This document shows positions 1 to 43,486 of a stretch of 43,486 bases of DNA, piece after piece. Within the stretch, counting starts at the first letter, position 1. The number at the start of each line of letters is the position of its first letter. The DNA is from Lachnospiraceae bacterium (lineage in GTDB: Bacteria; Bacillota; Clostridia; Lachnospirales; Lachnospiraceae): contig JAFVCL010000099.1 in NCBI GenBank assembly GCA_017479285.1, forward strand, positions 1-43,486, read 5' to 3'. A model generated the notes under the pieces. It saw only the letters and a program-made list of their open reading frames with translations, had not been told where the DNA came from and did not search any database. The translations under genes and the position numbers were made by a program.

Positions 1-2
1 AG

Positions 3-683
3 GGAACAAAGCCCGAAACCTGTTCAACCTGTGGCGGTAAAGGTCAGGTTGTGAGAACCCGTCAGTCCATGCTCGGAATGATGAGAAGCGTTGAACCCTG
101 TCCGGACTGTCAGGGCTCCGGTAAGATAATCCGCGAGAAATGTCCGGACTGCCGTGGAAATGGTTTTGTGCCGATGAAGAAGAAATACTCCGTCAATATT
201 CCTGCGGGAATCGACAACGGCCAGGCAGTCAATATGCCCGGACTCGGAGATCCCGGAAGAAACGGAGGTCCGAGAGGCGATGCCCGCGTAGAGGTACGGG
301 TAAGACCTCATCCGGTATTCCAGAGAGACGGCTTTGATATTTTCTCGAATGTTCCAATCTCAATCGCGGTTGCAACCCTTGGCGGATCGGTTCTTATAGA
401 TACCGTGGACGGCAAGGTTGTATATGATGTTAAAGCCGGAACACAGACCGGAACGCGTGTAAGGCTTCGCGGAAAGGGAGTTCCTTCATGGAGGAGCAAG
501 GGAGTCCGGGGAGACCATTACATCAATCTCATTATCCAGACACCAGAGAGACTTTCAAAGGAAGCAAGGGAGGCTCTTATCGCATTTGATAAGCTGACCG
601 GGGACAGTCTCAATGCCGTGGCAAAGGAGACATCCAAGGATCCCGATGACGGCGGCAGGAAGAAAAAGCGTTTTGGAAAATAA
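3..683 (+). CDS. dnaJ: DnaJ co-chaperone, 3' part (5' end outside window)
   Basis: This is the C-terminal part of the Hsp40 co-chaperone that stimulates the DnaK ATPase and delivers unfolded protein to it in the cytoplasm. The reading frame is open from base 3. The visible part starts inside the zinc-binding region: three CxxCxGxG-type repeats can be read (CSTCGGKG, CPDCQGSG, CPDCRGNG), each coordinating zinc in the family. The beta-rich substrate-binding domain follows, with the typical GxDNGQ..N and VRVRPHPVFQRDG stretches, and the protein ends in a basic KKKRFGK tail. The J-domain and Gly/Phe linker lie upstream of the window. The next gene starts 28 bases downstream on the same strand, so co-transcription is possible. 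Identification is secure; only the N-terminus is unseen. Confidence 0.97.
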   Translation, partial: GTKPETCSTCGGKGQVVRTRQSMLGMMRSVEPCPDCQGSGKIIREKCPDCRGNGFVPMKKKYSVNIPAGIDNGQAVNMPGLGDPGRNGGPRGDARVEVRVRPHPVFQRDGFDIFSNVPISIAVATLGGSVLIDTVDGKVVYDVKAGTQTGTRVRLRGKGVPSWRSKGVRGDHYINLIIQTPERLSKEAREALIAFDKLTGDSLNAVAKETSKDPDDGGRKKKRFGK

Positions 684-710
684 TCCGCAAGACCGAACGA
701 GGAAAAGTAT

Positions 711-1589
711 ATGTCAGAAAATTCTGAAATCGGGGAGATTGTCCGCGGACTTGCGGACAGCTATAAAAAAAAGAGTATATTAAACCCCGAAAATTTGTGT
801 GACCAGCCGGACAGGGAGACTTTGAACAGTATTCTGAACAGGCTGATAAAGCTTGTTTATCCCACATATTTCAGAGTCGACGGGCGCTCTGTCAGCTCTG
901 ATGAAAAAATGCTTTCGGAGCTTATAGAGGATGTCTTTGAGGAACTCAGTGTTCAGGTCGCAACGGCTCTTTGTCAGAAAGCGCAGTACGAAGGACGCTG
1001 TAAGACAGATCTCGCAGAGGAAGGCGTAAGGATCACGAAAGAGTTCCTTGGGAGACTTCCCATGGTAAGAGAGTACGCCGAGACAGATGTTCAGGCTTCC
1101 TTTGAGGGAGACCCGGCTGCTTTTAATACCAATGAAATAGTTCTCTGCTATCCCGGGCTTAGGGCAGTCACCATAAGCAGGATCGCTCACGAGCTCTTTC
1201 TGCTCGGAGTTCCCATCATACCGAGAATGTGGACGGAGTACGCCCACTCCCGCACAGGGATTGATATCCATCCTGGGGCGACTATCGGAAAATATTTCTG
1301 TATAGACCACGGTACCGGAATAGTTATCGGAGAGACTACGGTTATCGGGGAATATGTAAAGGTGTACCAGGGTGTGACCATTGGCGCGCTCTCTACAAGA
1401 GGCGGTCAGAGCCTTCGCGGTGTCAAGAGACACCCCACCATTGAAGACAGGGTTACGATATATGCCGGTGCATCCATACTTGGCGGTGAGACAGTGATAG
1501 GTCACGATGCCGTTATCGGCTCGAATGCTTTTATTACAGAGTCCGTCGAGGCAAATTCAAGAGTAAGCATGAAAAATCCGGTAAAATAA
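711..1589 (+). CDS. cysE: Serine O-acetyltransferase (CysE/EpsC type)
   Basis: It transfers acetyl from acetyl-CoA to L-serine to make O-acetylserine, the carbon acceptor for cysteine synthesis. The 292-residue product has the N-terminal helical domain (about 1-175) and a left-handed beta-helix of hexapeptide repeats (about 180-285). Expected active-site segments are present: HSRTGIDIHPGATIG (179-193), DHGTGIVIGET (199-209) and the loop with GGQSLRGVKRHPTIED. It is longer than E. coli CysE at the N-terminus and resembles the EpsC forms of Clostridia. It ends right after the helix with ...KNPVK and lacks the C-terminal Ile tail by which CysE docks into CysK, so formation of the cysteine synthase complex is doubtful (inference). 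The ATG is preceded by GAGGAAA. No cysK is in the window. Confidence 0.93.
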   Translation: MSENSEIGEIVRGLADSYKKKSILNPENLCDQPDRETLNSILNRLIKLVYPTYFRVDGRSVSSDEKMLSELIEDVFEELSVQVATALCQKAQYEGRCKTDLAEEGVRITKEFLGRLPMVREYAETDVQASFEGDPAAFNTNEIVLCYPGLRAVTISRIAHELFLLGVPIIPRMWTEYAHSRTGIDIHPGATIGKYFCIDHGTGIVIGETTVIGEYVKVYQGVTIGALSTRGGQSLRGVKRHPTIEDRVTIYAGASILGGETVIGHDAVIGSNAFITESVEANSRVSMKNPVK

Positions 1590-1667
1590 AGCCGGGATAT
1601 GCGGTATATGGCCGGATTTCAGGTATGAAGCGAAAACGATAAAGCATATGGTGAGAGGATACGGACA

Positions 1668-2639
1668 TTGCCTATATACAAAAAAGCATACGCAAAAATA
1701 AATCTGTCACTGGATGTAAAAGGAAAGCTCGAAAACGGTTACCACGAGGTCTGCATGATAATGCAGACGGTAGGGCTGTTTGACGAGCTTTCTTTTGATA
1801 TGTTCGATTGCGGTGGTGAGGAGAGAATAAAGCTCGAAACCGGAAAAATAACCATCACGGAAAATTTAAAGGATAACCTCATCTATCGGGCTTCACAGCT
1901 CCTTCTGCCAAAGTTTCCCGAAGGTAAGGGTGTAACAATAAAGCTTGTGAAAAATATCCCTATGTCTGCCGGAATGGCCGGGGGAAGCACGGACGCGGCG
2001 GCTGCGTTTCACGGAATAAACGAGTTATTTGAACTTGGACTTTCGGATGAAGAGCTCTGCGGGCTCGGAGTTAAGATAGGAGCGGATGTCCCTTATTGCA
2101 TTATGGGGGGAACCATGCTGGCGGAGGGCATCGGGGAAAAACTCACACGGCTTCCGCTTTTAAAGGGATTAAACCTTGTTATCGCAAAGCCCGGGGCCGG
2201 AGTTTCCACGAAGTATGTCTACGAGACGCTTGATGCAATGGAAAATCCGATACATCCGGATGTTGCGGCAATGGTAGATGTTATAAAAAAGACTGCTGCA
2301 TTGGGGAGAGGATCCGGCGAAGACAAGTCAGAAAAAAACTGCGCAGATAAGAATGGTACAGATAAATGCAGAGCGGAAGAATTATCCAATGGTTACAAGG
2401 AGATTTCCTCTCTCCTCGGCAACATTTTGGAAACAGTTACGATTCCGGCCTGCCCCGATGTGGAGATATTAAAAAAACAGCTTATTAAATATGGCGCAGA
2501 AGGCTCTCTTATGAGCGGAAGCGGACCGACGGTCTTCGGAATATTCAGGGATGCGGAGACTGCAAGGACGGCCGCACTCAATATGAAAAACGATCCCCGG
2601 TGCCCCGCGAAAGATATTTTTGTTACAGAGACAATTTAA
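1668..2639 (+). CDS. ispE: 4-diphosphocytidyl-2-C-methyl-D-erythritol kinase, TTG start
   Basis: IspE phosphorylates CDP-methylerythritol with ATP in the non-mevalonate isoprenoid pathway. The GHMP-kinase fold is clear: an N-terminal AKINLSLDVKG segment with Lys10, the glycine-rich ATP loop PMSAGMAGGSTDAAA (98-112), GADVPYC with Asp140, and a C-terminal GSLMSGSGPTVFG motif. Lys10 and Asp140 match the catalytic pair of the family. The start is TTG, set by GAGAGGA a few bases upstream; a nearby ATG is out of frame. At 323 residues it is longer than the usual 280-300. The excess is a hydrophilic Lys/Asp/Glu-rich stretch at about 211-243 between the kinase core and the C-terminal subdomain. The gene lies between cysE and a DUF1934 gene, with gaps of about 60-80 bases. 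Confidence 0.95.
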   Translation: MPIYKKAYAKINLSLDVKGKLENGYHEVCMIMQTVGLFDELSFDMFDCGGEERIKLETGKITITENLKDNLIYRASQLLLPKFPEGKGVTIKLVKNIPMSAGMAGGSTDAAAAFHGINELFELGLSDEELCGLGVKIGADVPYCIMGGTMLAEGIGEKLTRLPLLKGLNLVIAKPGAGVSTKYVYETLDAMENPIHPDVAAMVDVIKKTAALGRGSGEDKSEKNCADKNGTDKCRAEELSNGYKEISSLLGNILETVTIPACPDVEILKKQLIKYGAEGSLMSGSGPTVFGIFRDAETARTAALNMKNDPRCPAKDIFVTETI

Positions 2640-2646
2640 ATCACAT

Positions 2647-2668
2647 CAGATGCTATAATATACATCTG
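2647..2668 (+). promoter_or_regulatory. TATAAT flanked by a short inverted repeat, possible promoter of the DUF1934 gene
   Basis: A perfect TATAAT (2654-2659) sits between CAGATG and its complement CATCTG. No good -35 is visible at 16-18 bp, so this is only a candidate promoter with an operator-like repeat. Confidence 0.25.
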
Positions 2669-2700
2669 TAAGATACAGACAACCCCTTGGACAGATAAAA

Positions 2701-3111
2701 ATGGAAAATGTAAGGATCAGAATAACCGGAACACACGGAGAGGGCAGGGACAGAGAAACCGTGGTTACCGAGTGCGACGGCTGGTTATATGAGAAAAACG
2801 GTAAGCATTATTTAAGATACACGGAAAAGGACGCTGCGAGCGGGCAGGAAAGGAAAGCCCTTATAAAGGTCGAGGGCGGGACTGTTACGGTGGAGTACAA
2901 GGGAAACACCGATACGGTGATGATCTTTGAGGTGGGCAGGAAAAACCGGTCGATGTACAGAACACCGTTGGGGAGCATGATGCTTGAGACCTATACAAAG
3001 TTTATGGAGATAAAGACGGGGGAATCCTCGCTTGATATAGAGATAGATTATCTTATGAGTCTCGGGGGAGGAGAACCTGCAAACGCTTCGATAAATATAA
3101 AAGCCGGATAG
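2701..3111 (+). CDS. DUF1934 domain protein (YwiB-like calycin fold)
   Basis: This 136-residue cytoplasmic protein matches the DUF1934 pattern: alternating short beta strands, starting VRIRITGTHG, with a central GWLYEKNGKHYLRYTE strand pair, MYRTPLGSMMLETYT in the middle and a final strand pair ending IDYLMSLGGGE. Members form a small calycin-like beta barrel of unknown function, found widely in Firmicutes and often near argS or sporulation genes. There is no signal peptide or membrane segment. The ribosome binding site is weak (TTGGA). It ends just before a hairpin shared with the convergent gene on the other strand. Family assignment is from sequence pattern; no biochemical role can be given. 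Confidence 0.8.
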   Translation: MENVRIRITGTHGEGRDRETVVTECDGWLYEKNGKHYLRYTEKDAASGQERKALIKVEGGTVTVEYKGNTDTVMIFEVGRKNRSMYRTPLGSMMLETYTKFMEIKTGESSLDIEIDYLMSLGGGEPANASINIKAG

Positions 3112-3138
3112 CATTCCGAATCAGGAATACCATCCGGC
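3103..3138. terminator. Bidirectional terminator between convergent genes
   Basis: A stem GCCGGAT/ATCCGGC carries an internal loop and then an ATTCC/GGAAT inner stem with a six-base loop. It overlaps the end of the DUF1934 gene and lies between two convergent genes. A run of T-rich sequence follows on the plus strand. Confidence 0.65.
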
Positions 3139-3156
3139 GTGATATATTTTGGATTA

Positions 3157-3660
3157 CTACAGGGGCTTTGCTCCGGCTTTTTCCTGGAGCTTTTCGATCA
3201 GGCGCGCAAATCCCTTCTTTTGCTTTTTCTCGGGAGCGGCTATTTTGCCGTGGGCTCCCTTGAAATCCACAATGTACAGTCCGCTGACCCCTGCCTTTAT
3301 CTCTTTCTTAAGAGGAAGGCTGTCGAAAATCTTGTCGTCCGAGATCAAGGTGACCATCTGGGGACCGACCTTAGCCTTGACGACGGGAAGCTTTTGCCAG
3401 CGGAGATACTTGGGCGTTTGGTTGATAACGGTCTGGGGAAGACCGGATTTCGTGACCGAAAGCTTCTTCTTGTCAATGACGAGCATCGTTACATACTGTT
3501 TGTTTGCCTGCATCATGGCCTGCTGCTCGTCCTGCTTTTTCTGGGCTTTCTTTCCGAGAATGTAAAGAACTATAAAAACGGCTATGATCACGACAAGTAC
3601 GGCAATCATGATTATAAAGCCGGGGGTAACCGTAAACAATAAAATTCCGAATGTGGACAT
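3157..3660 (-). CDS. Single-pass membrane protein with basic C-terminal tail, unknown function
   Basis: This is a 167-residue protein I do not recognise as a named family. A long hydrophobic segment (about 8-38, ending VLYILGKKAQKK) gives one membrane helix, followed by a basic stop-transfer region and a short Gln-rich helix. A soluble domain then runs from about 55 to 140, with beta-like alternation (YVTMLVIDKKKLSV, PKYLRWQKLPVVKAKVG, SGLYIVDFKG). The tail is strongly Lys-rich. The inferred topology is N-out with a cytoplasmic domain. The start is well set by AAGGAG nine bases before the ATG. The gene stands alone on the minus strand, convergent with the DUF1934 gene and divergent from the next membrane protein. 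Confidence 0.75.
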   Translation of the reverse strand: MSTFGILLFTVTPGFIIMIAVLVVIIAVFIVLYILGKKAQKKQDEQQAMMQANKQYVTMLVIDKKKLSVTKSGLPQTVINQTPKYLRWQKLPVVKAKVGPQMVTLISDDKIFDSLPLKKEIKAGVSGLYIVDFKGAHGKIAAPEKKQKKGFARLIEKLQEKAGAKPL

Positions 3661-3724
3661 ATGCTGCTCCTTAAATACTTAAATAATATTTGCCTTAAAT
3701 ATCAGCAAAGGATATTTTAACATA

Positions 3725-3754
3725 TTTACTCCTTTAGCGCAAAGTATTTATGAT
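3725..3754 (+). promoter_or_regulatory. Possible promoter of the four-pass membrane protein gene
   Basis: TTTACT and TATGAT are separated by 18 bp, just upstream of the gene starting at 3776. The match is moderate. Confidence 0.35.
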
Positions 3755-3775
3755 CTGTCGGAAAGGATAAAAACA

Positions 3776-4348
3776 ATGATCATCGATAAGAACTTAAAGG
3801 ACATAAAAGTGGAACTGCAGGATACTCCGGAGGGGAAGGTAAAGGAGGTCTATGTATATGCGGGAGCTCTGTACGAATCCCTGGAGACGGAGAAAGAGCA
3901 CAAAAGGACAGCGCTTGTTATGATCCTCCTCGGGGCGTTTGCTGCCGCGCTTTTCGTGCTGGGACTTTTTTTTGAAAGCACTCCGGCGCATACGGTATAT
4001 GCAATCCTGCCATACGCGGTAAACTTCCTTACCTATGTTTTTCTCGTCCGGAGCATCGCTATGTATATGCCCCAAAGGGATAAAAACACAAAAAAACAAA
4101 AGTCTGTGGGCTTTGAAATGTTCAGACCCATAGGCTTCATAGGTGCTTTACTGGGACTGATATCCCTTGTCGGGGCTATAATATGCCTTATAAAAGCAGG
4201 AAACTCTGACTGGCGGGATATTTTGTTTTTGATCTGCGACGGCCTGCAAACCGCGATATTTGGCGCTTATTTTTTTATCGGACGGAAACTGGTTTCCAAA
4301 ATCAGCGAGATAAGGCAGGAAAACCTGCATAAAACTGAGGCAGATTAA
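3776..4348 (+). CDS. Four-pass integral membrane protein, unknown function
   Basis: The 190-residue product has a short hydrophilic N-terminal strand region (1-40), then four predicted membrane helices at about 43-65, 74-95, 118-140 and 147-168, and ends in a charged cytoplasmic tail. Between helices two and three is a Lys-rich loop (RDKNTKKQKS). I do not recognise a named family, and there are no catalytic motifs. AAAGGA precedes the ATG. The next gene's promoter begins about 10 bases after its stop, so it is probably monocistronic. Confidence 0.75.
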   Translation: MIIDKNLKDIKVELQDTPEGKVKEVYVYAGALYESLETEKEHKRTALVMILLGAFAAALFVLGLFFESTPAHTVYAILPYAVNFLTYVFLVRSIAMYMPQRDKNTKKQKSVGFEMFRPIGFIGALLGLISLVGAIICLIKAGNSDWRDILFLICDGLQTAIFGAYFFIGRKLVSKISEIRQENLHKTEAD

Positions 4349-4357
4349 GGAAACAGT

Positions 4358-4386
4358 TTGATTTATTCGGAGGGGTATGTTATAAT
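4358..4386 (+). promoter_or_regulatory. Promoter of the opp-type operon
   Basis: TTGATT and a perfect TATAAT are separated by exactly 17 bp, about 125 bases before the lipoprotein start codon. This is a strong vegetative-type promoter and gives a long 5' leader. Confidence 0.75.
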
Positions 4387-4427
4387 TTTATAGCTTATTT
4401 TATAAGGTAAAGTATAATGTGTACTTC

Positions 4428-4470
4428 AAAAGGGGTATACCCCTTTTCTTTCATATCCTATGAAAGAAAA
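4428..4470 (+). repeat. Two overlapping inverted repeats in the opp leader
   Basis: A perfect 20-base palindrome (AAAAGGGGTATACCCCTTTT, 4428-4447) shares its TTTT with a second perfect inverted repeat: 12-base arms TTTTCTTTCATA and TATGAAAGAAAA around TCC (4444-4470). Because they share bases, the two stems cannot form at full length together. The unit lies in the 5' leader of the peptide transport operon. It could be an operator, a leader attenuator or an RNA-stabilising structure; the sequence alone does not decide. Confidence 0.6.
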
Positions 4471-4511
4471 GCCTTTAAATGACAGCAGATTTCATAAAGG
4501 AGGAAAAAATT

Positions 4512-6890
4512 ATGAAAAAAGAGATCAAAAAGAGTCTTGCAACCCTTCTTGGCCTTGCCATGGTTGTAGGAACTCTCGCCGGCTGCTCTAACGCACAGCC
4601 GACACCCGCTGCGGATTCAAATACTGAAACCGAAGCAGAAAACACAGAAGCTACAGAACCTGCCGCAGAGACAGAGACCGCTGCAGAGACAGAGCCCGCT
4701 GCAGAGACAGAGCCCGCTGCGGAACCCGCAGGAGACAAGACACTTGTCGTTGGTTACGACCAGTTCTCCAGCAAGTTCAGCCCCTTCTTCGCTACCACCG
4801 CGTACGATCAGGACGCTGCAGCAATGACCCAGGTTGGACTCCTTTCCTCAGACCGTGAAGGTAACATCATCCTCAAGGGCATCGAGGGAGAGACCATTCC
4901 TTACAACGGAACCGATTACACCTACACCGGAATCGCTGATTGCGAGGTTACCCAGAACGATGACGGAACAGTTGTATATGACTTCACCTTAAGAGACGAC
5001 ATCAAGTTCTCCGATGGCGAGCCTATGACCGCTGATGATGTTATCTTCAATATGTATGTTCTTTCCGATCCCATGTATGATGGTTCTTCAACCTTCTACA
5101 CCCTTCCCATCAAGGGTATGGAGGCATACAGAAGCAACATGGGTTCACTCGTAACCTATATGCTTCAGGCAGGCCGTGACAATACAGACTTCACCTATTG
5201 GGATGAGGCTACACAGACTGCATTCTGGGCAAGCCTTGATGAGGCAGGTGCCGCATTCGTTCAGGAGATAGTCGATTATCTTGTGGCTGCAGGCTACAAC
5301 ACCGCTGAGGATACTCCTGCTACAGCTATTGCGAACTGGGGATTTGACGCACCCGAAGATGCTACAACAACCGACATCTTCTACATCATGCTTGAGGCTT
5401 ATGATTATGACCTTGCTACCATGAGCTCCACCGAGACCGCCGGTTCTCTTGTAGAAGAGCTTATGAGCGATTATGATAACTACAACAAGACAGTAACCGT
5501 TGGTGATTCTGCTGCAAATATCGAGGGTATCGAGAAGACCGGTGATTACTCCGTTCGCGTTACCATGGACAAGTTCGATGCAGTTGCTATCTACCAGCTC
5601 GGAATTACCGTTGCTCCTCTTCACTACTATGGTGATCCTTCACTTTACGACTATGACAACAACAGATTTGGATTTGTAAAGGGTGACATGAGCATCATCA
5701 AGTCCAAGACTCTTGAGCCCATGGGCGCAGGTGCATACAAGTTCATCAGCTATGAGAACGGTGTTATCACCTACGAGGCAAACGCTAACTACTACAAGGG
5801 CGAGCCTAAGATCAAGTACATCAACTTCAAGGAGACCCAGTCCGCAGATAAGCTTACCGGCGTAGCACAGGGAACCTTCGATATCTCCGATCCTTCAATG
5901 AGCCTTGAGGTTCTTGGAAACATCAAGAGCTACAACTCAAACGGCGAGATCAACGGTGATGTTCTTACCACCAGCCTTGTAGACAACCTTGGTTATGGTT
6001 ATATCGGACTTTCCGCTAACAACATGAAGGTTGGCGATCAGAAGGACAGCGAGGAGTCCAAGGCACTCAGAAAGGCATTTGCTACCCTCTTCGCTTGCTA
6101 CAGAGACACTGTTATCAATTCTTACTACGGCGAGATGGCTACCGTTATCCAGTATCCTATCTCCAACACCTCCTGGGCAGCACCCAAGCCCGCTGACGCA
6201 GGCTACAGACTTGCATATTCCGTAGACGCTGACGGAAACGACATCTACACTTCAGATATGACTGATGAGCAGAAGTCAGACGCAGCTCTCGCAGCAGCTG
6301 TATCCTTCCTCAAGAAGGCCGGCTTTACCTATGATGAGGCAAGCGGACAGTTCACCGCAGCTCCCGAAGGAGCAAGAATGACCTATGAGGTTATCATCCC
6401 CGGTGGCGGTACAGGTGATCACCCTGCATACGGTATCCTTACCGCAGCTAAGGAGGCACTTGCTTCCGTTGGTATCACCCTTGAGATCAACGACCCTTCA
6501 GACTCAAACATCCTTTGGGATGCACTTGATGCAGATACCGCTGATATGTGGGCTGCAGCATGGGGAGCAACCGTAGATCCTGATATGTATCAGGTTTACC
6601 ACTCTTCAAACTACATGGCAGGTACAACCTCCAACCACTACTCAATCACCTCCGACGAGCTCGATGAGCTTATCGTAGCTGCAAGAGAGAGCGCAGACCA
6701 GTCCTATCGTAAGGCTACCTACAAGGAGTGCCTTGAGATCATCCTTGACTGGGCAGTTGAGGTTCCTACCTATCAGAGACAGAACGCTATCGTATTCTCC
6801 ACCGAGCGTGTGAACATGGATACCGTAACTCCTGATATCACAACCTTCTGGGGCTGGATGAACGATATCGAGCTTCTTGAGATGAACTAA
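4512..6890 (+). CDS. oppA: Oligopeptide-type ABC transporter substrate-binding lipoprotein, enlarged
   Basis: This is the extracellular peptide-binding component (SBP_bac_5 family) that delivers substrate to the two permeases downstream. The start is the ATG behind AAAGGAGGAAAAAA; an in-frame ATG 33 bases upstream lacks a site. A lipoprotein signal peptide ends in LAGC with Cys25 as lipidation site, followed by an acidic Glu/Thr/Ala/Pro linker (about 30-75) with repeated TEPAAE units that holds the domain off the membrane. The binding fold runs from about 77 to 792. At 792 residues it exceeds the usual 500-600. Much of the surplus is an acidic, Tyr/Thr-rich stretch at about 202-335, before the IEGIEKTGDYSVRV strand. 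Codon use looks biased as in highly expressed genes. The true substrate is unknown: peptides are likeliest from the family. Confidence 0.93.
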   Translation: MKKEIKKSLATLLGLAMVVGTLAGCSNAQPTPAADSNTETEAENTEATEPAAETETAAETEPAAETEPAAEPAGDKTLVVGYDQFSSKFSPFFATTAYDQDAAAMTQVGLLSSDREGNIILKGIEGETIPYNGTDYTYTGIADCEVTQNDDGTVVYDFTLRDDIKFSDGEPMTADDVIFNMYVLSDPMYDGSSTFYTLPIKGMEAYRSNMGSLVTYMLQAGRDNTDFTYWDEATQTAFWASLDEAGAAFVQEIVDYLVAAGYNTAEDTPATAIANWGFDAPEDATTTDIFYIMLEAYDYDLATMSSTETAGSLVEELMSDYDNYNKTVTVGDSAANIEGIEKTGDYSVRVTMDKFDAVAIYQLGITVAPLHYYGDPSLYDYDNNRFGFVKGDMSIIKSKTLEPMGAGAYKFISYENGVITYEANANYYKGEPKIKYINFKETQSADKLTGVAQGTFDISDPSMSLEVLGNIKSYNSNGEINGDVLTTSLVDNLGYGYIGLSANNMKVGDQKDSEESKALRKAFATLFACYRDTVINSYYGEMATVIQYPISNTSWAAPKPADAGYRLAYSVDADGNDIYTSDMTDEQKSDAALAAAVSFLKKAGFTYDEASGQFTAAPEGARMTYEVIIPGGGTGDHPAYGILTAAKEALASVGITLEINDPSDSNILWDALDADTADMWAAAWGATVDPDMYQVYHSSNYMAGTTSNHYSITSDELDELIVAARESADQSYRKATYKECLEIILDWAVEVPTYQRQNAIVFSTERVNMDTVTPDITTFWGWMNDIELLEMN

Positions 6891-6924
6891 GAGTTCGAAA
6901 ATGGTTTTTTGACTTAAAGGCAAA

Positions 6925-6958
6925 GGGCCTGTAGATTTTTTTACAGGCCCGTTTATTA
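6925..6958 (+). terminator. Internal terminator after the binding-protein gene
   Basis: GGGCCTGTA and TACAGGCCC form a 9-bp stem around a T-rich loop, followed by GTTTATTA. Its place between the binding-protein gene and the permeases fits partial termination, which makes much more binding protein than membrane subunits. That is common in such operons. Confidence 0.8.
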
Positions 6959-7073
6959 CTTTACAGGAACGGATTTGACAGAGGATTTTGACCTTTGCGA
7001 AAAGGCTCCTGTGAGGTAATAAACGGTTACTCGTTTTAAGAAATATTAGAATTTAAGGGGTAAGGGTTTAGTT

Positions 7074-8063
7074 ATGGCTAAATTTATCGCAAAGAGACTG
7101 GGATTGAGTGTGATAATCTTTTTCTTCGTCACATTTATAATCTATATCCTGGAGTATTCACTTCCCACAAGCTATGTTGAGAAGACCGCCAGAGAGCTGG
7201 CTACGCGTCCCGGAAATACCAAGAGCGCACAGCAGTGGATCGATGAGCTGAACGCCCAGTACGGTATGGATCAGGGAATAATCAAGGGCTACGGAATATG
7301 GCTCTCAAATACCGTAAGGGGTAATTTCGGAGACAGCTGGTCACAGACAATGCCTGTTACCGATCTTTTCAACTCCTGTATATGGTACAGCTTCGTTATG
7401 GGACTCATAAGCTTTGTTCTGGAGATTTTCATAGCGATACCGCTGGGAGTCGTCGCGGCGCGAAAACAATACAGCTTTACGGACTATGCCGTTACCGTCG
7501 TCTCCATGGTCGCCATATCAATGCCTACATTCTTCGTGGCGACCGTGCTTAAGCTTATCTTTTCCGTTAAGCTCGGATGGTTCGAGCTTGTCGGAATGCA
7601 GGGAAGATATTACACGACACTCAGCACGGCGGGTAAATTCTGGGATCTTGCCAATCACCTTGTCCTTCCTATACTTACTCTTACGATAGTCGGTATCGGA
7701 GGACTTATGCGTTATACCCGTACCAATATGCTCGAGGTATTGAACGCGGATTATGTTCGTACCGCAAGAGCCAAGGGACTTCCGGAGAGCAAGGTTATAA
7801 GCAAGCATGCCTTCAGAAATACCCTTATTCCCCTTGTTACGATCCTCGGCGGTTCACTTCCCGGACTTTTCTCCGGAGCGCTTATAACCGAGACGCTTTT
7901 CGGAATCCGCGGTATCGGATACTATGCATACCAGGCTATGATAACCGGAGATATTCCGTTTACAATGTTCTACCTTGCATTTATCTCTATTTTGACACTT
8001 CTCGGAAATCTGATCTCAGATATCCTTTACGCTGTGGTTGACCCCAGAGTAAGAGTAAATTAA
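7074..8063 (+). CDS. oppB: Peptide ABC transporter permease, OppB type
   Basis: This is the first of two membrane subunits forming the translocation path. It has 329 residues. A single N-terminal helix (about 8-30) is followed by an extracytoplasmic stretch ending GNFGDSW, then five further helices. The ATPase-contacting EAA-type loop is clear: NADYVRTARAKGLPESKVI with the conserved G, then HAFRNTLIP. The length is normal for the family. It starts about 180 bases after the binding-protein gene, beyond the internal terminator, with AAGGGGTAAGGG before the ATG. The next permease follows after 16 bases. Confidence 0.95.
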   Translation: MAKFIAKRLGLSVIIFFFVTFIIYILEYSLPTSYVEKTARELATRPGNTKSAQQWIDELNAQYGMDQGIIKGYGIWLSNTVRGNFGDSWSQTMPVTDLFNSCIWYSFVMGLISFVLEIFIAIPLGVVAARKQYSFTDYAVTVVSMVAISMPTFFVATVLKLIFSVKLGWFELVGMQGRYYTTLSTAGKFWDLANHLVLPILTLTIVGIGGLMRYTRTNMLEVLNADYVRTARAKGLPESKVISKHAFRNTLIPLVTILGGSLPGLFSGALITETLFGIRGIGYYAYQAMITGDIPFTMFYLAFISILTLLGNLISDILYAVVDPRVRVN

Positions 8064-8079
8064 AGGGAGGAAGCCGGAC

Positions 8080-10209
8080 ATGAATATATATAAAGATTCT
8101 GATGGCATGGACAGGATCGCTCCCGAGGGGCGCAAGGGAAACATAGCCATTCATAAGAGTATAAACGAGGAATTAAAGGAAAGAGAGAGAAAGGCACGGG
8201 AGGCAAAGCAGGCCGGAGGACCGGAGGAAGCTGACAGCGAGATCAGCCTTGACAGCACCGAGCGTGTTAAGGTATTAAGCCCCGGACAGCTTGTCTTCAA
8301 GCGCTTTATTACAAACAAACTTGCGATAGTGGGATCACTGATCCTTATCTTCATGTTTGTTTTCGCGTTTATCGCGCCGATATTCTATCCTTACAGCCAG
8401 ACCCAGATCTTCTATAAGTACGACAATTCGCTTATAGATTACGCTCAGGCAAAGGAGAGGACCGAGTATACGCTCCTTATGCTGGACAAGGACGCGGAGG
8501 TGCACTATTCCGTTAAGAACAAGCTTACCGCCAATATCAACCAGATGAAGAGTGCATCCGAGACGGAGATGACTCTTATAAGCAGCGACGGTAATACATA
8601 CAATCTTGTAAAGAACGCTGACAATATTTACTCCCTGTACGCAACTGCCGCAGAGAAATATGCGACAAAGTCGGGCTCCGTTAAATACGCTAATTACAGC
8701 ACCATCGGCGCAGTTCTTACCTACGAGGCGGGAGCGGAGGAGATTGACGGACTTGCGGATAAGATAAAAGAAGCCATAAGCTCCAAGACGCTCCACTTTA
8801 CCATCGGAAGTGACGAGTTTACACTTGTTCAGGACAAGAAGAATTACACCGTCTATCGCGCCAGCGAGGGCTTTGATTACCTTGTAAAGGAAGAGGGGGA
8901 CGCCTTCGAGGAACTCGTTTCCGAAAACGCGGAGGGCGGAAGGTTTACCTATAAAAACGAAGAGTACACAGTGACCGCGGATTCCGACGGGATTACGGTC
9001 TATCATGTAACCGGACAGGAGAGGATAGCGCTTCTTACCACATATGTATTTGATGCTTATGACCCCTCCTTCAAGATCTCCGAGGAATTTGAGGTGGCTG
9101 CGCTTATGGCATCCATTGAGAGCGGAGAGTTTTCGGCGGACGGCAATACCTACCGTGTTGTCTCCGAGGATGATGAGACTCTGATTTACAATACTTCGGA
9201 TGAAACCAATCCCGTTGCCGCATTCTCGACTATGGTTATCCGCCGTTACAGCGGTGAGGATACCCTCGAGCTGGCGTTTAAGGAGAAGGCCCGCGAGGTC
9301 ATTGACGAGATGGCGGAGACCGGAGCAAAGACCGGAAAGTTTACCTGGCCTATAGCGCAGGTGGACGCTGACGGTGCATATACCTACGACGAAAACGGTG
9401 AGCTTATAAAGGAAGACCGTGAAGTAACCATCAACAGCAAGAATGACTCCTATGTTATGACGGTAGAGCAGGTTGTATACCTTATCGACACCTTCGCCCG
9501 CCCGACCTCCCAGCACCTTGCAGGAACGGACGGAGACGGCATGGATGTGCTCGCCCGTATGATGTACGGCGGCCGTGTCTCACTTATGGTTGCTTTTGTA
9601 GTCGTAATACTTGAGAATGTTCTCGGTATCATCATGGGTGGTATCGCAGGCTTCTTCGGAGGCTGGGTCGATAACATAATAATGCGTGCGGTAGATATCT
9701 TCTACTGTATCCCGAGCATGCCCATACTTATCATAATGGGTGCAATGTTCGATGCCATGAAGCTTAAGCCCTACACCCGTCTTGTATGGATGATGGTGGT
9801 TCTCGGAGTCCTGGGATGGGCGGGAGTTGCAAGACTTGTAAGAGGTCAGATACTCTCCCTGAGGGAGCAGGAATTCATGGTTGCCGCGGAAGCCATCGGA
9901 CTTAAGAACAGCAAGCGTATATTCCGCCACCTTATCCCAAATGTTATGCCGCAGCTTATCGTTACGGCTACATCCGGACTCGGCGGCGTTATCATTACGG
10001 AGTCCACACTTTCCTACCTGGGACTGGGTGTTAAGCACCCTCTCGCTTCATGGGGAACGATGATAAACTCCGTTTCCACTGCAGAGGCGATGAAATCCTA
10101 TACATATATCTGGATTCCCGTCGGACTTCTCATCTGCCTTACGGTTGTTGCCTTTAACTTTGTCGGCGACGGTCTTCGCGACGCCTTCGATCCTAAGATG
10201 AAACGCTAA
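8080..10209 (+). CDS. oppC: Peptide ABC transporter permease, OppC type, with large repeat-containing extracytoplasmic insert
   Basis: This second membrane subunit has 709 residues, against about 300 for a normal OppC. It has a charged cytoplasmic N-terminus (1-78) and one helix (about 81-103). A long soluble segment follows (about 104-475), before the canonical permease core resumes at HLAGTDGDGMDVLARMMYGG with five helices and the coupling loop VAAEAIGLKNSKRIFRHLIPN. Judged by topology the insert is outside the membrane. It holds four related beta units at about 163-196, 237-270, 287-320 and 349-385. Each has a [D/N]GNxY-like turn, a strand with a central Tyr or Phe, and a second strand ending in Tyr (for example SSDGNTYNLV and SADGNTYRVV). 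The units are joined by helical stretches. GGGAGGAAG precedes the ATG. The reading frame is unbroken, so this is a fusion or expansion, not an artefact. Confidence 0.92.
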   Translation: MNIYKDSDGMDRIAPEGRKGNIAIHKSINEELKERERKAREAKQAGGPEEADSEISLDSTERVKVLSPGQLVFKRFITNKLAIVGSLILIFMFVFAFIAPIFYPYSQTQIFYKYDNSLIDYAQAKERTEYTLLMLDKDAEVHYSVKNKLTANINQMKSASETEMTLISSDGNTYNLVKNADNIYSLYATAAEKYATKSGSVKYANYSTIGAVLTYEAGAEEIDGLADKIKEAISSKTLHFTIGSDEFTLVQDKKNYTVYRASEGFDYLVKEEGDAFEELVSENAEGGRFTYKNEEYTVTADSDGITVYHVTGQERIALLTTYVFDAYDPSFKISEEFEVAALMASIESGEFSADGNTYRVVSEDDETLIYNTSDETNPVAAFSTMVIRRYSGEDTLELAFKEKAREVIDEMAETGAKTGKFTWPIAQVDADGAYTYDENGELIKEDREVTINSKNDSYVMTVEQVVYLIDTFARPTSQHLAGTDGDGMDVLARMMYGGRVSLMVAFVVVILENVLGIIMGGIAGFFGGWVDNIIMRAVDIFYCIPSMPILIIMGAMFDAMKLKPYTRLVWMMVVLGVLGWAGVARLVRGQILSLREQEFMVAAEAIGLKNSKRIFRHLIPNVMPQLIVTATSGLGGVIITESTLSYLGLGVKHPLASWGTMINSVSTAEAMKSYTYIWIPVGLLICLTVVAFNFVGDGLRDAFDPKMKR

Positions 10210-10223
10210 GGGGGAAGAGGAAA

Positions 10224-11420
10224 ATGGCTAAGAAAAGTTCTTATATTTCAAACAGAGAAACTGCGAAGATAACCCGCAGAAACCGCCAGATAACAAGGCG
10301 TCTTGAGAAAGAAAGAAAGCGCAAAAATGTTCCGGAGTCGGTTTACAAGACAAAGATGAAGGACAATAACAATGTTGTTGAGTTCGACAATGTCTGCTCC
10401 TACTTCTTTACCGATATCGGAGTCGTAAAGGCGGTGGACGGAATTTCATTCGAGGTTCCGAAGTGCTCCACCGTGGGTATCGTAGGCGAGTCTGGATGCG
10501 GAAAAAGTGTTACAAGTCTCTCTCTCATGCAGCTGTTACAGCGCCCCTCCGGTCAGACCGTGGGCGGAGAGATAAGGCTTAATATAGACGGGGACGGCGA
10601 TGCGATAAATATCGTAAAGACTCCCACCAGCGTAATGCAGAATATCCGCGGCAACAAGATGTCCATGATATTCCAGGAGCCCATGACCAGCTTAAACCCC
10701 GTATTCCGTATCGGTGAGCAGGTAAATGAGGTTATAAAGCTTCACAATCCGGAGATGAGCAAGGAGGATATCAAGTCGAGAACTCTCGAGATGCTTGAAC
10801 TTGTGGGCATTGCCAACAAGGAGGGCGTATATGAGATGTTCCCCCACGAGCTTTCCGGAGGTATGCGCCAGCGTGTAATGATCGCCATCGCCCTTGCCTG
10901 CCGCCCTTCGCTTATTATCGCGGATGAGCCCACGACAGCTCTTGATGTTACCATCCAGGCCCAGATTCTTGACCTTCTCAAAGGTCTTAAGGAGAAGGTA
11001 AACAGCTCGATCATGCTTATAACCCATGACCTCGGAGTTGTTGCAAATATGGCGGATTATGTTGTCGTTATGTACGCGGGCCGTGTTATAGAGAAGGGTA
11101 CAACAAGGGATATATTCAGTAATCCCTGCCACCCTTACACCATCGGACTTATGAAATCAAAGCCCGTTGTAGGCAAAAAGGTGGATGAGCTTTACAATAT
11201 CCCCGGAAGCGTACCCAACCCTGTCAATATGCCGGATTACTGCTACTTCAGAGACAGATGTGAATATACCTGTGACAAGTGCAGGAACAAGGAGGCAGGC
11301 TTCGGAAACTATCCTCCGGAGATAAAGATAAGCGACACGCATGTCGTTTCATGCTATAGGTTTTATGATGAGGGACAGGTTATGGGATATCCGAACCCTG
11401 TTAATGTGGAGGATCTGTAA
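10224..11420 (+). CDS. oppD: Peptide ABC transporter ATP-binding protein, OppD type
   Basis: This is a cytoplasmic ATPase subunit. Walker [12 protein letters not shown], signature LSGGMRQRV, Walker [13 protein letters not shown] and the switch His (LITHDLG) are all intact. The C-terminal oligopeptide-type extension carries the Cys-rich segment [15 protein letters not shown]. In some Opp/Dpp ATPases the equivalent region binds an iron-sulphur cluster; whether this one does is not known. An unusual strongly basic 45-residue N-terminal extension, rich in Arg and Lys, precedes the ATPase fold. The gene follows oppC after 14 bases and overlaps the next ATPase gene by one base (TAATG), so translation is probably coupled. 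Confidence 0.95.
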
Positions 11421-12523
11421 TGGCAAACGAAAATACCAATATAAATACAAATGCTGATACGGAAACTTTATCTGAAGATGTCCTTGTAGTCCGTGACCTT
11501 AAGAAATACTTCCCCACCGCCAAGAACTTTTTCGGAAAGCCCCTCGGGTTTGTCAAAGCGGTTGACGGTGTATCCTTTACTATAAAGCGCGGTACGACAA
11601 TGGGTCTCGTTGGAGAGTCCGGATGCGGCAAGTCAACGACGGGACGCACGCTTCTGCGCCTTCAGGAGAAAACCTCCGGTGAGGTTCTCTTTAACGGTAT
11701 CGATATATTTGAGCTTAAGAAGGAGGAGCTTAGAAAGCTCCGCCCGAAGATTCAGATAGTATTCCAGGATCCCTTCTCAAGCCTCTCGCCCAGAATCCCC
11801 GTAGGAGAAATAATCGGTGAGGCGGTCCGCGAGCACGGAATTGTTCCCCCTGAGGAGTATGACGATTATATTACCCGTATAATGAAGGCCTGCGGTCTGC
11901 AGGAGTACCACAAGGACCGTTATCCCCATGAGTTCTCGGGAGGACAGCGTCAGCGTATCTGCATAGCGAGAGCACTTGCGCTGAACCCTGAATTTATCGT
12001 GTGCGATGAGCCTGTGTCCGCGCTTGATGTTTCTATCCAGGCGCAGATCATAAACCTTTTGAAGGAGCTTCAGGAGCAGTTCGGACTTACATATCTGTTC
12101 ATATCCCATGACCTTTCGGTCGTTGAGCATATCTCGGATACAGTAGGTGTTATGTACCTTGGAAATATGGTGGAGTACGCCGAGACAGGGGAGCTGTACG
12201 CAAATCCTCTGCATCCGTACACCAAGGCTCTTTTCTCCGCAATCCCGATCCCTGATCCGGATGCCCAGATGAACCGTATTATTCTCGAGGGAAGCATTCC
12301 TTCTCCCGCAAATCCGCCCAGCGGCTGCAAATTCCACACCCGCTGCAGCGAGTGCATGGAGATGTGCAAGTATTGCCAGCCCGAGTACAGAGAGATAACG
12401 CCCGGTCATTTTACCGCCTGCCATCTTTTCAACACGCCCGAGATGAACGCAAAGTTTGAGGCTGAAAGCAAGGCTGCCGCGGATAAGGAAAAGGCTGATG
12501 AAAAAGACAAAGTGGGTCGATGA
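11420..12523 (+). CDS. oppF: Peptide ABC transporter ATP-binding protein, OppF type
   Basis: This second ATPase subunit pairs with OppD. It has 367 residues with Walker [14 protein letters not shown], signature [15 protein letters not shown], Walker [13 protein letters not shown] and switch His [11 protein letters not shown]. The oligopeptide-family C-terminal tail includes the Cys cluster [14 protein letters not shown]. The protein ends in a Lys/Asp/Ala-rich charged tail (about 345-367) whose codons also contain the start of the next small gene. The ATG overlaps the oppD stop by one base. Confidence 0.95.
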
Positions 12524-12806
12524 CGGACGAACAATCGCAAATATGAATCTTGAGGGAATGCCATGGTATAATCCCGCTCTTGATGAAAAGGCGCGGGAGA
12601 AAAAAGAGCGCGGCGAGACAAAAGAGCCGGGAGGCATTTCCCAAAGAACTGCCAGAGACCGGGCAGGAGTATCGGAGCCTCTTGGCATAAAGGAGACACT
12701 CTCAATGACGAAGGGGGTTCTACTTGCCGCAATGCTGGTGGCAGTCGTGTTTGTAGTGGTTTTCTTTTTATTTATTCTGTTCTGCGTTTTTGTGTGGCTC
12801 AAATAG
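12498..12806 (+). CDS. Small tail-anchored membrane protein overlapping oppF
   Basis: This 102-residue protein has the N-terminus [20 protein letters not shown] and one C-terminal membrane helix (about 72-100, rich in Val and Phe). Its first 26 bases overlap the end of oppF in another frame. I chose the ATG behind AAGGAAAAGG; an in-frame upstream ATG would extend it with a basic stretch but has no site. The [17 protein letters not shown] segment is one I associate with small membrane proteins of Clostridia, but no function is established. The middle is Glu/Lys/Arg-rich and hydrophilic, presumably cytoplasmic. Position as last gene of the opp-type operon suggests an accessory role; that is inference. 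Confidence 0.75.
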   Translation: MKKTKWVDDGRTIANMNLEGMPWYNPALDEKAREKKERGETKEPGGISQRTARDRAGVSEPLGIKETLSMTKGVLLAAMLVAVVFVVVFFLFILFCVFVWLK

Positions 12807-12820
12807 AAAACAGGAAACGG

Positions 12821-12864
12821 AGAATCCCGTACGCTTATTTTAATAAAGCGCGGGATTCTTTTTT
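12821..12864 (+). terminator. Terminator of the opp-type operon
   Basis: AGAATCCCG and CGGGATTCT form a stem with a smaller inner GCTTAT/ATAAAGC pairing, followed by six T. Confidence 0.85.
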
Positions 12865-12880
12865 ATGTTTTATTTTCTTC

Positions 12881-12919
12881 TTTACCAAATCTTAACCGGG
12901 TTATAACCATATCTTAACC
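12881..12919 (+). promoter_or_regulatory. Four 11-bp-phased TTAACC-like boxes upstream of the solute-binding lipoprotein
   Basis: TTTACC (12881), TTAACC (12892), ATAACC (12903) and TTAACC (12914) are each separated by exactly five bases. The arrangement is that of PhoP/OmpR-family binding sites: Bacillus Pho boxes are TT(A/C/T)A(C/T)A repeats with 5-base spacers. The last box ends 13 bases before a GATAAT -10 (12933-12938) and so replaces the -35, as in activator-dependent promoters. The spacing is seen directly; the regulator is inferred. Confidence 0.6.
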
Positions 12920-12932
12920 GCCGTATGTCCGG

Positions 12933-12938
12933 GATAAT
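12933..12938 (+). promoter_or_regulatory. Candidate -10 element for the lipoprotein gene
   Basis: GATAAT lies 13 bases after the last phased box and about 63 bases before the start codon, with no consensus -35. This fits an activator-dependent promoter. Confidence 0.4.
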
Positions 12939-13000
12939 GCTATTATTTTACTATATAGTACACGGCAGATTAATAAAAAACGATTTGGCAGGAGGAAAGT

Positions 13001-15121
13001 ATGAAATATACAAAAAAGATCATTGCATTTGTTTTGACATTTATAATGACCATTAATGTTTTTACAGGCTGCAGCTCGGGAAAAAACAGAGAGGTCATGA
13101 CAGGCTATGAAAGAACTGACAAAAATATTGTGGCTGATCTGAAGGAAACGGAGAATTTAAAGGAATACAAGGCTGAATTTACGGAGCTTGGGGACAGTGA
13201 CAGTATAAGGATGTACTCCACGGCGTTAAAGGGCGGGGAGCCCTTCTATGTGTCCATGGATCCTTCGGGAGACGGCGGGATATATGTTTACAGGTATGGA
13301 AGCGGGGAAGAGGCGGAAACAGGGACTGAGCTTATCTCCGGGGAGAAGTGGATATATCCCGGTTTATTTGATATTTCAAATGACGGAGAGTATTACCTTC
13401 TCTGGGACCGGGTGCTGGATAATGCAAGGAAGGTTACCCTGTACAGGTTTGATGCAGGAGGAAATATAGAGAGCTCCTTTGATTTTCCGGAGGATATAAA
13501 TATATGGTCTTTCACGGCAGGTGAGGCGGACCGGATCTACACCATCGAAGGCGATGGTGCAAAAAATACGATAAGGCAGTATGACTTGAATGGTAATCAA
13601 TTGGAAAACCTTGCAGGCCTGCCACAGACTTATTACAATGTCATAGGCTCGGGAGGGGAAGGCAGGCTTATCCTCGCAGATTTTGATAAAATGTATGAGT
13701 ACGATCCGGCAAAGGGAAAGTGCAGAGAGATACTGAACTGGCTTGATGTGGGAATAGAGGGAAACAAGGTAAGGAAACTTGAGAGAGTTGGAGAAGAGTA
13801 TATTGTTTTGATAGATGATTTTGATCTCGGAAAGTGCGAAATAGCCAAAATTACAGAGAAGAACGGGGAGGAGACAAGTGACGGACCTGTGGATATCGTG
13901 ATAGACACCTTTTCAATCGCAACATCTCTGCAGTCCGCTATATCGAGCTATAACCGGTCGCAGTCGGATTACCGCATTGTAACAAGAGTCTTTAATGAAG
14001 GGGAATATATTGCAACGGAGGAGGACAGGGACAAAATGATGCTGGACCTTCTGGGTGAGAATCCGCCGGATATGATCGATCTTGGCTTAAGCACAAATAT
14101 AGGCGATTTTATAACCAAAGGATATGTTGAAAATCTAAACAGCTATGTGGAAAACAGCAGCGAGGTCGATCTTAACAACTATTTTGAAAATGTTCTTGAT
14201 GGTTTCAGAGAAGGAGAATTCCTGGCAGCCATACCCCCCACATTTGGTATCTCATCATATTTAACCGGAGACAGTGAATTCCCTGACAGCGGAGATTGGA
14301 CCGTCAGAAGTCTTATAGAGTACGACCTGTCCAATCCCGATAAAAATCTTCAGGAAAACTTTGGAGAGTGGGATGTGCTGAATCTGTGTCTGTATCGTAA
14401 TCTTGAGCATTTTGTGAATATCGATACAGGTTCCTGTTCCTTTGACAATGAGGATTTCCGTATGATAATGGAATATGCCAGGGAGTATGCCGGAAAGGGT
14501 GGGATTGTATCTAACACGGCTATTCCGACTGCTACCACGATACTGAAGTGGTGCGCTAATGACAGGCTGGAGGATATGCAATACTGCGGATTAAATACTT
14601 TTGGAGAAGATTATCGCTATATCGGATATCCAACCTTTGACGGAAAAGGAGGGCATGAGATTTACTATCTTAACGGAGCTGCGCTTGCAATAACCTCATG
14701 GTCGGACCATAAGGAGGGCGCGTGGGATTTTATTGAGTATTATCTTGGGAGTATTCAAATAGATACTGCGTACTCTGGGACGCCCTACGGAATACCCTCT
14801 GACAAAAGGCTTGTGGAAGAGCAGATAGAGCTTCTTAGATCGGAGGATGGACCTCTTAAGAAAATGGAGATTTATACTTCGCCCGAAGGAGGGGAATCAC
14901 AGGAAATTCTGCGTCATCCTCTGACGGAGGAAGAGGTAAGCGCTTACCGGGAAATAATAGAATCGGCAGTTGCGAGACCATTATGGGAAAGACCCGTTAA
15001 CTCTATAATAGCAGAAGAGTCGGGGGCATATTTCGCCGGTCAGAAAAGCCTTGATGAAGTCATAAAGACCATAGAGAGCCGGGTAGGAATTTATCTTGCG
15101 GAAAAATATGGCAGTCGATAA
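13001..15121 (+). CDS. Orphan extracellular solute-binding lipoprotein with N-terminal beta-propeller-like region
   Basis: This 706-residue lipoprotein has a signal peptide ending FTGC (Cys24). Residues about 60-295 show repeated short beta blades (for example GGIYVYRYGSGEE, KVTLYRFDAGGN, NTIRQYDLNGNQL, DKMYEYDPAKGK), consistent with a propeller-like sensor or binding region. From about 300 a classical extracellular solute-binding fold follows (VDIVIDTFSIATSLQSAI, then a Trp-rich sugar-binding-type C-lobe). No permease or ATPase gene is adjacent, so it must share a transporter encoded elsewhere or act as a sensor input. It lies alone behind four phased boxes and before the hflX promoter. GGAGGAAAG precedes the ATG. 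The ligand cannot be told; the phased boxes might point to phosphate or another stress signal. Confidence 0.85.
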   Translation: MKYTKKIIAFVLTFIMTINVFTGCSSGKNREVMTGYERTDKNIVADLKETENLKEYKAEFTELGDSDSIRMYSTALKGGEPFYVSMDPSGDGGIYVYRYGSGEEAETGTELISGEKWIYPGLFDISNDGEYYLLWDRVLDNARKVTLYRFDAGGNIESSFDFPEDINIWSFTAGEADRIYTIEGDGAKNTIRQYDLNGNQLENLAGLPQTYYNVIGSGGEGRLILADFDKMYEYDPAKGKCREILNWLDVGIEGNKVRKLERVGEEYIVLIDDFDLGKCEIAKITEKNGEETSDGPVDIVIDTFSIATSLQSAISSYNRSQSDYRIVTRVFNEGEYIATEEDRDKMMLDLLGENPPDMIDLGLSTNIGDFITKGYVENLNSYVENSSEVDLNNYFENVLDGFREGEFLAAIPPTFGISSYLTGDSEFPDSGDWTVRSLIEYDLSNPDKNLQENFGEWDVLNLCLYRNLEHFVNIDTGSCSFDNEDFRMIMEYAREYAGKGGIVSNTAIPTATTILKWCANDRLEDMQYCGLNTFGEDYRYIGYPTFDGKGGHEIYYLNGAALAITSWSDHKEGAWDFIEYYLGSIQIDTAYSGTPYGIPSDKRLVEEQIELLRSEDGPLKKMEIYTSPEGGESQEILRHPLTEEEVSAYREIIESAVARPLWERPVNSIIAEESGAYFAGQKSLDEVIKTIESRVGIYLAEKYGSR

Positions 15122-15131
15122 TACCGAACGC

Positions 15132-15160
15132 TTGTTTTTAAGCTGTTTTTCTGTTATTAT
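15132..15160 (+). promoter_or_regulatory. Promoter of hflX
   Basis: TTGTTT and TATTAT are separated by 17 bp, about 85 bases before the hflX start. The -10 is followed by a leader containing a perfect hairpin. Confidence 0.55.
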
Positions 15161-15190
15161 TACATAAAAACAGAGTGATAAGTAATTTAA

Positions 15191-15216
15191 GCCTGCACTG
15201 CAATTGCAGTGTGGGC
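15191..15216 (+). repeat. Hairpin in the hflX leader
   Basis: An 11-bp stem with two G-U pairs closes on an AATT loop, built around the 16-base palindrome CACTGCAATTGCAGTG. It lies between the promoter and the start codon. Only a poor T-run follows (GTTTGATTTA), so it could be a weak attenuator, an operator or a stabilising 5' hairpin. Confidence 0.5.
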
Positions 15217-15243
15217 GTTTGATTTATCAGGGAAGACAGGTCA

Positions 15244-16608
15244 ATGACGGAAATCACAAATACAACAAATGAAGTAATAAAGGCAATTCTTGTGGGGCTT
15301 AACACGCCGGATCGGGAAAAGGAAGGGACGGTCTCTGATTTTGACCACTCGATGACAGAGATGAAAAGTCTTGTGGAAGCCTGCGATCTCGAGGTCGCCG
15401 GTATTGTGACCCAGAGTCTCGAACATCCCGAGAGCGGGACTTATATCGGTAAGGGAAAGGCATACGAAATTGCGGATACAATAAGAGACACGGGAGCGGA
15501 GTACTGCATATTTGAGGGAAATCTCTCCCCGGCCCAGATGAAGAACCTTCAAAGAATTGTTGAGGTGCCGGTATGGGACAGAACAAATCTTATACTGGAG
15601 ATATTCTCAAGGAGGGCTAAAACAAGGGAGGCAAAGCTCCAGGTCGAGTCCGCATATTTACACTTTATGCTGCCGAGGCTTACCGGTATGTGGCAGCACC
15701 TTGGGCGACAGGGCGGTGGAAGCGGAAGCCGCTCCAACAAAGGTATCGGGGAAACGCAGATAGAGCTGGACAGAAGGCATATTAACCATCGGTTAGCAGA
15801 GCTTTCAAAGGAGCTTGATACTATAAGCAAAACGAGAAAGGTCCAGCGGCTTGGGAGACAGAGCGGAATGCTTCCCACTGTGGCTCTCGTGGGATATACC
15901 AATGCGGGAAAGTCTTCCTTGATGAACAGGCTCATTTCCCTTTCGGAGAAGGTAACAAAAAGAAATCCGGAGGACACGGAGGAGAAGAAGGTATTTGAGA
16001 AGGATATGCTCTTTGCGACCCTCGATACCTCGGTAAGGCGTATTTATACAGGGGATAAGAAGGATTTTCTTTTATCAGATACGGTAGGTTTTATAGAAAA
16101 TCTTCCCCATGGTCTTGTAAAGGCATTCCGCTCGACCCTCGAGGAGATAAAGTACGCACAGCTTCTTTTGATAGTATTGGACGCTTCGGACCCATACCAT
16201 AAGCAGCATCGTCTTGTCACGGAGAAAACCCTGGCAGAGCTGGAGCCCCTGGACATTCCGAGAATATATGTAATGAACAAGGCCGATCTTCTTGAGTCTA
16301 AAGAGGCTTCGGTCATGAGCGTGGCGGAGGGCATACAGGGTAACGCTGTAACCGTCTATATATCCGCAAAGACCGGTGAGGGTATAGATGAGCTTTTAAA
16401 GAGGATAAATGAGGTCCTCCATAAAGGCGAGAAAAAGATGGAGGTTCTTATCCCGTTCTCAAAGGGAGAGCTTCTCGGAAGGCTCCATACATCTGGCGCG
16501 GTAATAAGCGAGGAGTATACCGAAGACGGAACCCTCGCCACAATTGACTGCCCTGTGTATATGAAGGATGAGCTGGCGGAGTATCTAAAGTCAGGGGCTG
16601 TTGAATGA
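15244..16608 (+). CDS. hflX: Ribosome-associated GTPase HflX
   Basis: HflX splits or rescues stalled ribosomes, notably under heat or antibiotic stress. The 454-residue product has the N-terminal HflX domain, the Gly-rich linker (GRQGGGSGSRSNKGIGETQIELD, in part), a helical arm, and a GTPase domain with P-loop GYTNAGKSS (217-225), DTVGFIENLP as G3 and NKADLL as G4. A C-terminal domain of about 65 residues follows. The stretch between P-loop helix and switch I is longer than usual: an acidic/basic insert of about 18 residues (NPEDTEEKKVFEK) precedes DMLFATLDTS. The gene has its own promoter. It converges with the UbiA-type gene across only 16 bases, with no clear terminator between. Confidence 0.95.
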   Translation: MTEITNTTNEVIKAILVGLNTPDREKEGTVSDFDHSMTEMKSLVEACDLEVAGIVTQSLEHPESGTYIGKGKAYEIADTIRDTGAEYCIFEGNLSPAQMKNLQRIVEVPVWDRTNLILEIFSRRAKTREAKLQVESAYLHFMLPRLTGMWQHLGRQGGGSGSRSNKGIGETQIELDRRHINHRLAELSKELDTISKTRKVQRLGRQSGMLPTVALVGYTNAGKSSLMNRLISLSEKVTKRNPEDTEEKKVFEKDMLFATLDTSVRRIYTGDKKDFLLSDTVGFIENLPHGLVKAFRSTLEEIKYAQLLLIVLDASDPYHKQHRLVTEKTLAELEPLDIPRIYVMNKADLLESKEASVMSVAEGIQGNAVTVYISAKTGEGIDELLKRINEVLHKGEKKMEVLIPFSKGELLGRLHTSGAVISEEYTEDGTLATIDCPVYMKDELAEYLKSGAVE

Positions 16609-16624
16609 GCTGCGAATATGCCGT

Positions 16625-17512
16625 TTAAAAAGCCGGAAACGAAAACGGAAGGCTATCATGATACAGCAGTAGCAGCATTATTATTCCGTATATCCCGCAG
16701 GAGATAAGGAGGGTTTTGTCCGACAGTATAAGAGTTGTGGGGTCCGCCTCGGAGTGGTTCGCAAATACCAAAAGAAGATAGCGTATCACTATAAAAAGTA
16801 CGATGGGAACGGTATATACGAGCACGGATTTCTGGGAGATGGACCAGAGTGAATAGAAGACCATTGTAAGAGCGGCACAGGTAAAGATCACGCCGTTTAG
16901 GAAATTCATATCGTACTGCTTAAGGACATCACGGGTATCTCCCTCCCTGTAGCCGGTAAGCTCGCCTCTTCTCTTGCCGAAGGCCATGAACAGAGAAAGA
17001 GATACAACGGTTAAAAACATCCAGTTGGATACTCCGGAGGTAATAACGGTGCCGCCCACCATAACCCGCAGTACGAAGCCCAGGGCAATGCAAAAGCAGT
17101 CAATGACTGCTTTTCTTTTTAGCCATTTTGAGTAAAGGATATTAACGATAACATATACCAGGATAAAAACAAATGCGTTTACCTTGACGAAAAAGGAAAG
17201 CGAAAGCCCGGCTGCGAGAAGAAGGGCGAAAAGTATCCATGCTGTATGAACAGGGATAATGCCGGAAGCAATGGGGCGGTTCTTTTTAACTGAGTGGACC
17301 CGGTCATTTTTAATGTCGCTTATATCGTTAAAGGTGTAGATTGCCGAGGATACAAGACAAAAAGAAAGAGTAAGCAGCAGTGCGCGTAAAAACACTTCCC
17401 ACCGGAAAAGCTCCAGCGAAAATACAACCGGACAAAAAACAAAAAGGTTTTTCAGCCAGCTGTTTACGCGCATCTGTTTAAGATAAGTAAGAAAGGTTGC
17501 CTTCTTTTTCAT
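16625..17512 (-). CDS. UbiA-family prenyltransferase, decaprenyl-phosphate phosphoribosyltransferase-like
   Basis: This multi-pass membrane enzyme has 295 residues and about eight helices. The N-terminal YLKQMRVNSWLKNLFVF and the first Asp-rich motif NDISDIKND (62-70) followed by HSVKKNRPIASG match the UbiA branch that joins phosphoribosyl diphosphate to polyprenyl phosphate. In mycobacteria (Rv3806c) this is the first step to the lipid-linked arabinose donor. The start is the ATG behind CAGGAGACAG; the frame is open further upstream but would overlap the preceding gene and lacks a site. It is last of three minus-strand genes with two large membrane glycosyltransferase-like proteins, suggesting it makes a lipid-linked pentose donor for them. 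No dprE1/dprE2-like epimerase is in the window. Confidence 0.85.
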   Translation of the reverse strand: MKKKATFLTYLKQMRVNSWLKNLFVFCPVVFSLELFRWEVFLRALLLTLSFCLVSSAIYTFNDISDIKNDRVHSVKKNRPIASGIIPVHTAWILFALLLAAGLSLSFFVKVNAFVFILVYVIVNILYSKWLKRKAVIDCFCIALGFVLRVMVGGTVITSGVSNWMFLTVVSLSLFMAFGKRRGELTGYREGDTRDVLKQYDMNFLNGVIFTCAALTMVFYSLWSISQKSVLVYTVPIVLFIVIRYLLLVFANHSEADPTTLILSDKTLLISCGIYGIIMLLLLYHDSLPFSFPAF

Positions 17513-17573
17513 CTGCTGTCTCCTGTGACATTTTAAAATACAGATTGGCGATGTTCCGTGATCTGCCTGGTAA

Positions 17574-19199
17574 CTACCATAGTCTGTAGACTCTGATCTC
17601 GTAGCCGGACATCGCGCCCTTTGCGTATCTGTAGATGCTTCTAATCGAGTGGAACAAATTGCTAACCTCAAGGAAGTGACTCTCGGGAATCTCCACCGTG
17701 TTTACCTCGACAAGCTCATAATCCGAGTCCAGACGGCGGTAGAAATCAGCTATCCAGCCGTAGATATCCGGGTCGGATATAAGATAAAGATCCCTCTGAG
17801 CCGATGAGGTAACGACATATTGGGGGTTATTTCCGTATTTGGGAGTCGAGGGATCACAGTTTTCAAACTCGCTCCACGCGCCGAAATATCCCCCGGGGGA
17901 AAGGGGTGTATTACAGTCATATATCGTGTTGCTGTCCGTTATGCCTGCTCCGATAAAGTGATCCATAAGGGCGGTACGGCTGTCGGGAGCAAGAAAGCTT
18001 CCGCATACGGCGATCGAGCCGGAAAGAAGGCTGATCATGGGCAATATGAATATAACAAGATAAAGAATCTTTATAACGGACAATGCTGCCGGTTTTCCGC
18101 TTCTTATAACGGGGAGCTTCTTTAAAACATCCGAAAGACCGAATACCCCGATGGCTGCAAACATTAGTCCTGCGGCATAGAGGGGAAGAGTATAGCGCTC
18201 CCAGTGAACGCTCAGTTTGGAAATCGGCAGCAGGTAGATCAAAAATGTAGTAAGAAGAAGGGCGTATTTAAAGTCTTTTTTGAAGGATACATATATACCG
18301 AATAATCCGCAGAAAACCGGGATAAGACCTATGCCCGTGCCCGTGGTCTTAAGGTAATAAACAAGGGTCTGACCGAAATTAAGACCATCAGCTCCAAGGT
18401 GGTATGCGTGATTCTGGCCTTCTATGACATTTATCACCTGCCTTAGATCGATAAGTATGACAGGGGAGACGATCATAATGCCGAGGACAACAAAGAAGAT
18501 CGCAAGGAGACCGTGAAGTATGATCCTGACAGGCTTTTTCAGATGTGTCAGTACAACGGCGAATGCTATGATAAGGCATCCGAAAGCACCGGGATACTTC
18601 TCGCAGATTGCAAGGGAAGTAAACATAGACATCCAAAACAGCATTGTCACGGAGGGCTTTTTAAGGTATCTTACAGCGAAAAAGAGCGTTCCCATCATAA
18701 AAAACAGAAGGGGAATATCCGGGGTAATGTAGTGGGAATGCATGATAAATGAGGGAAAGAGGGCAAAAAGTACAGCTGCAAAAAGAGCCCTGTTTTTACC
18801 AAACGGCAATATTATAAGATAGGCAAATACCACGCATCCCACACCTAAAAGAGCCGTCAGGATCCTTGAGGCTGTAAGGAAGATCTCGATATGCGAGTTA
18901 AAATTTTGTGCAAAATCCGTCTCACCCTTAAGATTAAAATACAGCTCCTGAATGCCTATGTAAAGAAGAGTGTTAAGCTTGATCGAAACATGGTTTGGAC
19001 GGTAATATATTTTTGTCTCAAAGTGCCTGTCGAGGGCACAGTTGTATGACTCATAGTAAACTATCCCCTCATCGGGATGCATATCTCCCCTGGGCATACC
19101 CCACCATGAGCCTGTTATGCGAAGGGCTGCGGCAAGAAGTAAAACAGCGGTCAAAACCCCATAATGAAGCTTTTTGTTTTCAGCCATTTTTTTCAGCAT
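17574..19199 (-). CDS. GT39/ArnT-like polytopic glycosyltransferase (GT-C fold)
   Basis: This 541-residue membrane protein has about ten to eleven helices and a C-terminal extracytoplasmic domain (about 400-541). The first external loop carries HPDEG (41-45), where GT-C enzymes place the acidic catalytic residue, followed by RPNHVSIKL. Such enzymes take sugars from polyprenyl-phosphate donors and transfer them outside the membrane. The start follows GGAGGAAAAG and overlaps the upstream gene's end by 20 bases, so the two are translationally coupled. The UbiA-type gene follows 61 bases after its stop. Together they suggest a lipid-linked pentose pathway. The acceptor and sugar are unknown. Confidence 0.8.
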   Translation of the reverse strand: MLKKMAENKKLHYGVLTAVLLLAAALRITGSWWGMPRGDMHPDEGIVYYESYNCALDRHFETKIYYRPNHVSIKLNTLLYIGIQELYFNLKGETDFAQNFNSHIEIFLTASRILTALLGVGCVVFAYLIILPFGKNRALFAAVLFALFPSFIMHSHYITPDIPLLFFMMGTLFFAVRYLKKPSVTMLFWMSMFTSLAICEKYPGAFGCLIIAFAVVLTHLKKPVRIILHGLLAIFFVVLGIMIVSPVILIDLRQVINVIEGQNHAYHLGADGLNFGQTLVYYLKTTGTGIGLIPVFCGLFGIYVSFKKDFKYALLLTTFLIYLLPISKLSVHWERYTLPLYAAGLMFAAIGVFGLSDVLKKLPVIRSGKPAALSVIKILYLVIFILPMISLLSGSIAVCGSFLAPDSRTALMDHFIGAGITDSNTIYDCNTPLSPGGYFGAWSEFENCDPSTPKYGNNPQYVVTSSAQRDLYLISDPDIYGWIADFYRRLDSDYELVEVNTVEIPESHFLEVSNLFHSIRSIYRYAKGAMSGYEIRVYRLW

Positions 19200-20844
19200 T
19201 ATCTTTTCCTCCGAACAATACTATAAACAAAACAGGCAGCATGAGAAACAGCGGCCAGGAATATCTGAATGATGCCATGGGGGAGAGGAGCATGATCCCG
19301 AACTGTGCAAAAAGCGGGAAAAACAGCGGAAGGTTCTCTGTGAAAAATCCCTTCTCCTTTCCGGCTGCGCGTACGATAAAAAGCATAAATGAAAAGAGCA
19401 GTATCCAAAGGGAGAAACCGGGGACGAAAAATACTCTCAGCACCGGTGTTTTTCGCAAAGTCTCCGATGTACACAGATCATAATATAATCTTTCGAGGGC
19501 GGGAGCGTTTATAAGGCTCATTCGCTCAAGCGGCAGGGCAAAGCTCTCCGGGGGATAATTGTCGTACATAACATAAGAATATCCATAATATCCGGGATAC
19601 CAGTAGCCTGCCGTGTTTGACAAAAATGCCATTAAGTATTCCTTTGAAAACTGTCTTCCAAGGGAAAAGTAAAATCTCCAGAAAGCCACCGGATCTTCGT
19701 TGTAGCGGTCGGAGTAGAAGCAGCTCTTCGCAGGGTCGGATATATACGGATCGTAGGCTCTCTCCCGGGGCGGATCCATCCAACGGAGATTATCGATGTA
19801 GTAATCAAGCTTTTCCGTCTGTTCCGGGGAAAGGGCATTTCCCATTTTAACCGCAACCCGCTGCATCTGTTGTATTGGTATACTGAGGGCTTCCCGTATC
19901 TGCCCCTGTTCAATCCCGAGAGCATAAAAAACCGGACCCGTATATATTTTAAATAAAAGCACGGGAAGGAGCATAACAATAAAAAGCGGGATATAAGGCT
20001 TTGCGGCTTTTATTTTTTTTATTCTGAAAAGGAGCAAAAGGATAAGCGCAAATAAGTAAATGTGGAGCCCGTTGTTTCTTGTCGCAAACATAAGAAAAGA
20101 AACGATGGGGAAAAGGAAATAGTTGGCCCTGCTTTTGCAATAAGCCCCCGGATCCTTTACAATCTCGGTAAAGTGGCACAGGAAAAGAACGAGAAACGCA
20201 CTGTGCAGCGTATCTTTTATCATTGTAACGCTAAGGCAGGCGTTCATAAACCATAGCCCCGAAAAAACCGCGGTTATTATTATCACAATCCCGGGAACCT
20301 TAAAGCGCTTTAACAAAACGGCAAGTCTTGCGAGCGCATAGCTGAGAAGTATCATCTGGAAAGCCGATAAAAAACCAAGCCCGATCCCGCAGCTCGAGAA
20401 CAGAGCCTCTCCGAACCTCATAAATACGCGTAAGAGAAAGGTATGGAGAACGGGATGATGATTGTTTGTTATCTCTCCGAGAGCGCTTCCCGTCTGGGAT
20501 ATCATATCATAGGAAAGAATACCGGGAAAGAATATCAAAAAGGCAGGGATCCAGAAAATAAGGATAAATCCCCACAGGATTAATAAAAGAGCATTGTCGG
20601 AAAGGCGATCCGGCAGCAAAGGAAAGGCTTTTTTTCCAATGTGGGATAAAACCCCGGGAATGACGAGAAAAAAAAGGATGTTAAGGCCGGTGCAGACTGA
20701 AAAGCAGACAATGAAGGGAATGACCCGGCCTGCCCCGGGTCCGAATTCCTGGGAGAGGACCATCGGTCCTGCGACAGTATATGCTAAACTGTAAAAAAAG
20801 GCTAAAAGCGGAGAAATGACGAGGGGGAGAATGAACCTTTTCAT
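19180..20844 (-). CDS. DUF6020-type polytopic membrane protein
   Basis: This 554-residue protein has about twelve membrane helices and a large external loop after the central helices (about 325-440, with WYPGYYGYSYV). The segment TGSALGEITNNHHPVLHT (in part) is the signature I associate with DUF6020 proteins, which resemble GT-C glycosyltransferases in topology. The start was placed at the ATG behind AAGGAG, 51 bases inside the longest open frame. It is the first of three coupled minus-strand genes. A role in envelope glycan assembly is inferred from topology and neighbours only. Confidence 0.75.
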   Translation of the reverse strand: MKRFILPLVISPLLAFFYSLAYTVAGPMVLSQEFGPGAGRVIPFIVCFSVCTGLNILFFLVIPGVLSHIGKKAFPLLPDRLSDNALLLILWGFILIFWIPAFLIFFPGILSYDMISQTGSALGEITNNHHPVLHTFLLRVFMRFGEALFSSCGIGLGFLSAFQMILLSYALARLAVLLKRFKVPGIVIIITAVFSGLWFMNACLSVTMIKDTLHSAFLVLFLCHFTEIVKDPGAYCKSRANYFLFPIVSFLMFATRNNGLHIYLFALILLLLFRIKKIKAAKPYIPLFIVMLLPVLLFKIYTGPVFYALGIEQGQIREALSIPIQQMQRVAVKMGNALSPEQTEKLDYYIDNLRWMDPPRERAYDPYISDPAKSCFYSDRYNEDPVAFWRFYFSLGRQFSKEYLMAFLSNTAGYWYPGYYGYSYVMYDNYPPESFALPLERMSLINAPALERLYYDLCTSETLRKTPVLRVFFVPGFSLWILLFSFMLFIVRAAGKEKGFFTENLPLFFPLFAQFGIMLLSPMASFRYSWPLFLMLPVLFIVLFGGKDNAEKNG

Positions 20845-20962
20845 TGACAGACTCCTTAATCTATTATAGGCGCCGGTATCAAAATAATGTACCAAACGCT
20901 AATGTTATTACAGTATAGCATAAAGGGGTTGAAAATTGAAGTCGGACATAGCCTTTTAAATA

Positions 20963-20991
20963 GTGACAAATCACCCAAAATATACTATTAT
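20963..20991 (+). promoter_or_regulatory. Promoter of the phosphorelay gene group
   Basis: GTGACA and TATTAT are separated by 17 bp, 23 bases before the gene starting at 21015. Confidence 0.55.
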
Positions 20992-21014
20992 AGAAATTAC
21001 GGAGGTTTACTGAT

Positions 21015-21392
21015 ATGGTAAAAGAAAAGACAAATGACAGCCAGTCGGCTTTTGAGTACGCTATTTATGTGATAGTAGGAAGCTATTTTAACGGAACGGT
21101 CTGCAACAGCCCCTTTCTTGAGAAGACCTTAAAGGTAAAATTCCTTGACCAGAAACAGGATAAACAGGCATCCCTTGAGGAAAGCTGTATAGGCTATGTT
21201 GAGAGAAAGCTGCTCAAGGTTCTTCCCGAGGATCTCTGGGAGGGCAGAGCTACCGTACAGCTTGGACTTAAGAATGAGGAGCAGATGCCGGAGGTAAGAT
21301 TTACCACGGATAAGTATATGCTCCGTGTTTTCGGTGTCTATAAGGGTAAGGGAACAGAGTTCGATTACAAGCTTCTCAAGAAAAAAAGTTAA
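21015..21392 (+). CDS. Small cytoplasmic protein of unknown function next to receiver genes
   Basis: This is a 125-residue soluble protein with no membrane segment or recognised domain. It starts with a predicted helix (SAFEYAIYVIVGSYF) and continues with mixed strands ending VRFTTDKYMLRVFGVYKGKG. It starts behind GGAGG, directly after a good promoter. The receiver-HPt gene begins 24 bases after its stop, so the two are very likely co-transcribed; a partner role in the phosphorelay is possible but unproven. Confidence 0.7.
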   Translation: MVKEKTNDSQSAFEYAIYVIVGSYFNGTVCNSPFLEKTLKVKFLDQKQDKQASLEESCIGYVERKLLKVLPEDLWEGRATVQLGLKNEEQMPEVRFTTDKYMLRVFGVYKGKGTEFDYKLLKKKS

Positions 21393-21416
21393 GGTTCACT
21401 TTGAAAAGGGCTATAT

Positions 21417-22466
21417 ATGGCAACCAATGCGAGCGCACATAAAATACTGATAGTGGATGATATGCCGGTCAATTCAATGATCCTCTCCTCGCTCCTCGAG
21501 GCAAGGGGAATGAGCGTTGAGACTGCCCTAAGCGGGGAGGAGTGTCTTGAGTTTTGCGGTAAGCGGGATTACGATCTTATCTTCCTCGACCAGCATATGC
21601 CCGGTATGGACGGGATAGACACTTTGATCGGGCTTAAGGAGTGCTTTAAGGAAAAGGGTAAGGAGACACCGGTTATCTGTCATACAACGGCGGAGGCGCT
21701 TCCCTATCTAAAGATATATAAGGCTGCCGGATTTGCCGGGATACTTACAAAGCCCGTTGTTCCGGCCCAGCTCTCCGAGCTTCTCAAGGCCTGCTTCCAC
21801 GATGAGTCACCGGAGGAACTGAGGGAAGAAAGGGATGAGCAGCAGCGTATAGAAGAGCAGATCAAGCTTCTCCCGGCCTGGCTTGAGAATGTACCCGATA
21901 TTGACGTAAGAACGGGAATAGAAAACTGCGAGACCGCGGAGAACTATCTTAAAGCCCTGGATGTGTTCGAAGCCTCCATAAGCGAAAAGGCCTCACAGAT
22001 AGAAGAGTTTCTTGAAAATGAAGACTGGGAAATGTATACGCTCAGGGTCCATTCAATCAAGAGTACCGCGAGGCTCATAGGGGCAAACGGGTTCTCGGAG
22101 CTGGCGGCGGAGCTTGAATATGCCGGCAAGGAGGGAAAGACCGCCTTTTTGGCCGAGAGGACGCCGGAGTTCATAAAGGAATACAGAAGCTTTGACGGGT
22201 ATTTTGCCCGCCTTAAGGAGCAAAAGAAGGCGGAAGCCGGCACCGGGGAGAAAAAATGCGGGGCCGCGCCACGGGAAATGCTTGAGGATGCGTACGGAGC
22301 CATAAAGGACTTTGTTGAAAGCTATGATGTTGACAGTATCCAGATGCTTCTTACGACGCTTGAGGATTATATGCTGGAGGACGGGGACAGAGCTTTCTTT
22401 GAATCGGTATCGAAGGCTCTTGCGGATTCCGACTGGGACAGGATGCGGCAAATAGTCGGAGTTTGA
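21417..22466 (+). CDS. Receiver-HPt two-domain phosphorelay protein with extra C-terminal domain
   Basis: Residues 8-127 are a CheY-like receiver: acidic pair Asp14/Asp15, phospho-acceptor Asp58 in LIFLDQHMPGMDG and Lys112 in LTKPVVP. About 165-265 is a histidine phosphotransfer helical bundle with His212 in VHSIKSTARLIGA, the expected HxxKxxxxxxGA pattern. After a charged linker, a further helical stretch (about 285-349, VDSIQMLLTTLEDYML) may be a second, His-less bundle. No histidine kinase domain or DNA-binding domain is present. It sits between a small unknown gene and a double-receiver gene, suggesting an intermediate relay whose kinase is encoded elsewhere. Confidence 0.88.
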   Translation: MATNASAHKILIVDDMPVNSMILSSLLEARGMSVETALSGEECLEFCGKRDYDLIFLDQHMPGMDGIDTLIGLKECFKEKGKETPVICHTTAEALPYLKIYKAAGFAGILTKPVVPAQLSELLKACFHDESPEELREERDEQQRIEEQIKLLPAWLENVPDIDVRTGIENCETAENYLKALDVFEASISEKASQIEEFLENEDWEMYTLRVHSIKSTARLIGANGFSELAAELEYAGKEGKTAFLAERTPEFIKEYRSFDGYFARLKEQKKAEAGTGEKKCGAAPREMLEDAYGAIKDFVESYDVDSIQMLLTTLEDYMLEDGDRAFFESVSKALADSDWDRMRQIVGV

Positions 22467-22517
22467 GCCGTTTTTTTGGAGAACGCAATACAGACATCTT
22501 TAAGGAGAAGAAATTTC

Positions 22518-23285
22518 ATGAACCACAGGCTGCTCTTTATAGAAGGAACAAAGGGGTTCGTTAATAATGGAATAGTGCTTCAGCTTGAAAATGCAGGCTT
22601 TGAGATCATCAGAACGGGAGATGTTCTCGAGGATATCGCACAAAAGCAGTACGATACGAACATTTATATCTACTATCCGTCGGGAGGTAAGGAGAGGATC
22701 GTACCGGTAACACATTATCTTGTGGATCTTTCAAGGGACAACGGCAAGTCGATATGCCTTATCGGAGACCAGCCGAGTATCAGCGAGACAAAGATCGCAG
22801 CGGGAGATTTTAAATTTGCCGGAGTTTTTCCGAGACCTGTGGATATAAGGGCGCTTGTCCTGCATATACAGAATCTTGCCAATATTCATTTTGAGTACGA
22901 GCGCAGACATACGATACTTGTTATCGATGATGACAACGATTATCTTACAATACTCCGCAACTGGCTCAAAACGGATTATAAGGTCAGCTGTGTCAGGTCC
23001 GGTATCGAGGCACTGCTGTTCCTCGACCATGTACAGCCGGATCTCATCCTGCTGGATTATGAGATGCCTGATCTTGACGGCTACCAGACAATAAAATATA
23101 TCCGTAAAAACCCAGTGACAACGAATATTCCCGTAATATTCCTGACCGGAAAGAACGAGAGGGAAAATGTCATGAAGGTATTTGAACAACGCCCGGACGG
23201 TTATCTTTTAAAAACCTTGAAGAAAGATGAGCTTCTGGAGATTCTCCACCACTTCTTTTTGAGGGAACTTACCGAGGGTCTTTGA
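22518..23285 (+). CDS. Double-receiver response regulator, first receiver degenerate
   Basis: This 255-residue cytoplasmic protein has two receiver-like domains. The first (about 3-123) has receiver-like secondary structure but lacks the acidic pair and has IYIYYPSGG where the phospho-acceptor Asp should be, so it cannot be phosphorylated in the usual way. The second (131-248) is intact: VIDDDND, Asp180 in LILLDYEMPDLDG, T210 and Lys232, though the Pro normally after the Lys is Thr. No output domain follows. The start is the ATG behind TAAGGAGAAG; an upstream in-frame ATG has no site. It follows the receiver-HPt gene after about 50 bases and ends before a terminator. Confidence 0.85.
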   Translation: MNHRLLFIEGTKGFVNNGIVLQLENAGFEIIRTGDVLEDIAQKQYDTNIYIYYPSGGKERIVPVTHYLVDLSRDNGKSICLIGDQPSISETKIAAGDFKFAGVFPRPVDIRALVLHIQNLANIHFEYERRHTILVIDDDNDYLTILRNWLKTDYKVSCVRSGIEALLFLDHVQPDLILLDYEMPDLDGYQTIKYIRKNPVTTNIPVIFLTGKNERENVMKVFEQRPDGYLLKTLKKDELLEILHHFFLRELTEGL

Positions 23286-23298
23286 CGGGTTCTATTAA

Positions 23299-23326
23299 GG
23301 CTCCGCTTTTGTGGGTGGAGCTTTTT
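23299..23326 (+). terminator. Terminator after the double-receiver gene
   Basis: GGCTCC and GGAGCT pair around a loop and are followed by TTTTTACTTT. It separates the phosphorelay genes from the MoxR operon. Confidence 0.65.
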
Positions 23327-23359
23327 ACTTTATAAAAAATACTTTAAAGGGAATAAACA

Positions 23360-24301
23360 ATGGTTAGGGATATGGATCAGGATCTCAGGATCACCGCACT
23401 TATCGGAAATGTCGGGAAAGTTATAATCGGAAAGCCGGATATCATAGAGCTGGTTATCACCGCGCTTATCGCGGGAGGACATGTTCTTATAGAGGATGTA
23501 CCCGGTGTGGGAAAAACGCAGCTTGCCGCCGCTATGGCAAGGTCCTGCGGGGGAGAATTCGGAAGGATACAGATGACGCCGGATGTAATGCCATCCGATG
23601 TAACGGGTTTTTCCCTTTTAAAACCCGGCACCGGTGAACTGGAATTCAGAAAAGGCGCGGTTTTCTGTAATTTCCTTCTTGCGGATGAGATTAACCGATC
23701 CTCACCGAAGTCCCAATCCGCGCTCCTCGAGGCCATGGAGGAGCTCCGCGTTACCATGGATGGAGTAACCTACGATCTTCCGAAGCCCTTTATGGTGCTC
23801 GCAACCCAGAATCCCGTGGAGACATACGGGACATACAGCCTCCCCGAGGCACAGATGGACAGGTTTATCATGAAGCTGAACATCGGTTATCCGGGAGTAA
23901 ACGATGAGCTTGAGATAATACGAAAGGGCAGGGAAAATGACGCAAGATTTCTGGAGAGCGTCGTTACGCCTGGGGATATAATGGAGCTAAGGGAGGCTGC
24001 CGAAGGTGTGCAGTGCTCCGAGCCGGTCGAGAGATATATTTTGAGGATAGTTACGGCTACAAGAGAGGACGAAAATATAAGGCTTGGAGTCAGCCCGAGG
24101 GGCAGCATCGCCATGCTCAGAGCGGCGAGAGCATACGCCCTTGTAAGAGGAAGGGGATACATACTTCCCGATGATGTAAAATTCCTTGCGCCCTTCGTAT
24201 TCGGACACAGACTTATGCTTTCCCCCCAGGGAAAATCCCGGTACGGAAACGGTCAGGAAATGATACGGGCTCTCATAGAGAAGCTGGAGGTTCCGGTTTG
24301 A
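23360..24301 (+). CDS. MoxR-family AAA+ ATPase
   Basis: This 313-residue MoxR ATPase has Walker A DVPGVGKTQLA, Walker B LLADEINRSSPKSQSALLEAMEE (in part), sensor 1 in MVLATQNPVE and arginine-bearing helices GVSPRGSIAMLRAARA. MoxR proteins act as chaperone-like ATPases, usually with DUF58 and transglutaminase partners in the same order as here. The ATG follows AAAGGGAATAA. Its stop overlaps the next start by 4 bases. Substrate and physiological role are unknown, though envelope or stress functions are typical for the family. Confidence 0.93.
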   Translation: MVRDMDQDLRITALIGNVGKVIIGKPDIIELVITALIAGGHVLIEDVPGVGKTQLAAAMARSCGGEFGRIQMTPDVMPSDVTGFSLLKPGTGELEFRKGAVFCNFLLADEINRSSPKSQSALLEAMEELRVTMDGVTYDLPKPFMVLATQNPVETYGTYSLPEAQMDRFIMKLNIGYPGVNDELEIIRKGRENDARFLESVVTPGDIMELREAAEGVQCSEPVERYILRIVTATREDENIRLGVSPRGSIAMLRAARAYALVRGRGYILPDDVKFLAPFVFGHRLMLSPQGKSRYGNGQEMIRALIEKLEVPV

Positions 24302-25599
24302 GCAGGAAGGTACGAAAAGAGGATATTCCCGGTCCCTTCAGAGCAAGGCGATGGGGAGATTATGTGCGCCTTGCGGACGGTATAATAACCACGGCGGCAT
24401 TCCTTGTCGTCTTTGCTCTTTTTTGCAGCGCGAGAGTAGGATATTTCCTTCTTATAGCGCTGCTTACGGCTCCCGGGATTTCGGTCCTTTGGGCACTGGT
24501 GGTATCGAGATTCATTACTGTCCGGCCCGGGGAGGGTACGGGTGGTATTACCGTGAGAAAAAATGACAGGGTAAGTATGGATTTTTATGTAAGGAACAGA
24601 TCCATACTCATTGCTCCCATCATTAAGATACGAGCCGCAGACTGCCCCGGATTGAGCGCAGAGGAAAAAGAATTAAACATATCTGTTATGGGCAGAGGAA
24701 CCGGCAGGGTTTCTTTGTTTTTTTGCGCAAAAATGGCGGGCGGCGCAAAGGTCGGAGCGGAGACCGTATGTGTCGAGGACTTTTTCGGGATAGCGAGATT
24801 TCCAATAAGAAACCTTCCGGAGAATCTTACGAGGCTCTACGGGATAGTGCCGGATATCCCGGAGCTTTCCGCGAGGGAGCCTGTGCTTGAGGAGGCCATG
24901 CGTTGTGCATACGGAGAGGATAATACGGATGAGAGCGTGGATATTCCGACATACGGTTTTGCGGGATTTCCCGGATATGATTACAGGGAATATGTCCCCG
25001 GGGACCCGCTAAAGAGGATAAACAGCAAGCTTTCCGCAAAAAAGGGAGAGCTTATGGTCAGGCTCGATGAGAAGCCTGTCGTTGCGGGAGTGGTGTTTAT
25101 CCTTGATACGGCATATCCTGAAGCCGAGGTATACGGGGATGGACAGGAGAGCCACGAAACGGCTAAAGTTTTAAATGCGGGCTCCGGAATAAAAACCTAC
25201 CCGGAGAGAGAATATACGAAGGAGTCCCGGGAAGAAAAAATCGCCCGTGGAGTGGAAAACCTTACGGAGACTGCGCTGGGCATGGGGAGAACTCTGATCT
25301 CAAGGGATTTCGGAGTGACTTATTTCTGGAAAAGCGAAAAGGAGTGGAAGGTCAGCCGGGTAAGAACCGAAAACGAACTCACCGCACTTGTGGAGGAGCT
25401 TTCTTTCTTTTCACTGGGAAGCGGTCTTTTCGGGGAAGAAAGGCTTCCGGGAGAGTATGGGATCGAGGGCAGCAGTATTATCTGTTTTACGGTAAGGGAC
25501 GACAGCGGGCTTTCATCGGCTCTCGCCTCCTGCGCGGGAGCGGAGGACGGAAATATACAGATATATAACGCTCTTACCGGAGAAGGGAGGAGCCTATGA
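24298..25599 (+). CDS. DUF58 membrane-anchored protein, TTG start
   Basis: This 433-residue protein has two N-terminal helices (about 30-70) and a soluble part containing the DUF58 signature YREYVPGDPLKRINSKLSAK, followed by a von Willebrand A-like region (VFILDTAYP). A hydrophilic stretch rich in Glu and Lys interrupts the vWA-like part at about 278-320. The TTG start overlaps the MoxR stop by four bases, with GGAGG upstream, so translation is coupled. It is the usual middle gene of the MoxR-DUF58-transglutaminase triad. Confidence 0.9.
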   Translation: MSRKVRKEDIPGPFRARRWGDYVRLADGIITTAAFLVVFALFCSARVGYFLLIALLTAPGISVLWALVVSRFITVRPGEGTGGITVRKNDRVSMDFYVRNRSILIAPIIKIRAADCPGLSAEEKELNISVMGRGTGRVSLFFCAKMAGGAKVGAETVCVEDFFGIARFPIRNLPENLTRLYGIVPDIPELSAREPVLEEAMRCAYGEDNTDESVDIPTYGFAGFPGYDYREYVPGDPLKRINSKLSAKKGELMVRLDEKPVVAGVVFILDTAYPEAEVYGDGQESHETAKVLNAGSGIKTYPEREYTKESREEKIARGVENLTETALGMGRTLISRDFGVTYFWKSEKEWKVSRVRTENELTALVEELSFFSLGSGLFGEERLPGEYGIEGSSIICFTVRDDSGLSSALASCAGAEDGNIQIYNALTGEGRSL

Positions 25600-28061
25600 A
25601 TGAAAACAGGCTTTTAACCTTCTTTAAAAAGAATACGCCCGGAATGGATGAGCTCTGCGCGTTTGTACTTTCGGTGACGCTCTCTGTTACGGCAATGTCT
25701 CTTTACGGTGACGGGATTTTCAGAGCCATAGTTCTCTGCGCGGCCCTCTGTCTTATAAACCTTGTTATCTGCGCTGTGGTAAACCGCTACCGGTTTGCGG
25801 GCTTTTTTATTACAATCGCGTATCTTTTCGGGTACTTCGCGCTTATGCTGAGGTTCATAAATGCCGGTGAGAGGGAAACGGGAGTGTACTTCTGGCAGTG
25901 GATGGTCAGCGGCGGAGACGCTTCGACTCTTGAAATCGAAGCCGGGGCGGACGGTATGCTGAAGCTCGGAATGTATATGGCAGTCTCTGTTTTCTTTATG
26001 ATAACCGTATTTTATTTCTCGGTTCCCATGTACAGATTCGGGTATCTTTCGCTCATATCCCGTATGCCCTTCGTACTGTACGCGAAGGTCACCTCGGAGG
26101 TTGAGAACAAATACCTTGTTGTGGTGATCATCGCAAGCCTGCTTCTTCACCTTGTATGCGCAAGGAAGGTCAGTCCGACAAGGGCGGAGTATAAGCAGGC
26201 AAAGAAGGAAAGCACGATATTTAAGCACAGGGAGCCCGCAAGGAGCAATGACTGGAAGATAAAGCTAAAGGGCAAGGGTACATTTATCCTGGGCTTTGCG
26301 CTGCTTTCCGCCGTGGTGTTAATTGCGTCGGCGGCGGTGCCGAAGCGGAAATCCGCAAGGTTTTACGACAGATTCGAGGATCTGTTCCTCGGAGGAGATA
26401 CCGAGTCGGAGGTTGGAGAGGACTTTTCGGGTCTTGCGGACTTTTCGGGAAATGCGGACAATTTCCGGGGAGGGTCTAACCGCCGGTTATATATGGTAAC
26501 GGGGGACGGCAGCATTTATTTAAAGCGGCAGGTCTTTGACCTTTATGATTTTAAGCGGAACAGATGGTACGCCATGGAGGGTGAGGATGCTCCGATAGAA
26601 ACGGATGGGTGGCTATCGGACCAGAAGCTATACTCCGTTACATGGTTTATGAAAACCCTCAGGGCGGTTGAAGCCCTTAACCCGGGCTTTGCGGAAAAAT
26701 ACGGGCTGGAGTCCTTTATTTCCGGTGAGCTTATCTATGAAAACACGGGCAGGTACAATATAACCGCCCAGAATTTCGGTGCGGCATACTATCTGTCCGC
26801 GGCGGGAATAGCAGGCATCTCTCTCCCGGAGGGCGAGGAATATCTCGGAACGGAGAGGGGAACCTTTTATCGCAGGGAGGGTATCCACGATAAGGATCTC
26901 AGCTACCGGATAGAAGTTTATGACAGGGATGCCGCGCTTGCCGGGTTTAACGCAAGAGGCGGTATGAATATGTCTGCCAAGGAATCTCTTGATATGTTTA
27001 ACGAGATTAACAGCATACTGGTCAGTGCATACAGAGAAGCCGGGAACACCGGAACAGAGATAGAGGCTTTTGTAAAGGACAGCGCAGGGAAGGAGACCGA
27101 AATAACAAAGCTTGAGCTTATAAACTTTGTCCGTGCCGCCTCTGTATTTCTTAATGAACAGCTTAGAGCCTCGGCATACAGGGACAGAGTCGCCGGAGCA
27201 CAGGGAGAGATTCCCACTGAAATACAGGAGCTTTCGGAGGAACTTACGGGTTCGCTTGAATATGATTGGCAAAAGGCAGATGTTCTGGAGAGGTATTTCA
27301 GGGAGAACGACTTTTTGTACGATCTTGAATACAGAGCGCCGGATGACAGCCCTTCATATTTTCTCTTTGAAGGAAAAACCGGAACCTGTTCGGATTTTGC
27401 CTCTGCGTTTGTGCTCCTTGCAAGGGCTGCGGGACTTACCGTAAGATACACGGAAGGGTTTGTACCCGACGATACATACGGAGATATGTATATGGTCGTA
27501 ACCGAGTCGGATTCCCACGCGTATGCAGAAGTATTTATACAGAATGCGGGGTGGATTGTCTTTGATCCGACGGCTGGGGTAAGATCCGCGGAGAACGGTG
27601 GATTCTTTGAATTTCTCCGGAGCCTTAATGTGGATTTCGGGCTTATAAGGGTCATCGCGCTGGCAGCAGTCTTTATCGCCGGGCTGGTGATCATAATAAG
27701 GTTTGTGATACCCTTTGCGGCAGAGCTTGTATTCAGGATAAGTCTGCGGTTTATGGCTCCGGAAAAGGCATTGGTAAAGGCATATCTCAGACTGCTGCGG
27801 AAGGGGAGAAGATCGGGGGCGTTTACCAGGGAGGAAATCCGAAATTCCAAGGCTTCTGCCGGAGGGGTGAGGTATTTTGAGCCGACTCCCGGGGAGCTTG
27901 CGGATATTGTATCAAGGAGGGGCGTTGATATAACGGAGTTTATAACGCTCCTCGAGAAAGCGCGGTACGGAAGCGACCGGCTCCAAGATAAAGAACCGGT
28001 AATTACAAGCTCATACGCCCGCGCATCCCGTGCGCTTCGCAGGAAAAAAAGAGTCCCCTGA
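25596..28061 (+). CDS. Transglutaminase-like membrane protein (TgpA-type)
   Basis: This 821-residue membrane protein has about six helices in the first 190 residues, a further one near 228-248, a long extracytoplasmic region, and a helix at about 688-712 before a basic cytoplasmic tail. The transglutaminase core carries an intact Cys-His-Asp triad: Cys598 in GTCSDFASAFVLLARAAGL, His641 in SHAYAEV and Asp657 in VFDPTAG. Such proteins act as papain-like proteases or crosslinking enzymes outside the cell; the substrate is unknown. The ATG overlaps the DUF58 stop (ATGA). It is the last gene of the triad and its stop lies inside a terminator. Confidence 0.9.
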   Translation: MNENRLLTFFKKNTPGMDELCAFVLSVTLSVTAMSLYGDGIFRAIVLCAALCLINLVICAVVNRYRFAGFFITIAYLFGYFALMLRFINAGERETGVYFWQWMVSGGDASTLEIEAGADGMLKLGMYMAVSVFFMITVFYFSVPMYRFGYLSLISRMPFVLYAKVTSEVENKYLVVVIIASLLLHLVCARKVSPTRAEYKQAKKESTIFKHREPARSNDWKIKLKGKGTFILGFALLSAVVLIASAAVPKRKSARFYDRFEDLFLGGDTESEVGEDFSGLADFSGNADNFRGGSNRRLYMVTGDGSIYLKRQVFDLYDFKRNRWYAMEGEDAPIETDGWLSDQKLYSVTWFMKTLRAVEALNPGFAEKYGLESFISGELIYENTGRYNITAQNFGAAYYLSAAGIAGISLPEGEEYLGTERGTFYRREGIHDKDLSYRIEVYDRDAALAGFNARGGMNMSAKESLDMFNEINSILVSAYREAGNTGTEIEAFVKDSAGKETEITKLELINFVRAASVFLNEQLRASAYRDRVAGAQGEIPTEIQELSEELTGSLEYDWQKADVLERYFRENDFLYDLEYRAPDDSPSYFLFEGKTGTCSDFASAFVLLARAAGLTVRYTEGFVPDDTYGDMYMVVTESDSHAYAEVFIQNAGWIVFDPTAGVRSAENGGFFEFLRSLNVDFGLIRVIALAAVFIAGLVIIIRFVIPFAAELVFRISLRFMAPEKALVKAYLRLLRKGRRSGAFTREEIRNSKASAGGVRYFEPTPGELADIVSRRGVDITEFITLLEKARYGSDRLQDKEPVITSSYARASRALRRKKRVP

Positions 28062-28073
28062 GGACTCTTTTTC
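28048..28073. terminator. Bidirectional terminator between convergent genes
   Basis: AAAGAGTCC and GGACTCTTT form a 9-bp stem with a CCTGA loop, A-rich before and T-rich after, so it can serve both strands. Confidence 0.85.
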
Positions 28074-28081
28074 TGTGTGGT

Positions 28082-30907
28082 TTAATCATGCAGGAACTCA
28101 AAGCTCTTCATGCTGCAGGTTCCGCTTCCTTCGAAGGTAATATAGAGGGAGCGTACTCCGCTTACCGGAGCGAAATGGCACACGCGCTCGGTCCAGACGT
28201 TGGTTCCGTCAATACTCATTCTTCCGAGGATCTCGCCGTCCCATTCTGTTCTTACCTGTATCTCTCCGTTAAAGTATCCCCTCGTCTTAACAACAAGGCC
28301 TGTGGCATTCTTTAGATCAAAATACTTAAAGCCTGCGGTGCATCCGTTCGTCAGCTGCCGGATGTATCCGATATTACGGTCACCGTCTCCGCCCTCCTGA
28401 ACCACTGCGGGCGCGTCACCCTCCACATACAGAGAATGCTTTGAATTAAAGAGATTACATACAATGTATGCCGGATATTCGCCGGCGTCGGAAAGGGGAC
28501 CGCCGTTTAATCCGCAGGAGGTAATCTCGGCCTGGAGGATCTTTCCGTTTTCGTCAAATGAAAGCTCCTCCGCGCATACTTGGCGTGAGAACCAGGTATT
28601 GTTGGTCTGGCGATGGTAAAAGATGTACCACTTGCCGGAAATCTCGATCATACTTCCGTGGTTGTTTCCACCGTAAGCCATCGCCATATCGGAAGGTTTG
28701 TAGGTATCTATTCCGATATCACAGTTGCTTACGAGGACGCCGCCGTAGGTAAAAGGCCCTGCGGGACTCTTTGAGGTTGCGTAGCAGAGCTCGTGCATAA
28801 CCTCCGAGGAATATATGAAATAATATGTATCGCCCTTTTTGCGTATCGAGGGAGCCTCGAAGAACGCATGACCCTCAAATTCCGTGCCCTTGCTGTAGGC
28901 ATCACCGGGCACTACAAATTTCGGCTCTTCGATAACGGTAAGCATATCCGGACCGAGCACGGTATACATCGCACCGTGTCTTGATTTATCCCCGTGACCC
29001 GCAAAGCCGGTATAAAGGTAGGTTCTGTCTCCTTCGGTCAATACGCCGGGATCGAACTGCGGCTCATCATTTTCTATTGTTACCCCTGCTTCAAATTTTG
29101 TCTCATCGTTCTTTCCGGTAGTCCTGCGGTCGCCGAGCTTCGTTCCGTCTTCGTAATGGACATATCCGTAGAATTCGAAGGGACCTGCGGGCTTATCGCT
29201 CACGGCAACAGATACGACCGAAACCTTATCAAGCACATAATACAGATAATACCTTCCGTCGGGTCCAACAGTCACATCCGGAGCGTAGAGGCACATATGT
29301 CCGTCTTTGTTGTAGGGGTCGGCGGTCTTGGGGTAGATGACTCCCTCGTAGTGCCAGTCCCCGAGGTCCGAGACCGGAGCCGACCAGCATACATAATCTC
29401 CGAGACAGAAGGTCTCTCCGTCGTAGAGATCGTGGGAACCGTATACATACACTCTGTCGCCGAATACATAGGGCTCACCGTCCGGTACATACTCCCATGA
29501 GGGAAGATAAGGGTTTACAGCCTGCTTTCTCCCGGTGATTCCCAGCCTTATACCGCCCTCTTTTCCGGGGACGGCGCCCCGTCCGTCAAAGACCATTTCC
29601 GCTTTATCTCCGGCAGTATACGAAGCCCATACGGGTAAAGGTTCCCCCGTGGTTCCGATGCCGTTGGGATCCGAGGTCTTTACGAAGTTTGCGACATAAT
29701 CAGCCATCTGCCTTGCGAGGTTAAAATGTCTTCCCTCGAAGGGTCTCCAGCATTTTCCAAGGGTCTCGAAGAAAAACCAGAGATCAACCGAATGGAAGGT
29801 TCCGGGATGGTCCCATCCGGGTATATCGGGATCAAATCTGTAATAGTAGTATTTCTGGCTAAGTCCGTTCTTTTCCGCGTCAAGGAAGGTGGTTTTCACG
29901 GACTGCTCAACCATGCTGCTTCCGCCAATCAAAAATTCGTCGGAGGTGTTTCCGGAGATTACGGGAGCGTTTGCACATCTGCCGGCAGCAAGCATCTCAA
30001 GGGGATCTCCGGTGCAGAACTTTCCGTCCCGGATCGGGAACATCCTCGGATGGCTCGCGACATACTCACCGTACTTAGCGCGAAGCTCGAGAGCATCCAT
30101 TTTTCTTGCTTCATCGAGGCTGCTGATTCCCGCAAAGGCAAAGAAATCCTCGCCCTTTTTTTCCGCGGCGCTTAAATCCAGAGGTCTGAATAAATCGTCT
30201 TCCGAATCGTCCGGGTGGCGTATCATTCCGCTTAGAACGATAGCTCCCTTTATCTTGTCGAAATTCTTTTCATTTGTAAACTGGTGCATCACGCTTGCAC
30301 CGCCGGCGGACTGTCCCATTATGGTTATCCGGTCGGGGTCTCCGCCGAATGCGGCAATATTCCGGTACACCCATTCAAGACCGAAGCGCTGGTCGAGGAG
30401 ACCGAAATTTGCGGGAGCATCGGGCGCTTCCTTTGTTATCTCGGGATGTGCCAGAAAGCCGAAAAGGGCGAGCCTGTAATTTATGCTTACAACAATTATT
30501 CCTCTTTTGGCGAGCTGTTCGCCGTCAAATTCCATCTCTGCGGTGTAGCCCCACTGGAAGCCGCCTCCGAAATACCAGACGAGGACCGGAAGCTTTTCAT
30601 CGTCCTTCTTTGCGGGAGTCCATACATTCAAATAAAGGCAGTCCTCACTCATGGGGATCTCGCTGTCAACATGCCAGTCGCGGCAATAAATATCGTCGCC
30701 CAGACCGGGGGTATCCTGAACGGAGATCGGTCCGAATTTATACGCCTCATAAACACCTTCCCAGTCTTTTGCAGGCTGCGGCGCGCGCCATCTGTTCTCC
30801 CCGACGGGCGGTGCGGCAAAGGGGATTCCCTTGTATACGGTTATCCTTGGATTGTTTCCGGGAAGTCCGCGGACCTCTCCGTTTTCAACTCTTGTTTGTC
30901 TTAGCAT
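28082..30907 (-). CDS. Bifunctional carboxylesterase - GH43 glycoside hydrolase with C-terminal carbohydrate-binding-like domain
   Basis: This 941-residue enzyme has no signal peptide, so it is probably cytoplasmic. Residues about 5-460 are a type-B carboxylesterase: YKGIPFAAPPVG, SEDCLYLNVWTP, oxyanion segment YFGGGFQWG, nucleophile Ser200 in GQSAGG, and a His around 372. About 465-800 is a GH43 five-bladed propeller with acidic residues in PDGEPYVFGD (476-478), Asp619 in PQFDPGV and Glu684 in FFEAPS. The last 130 residues look like a carbohydrate-binding beta sandwich. It could remove an acyl group and an arabinose or xylose from the same imported arabinoxylan oligosaccharide. The start is the ATG behind AGGAGGGATAAC; the frame is open 180 bases further up but without a site and with unlike composition. 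It is divergent from another GH43 gene. Confidence 0.92.
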   Translation of the reverse strand: MLRQTRVENGEVRGLPGNNPRITVYKGIPFAAPPVGENRWRAPQPAKDWEGVYEAYKFGPISVQDTPGLGDDIYCRDWHVDSEIPMSEDCLYLNVWTPAKKDDEKLPVLVWYFGGGFQWGYTAEMEFDGEQLAKRGIIVVSINYRLALFGFLAHPEITKEAPDAPANFGLLDQRFGLEWVYRNIAAFGGDPDRITIMGQSAGGASVMHQFTNEKNFDKIKGAIVLSGMIRHPDDSEDDLFRPLDLSAAEKKGEDFFAFAGISSLDEARKMDALELRAKYGEYVASHPRMFPIRDGKFCTGDPLEMLAAGRCANAPVISGNTSDEFLIGGSSMVEQSVKTTFLDAEKNGLSQKYYYYRFDPDIPGWDHPGTFHSVDLWFFFETLGKCWRPFEGRHFNLARQMADYVANFVKTSDPNGIGTTGEPLPVWASYTAGDKAEMVFDGRGAVPGKEGGIRLGITGRKQAVNPYLPSWEYVPDGEPYVFGDRVYVYGSHDLYDGETFCLGDYVCWSAPVSDLGDWHYEGVIYPKTADPYNKDGHMCLYAPDVTVGPDGRYYLYYVLDKVSVVSVAVSDKPAGPFEFYGYVHYEDGTKLGDRRTTGKNDETKFEAGVTIENDEPQFDPGVLTEGDRTYLYTGFAGHGDKSRHGAMYTVLGPDMLTVIEEPKFVVPGDAYSKGTEFEGHAFFEAPSIRKKGDTYYFIYSSEVMHELCYATSKSPAGPFTYGGVLVSNCDIGIDTYKPSDMAMAYGGNNHGSMIEISGKWYIFYHRQTNNTWFSRQVCAEELSFDENGKILQAEITSCGLNGGPLSDAGEYPAYIVCNLFNSKHSLYVEGDAPAVVQEGGDGDRNIGYIRQLTNGCTAGFKYFDLKNATGLVVKTRGYFNGEIQVRTEWDGEILGRMSIDGTNVWTERVCHFAPVSGVRSLYITFEGSGTCSMKSFEFLHD

Positions 30908-30929
30908 GTTATCCCTCCTAAATATGTGA

Positions 30930-30947
30930 CGCTGATAATATTCAGCG
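30930..30947. promoter_or_regulatory. 18-base palindrome in the esterase-GH43 leader
   Basis: CGCTGA and TCAGCG flank TAATAT, 23 bases upstream of the start codon on the minus strand. This could be an operator or leader hairpin. Confidence 0.4.
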
Positions 30948-30987
30948 CGGTTGCCACTTATAGTCATTTTATATAAACAGCATCCGC

Positions 30988-30995
30988 ATTTGCTT
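30988..30995 (-). promoter_or_regulatory. AAGCAAAT element facing the esterase-GH43 gene
   Basis: This is an exact minus-strand copy of the 8-mer found twice in front of the opposite GH43 gene. It lies upstream of AT-rich -10 candidates (TATAAA, TATAAG) on the minus strand. Confidence 0.4.
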
Positions 30996-31085
30996 ATCTT
31001 ATTTTGCTCGAAAATACTAAAATATTGCGAAAGGTGGAAATACTTGGCTAAAGCTGCCCGCCGGACAGGGCGGGCTTTGCCTGTC

Positions 31086-31114
31086 AAGCAAATATTGGGC
31101 AGTTGTAAGCAAAT
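31086..31114 (+). promoter_or_regulatory. Direct repeat AAGCAAAT with 21-base period
   Basis: Two exact AAGCAAAT copies (31086-31093 and 31107-31114) lie two helical turns apart, upstream of a TATAAT (31145-31150) that has no good -35. Direct repeats at about 21 bases are the usual arrangement for dimeric AraC-type activators. The regulator identity is inference; none is encoded in the window. Confidence 0.45.
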
Positions 31115-31144
31115 TGTGTGTGGAAGAATAAGATCTTAAATAGC

Positions 31145-31150
31145 TATAAT
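31145..31150 (+). promoter_or_regulatory. Candidate -10 of the GH43-CBM6 gene
   Basis: A perfect TATAAT lies 50 bases before the start codon without a matching -35. It is probably activator dependent, given the direct repeats 30 bases upstream. Confidence 0.45.
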
Positions 31151-31199
31151 CGGCATATGATAAGTATTCTAACCAGGAAATGAGAAAGGTACAGAGGAA

Positions 31200-32651
31200 A
31201 TGGAAGAACTTTTTAAGGAAATTGAGATCGCAAAGGCAGTTAAGCCGCTGACGGATCATAATCCGCTTATGACACAGCGCTTCGGAGCCGATCCGTACGC
31301 GCTTGTATACGACGGAAGAGTGTATATTTATATGACCGGCGATACGCCGATGTACGAGGCTGACGGAAGCCTTAAGGAAAACAATTATTCCAATATATAT
31401 ACGATAAATATCATCTCCTCCGCCGATCTTGTAAACTGGACCGACCATGGAACCGTCTACGCGGCCTCGTCGAAGGGACAGGCAACCTGGGGGACAAATT
31501 CATGGGCACCCGCCGCAGCGTATAAAAATATAGACGGAAAGGATAAATTCTTCTTGTATTTTGCCAATGGGGGAAACGGAATCGCGGTTCTTGAAGGCGA
31601 CACGCCCTACGGACCCTTCACAGACCCTATCGGAGGACCTCTTATCTCGAGACAGACGCCTACCTGCGCGGAGGTTGCATGGCTCTTCGACCCTGCTGTG
31701 CTTATGGACGATGACGGAAAAGCATATATCTACTTCGGCGGGGGAGTGCCGAAGCCCGAGATGGCAGCAAATCCGGGAACGGCAAGAGTAGCCAGACTCG
31801 CCGATGATATGATAAGTCTTGACGGGGATCCTGTTCCGATTGAAAATGTGGAATATCTTTTTGAGGATTCCGGAATAAATAAGATTGACGGTACTTATTA
31901 TTATTCATACTGCTCCAATTTCAGCATGACAAAGGAAGCGATGGAGGAGAAGGGATACCGGATGGGCGAGATAGTTACGATGAAGTCCGACAATCCCATG
32001 GGACCTTTTGTTCCCGCAAATCCAGTGCTTGCAAATCCCGAGCATTTCTTCGGACGCGGCGGAAACAACCATCACTGTATGTTTGAATTCAAGGGAAACT
32101 GGTACATTACATACCACACAAGGATACTTGAAGAAAAGCTCGGGATGAACGGCGGATACCGCAGCACTAATATTGATTTTATAAAGCTGGACGAAAACGG
32201 GGCGCCGACAACCTCCATCGGAACAAGGGAGGGAGTTCCCCAGGTCGGAACCATTGACCCCTACAGTACAGTCCCCGCCGTTACGCTGGCCAATTCCGCA
32301 GGGATAGAGACCGTGCAGTATGGCGAGGATGCGGTTAAATACGGCTCCGGAACGATGATACTCTCGGGAATCTGCGACGGAAGCTGGACCTGCGTAAGCG
32401 GTGCGGATTTCGGAGACAGAAGCGCAAAGAAGATTTCCGTAAAGGTTCGGGGAAAAGGAGCGGGAGCGATCAGAGTAAGCCTCGATTATCCCAACAGGAA
32501 CACGATTGCCTATATTCCGGTGGATAACCCCGGAGAGGAGTTTACGGAGGTTTCCGCAGATCTTATCGCGGAGGCGATCGGCGAGCACAAGGTATTCTTT
32601 ACATTTGCGGGAGAGGACTTTGAGGTTCTTGAATGGAGATTTGAAAGATGA
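31200..32651 (+). CDS. GH43 arabinofuranosidase-like enzyme with CBM6-like domain
   Basis: This 483-residue enzyme has no signal peptide, so it is likely intracellular. The GH43 propeller (about 15-335) shows the expected acids: Asp31 (base) in FGADPYALV, Asp164 (pKa modulator) in WLFDPAVLMD and Glu222 (acid) in YLFEDSGINKIDGTYYYSY (in part). The C-terminal about 350-483 reads as a CBM6-type beta sandwich, the domain pair of arabinoxylan arabinofuranohydrolases. The intracellular Xsa43E of Butyrivibrio has this architecture and releases arabinose from xylo-oligosaccharide side chains. The ATG follows AGAGGAA. It is divergent from the esterase-GH43 gene and both probably work on the same imported oligosaccharides. 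Confidence 0.92.
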   Translation: MEELFKEIEIAKAVKPLTDHNPLMTQRFGADPYALVYDGRVYIYMTGDTPMYEADGSLKENNYSNIYTINIISSADLVNWTDHGTVYAASSKGQATWGTNSWAPAAAYKNIDGKDKFFLYFANGGNGIAVLEGDTPYGPFTDPIGGPLISRQTPTCAEVAWLFDPAVLMDDDGKAYIYFGGGVPKPEMAANPGTARVARLADDMISLDGDPVPIENVEYLFEDSGINKIDGTYYYSYCSNFSMTKEAMEEKGYRMGEIVTMKSDNPMGPFVPANPVLANPEHFFGRGGNNHHCMFEFKGNWYITYHTRILEEKLGMNGGYRSTNIDFIKLDENGAPTTSIGTREGVPQVGTIDPYSTVPAVTLANSAGIETVQYGEDAVKYGSGTMILSGICDGSWTCVSGADFGDRSAKKISVKVRGKGAGAIRVSLDYPNRNTIAYIPVDNPGEEFTEVSADLIAEAIGEHKVFFTFAGEDFEVLEWRFER

Positions 32652-32654
32652 TAA

Positions 32655-32688
32655 AAAACGGACGAGCGGTTATCTGCTCGTCCGTTTT
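32655..32688. terminator. Strong terminator after the GH43-CBM6 gene
   Basis: A 13-bp perfect stem AAAACGGACGAGC/GCTCGTCCGTTTT with an eight-base loop lies between convergent genes. A short direct repeat TTTACAGTAAG follows twice. Confidence 0.9.
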
Positions 32689-32779
32689 ACAGTAAGCTTT
32701 ACAGTAAGAAAAAATATTGATTTCGATTGTTACAAGCTTCCGGCGGGATGGGCCGGGAGCTGCACAGGTAATGAGCTGC

Positions 32780-33421
32780 TTATGCCCAGGGGTCAGCTTC
32801 CTTCGGGGTGCGGATACCGGGGGTAAGGTATTCCTCGTTCAGGAACCACTGACCGGTGCTCTGTTTTTTGCGAAGTCTGACTTGCCTGTCGCTGTCTGCT
32901 CCCGAGGAGTTTACCCAGAGTGTTACATAGCCGTCCTTCTCGTTGTCATAGGAATTGGGATGATCGAAGATGACCAGCTTGAAGGGCTCGGCCGGTTTAT
33001 AATTATTCTCGGGGCTGGTTCCCTCAAAATAGGAACGCATAAGATAGTCCTTTCCGGCGAGCTGGTCACGCATCCTTGACAGCTCAAGCCCCATAAGCGG
33101 GCTGGGACCCTTGAGATAATTCATCATCTCTATCGTATTGTCGAGATTCTTGTTGTAATTATTCATTGCGAGAATAACAAGTGCGACCACTCCGAATGGA
33201 TCCTGAAGATCCGCCTGGGGCAGAGCCTTAAGCTCTTCAAGGTTCTCGGGTATTTTGGAAAAGGTAAACTCCTTTTTCTTTTTTGACATATTTCTTATCG
33301 CATTGTTGCCCATTTTCTCGGCTTCGTTCATGGTCTGGTTGACAGCTCTCCGGGTTCCGCTGTTGACGGCGCTTTGGAGAGATGAGCCTGCTCTGTTCAG
33401 TAGATTGTCTAAGAATCCCAT
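32780..33421 (-). CDS. DUF6935-like cytoplasmic protein
   Basis: The 213-residue product starts GFLDNLLNRAGSS, continues through an amphipathic helix and a Lys-run (SKKKKEF) to a globular part with DPFGVVALVILAMNNYNKN, IEMMNYLKGPSPLMG, YLMRSYFEGTSPENNY and VTLWVNSSGADSDRQV. This set of segments is what I recall for the DUF6935 family; the function is unknown. There is no signal peptide. The ATG follows AGGAG by nine bases; the longer open frame upstream is basic and lacks a site. It is preceded on the same strand by two tiny overlapping ORFs. Confidence 0.75.
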   Translation of the reverse strand: MGFLDNLLNRAGSSLQSAVNSGTRRAVNQTMNEAEKMGNNAIRNMSKKKKEFTFSKIPENLEELKALPQADLQDPFGVVALVILAMNNYNKNLDNTIEMMNYLKGPSPLMGLELSRMRDQLAGKDYLMRSYFEGTSPENNYKPAEPFKLVIFDHPNSYDNEKDGYVTLWVNSSGADSDRQVRLRKKQSTGQWFLNEEYLTPGIRTPKEADPWA

Positions 33422-33467
33422 AGTGTTTTTCTCCTTTTCGTGGATTGCTTTTGTTGTGACTGTAAGA

Positions 33468-33569
33468 TTACGGCGCATTTTTTGCTACGGATTTGGCAAG
33501 CTCACGCATTCTGTCGTGCATGCGCTTAAAAAGGTCATTGTACCGGGTTCCGCTGTTTACCGGATACAT
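33468..33569 (-). CDS. Tiny ORF, possible 3' half of a frameshifted gene
   Basis: It encodes 33 residues, starting MYPVNSGTRYNDLFKRM and ending KSVAKNAP, with a charged helix HDRMRELAKS. The frame overlaps the upstream tiny ORF. A GAGG lies 13-16 bases before the ATG, which is weak and distant. The peptide reads like the natural continuation of the upstream ORF after a frame change near GATGTATCCG. It is either a separate small protein or the remainder of a broken one. Confidence 0.4.
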   Translation of the reverse strand: MYPVNSGTRYNDLFKRMHDRMRELAKSVAKNAP

Positions 33570-33651
33570 CTGATATTATATCCTCAACATCGGATATATG
33601 TAAAGAGTACGCATGTAAATATAAAGCGTCATCAAGTTTTGAATCCTTCAT
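33535..33651 (-). CDS. Tiny ORF with strong ribosome binding site, possible 5' half of a frameshifted gene
   Basis: It encodes 38 residues (MKDSKLDDALYLHAYSLH..., ending GKQRNPVQ), preceded by AGGAAGGAG at ideal distance (33660-33668), which strongly suggests real translation. Its last nine residues overlap the next tiny ORF in another frame. If two bases were restored in the TATA stretch, the joined product would be about 61 residues with ...DIISDVYPVNSGTRYN... across the join. No domain is recognised. A TATAAT at 33761-33766 on the minus strand could drive it. Confidence 0.45.
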   Translation of the reverse strand: MKDSKLDDALYLHAYSLHISDVEDIISDVSGKQRNPVQ

Positions 33652-33760
33652 AGTAAAATCTCCTTCCTGTAACGGATTTATCCCATATCTTAGAATCTGA
33701 TCTCGTATGAGGTGATATACCACCTGCCTTCTCCGACGCGCCGGATACCATTTTAAAAGT

Positions 33761-33795
33761 ATTATAGGGTATGTTTTGTAAAAAGACTACATACA
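33761..33795 (-). promoter_or_regulatory. Possible minus-strand -10 and flanking inverted repeat
   Basis: TATAAT on the minus strand (33761-33766) adjoins GTATGT and ACATAC arms around 14 bases, which could form an operator. No good -35 is visible. The rest of the stretch between the tiny ORFs and the rubredoxin gene holds only the candidate promoters listed. Confidence 0.3.
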
Positions 33796-33829
33796 AATGG
33801 GTAGTTTTTGTCAGGAGAATAAAAGTATA

Positions 33830-33857
33830 TTGTCTGTGACGACGGATATGTGATAAA
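33830..33857 (+). promoter_or_regulatory. Possible promoter of the flavin reductase-rubredoxin gene
   Basis: TTGTCT and GATAAA are separated by 16 bp, about 40 bases before the start codon. The match is moderate. Confidence 0.4.
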
Positions 33858-33897
33858 GTAAGTATACAGAGTCTATAAAAGACAGGAGGATAAATCT

Positions 33898-34524
33898 ATG
33901 GATCCAAAGGCAATGTACAAGCTTTCATACGGCTTATTTGTATTGACAACAAAATTTTTTGACAAGGACAACGGATGCATTATCAACACAGCTATTCAGG
34001 CGGCATCCGAGCCCAACCAGATAAGCATCTGCGTCAACAAGGCAAATCTTACCCATGATATGGTTATGCAGAGCAGGGAGTTTACGGTGTCGATAATCAG
34101 CCAGGACGCGACCTTTGACCTGTTTAAGCGTTTCGGCTTTCAGTCCGGAAAGGATGCCGACAAGTTTGAGGGCTTTTCGGATAAGGTAAAGCGCGGGGCA
34201 AACGGTATCTACTATGTTACAGAGGGGACGAACGCATATATCTCCGTGAAGGTTGAAAAGACCGAGGACCTCGGCTCTCACACAATGTTCGTCGGAACCA
34301 TTACGGATATGGAGGTGCTCTCGGATTCGCCCTCCGCCACCTACGCATATTACTTTGACAACATCAAGCCCAAGCCGGAAGCTGTCGGAAAGACTCCCGA
34401 GGGAGAGACTATATGGCGCTGCAGGATCTGCGGTTATGAGTATGTGGGAGAGGAGCTTCCCGAGGATTTCATCTGCCCTGTTTGCAAGCACCCCGCAGAG
34501 GATTTTGAGAAGGTTGTGAAGTGA
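33898..34524 (+). CDS. hrb: Flavin reductase - rubredoxin fusion (high-molecular-weight rubredoxin)
   Basis: This 208-residue cytoplasmic redox protein has an N-terminal FMN-binding flavin reductase domain (about 1-155, with the conserved SEPNQISICVNKANLTHDM region) joined to a C-terminal rubredoxin with Cys175, Cys178, Cys193 and Cys196 in the CxxCGY...CPVC pattern. In anaerobes such proteins take electrons from NAD(P)H and pass them to flavodiiron proteins that reduce oxygen or nitric oxide. No flavodiiron gene is in the window. The start follows GGAGGATAAATCT. It lies just upstream of the flagellin genes but has its own terminator-like repeat. Confidence 0.95.
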   Translation: MDPKAMYKLSYGLFVLTTKFFDKDNGCIINTAIQAASEPNQISICVNKANLTHDMVMQSREFTVSIISQDATFDLFKRFGFQSGKDADKFEGFSDKVKRGANGIYYVTEGTNAYISVKVEKTEDLGSHTMFVGTITDMEVLSDSPSATYAYYFDNIKPKPEAVGKTPEGETIWRCRICGYEYVGEELPEDFICPVCKHPAEDFEKVVK

Positions 34525-34536
34525 GAGAACAACAAA

Positions 34537-34573
34537 TTGTTTCATAGAATGAATCAAGTGAAAAAATTTTTTT
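34537..34573 (+). terminator. Weak terminator after the rubredoxin gene
   Basis: TTGTTTCAT and ATGAATCAA pair with one mismatch around AGA; a seven-T run follows about ten bases later. The stem is AT-rich, so confidence is low. Confidence 0.35.
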
Positions 34574-34583
34574 AAATTACCCC

Positions 34584-34610
34584 TAAAGTTATTTTGAATG
34601 ACTCCGATAT
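34584..34610 (+). promoter_or_regulatory. Sigma-28 (flagellar) promoter of flagellin 1
   Basis: TAAA, 15 bases, then TCCGATAT closely match the flagellar consensus TAAA-N15-GCCGATAA. The start codon is about 100 bases downstream. Confidence 0.85.
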
Positions 34611-34695
34611 AATAGGTGTAAACAAGAAATAAAGAATTTACACACAACTTATCAACCAACGAATTCCGTGACAGCGGAAACTTAACTAACTTATC

Positions 34696-34702
34696 ACAAG
34701 GA
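34696..34702 (+). promoter_or_regulatory. CsrA-like ACAAGGA over the flagellin 1 ribosome binding site
   Basis: The ribosome binding site lies inside ACAAGGAGAAA, which contains the ACA-GGA core of CsrA sites. In Bacillus, CsrA represses flagellin translation at the same position. Inference. Confidence 0.35.
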
Positions 34703-34711
34703 GAAACGATT

Positions 34712-35524
34712 ATGGTAGTAAAACACAACATGCAGGCAATGAACTCTAACAGAATGTTAGGATTAACTTCAAGTTCACTCGCTAAGTCGACTGAGAAGCT
34801 TTCTTCAGGATATCGTGTAAACAGAGCAGCCGATGATGCAGCTGGACTTGCGATCTCCGAGAAAATGAGAAGACAGGTACGCGGACTTACACAGGCAAGC
34901 CGCAACGCACAGGATGGTATCTCAATGGTACAGACCGCAGAAGGTGCGCTGAATGAAGTACACGATATGCTTCAGAGAATGAATGAACTTGCAGTACAGG
35001 CTGCAAACGGAACGCTTGTTTCTTCACAGGACAGAGTATATGTAAACCTTGAGGTATCCGCGCTCATCCATGAAATTGATGATGTTGCGAATAACACCAA
35101 GTTCAATGGCATCAGCCTTCTTAATGTCAGCACGACTATCACTCTTCAGGTTGGTACCGAGGCATCACACAAGCTGACCATCAGTCTTGAGAAGATGACT
35201 GCCAAGGGACTTAAGGTAAGCGCAGTAACTGTATCAACGCAGGCTGGAGCAAGCAAGGCTATAAGCACCATCAAGAATGCTATCAACCAGCTCAACAAGC
35301 TTCGCGCTAAGCTCGGTGCTTACCAGAACAGACTTGAGCACAAGATCGCAAACCTTGACAACGTAGTTGAGAACACTACAGCCGCTGAGAGCCGTATCCG
35401 TGATACTGATATGGCAAGCGAGATGGTTAAGTATTCAAATTCCAATATTCTGCAGCAGGCAGGTCAGTCAATGCTGGCTCAGTCCAACCAGAGCAACCAG
35501 GGCATTCTCTCACTTCTTGGATAA
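34712..35524 (+). CDS. fliC: Flagellin 1
   Basis: This is the filament subunit, exported by the flagellar type III apparatus and polymerised outside the cell. At 270 residues it is a minimal flagellin: N-terminal D0/D1 (about 1-140, with NRMLGLTSSSLAKSTEKLSS and the conserved RVNRAADDAAGLAISEKM), a short variable middle (about 140-190) and C-terminal D1/D0 (190-270) ending ANLDNVVENTTAAESRIRD (in part) and the hydrophobic ...GILSLLG. The surface domains D2/D3 are absent, leaving little variable surface. It has its own sigma-28 promoter and terminator and differs from the following copy at about 13 positions. Confidence 0.97.
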   Translation: MVVKHNMQAMNSNRMLGLTSSSLAKSTEKLSSGYRVNRAADDAAGLAISEKMRRQVRGLTQASRNAQDGISMVQTAEGALNEVHDMLQRMNELAVQAANGTLVSSQDRVYVNLEVSALIHEIDDVANNTKFNGISLLNVSTTITLQVGTEASHKLTISLEKMTAKGLKVSAVTVSTQAGASKAISTIKNAINQLNKLRAKLGAYQNRLEHKIANLDNVVENTTAAESRIRDTDMASEMVKYSNSNILQQAGQSMLAQSNQSNQGILSLLG

Positions 35525-35551
35525 GTTGGAGTGTAAAATATACAGACACAC

Positions 35552-35582
35552 AAAAAAGAGGAGGTCATCTCCTCTTTTTTGT
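35552..35582 (+). terminator. Terminator of flagellin 1
   Basis: A 12-bp stem AAAAAAGAGGAG/CTCCTCTTTTTT with a GTCAT loop runs into its own T-tract. Confidence 0.9.
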
Positions 35583-35652
35583 GATGTTCGTAATATTCAT
35601 AATATTTAACAAAAAAAAGATAAAAAAACTTGAAATTTTTTCGATTTTGCTA

Positions 35653-35679
35653 TAAAGTTTTCTTAGAGGGGGACGATAA
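35653..35679 (+). promoter_or_regulatory. Sigma-28 promoter of flagellin 2
   Basis: TAAA, 15 bases, then GACGATAA differ from the flagellar consensus at one base. The leader is about 165 bases. Confidence 0.85.
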
Positions 35680-35850
35680 ATAAAGTGTAGGGCATAAGAT
35701 TAATTCTTTACCGGTAACTATTGCCGATGTTTCAGTATCCACGGCCGGGATCAGGGACAGAGGCAGTGTTATAGAAACAGAGGAGAAATCCTCAAAATCG
35801 CACCACCGATGGAAAAGGAATTCCACGGTAAATACAAGGAGGTAACTATT
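35680..35850 (+). other. Long leader of flagellin 2
   Basis: The only gene-free stretch above 300 bases (35525-35850) holds the terminator of flagellin 1, the sigma-28 promoter of flagellin 2 and this leader. The leader contains a GAGGA-GAAA-TCCTC hairpin (35780-35793) and a CsrA-like site at its 3' end. I see no ORF with a ribosome binding site of its own in it. Confidence 0.6.
35832..35843 (+). promoter_or_regulatory. CsrA-like site overlapping the flagellin 2 ribosome binding site
   Basis: ATACAAGGAGGT agrees with the CsrA consensus RUACARGGAUGU at 11 of 12 positions and covers the GGAGG eight bases before the ATG. Translational repression by CsrA (relieved by FliW) is known for Bacillus hag; here it is inferred. 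Confidence 0.45.
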
Positions 35851-36663
35851 ATGGTAGTACAGCACAACATGCAGGCAATGAACTCTAACAGAATGTTAGG
35901 GTTAACCCAGTCAACACTTTCAAAGTCAACCGAGAAGCTTTCTTCAGGATATCGCGTAAACCGTGCGGCAGATGATGCAGCAGGTCTTGCAATCTCCGAG
36001 AAGATGAGAAGACAGATTCGTGGACTTACACAGGCAAGCCGCAACGCACAGGATGGTATCTCAATGGTACAGACCGCAGAAGGTGCGCTGAACGAAGTAC
36101 ACGATATGCTTCAGAGAATGAATGAGCTTGCAGTTCAGTCTGCAAACGGAACTCTTGTTTCTTCACAGGACAGAACATATGTTAACCTTGAGGTATCCGC
36201 ACTCATTCACGAGATCGACGATGTTGCGAACAACACCAAGTTCAACGGCATCAGCCTTCTCAATGTAAGCACAACCATCAAGCTTCAGGTTGGTACCGAG
36301 GCATCACACAAGCTGACCATCAGTCTTGAGAAGATGACTGCTAAGGGACTTAAGGTAAGCGGAGTAACTGTATCAACGCAGGCTGGAGCAAGCAAGGCTA
36401 TAAGCACCATCAAGGCTGCTATCAACCAGCTCAACAAGCTTCGTTCAAAGCTCGGTGCTTACCAGAACAGACTTGAGCACAAGATCGCTAACCTTGACAA
36501 TGTAGTTGAGAATACTACAGCTGCTGAGAGCCGTATCCGTGATACCGATATGGCAAGCGAGATGGTTAAGTACTCAAATGCTAACATCTTGCAGCAGGCA
36601 GGTCAGTCAATGCTGGCTCAGTCCAACCAGAGCAATCAGGGTGTTCTTTCACTCCTCGGCTAA
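35851..36663 (+). CDS. fliC: Flagellin 2 (tandem copy)
   Basis: This 270-residue flagellin is about 95% identical to flagellin 1 (roughly 13 substitutions, such as K4Q, S20Q, V56I, T144K and A171G by my reading), with the same domain order and the same lack of D2/D3. The start is the ATG behind AAGGAGGTAAC; an in-frame ATG 42 bases upstream lies before the ribosome binding site. The changes are scattered, with T144K and A171G in the short middle segment. Separate promoter, leader and terminator allow the two copies to be set independently. Confidence 0.97.
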   Translation: MVVQHNMQAMNSNRMLGLTQSTLSKSTEKLSSGYRVNRAADDAAGLAISEKMRRQIRGLTQASRNAQDGISMVQTAEGALNEVHDMLQRMNELAVQSANGTLVSSQDRTYVNLEVSALIHEIDDVANNTKFNGISLLNVSTTIKLQVGTEASHKLTISLEKMTAKGLKVSGVTVSTQAGASKAISTIKAAINQLNKLRSKLGAYQNRLEHKIANLDNVVENTTAAESRIRDTDMASEMVKYSNANILQQAGQSMLAQSNQSNQGVLSLLG

Positions 36664-36693
36664 TACTGGGCATTACCGGCTACCAATCGAAAA

Positions 36694-36718
36694 GGGAGAG
36701 CTTGCTCTCCCTTTTTTT
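36694..36718 (+). terminator. Terminator of flagellin 2
   Basis: GGGAGAG and CTCTCCC close on a CTTG loop, followed by seven T. Confidence 0.9.
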
Positions 36719-36807
36719 AAAGTTTTCAGTCATAATATTTACAGATCGAAATATAAAAATAATTCACATATTACAAATCATATATTATCAGGAAGGGTTC
36801 GGAACAA

Positions 36808-39078
36808 ATGGCTCATTTAAAGATATCATCAGATTTTTTCAAGCCTGAAATACGGGAAGGTTTTCCTATAGGAGAGCTTATGAAGAGAAACTGGGCAGCC
36901 CAGCTTCAGGTATTGGAGGATGTTAGGGAATTATGTGCAAAGCATGATATAAAATGGTTTGCTTATTCGGGAACTCTTCTTGGGGCAGTCCGGCACAAGG
37001 GATATATACCGTGGGATGATGATGTCGATATCTGTATGGTGGGAGAGGATTTCATAAAATTCCTTTACTACGCGAAGGATGAGATGGATGGCAGGTATAT
37101 TCACCTGAGTCCCTATGATACGGGCAGCTGGGATCAGAGGACTATTTTCCGTATAGCAAATAACGATGTTATGGACTTCAGCAAAAGCCACATGGATCAG
37201 TGGCAGGATTGTCCTCTTGCGATAGGAACAGATGTATTTCCTTTTTATTATGTACCAAGAGACGAAAAAAAGGCAGAGTATATATTAGAACTGCTTACCA
37301 ATGTAGAAACTCTCTTTTATCTGAATGAATACTATCTTAAGCACCTGAAAGCCGGAGATATGGAGACTGCCAAGGCACAGGAGGAATTGATAGCGGCCAG
37401 CATTCTTGGACTTCAGGAGGATACGGGCTTTACCTTTACCGGAGAACGACCTCTGGCCAACCAATTGTGTATGCTCTTTGACCAGATATGTCGTTTTACC
37501 TTAGAAGACGAAGCTGATTATGTGACAAGATATAATGTTTATATGGGCAATCAGAAAGCAGTATTGCCGAAGGAGCTGTTTTACAAGCAGACGATGGTTC
37601 CCTTCGAGATGCTGGAATTACCTTCGGTTGAGGATTACGATAAATTCTTAAGGTGGCAGTACGGCGATGAATATATGACCCCGTTAAGGGTGGGTGCAGC
37701 TCATGAGTATCCATATTTTTCCAAGCAGATACGGGTGCTTGACACCAAGCTTGAATTATATGACTGGGCGGAGAAGCAGGGGGATATAGAACACATACAG
37801 ATAGAGAAGCCTGTTAAACAAAAGCTCTCCGATTCTAAAAATGACAAATGTGTGGTCCTTTATTACACCAGCCTTCGGGAGATGATCATATACAGTGAGT
37901 ATGTGATAAATAAGATAAAGGATGTTATAAGGTATTTCAGTGAGCATAAGGATACGATGTCGCTTTATTGGTGCCCGGGAGGATTCCCTGACGTCGATAA
38001 ATACCCAGGTATCCCTTCCGCAGACAGGATAATCCCGGTCCTTAAGGAGGAATACTTAAAACTCATCGAAGAATTTAAGACAGCCGGGATGGGTGTATGC
38101 GACGAATCGGGCAATCTTGATAAGGCAATCAATTCCTGTGATGTATACTATGGAGATGAGGGCTTTTTGCAGGGAGCCTTTTCCGCAACGGGAAAACCCA
38201 CATTCATACAGGATTACCATATCCTTTTGCATAAGGACAGTGTTTCTCCGGATGATGCAAATATAAAGAGCACATTCTATCCTAAAGGAAGCGGACTATT
38301 TAAAGGAAACATAAAGCCCGAATTTTCTGACGCGGCTATGGAAATGAACGGAAGTACTTACGCCATGGCTTCAAACATAAATGGTCTTTTCAAGGTAGAC
38401 AGAGAAGCGGGAACCTGTGAATTACTGTATTTTGTAAAGGGCGAGAAGGCCGACGGAGAGGCTCTGTACGCGAAGGCTTATCCTTTTGGCAGCAAGATAG
38501 TTTTCCTTCCGCAATCCGCAAACAATTTGGTCATTTATGATCCGGCGAGAAATGTTTATAAGGAGATTAATGTATATTCGGACGCGTACAACGCATACTG
38601 CGACGCTGCAAAATATGCGGACTGTATCGATTATGAGGGCAAGCTGTTTTTATTTGGAGAAAGATATGCAGATGTGCTGAAGGTAGACCCGGAGAGCGGA
38701 GAGATAAAGAAGTTTGAGACCGGAAAAGATGACACGATCTGGATGCGGCATGCAGCTTACCGTGAAGGAGGTCTGGTCAGACTGGTTTCTGCCAATTCAA
38801 ATGAGTTCCTTACCTTCAATCTAAGGAAGGAGCAGCTATTCATCCAGGCCAGCTACAGCAAAGCCAAGGTTGAACCTACGCTTGTTAAGCTCAGTGAAGA
38901 AAAGAACAGACATTCACTCAAAGGTATGGAATTTAAACTTGAAGGAAATCTTGATAAATATATAGAAGGTACTTTTAACGGATATGACGATGGCAAAGGA
39001 ATGGTCATAAAAGAACAGGACGACTGGATTTCCTTTGAAGATGTGATCAAATACACGGAGTGGAAAAAGGGAAAGTGA
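36808..39078 (+). CDS. LicD-family phosphotransferase with long C-terminal extension
   Basis: This 756-residue cytoplasmic protein has no signal peptide. Residues about 25-330 form a LicD/fukutin-type nucleotidyltransferase-like domain with the signature GAVRHKGYIPWDDDVDI (59-75). LicD proteins transfer phosphocholine or polyol-phosphate groups from CDP carriers to glycans. About 360-480 (CVVLYYTSLREMI, YYGDEGFLQGAF) resembles the CDP-glycerol glycerophosphotransferase-like regions of surface polymer enzymes. About 510-740 has repeated short strands (NINGLFKVDREAG, NNLVIYDPARNV, ADVLKVDPESGE), suggesting a propeller. It is the first gene of a packed cluster, 144 bases after flagellin 2. The next gene overlaps it by four bases. 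Confidence 0.85.
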   Translation: MAHLKISSDFFKPEIREGFPIGELMKRNWAAQLQVLEDVRELCAKHDIKWFAYSGTLLGAVRHKGYIPWDDDVDICMVGEDFIKFLYYAKDEMDGRYIHLSPYDTGSWDQRTIFRIANNDVMDFSKSHMDQWQDCPLAIGTDVFPFYYVPRDEKKAEYILELLTNVETLFYLNEYYLKHLKAGDMETAKAQEELIAASILGLQEDTGFTFTGERPLANQLCMLFDQICRFTLEDEADYVTRYNVYMGNQKAVLPKELFYKQTMVPFEMLELPSVEDYDKFLRWQYGDEYMTPLRVGAAHEYPYFSKQIRVLDTKLELYDWAEKQGDIEHIQIEKPVKQKLSDSKNDKCVVLYYTSLREMIIYSEYVINKIKDVIRYFSEHKDTMSLYWCPGGFPDVDKYPGIPSADRIIPVLKEEYLKLIEEFKTAGMGVCDESGNLDKAINSCDVYYGDEGFLQGAFSATGKPTFIQDYHILLHKDSVSPDDANIKSTFYPKGSGLFKGNIKPEFSDAAMEMNGSTYAMASNINGLFKVDREAGTCELLYFVKGEKADGEALYAKAYPFGSKIVFLPQSANNLVIYDPARNVYKEINVYSDAYNAYCDAAKYADCIDYEGKLFLFGERYADVLKVDPESGEIKKFETGKDDTIWMRHAAYREGGLVRLVSANSNEFLTFNLRKEQLFIQASYSKAKVEPTLVKLSEEKNRHSLKGMEFKLEGNLDKYIEGTFNGYDDGKGMVIKEQDDWISFEDVIKYTEWKKGK

Positions 39079-40415
39079 TAAAAGTAATTACCTACGGAAC
39101 ATTTGATATGCTTCATTATGGCCACAGGCGCCTGCTCGAAAGAGCAAAGGCGCTGGGGGATTATCTTATCGTCGGCGTAACCGCTGAGGATTTTGACAGA
39201 TCGCGGGGCAAGATCAATGTCCGTCAGACTCTTATGGATCGTATAGCCGGTGTAAAGGCAACAGGTTTGGCTGACGAGATAATAGTTGAAGAGTATGAAG
39301 GTCAAAAAATAGATGATATTTTAAGATATGATATTGATATTTTCACCGTGGGAACCGATTGGGTAGGAAAGTTTGACTACCTGAATGAATACTGCAAGGT
39401 AATATATCTTGAACGCACTGAAGGAATATCCAGTACCGAGATAAGATCGGAGGAATCTTTTACAAGGCTCGGTATAGTCGGGGATATACCCCATTTAAGA
39501 AAGTTTGTAAAGGAAAGCACTTTTGTTAATGGGGCGGAGCTTTCCGGAGCAAGTCTGACCGATACAGAGAATGATTTTGAGATAATAGAAAACATAGAAC
39601 TGGATGTGGTTGACTTTAAAACGCTCCTTGGCAGATCTGATGCGGTATATATTTCATCTCATCCGTCAAAACACTATGAGCAGGTAAAGCAGGCACTTGA
39701 AAACGGAAAACATGTATTGTGTGAAGCTCCTTTAGCATTGTCATATAATGAGTGTGAAGAGTTGTTCAAAATCGCCGAAAAAAACGGGCTGATCCTTATG
39801 GAAGCGTTAAAGACAGCGTTCTCCACAGCTTATTCAAGGCTAATCCTCCTCGCTAAAAGCGGGAGAATTGGAAATATTGTCTCGGTAGATGCGACCTGTA
39901 CGAGTTTGTCTTATTCTCCGGCCACAACCGCGGAGGAAAGAGCTAAATTATGGAATACCATGTGTGCATGGGGACCTACCGCTTTACTTCCTGTATTTGG
40001 ATTATTGGGTAAGGATTACAGATCGCTGGAGCTTATATCAAAGACCGAACAGGATGATAAAAAATTCGATCTTTTTACGCAGATAAATTTGCGATATGAT
40101 TCAGCTGTTGCGTCTCTTAAAATAGGAAAAGGTGTTAAGAGCGAGAGCGAAATGATCATATCAGGGGTAAAGGGATATATTTATGTTCCTTCTCCGTGGT
40201 GGAAGACGGATTATTTTGAACTGCGATATGAGAACCCCCAGGACAACAGGAGATATTTCTATCAGTTGGACGGGGAAGGCATAAGATATGAAATCGCCTG
40301 CTTCTTAAAATCAATAGGAAGCGGGAAAGTAGCAGCTTACTTAAGTAAAGAAGCATCGCTTTTCAGCGCGGATGTAGTGGGACGTTTTTATTCGGGAGAT
40401 TACACTGAAATATGA
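39075..40415 (+). CDS. Cytidylyltransferase - Gfo/Idh/MocA oxidoreductase fusion, GTG start
   Basis: Residues 1-128 are a TagD/GCT-type cytidylyltransferase with GTFDMLHYGH (8-17) and RTEGISST (114-121), which activates glycerol-3-phosphate or a similar polyol phosphate to the CDP form. About 130-446 is a Gfo/Idh/MocA-type domain, but its dinucleotide loop (GIVGDIPHLRKF) is degenerate and the usual EKP motif reads EAP in HVLCEAPLAL, so the catalytic Lys is missing. The GTG at 39075 overlaps the LicD stop (GTGA); an in-frame GTG 15 bases upstream is the alternative. A fused synthase-activase would make and charge a polyol; whether the reductase half is active is open. Confidence 0.88.
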   Translation: MIKVITYGTFDMLHYGHRRLLERAKALGDYLIVGVTAEDFDRSRGKINVRQTLMDRIAGVKATGLADEIIVEEYEGQKIDDILRYDIDIFTVGTDWVGKFDYLNEYCKVIYLERTEGISSTEIRSEESFTRLGIVGDIPHLRKFVKESTFVNGAELSGASLTDTENDFEIIENIELDVVDFKTLLGRSDAVYISSHPSKHYEQVKQALENGKHVLCEAPLALSYNECEELFKIAEKNGLILMEALKTAFSTAYSRLILLAKSGRIGNIVSVDATCTSLSYSPATTAEERAKLWNTMCAWGPTALLPVFGLLGKDYRSLELISKTEQDDKKFDLFTQINLRYDSAVASLKIGKGVKSESEMIISGVKGYIYVPSPWWKTDYFELRYENPQDNRRYFYQLDGEGIRYEIACFLKSIGSGKVAAYLSKEASLFSADVVGRFYSGDYTEI

Positions 40416-41248
40416 GAAAAGCACTTGTTCTTTCTACGGAGGACCTTGAAAAACTTCATAGTATAAATCTGGAAATGATTTCTGAGGTTGACAGGATATG
40501 CAGGAAGAATCATATTGAGTATTCACTTGATGGGGGAACTCTTTTGGGGGCTGTCAGACATAAGGGATTTATTCCGTGGGATGATGATGCCGATCTGATC
40601 TTTACGCGTCATGAATACGCAAGGTTTTATCGCGCCTGTAAGAAAGAACTGGATGCTTCAAGATTTTTTCTCCAGGATTACAGAACCGACAAGCATTATC
40701 GATGGGGATATGCAAAATTACGCCGCAAAAACACGGAATATGTCAGGGTAGGACAGGAACATTTAAAGCAGAAAACCGGAGTCTTTATTGATATTTTTGT
40801 CGTAGATAATATACCGGATGGCTTTCTGAAAAGAAATCTGTATTATGCCTTGAATTTCTGTGTGAGAAAAGCACTTTATGCTGAGCTTGGAATGAAACAA
40901 TCCGACAGTGTCTTTCTGAGGCTTTGGTATTCGTTGATTTATAGATCTTTTTCCAAGGACATTTTTTTTAACATACGCAACAGGCTGGCGTTTAGCGCTA
41001 ATAAACACAAAACTAAATTGAAAAGTCATTATCTTTATCCTTATCCAAGTCCTGAAACCAAGTATGGAATGCCTTCAGAATGCTTTGAGGAATATATGGA
41101 TATGGAGTTTGAGGGTAAAACATTCCGAGTGTTTAAACAATATAACCGCTATCTGACGCTTCTTTATGGCGATTATATGACACCACCGCCACCGGAGAAG
41201 AGAAATTTTCACTCAGAGGCATCAATCATAAGATTTTTAGAAGAATAG
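40412..41248 (+). CDS. LicD-family phosphotransferase
   Basis: This 278-residue cytoplasmic protein is of the compact LicD type. The signature GGTLLGAVRHKGFIPWDDDA lies near residues 43-62, followed by YRWGYAKLRRKNTEYV and the metal-site-like FIDIFVVDNIPDG. It likely transfers a phospho-group from a CDP-linked donor to a surface glycan or protein. The ATG overlaps the preceding stop (ATGA), so all three genes are coupled. It is the second LicD of the cluster and much shorter than the first, lacking its propeller part. Confidence 0.9.
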   Translation: MRKALVLSTEDLEKLHSINLEMISEVDRICRKNHIEYSLDGGTLLGAVRHKGFIPWDDDADLIFTRHEYARFYRACKKELDASRFFLQDYRTDKHYRWGYAKLRRKNTEYVRVGQEHLKQKTGVFIDIFVVDNIPDGFLKRNLYYALNFCVRKALYAELGMKQSDSVFLRLWYSLIYRSFSKDIFFNIRNRLAFSANKHKTKLKSHYLYPYPSPETKYGMPSECFEEYMDMEFEGKTFRVFKQYNRYLTLLYGDYMTPPPPEKRNFHSEASIIRFLEE

Positions 41249-41260
41249 GAGATTGTAACC

Positions 41261-41971
41261 GTGAATATTGCACTTCTTATAGCAGGTGGATCCGGTGCAA
41301 GAATGAAACAGGATATCCCGAAACAGTTTCTTACGGTGAATGAGAAACCTGTGATCGTATATACGCTTGAAGCTTTTCAGAGACATCCCCGAATTGATGA
41401 AATCGCTGTAGTGTGCATCGAAGGATGGGAACAGATACTTTGGGCTTATGCCAAACAGTTTAATATTACAAAGCTGAAAAATATTTTTGCCGGTGGAGAA
41501 AACGGTCAGTCATCGATAAGAAACGGTATTTTCGGATTAGAGAAGGAGCATTCACATGATGATATAGTGCTCATACATGATGCGATAAGACCGATGGTTT
41601 CAGAAGATATCATCTCTGACTGTCTGGTAAAAACCGAGCAGTTTGGAAATGCCATAACCGTTATTCCCTGTGCGGAGGCTATGCTGGAAACTAAAGATGG
41701 TGAGTCATCTGTCAGCAGTTATCCAAGAAGCGAATTAAAGCGTACTCAGACTCCTCAGGGGTTTAAACTTGGAGAACTTGCGGATATTCACAGAGAAGCG
41801 CTGGAAAACGGAATAACGGATTCTGTTGCAAGCTGCACACTGATGGTAGAAATGGGAAGAAAAGTATTTTTTTCGATGGGATCAGAGAAAAACATAAAGC
41901 TTACCACAGTAGAGGATATAGACATATTTAAAGCGCTTCTTGCTGCAAGGAGATCAGAATGGCTTAAATAA
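41261..41971 (+). CDS. IspD/TarI-like cytidylyltransferase, GTG start
   Basis: This 236-residue enzyme has the N-terminal nucleotide loop LIAGGSGARMKQDIPKQF, HDAIRPMVS in the middle and LKRTQTPQGFK near residue 165, as in the family joining methylerythritol-4-phosphate (IspD) or ribitol-5-phosphate (TarI) to CTP. In this LicD cluster a polyol-phosphate role is more likely than the isoprenoid pathway, which has ispE elsewhere in the window; the sequence alone does not prove it. The GTG follows AGGAG by nine bases. The next gene starts 13 bases after its stop. Confidence 0.88.
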   Translation: MNIALLIAGGSGARMKQDIPKQFLTVNEKPVIVYTLEAFQRHPRIDEIAVVCIEGWEQILWAYAKQFNITKLKNIFAGGENGQSSIRNGIFGLEKEHSHDDIVLIHDAIRPMVSEDIISDCLVKTEQFGNAITVIPCAEAMLETKDGESSVSSYPRSELKRTQTPQGFKLGELADIHREALENGITDSVASCTLMVEMGRKVFFSMGSEKNIKLTTVEDIDIFKALLAARRSEWLK

Positions 41972-41984
41972 TCCGGGAATATTT

Positions 41985-42953
41985 ATGAACAGTTATTTCA
42001 AGAATCAATCATATATAGAAGATGTAAACAGATCTTTAAATTCTGTTATCGCAAAGGAAAAGCTAAAGGATAAGAAAGTGCTGGTGACAGGAGCAGGAGG
42101 ACTGATTGGATCATTTATAACGGATGTCCTCACAGCTGCCGGATCACAAACTTTTGTTGCAGGAAGAAATACTGCAAAGCTTTCCGAAAGGTTTTCGGAA
42201 TCAGTTTCTTTGGAGTATGATCTTACTAAGGAAATATTATTTAACGAAGATTTTGATTACATAATTTACGCCGCGGGATATGGGCATCCGGCGGCTTTTG
42301 TTGAAAATCCGATAGGGATATTGACAGAAAGCATCAATGGAACGAGGCGGATGCTCGATTACGCAGTCGGACATTGCAAAGAACGACTTTTATATGTTTC
42401 CTCCGGAGAGGTATATGGAAACATAGATCCAATGACTCCGAGAGCATGTTACCCTTTAAGCAAGCAAGCGGGTGAAAATCTGTGTGCTTCCTATAAAGAT
42501 AAATACGGTGTAGATGCTGTGGCCGTAAGATTATGCCATACCTTCGGTCCCGGTATGTCCGAAAAGGATAACCGGGTGACGGCACAGTTTTTCAGAAACG
42601 CTTTAAGATCAGAGAATATCATCCTTAAAAGCAAAGGCGAGCAATTAAGATCCTATCTTTATGCTGCAGACAGTGCATCTGCAATACTGAGTGTGCTGAC
42701 ATCCGGGGAGTCCGGCAAGGCAATAGACATTGCATCGCGGGATTGTGAGATAACCATAGCGGAATTGGCAGGGATAATAGCCCGGGCAGCAGGGACAGAG
42801 GTAAGATTTGAGTTACCTGATGAGCTGGAGACAAAGCAACAAAGCCCGATAAAGCAGCAGCTGTTAAATGATGAAGACCTTAAGAAGATTGGATGGAGCA
42901 AATCCTTTACTTTAAGTGAAGGATGTACGAGAACGATAGCTGTGTTAAAGTAG
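41985..42953 (+). CDS. NAD-dependent epimerase/dehydratase (extended SDR)
   Basis: This 322-residue cytoplasmic enzyme has the Rossmann loop VTGAGGLIGSF, the catalytic Tyr-x-x-x-Lys in YPLSKQAG and SSGEVYG before it, followed by RLCHTFGPG. It belongs to the sugar-nucleotide epimerase/dehydratase class; TarJ-type reductases belong to another family, so this is not a ribitol-pathway TarJ. I placed the start at the ATG 13 bases after the preceding stop. A weak CGGGA precedes it; an upstream TTG overlapping the cytidylyltransferase is the alternative. It is the last gene of the LicD cluster. Confidence 0.85.
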   Translation: MNSYFKNQSYIEDVNRSLNSVIAKEKLKDKKVLVTGAGGLIGSFITDVLTAAGSQTFVAGRNTAKLSERFSESVSLEYDLTKEILFNEDFDYIIYAAGYGHPAAFVENPIGILTESINGTRRMLDYAVGHCKERLLYVSSGEVYGNIDPMTPRACYPLSKQAGENLCASYKDKYGVDAVAVRLCHTFGPGMSEKDNRVTAQFFRNALRSENIILKSKGEQLRSYLYAADSASAILSVLTSGESGKAIDIASRDCEITIAELAGIIARAAGTEVRFELPDELETKQQSPIKQQLLNDEDLKKIGWSKSFTLSEGCTRTIAVLK

Positions 42954-42982
42954 ATTATATGATATTCCATTAATGATATAAT
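42954..42982. repeat. AT-rich inverted repeat ending in TATAAT before the AAA-ATPase gene
   Basis: ATTATAT and ATATAAT pair around 15 bases. The right arm contains a perfect TATAAT (42977-42982), which may be the -10 of the next gene. There is no T-run, so it is not a clear terminator. Confidence 0.4.
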
Positions 42983-43034
42983 GTGTATCAAAGGAGACGA
43001 GAGATAGAAGGATTCTTCGGGAGGAGTTTGTTAT

Positions 43035-43486
43035 ATGGATTTTAAAGTTGGTGTAGGAAAATCTGATTTTGAAGAACTAAGAGAATCTGGAAATTACTAT
43101 GTTGATAAGACGGAACTGATTTATGAACTAGTTAACGATACGGATAATAAGGTTACACTATTTACCAGACCACGCAGGTTTGGAAAAACGCTCATGATGA
43201 GTATGATGGAAAATTTCTTCAGTATACGAAAGGATAGCGGGAGTATATTTGAGGGGCTTGCTATAACAGGGCACAGTGATTTCTGCAAGGAGTGGATGAA
43301 TCAGTATCCGGTGTTGTTTGTTTCGTTTAAGGATGTCGAAGCGGAAGATTTTGACGGCGCATACGAAATGCTTAAGGTACGGCTCGCAGATATCAGTAAA
43401 GATTTATCCGAATTGGTAAATGGCAATCAGGTAAACAAGTATGATTGCGAAACATTAGACAGACTTCAAGCTGAGAAAAGCACTTC
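43035..43486 (+). CDS. AAA-ATPase-like protein, 5' part (runs off the window)
   Basis: The visible 150 residues start MDFKVGVGKSDFEELRESG and continue YYVDKTELIYELV and RPRRFGKTLMMSMMENFF, the N-terminus of the AAA-ATPase-like family (Pfam AAA-ATPase_like) that in most members ends in a PD-(D/E)XK-type nuclease domain. The Walker A-like loop is RRFGKT. These genes are common in many copies in Clostridia and Bacteroidetes; the role is unsettled. GGGAGGAG precedes the ATG. The C-terminal part lies beyond the window. Confidence 0.88.
   Translation, partial: MDFKVGVGKSDFEELRESGNYYVDKTELIYELVNDTDNKVTLFTRPRRFGKTLMMSMMENFFSIRKDSGSIFEGLAITGHSDFCKEWMNQYPVLFVSFKDVEAEDFDGAYEMLKVRLADISKDLSELVNGNQVNKYDCETLDRLQAEKST

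Follow-up and report, generated by a model that had tools for sequence, protein, structure and literature searches.

In a Lachnospiraceae genome, five clustered genes that immediately follow a pair of flagellin genes are likely to form a flagellin-modification island that acts by phosphodiester decoration, placing an alditol phosphate and a second group on flagellin. The cluster lies in a 43,486-nucleotide stretch of DNA, the whole of which was analyzed (the window), and combines enzymes for making CDP-activated donors with two LicD proteins, one of which (g1) has relatives that recur beside flagellin genes in many genera.

Layout and composition of the cluster

The five genes, g1 to g5, are tightly packed on the forward strand (36808 to 42953) and begin 144 bases after flagellin 2, with successive spacings of −19, −4, +12, and +13 bases (g5 counted from 41985), the overlaps and short gaps that the original prediction had described. 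Flagellin 1 (34712 to 35524, forward strand; 270 amino acids; Flagellin_N, 1e-42; Flagellin_C, 2.8e-25) and flagellin 2 (35851 to 36663, forward strand; 270 amino acids; start chosen inside an open reading frame listed from 35809) are 95% identical. Besides Flagellin_N and Flagellin_C, Pfam searches gave only a sub-cut-off match to DUF1664, which bears out the earlier view that both flagellins lack D2 and D3. The closest flagellin structure is PDB 9hpz, for which we found no literature. A sequence of the form TAAA-N16-CCGATA, which we take to be the sigma-28-like consensus, occurs about 100 bases 5′ of flagellin 1 (34584 to 34609, forward strand) and is the one match in the window, where 0.96 is expected by chance. 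The sequence TAAAGTTTT is present 5′ of flagellin 2, 5′ of g1, and once elsewhere; before g1 we found no sigma-28-like promoter with the right spacing, and TAAAGTTTT is followed there by no matching −10 element at the proper distance.

The gap between flagellin 2 and g1 holds a terminator-like hairpin (36694 to 36717, forward strand; hairpin at 36694 to 36709, then a T run), one of eight such hairpins in the region versus 7.0 by chance and thus weak evidence on its own. Cotranscription of flagellin 2 and g1 was dropped as evidence because this hairpin intervenes. The hairpin and the lack of a well-spaced sigma-28-like promoter before g1 count against flagellin decoration, and the separate transcription of the cluster that the hairpin makes likely would suit a different explanation, which we consider unlikely overall: that the target of the alditol phosphate is a surface glycan (a wall polymer, a capsule, or an exopolysaccharide) and that the cluster came to lie behind the flagellins by chance or through recombination favored by the repeated flagellin genes.

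The original prediction had also noted richness in A/T and proposed transfer. The composition shift is real: GC content is 0.418 across the cluster versus 0.481 across positions 1 to 33000, where the lowest value among sampled 6,146-base stretches (step, 200) is at least 0.452. The set is also patchy: of the 31 genomes examined in the genus, 2 contain full-length g2 and the C-terminal part of g1. The next gene, from 43035, encodes an AAA-ATPase_like protein; such genes are frequent in variable regions. Low GC content, patchy distribution, and a neighbor of this variable-region type all favor a surface-glycan locus; against it, the scanned window proteins outside the cluster include no polysaccharide-assembly functions apart from UbiA, PMT-type, and DUF6020 membrane proteins (16.6 to 20.9 kb). 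Family profile searches of the cluster proteins gave no glycosyltransferase or methyltransferase family, and we found no enzyme in the cluster that would add a core sugar; this lack of a core glycosyltransferase speaks against flagellin decoration.

Predicted donor enzymes and transferases

The IspD/TarI-type cytidylyltransferase g4 (41261 to 41971, forward strand; PF01128, 7.2e-39) has as its best PDB match the ribitol-5-phosphate cytidylyltransferase 4jis (2.9e-30) and also matches 4cvh (1.9e-15), an isoprenoid synthase domain-containing protein that we take to be human. Two IspD-family genes in the assembled genome exceed the cut-off, g4 and a copy on another contig (G000:C42), and given this second copy we rejected a housekeeping IspD role for g4. 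Downstream lies g5 (41985 to 42953, forward strand; Epimerase-family SDR, 1.3e-41), listed from a TTG at 41940, with ATG 41985 as the likelier start; from there about 28 residues precede the first strand, as compared with an N-terminal helix before the Rossmann fold in HS5.17-type enzymes. Its best PDB match is 8v4g (8.8e-36, aligned over residues 25 to 316), which is HS5.17, a CDP-glucitol-forming reductase (PMC10918830). By phmmer alignment, g5 keeps all six HS5.17 residues for catalysis and phosphate binding (E140, R164, Y167, K171, R208, and R233; numbering matched by eye, offset 2). The residues at HS5.17 Gln196, Asp212, and Met139 are His, Gln, and Gly in g5, so that Q196 and D212, which contact sugar and cytosine, are not kept; because of these differences, which count against the main reading, the alditol made by g5 may differ. 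Among the original family calls, the two LicD proteins, the TagD-oxidoreductase fusion, and the IspD/TarI-like enzyme stand, whereas the SDR "epimerase" is rather a reductase of the CDP-glucitol synthase type: we rejected epimerase function because g5 retains the catalytic residues of its best match, a CDP-ketose reductase.

Together, g4 and g5 form an adjacent PF01128 and PF01370 pair of the kind found in CDP-glucitol and CDP-mannitol synthases. CDP-6-D-glucitol and CDP-D-mannitol are made by the adjacent PF01128 cytidylyltransferase and PF01370 reductase of Campylobacter jejuni (HS5.18/HS5.17) and Streptococcus pneumoniae 35A (Mnp1/Mnp2) (PMC10918830). Those two pairs serve capsules; g4-g5 shares their gene pairing, with g5 closest to HS5.17. 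That known pairs of this kind serve capsule and lipopolysaccharide (PMC10918830) is a point for the surface-glycan explanation.

The fusion protein g2 (39060 to 40415, forward strand) joins a TagD-type cytidylyltransferase (CTP_transf_like PF01467, 7.9e-18) to a Gfo/Idh/MocA-like domain (GFO_IDH_MocA PF01408, 1e-16). It scores 108.6 bits against the TagD profile TIGR01518, below the cut-off of 165.4, yet the HxGH and RTxGISST-type motifs of such enzymes are present and conserved. The oxidoreductase assignment holds at the family level, but the usual catalytic lysine and dinucleotide motif are absent. Active Gfo/Idh/MocA oxidoreductases carry an EKP-motif catalytic lysine and GxGxxG; g2 has the degenerate CEAP and GIVGD instead. 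A motif survey found Ser at the catalytic-lysine position in 81% of 88 sequences, and five more distant relatives (L106, L166, L167, L170, and L171) keep EKP and a GxGRIA motif.

Both LicD proteins clear the curated PF04991 cut-off of 22.6 bits, g1 with 97.9 and g3 with 146. The predicted phosphotransferase g3 (40412 to 41248, forward strand; 278 amino acids; PF04991, 2.3e-42) has fukutin-related protein as its sole PDB sequence match up to an E value of 1 (4.3e-4). The larger g1 (36808 to 39078, forward strand; PF04991, 1.2e-27, residues 43 to 286) is a fusion in which LicD (about residues 20 to 300) is followed by a long C-terminal part, made up of a module M (about 335 to 480) and an unassigned remainder. 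No Pfam family matches this long C-terminal part, but module M is similar to TagF-type enzymes in their C-terminal half (two PF04464 proteins; hhalign probability 95, E value 4e-8). When the C-terminal parts of nine LicD fusions and of g1 were searched against PDB and Pfam, the only match was a sub-cut-off one to PF04464, in L171; one partial PF04464 match occurs elsewhere in the genome (C54). A structure model of the g1 C-terminal part, built without an alignment, was unusable (pLDDT 41), and a search for relatives of this part in viral contigs was uninformative.

The N-terminal motif of g1-type LicD is not by itself predictive of linkage (31 of 87 with it, 22 of 81 without), a point against flagellin decoration. 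The nearest relatives of g1 and g3 differ in the LicD tree (FastTree, long branches), and LicD proteins of at least 450 amino acids are more often flagellin-linked (24 of 49) than shorter ones (29 of 119). Both differences, along with g3-g4-g5 sets that have no flagellin in the stretch examined (L187 and L201), would suit two acceptors served by one donor pool, flagellin being the target of the g1 fusion and a surface glycan that of g3. We think this very improbable: the assembled genome has no LicD genes besides g1 and g3, which both lie in the cluster, and we identified no gene for an acceptor glycan near it.

With flagellin as the acceptor, we infer the following scheme from family assignments. 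Starting from a phosphorylated ketose, either fructose-6-phosphate or a pentulose phosphate, g4 would attach CMP to give a CDP-ketose, which g5 would reduce to a CDP-alditol. A second CDP donor, for which CDP-glycerol or a CDP-amino-alcohol is plausible, would come from g2 together with a HisC-like aminotransferase of the FliD operon. While flagellin is still in the cytoplasm and not yet exported, the LicD proteins g1 and g3 would then transfer the phospho-alditol and the other phospho-group to a sugar already on its exposed D1 region or directly to Ser/Thr. The gene content suggests two donor routes, g4 plus g5 and g2, within the one or two CDP-activated donors originally foreseen.

Flagellin linkage among relatives

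In the genus (31 genomes), a flagellin occurs no more than 5 kb away at 12 of 32 LicD loci, versus 0.23 expected under random placement; the other 20, which have none that near, weigh against flagellin decoration. By the same limit, linkage is 17 of 49 by gene and 12 of 16 by LicD-bearing genome. These counts come from genomes of one genus, which are not independent, and used 50 flagellin matches, with a roughly 400-amino-acid flagellin (about 39 to 47% identity), FlgL-like matches, and the 264- to 287-amino-acid class excluded. In other genera, 16 of 40 g1-like LicD loci have a flagellin within about 9 kb (best 53 of 104 listed matches, minus our own, G027, and G038; 33 genomes, several contigs short), and these linked loci are spread over 16 of the 33 genomes and 15 genera. 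Lower-scoring LicD used as a control (20 loci, the matches ranked 82 to 103 minus G051, with one pair in one stretch; ranks 54 to 81 in neither set) are linked at 1 of 20 (Fisher test on loci, P = 0.0035). The gene-order comparison proposed in the original prediction therefore found the LicD genes not to lie consistently away from flagellins.

On the LicD tree, the link with flagellin requires at least 16 changes along well supported branches, and because of this it appears to have been gained or lost many times rather than to be a single inherited accident. Both this recurrence and the specificity for g1-like LicD argue against a surface glycan, and the LicD genes of the cluster probably decorate flagella. 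At one locus LicD sits among filament genes in the order FlaG-FliD-FliS-FlgN-LicD-Rpe-IspD-ZnADH-flagellin (L112), and at another it lies between flagellins (L108). Maf proteins are flagellin glycosylation factors; nine genus genomes have Maf over the cut-off, and in six of them the Maf genes adjoin these flagellins, which favors flagellin decoration. Against it, our search found no Maf over the cut-off in the present assembled genome.

In two other genera, nearly the whole set stands behind paired flagellins. One locus (L198) reads fla-fla-LicD-LicD-LicD-g2 (54%)-RgpF-g4 (66%)-g5 (34%)-g3 (60%); the other (L167) has two flagellins, g2 (45%), and a contiguous g3 (60%)-g4 (73%)-g5 (44%) in window order, all spanning about 14 kb. 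The sister species (G012) keeps flagellin-g1-g2-g3, with another flagellin about 12 kb on, but has no match to g4 or g5 and carries phosphonate-type genes (a PEP mutase/cytidylyltransferase fusion, an Fe-ADH, and a TPP enzyme). The HisC-like aminotransferase is encoded in the genome's own FlaG-FliD-FliS-FlgN operon, away from the window, and is 61% identical to that of L167. Of 80 named g2 loci, 24 have a relative of this aminotransferase nearby (21 at 65 to 83% identity), and 16 have one directly upstream of g2, 13 being the closer kind. The placement of this g2-associated type in a FliD operon is a further argument against a surface glycan; on the other side, one operon, aminotransferase-g2-LicD-IspD-SDR (L043), has no flagellin in the stretch examined.

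Linkage of the donor genes by themselves is sparse. Close relatives of g2 (at least 52% identity) have a flagellin of at least 50% identity at only 1 of 84 loci (L198; one contig, L075 and L172, is counted twice), L078 adds a 46% match, and many hosts are Bacteroidales and others that are probably nonflagellated. Relatives of g4 have a flagellin at 3 of 20 loci, one a fragment (the best 24 matches minus our own, G038 and G280, both flagellin-linked, and G243:C18, not linked), or at 5 of 23 with the three top matches added. Of 18 g4-g5 pairs outside the window, five have a flagellin, and the other 13 have none in the stretch examined. With so few linked loci, we set aside g2 or g4 linkage alone as main evidence; the rarity of g2 near flagellin counts against flagellin decoration, and these counts, together with the RgpF-type rhamnan gene within the L198 island, favor a surface glycan.

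Comparison with known systems and implications

Phosphodiester-linked flagellin decoration is described for two organisms in the available portions of PMC10714395 and PMC11833859, and our cluster is best read as a different version of it. In Clostridioides difficile type A, as outlined in PMC10714395, CDP-donor and phosphotransferase genes (CD0240-CD0244) lie directly behind fliC, and a cytidylyltransferase is modeled to make a CDP donor from which a phosphotransferase moves a phospho-group onto the flagellin glycan; our cluster likewise adjoins a flagellin, and relatives share the linkage. The C. difficile model, in the same portion of PMC10714395, involves CDP-threonine, the TagF-like CD0244, a ThrH-like enzyme, a methyltransferase, and a glycosyltransferase, whereas here we find LicD transferases, IspD- and TagD-type cytidylyltransferases, and a reductase, with no TagF-like phosphotransferase and module M as a resemblance only. 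The b-type flagellin of Pseudomonas aeruginosa PAO1 (PA1088-PA1091) carries a deoxyhexose and a phosphodiester-linked group, with glycosyltransferase and phosphotransferase activities in the single protein PA1091; that group is dimethylthreonine rather than an alditol, and the available text of PMC11833859 does not mention LicD. The flagellin glycosylation island of Geobacillus (G. thermoglucosidans DSM 2542) contains tagD beside pgs, with a lipid suggested, and no LicD or ribitol appears in the accessible part of PMC5109656; nor does CDP-alditol in that of PMC4875605 on enterobacterial flagellin islands. Our literature searches found nothing relevant on Lachnospiraceae filament modification and nothing useful on serinol phosphate. 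No described system that we found has exactly this make-up, as originally stated.

The human ISPD/FKTN/FKRP system offers a functional likeness, with fukutin-related protein as the PDB match of g3 and 4cvh among those of g4; FKTN and FKRP are LicD-like. According to the available part of PMC4873967, CDP-ribitol is the product of an IspD-family enzyme, and a pair of transferases adds ribitol phosphate to alpha-dystroglycan. That system is eukaryotic and involves no flagellin, and common lineage is not established.

A broader proposal, which we find quite possible though short of probable, is a swappable island at the flagellin genes of this bacterial family, in which fukutin-family (LicD) transferases would put CDP- or CMP-activated phospho-groups on the filament: alditol phosphates (IspD plus SDR, or plus zinc dehydrogenase with ribulose-phosphate epimerase), phosphonates (PEP mutase cassettes), or amino-alcohol phosphates (aminotransferase plus TagD). 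Such an island would be the bacterial equivalent of the human ISPD/FKTN/FKRP route by which polyol phosphate is attached to protein. These predictions from genes can each be tested by one mass spectrum per strain. If true, decoration of a protein with polyol phosphate or phosphonate would be common across this family; it would provide simple bacterial enzymes for a reaction type that is defective in human dystroglycanopathies and would matter for the way such flagella are perceived by hosts and phages.

The LicD and cytidylyltransferase cluster and its surroundings

Two flagellin genes on the forward strand (flagellin 1, 34712-35524; flagellin 2, 35851-36663; 270 aa each) are followed, 144 bases on and on the same strand, by five tightly spaced genes (intergenic spacings of -19, -4, +12, and +13). 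By Pfam family, g1 and g3 are LicD proteins, g2 joins a cytidylyltransferase to a Gfo/Idh/MocA oxidoreductase, g4 belongs to IspD, and g5 is an Epimerase-type SDR, which confirms the make-up and position that the original prediction had described. The A/T richness it noted also held when GC was computed by window (cluster, 0.418 versus 0.481 in the first 33 kb; flagellins, 0.453). Both LicD genes of the assembled genome (2.67 Mb, 102 contigs, 87.5% complete, with the window as one entire contig, C40) lie inside the cluster, and a second IspD gene is present elsewhere. No Maf protein was found in this 87.5% complete assembly, no glycosyltransferase was found among the cluster proteins by Pfam scan, and a sequence search upstream of g1 found no flagellar-type promoter; a terminator-like hairpin stands upstream of g1. 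The other scanned proteins of the window are transport, carbohydrate-degradation, regulatory, or housekeeping proteins or have no match, except for consecutive minus-strand UbiA, PMT-type, and DUF6020 membrane proteins (16625-20895, the 16.6-20.9 kb region). Hemicellulose-type genes at 28082-32651 encode a carboxylesterase-GH43 fusion and a GH43-CBM6 protein in opposite orientation. Past g5, an AAA-ATPase_like gene (43035-43486) is truncated by the contig end, and the cluster could extend further.

Predicted donors and transferases

The best solved relative of g4 is a ribitol-5-phosphate cytidylyltransferase (4jis, 2.9e-30), and g4 also matches an isoprenoid synthase domain-containing protein (4cvh, 1.9e-15). 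That of g5 is 8v4g (8.8e-36), which the available part of its description (PMC10918830) presents as an NADPH enzyme converting CDP-6-fructose to CDP-6-glucitol, partnered by a PF01128 cytidylyltransferase much as g5 is paired with g4 here. In an alignment read by eye, g5 keeps six catalytic or phosphate-binding residues of that enzyme but has His, Gln, and Gly in place of Gln196, Asp212, and Met139; with these three replaced, g5 is predicted to yield an alditol whose identity is uncertain.

In g2, the TagD half is sound, but GxGxxG and the EKP lysine are both missing from the oxidoreductase half (Ser occupies position 223 in 81% of 88 sequences); five more distant relatives, at 43 to 48% identity, retain both. 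Fusions with such a degenerate dehydrogenase half are widespread (window 39060-40415 and relatives' loci L003-L082). The genome's own FliD is encoded on contig C69, in a row that reads flagellin-like gene, aminotransferase, FlaG, FliD, FliS, FlgN. This HisC-like aminotransferase (L165, 1483-2547) falls below the HisC cut-off (228.7 versus 276.55) and is 61% identical to its counterpart within the flagellin cluster of another relative, L167. Of 80 named g2 loci, 24 hold a relative of it (21 at 65 to 83% identity), and in 16 of these, 13 with a relative of the closer kind, it directly adjoins g2 on the upstream side, so a frequent g2 partner also stands among the filament genes. As the accessible text of PMC11800397 reports, Cj1437 and Cj1436 make serinol phosphate and ethanolamine phosphate; by analogy, we would guess that the C69 aminotransferase might feed g2 an amino-alcohol phosphate.

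The single PDB sequence match of g3 is fukutin-related protein (4.3e-4). Beyond its LicD domain, g1 carries a module M that hhalign matches to the C-terminal half of two TagF-type proteins (probability 95, E 4e-8), and then a further part. Elsewhere in the genus, LicD fusions end C-terminally in module M; the further part of g1 recurs at full length in just one other genome of the genus, the sister genome G012.

Linkage of LicD loci to flagellin genes

Gene order compared across genomes shows that the LicD-flagellin linkage recurs. Among 31 genomes of the genus, 16 carry LicD (49 genes, collapsed to 32 loci), and 12 of the 32 loci have a flagellin of the window's class, or one of its long variants, no more than 5 kb away, where random placement expects 0.23. 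Neighborhoods there often run FlaG-FliD-FliS-FlgN followed by flagellins, and variable genes lie among and after these: LicD fusions, Maf proteins, phosphonate-type cassettes, and sugar-nucleotide genes that we take for the CMP-nonulosonate type. In two loci (L112, L113), the stretch between FlgN and flagellin contains a LicD fusion followed by ribulose-phosphate epimerase, IspD, and zinc alcohol dehydrogenase; this is another predicted CDP-alditol kit, built differently and in the same place; 12 examined loci with such epimerase/dehydrogenase genes have LicD in 12 of 12 and flagellin in 6 of 12. Several contigs end inside flagellin genes (G017:C68, G028:C13, G001:C63, G022:C102, G009:C28), as near-identical copies would cause, and the genus counts may therefore be low estimates.

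A search with g1 covered 397 genomes of 334 genera. Among the 104 matches listed, flagellin occurs at 16 of the 40 top-ranked g1-like loci from other genera (15 genera) versus 1 of 20 low-ranked LicD loci (Fisher, p 0.0035). Of 20 top loci taken with g4, 3 have a flagellin (p 0.044 against the g1-like loci). Nearly the entire set stands behind two flagellins in L167 and L198; in the latter, a flagellin-linked island, g2 and g4 are separated by an RgpF-type gene for rhamnan synthesis (5868-7103), which may encode a core glycosyltransferase or else point to a surface glycan. In a tree built from 168 LicD domains, 53 with flagellin within 10 kb, the link requires 35 changes versus 45 when shuffled (0 of 500 shuffles as low), and at least 16 are forced by well supported branches; the link is therefore clustered yet gained and lost repeatedly. 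Long LicD proteins are linked in 24 of 49 cases versus 29 of 119 short ones, and the g1 N-terminal motif hardly tracks linkage (31 of 87 with it, 22 of 81 without); a form of it appears in only 1 of 84 LicD frames of named g2 loci.

Origin of the donor genes and known systems

The sister genome retains the order flagellin-g1-g2-g3 (flagellins at 88 to 90% identity, then 69, 43, and 48%), and no g4 or g5 match was found at this locus. After g3 come another LicD, a fused PEP mutase/cytidylyltransferase, an iron alcohol dehydrogenase, and a TPP enzyme, with a flagellin about 12 kb on; the transferases were kept and the donor genes exchanged. Phosphonate-type genes of this kind, between or behind flagellins (L106 14448-18669 and L107 6140-6949 in G012; L120 11705-15967 in G029), look like a CMP-phosphonate cassette at a flagellin locus.

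Close g2 relatives are mostly without flagellin (of 84 loci, L198 alone has one at ≥50% identity; L078 adds a match at 46%), and a Bacteroidales bin (L043) carries an aminotransferase-g2-LicD-IspD-SDR operon; the donor genes thus form a cassette of general use that came to lie at the flagellin site, and the low GC and patchiness agree. Flagellin is present in 5 of 10 loci with g2 relatives at 43 to 48% identity, and 13 of 18 g4-g5 pairs have none in the stretch examined. The scarcity of flagellin near close g2 relatives and g4-g5 pairs counts against a role in flagellin decoration, as do the hairpin before g1, the negative promoter search there, and the negative searches for a glycosyltransferase in the cluster and for Maf in the assembly.

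In the accessible literature on LicD and flagellin, licABCD serves LOS in Campylobacter. Titles and abstract openings of mostly non-subscription papers, preprints excluded, yielded no system joining either phosphonate or CDP-ribitol to flagellin. From the available parts of their descriptions, C. difficile type A (PMC10714395) and P. aeruginosa b-type (PMC11833859) modifications are relatives in function and the human ISPD/FKTN/FKRP route (PMC4873967) is a relative in enzyme kind. The interpretation first proposed for the cluster, that it would make CDP-activated donors and modify flagellin or a surface glycan, is supported by this comparative evidence, with the chemistry putative and flagellin a candidate acceptor.
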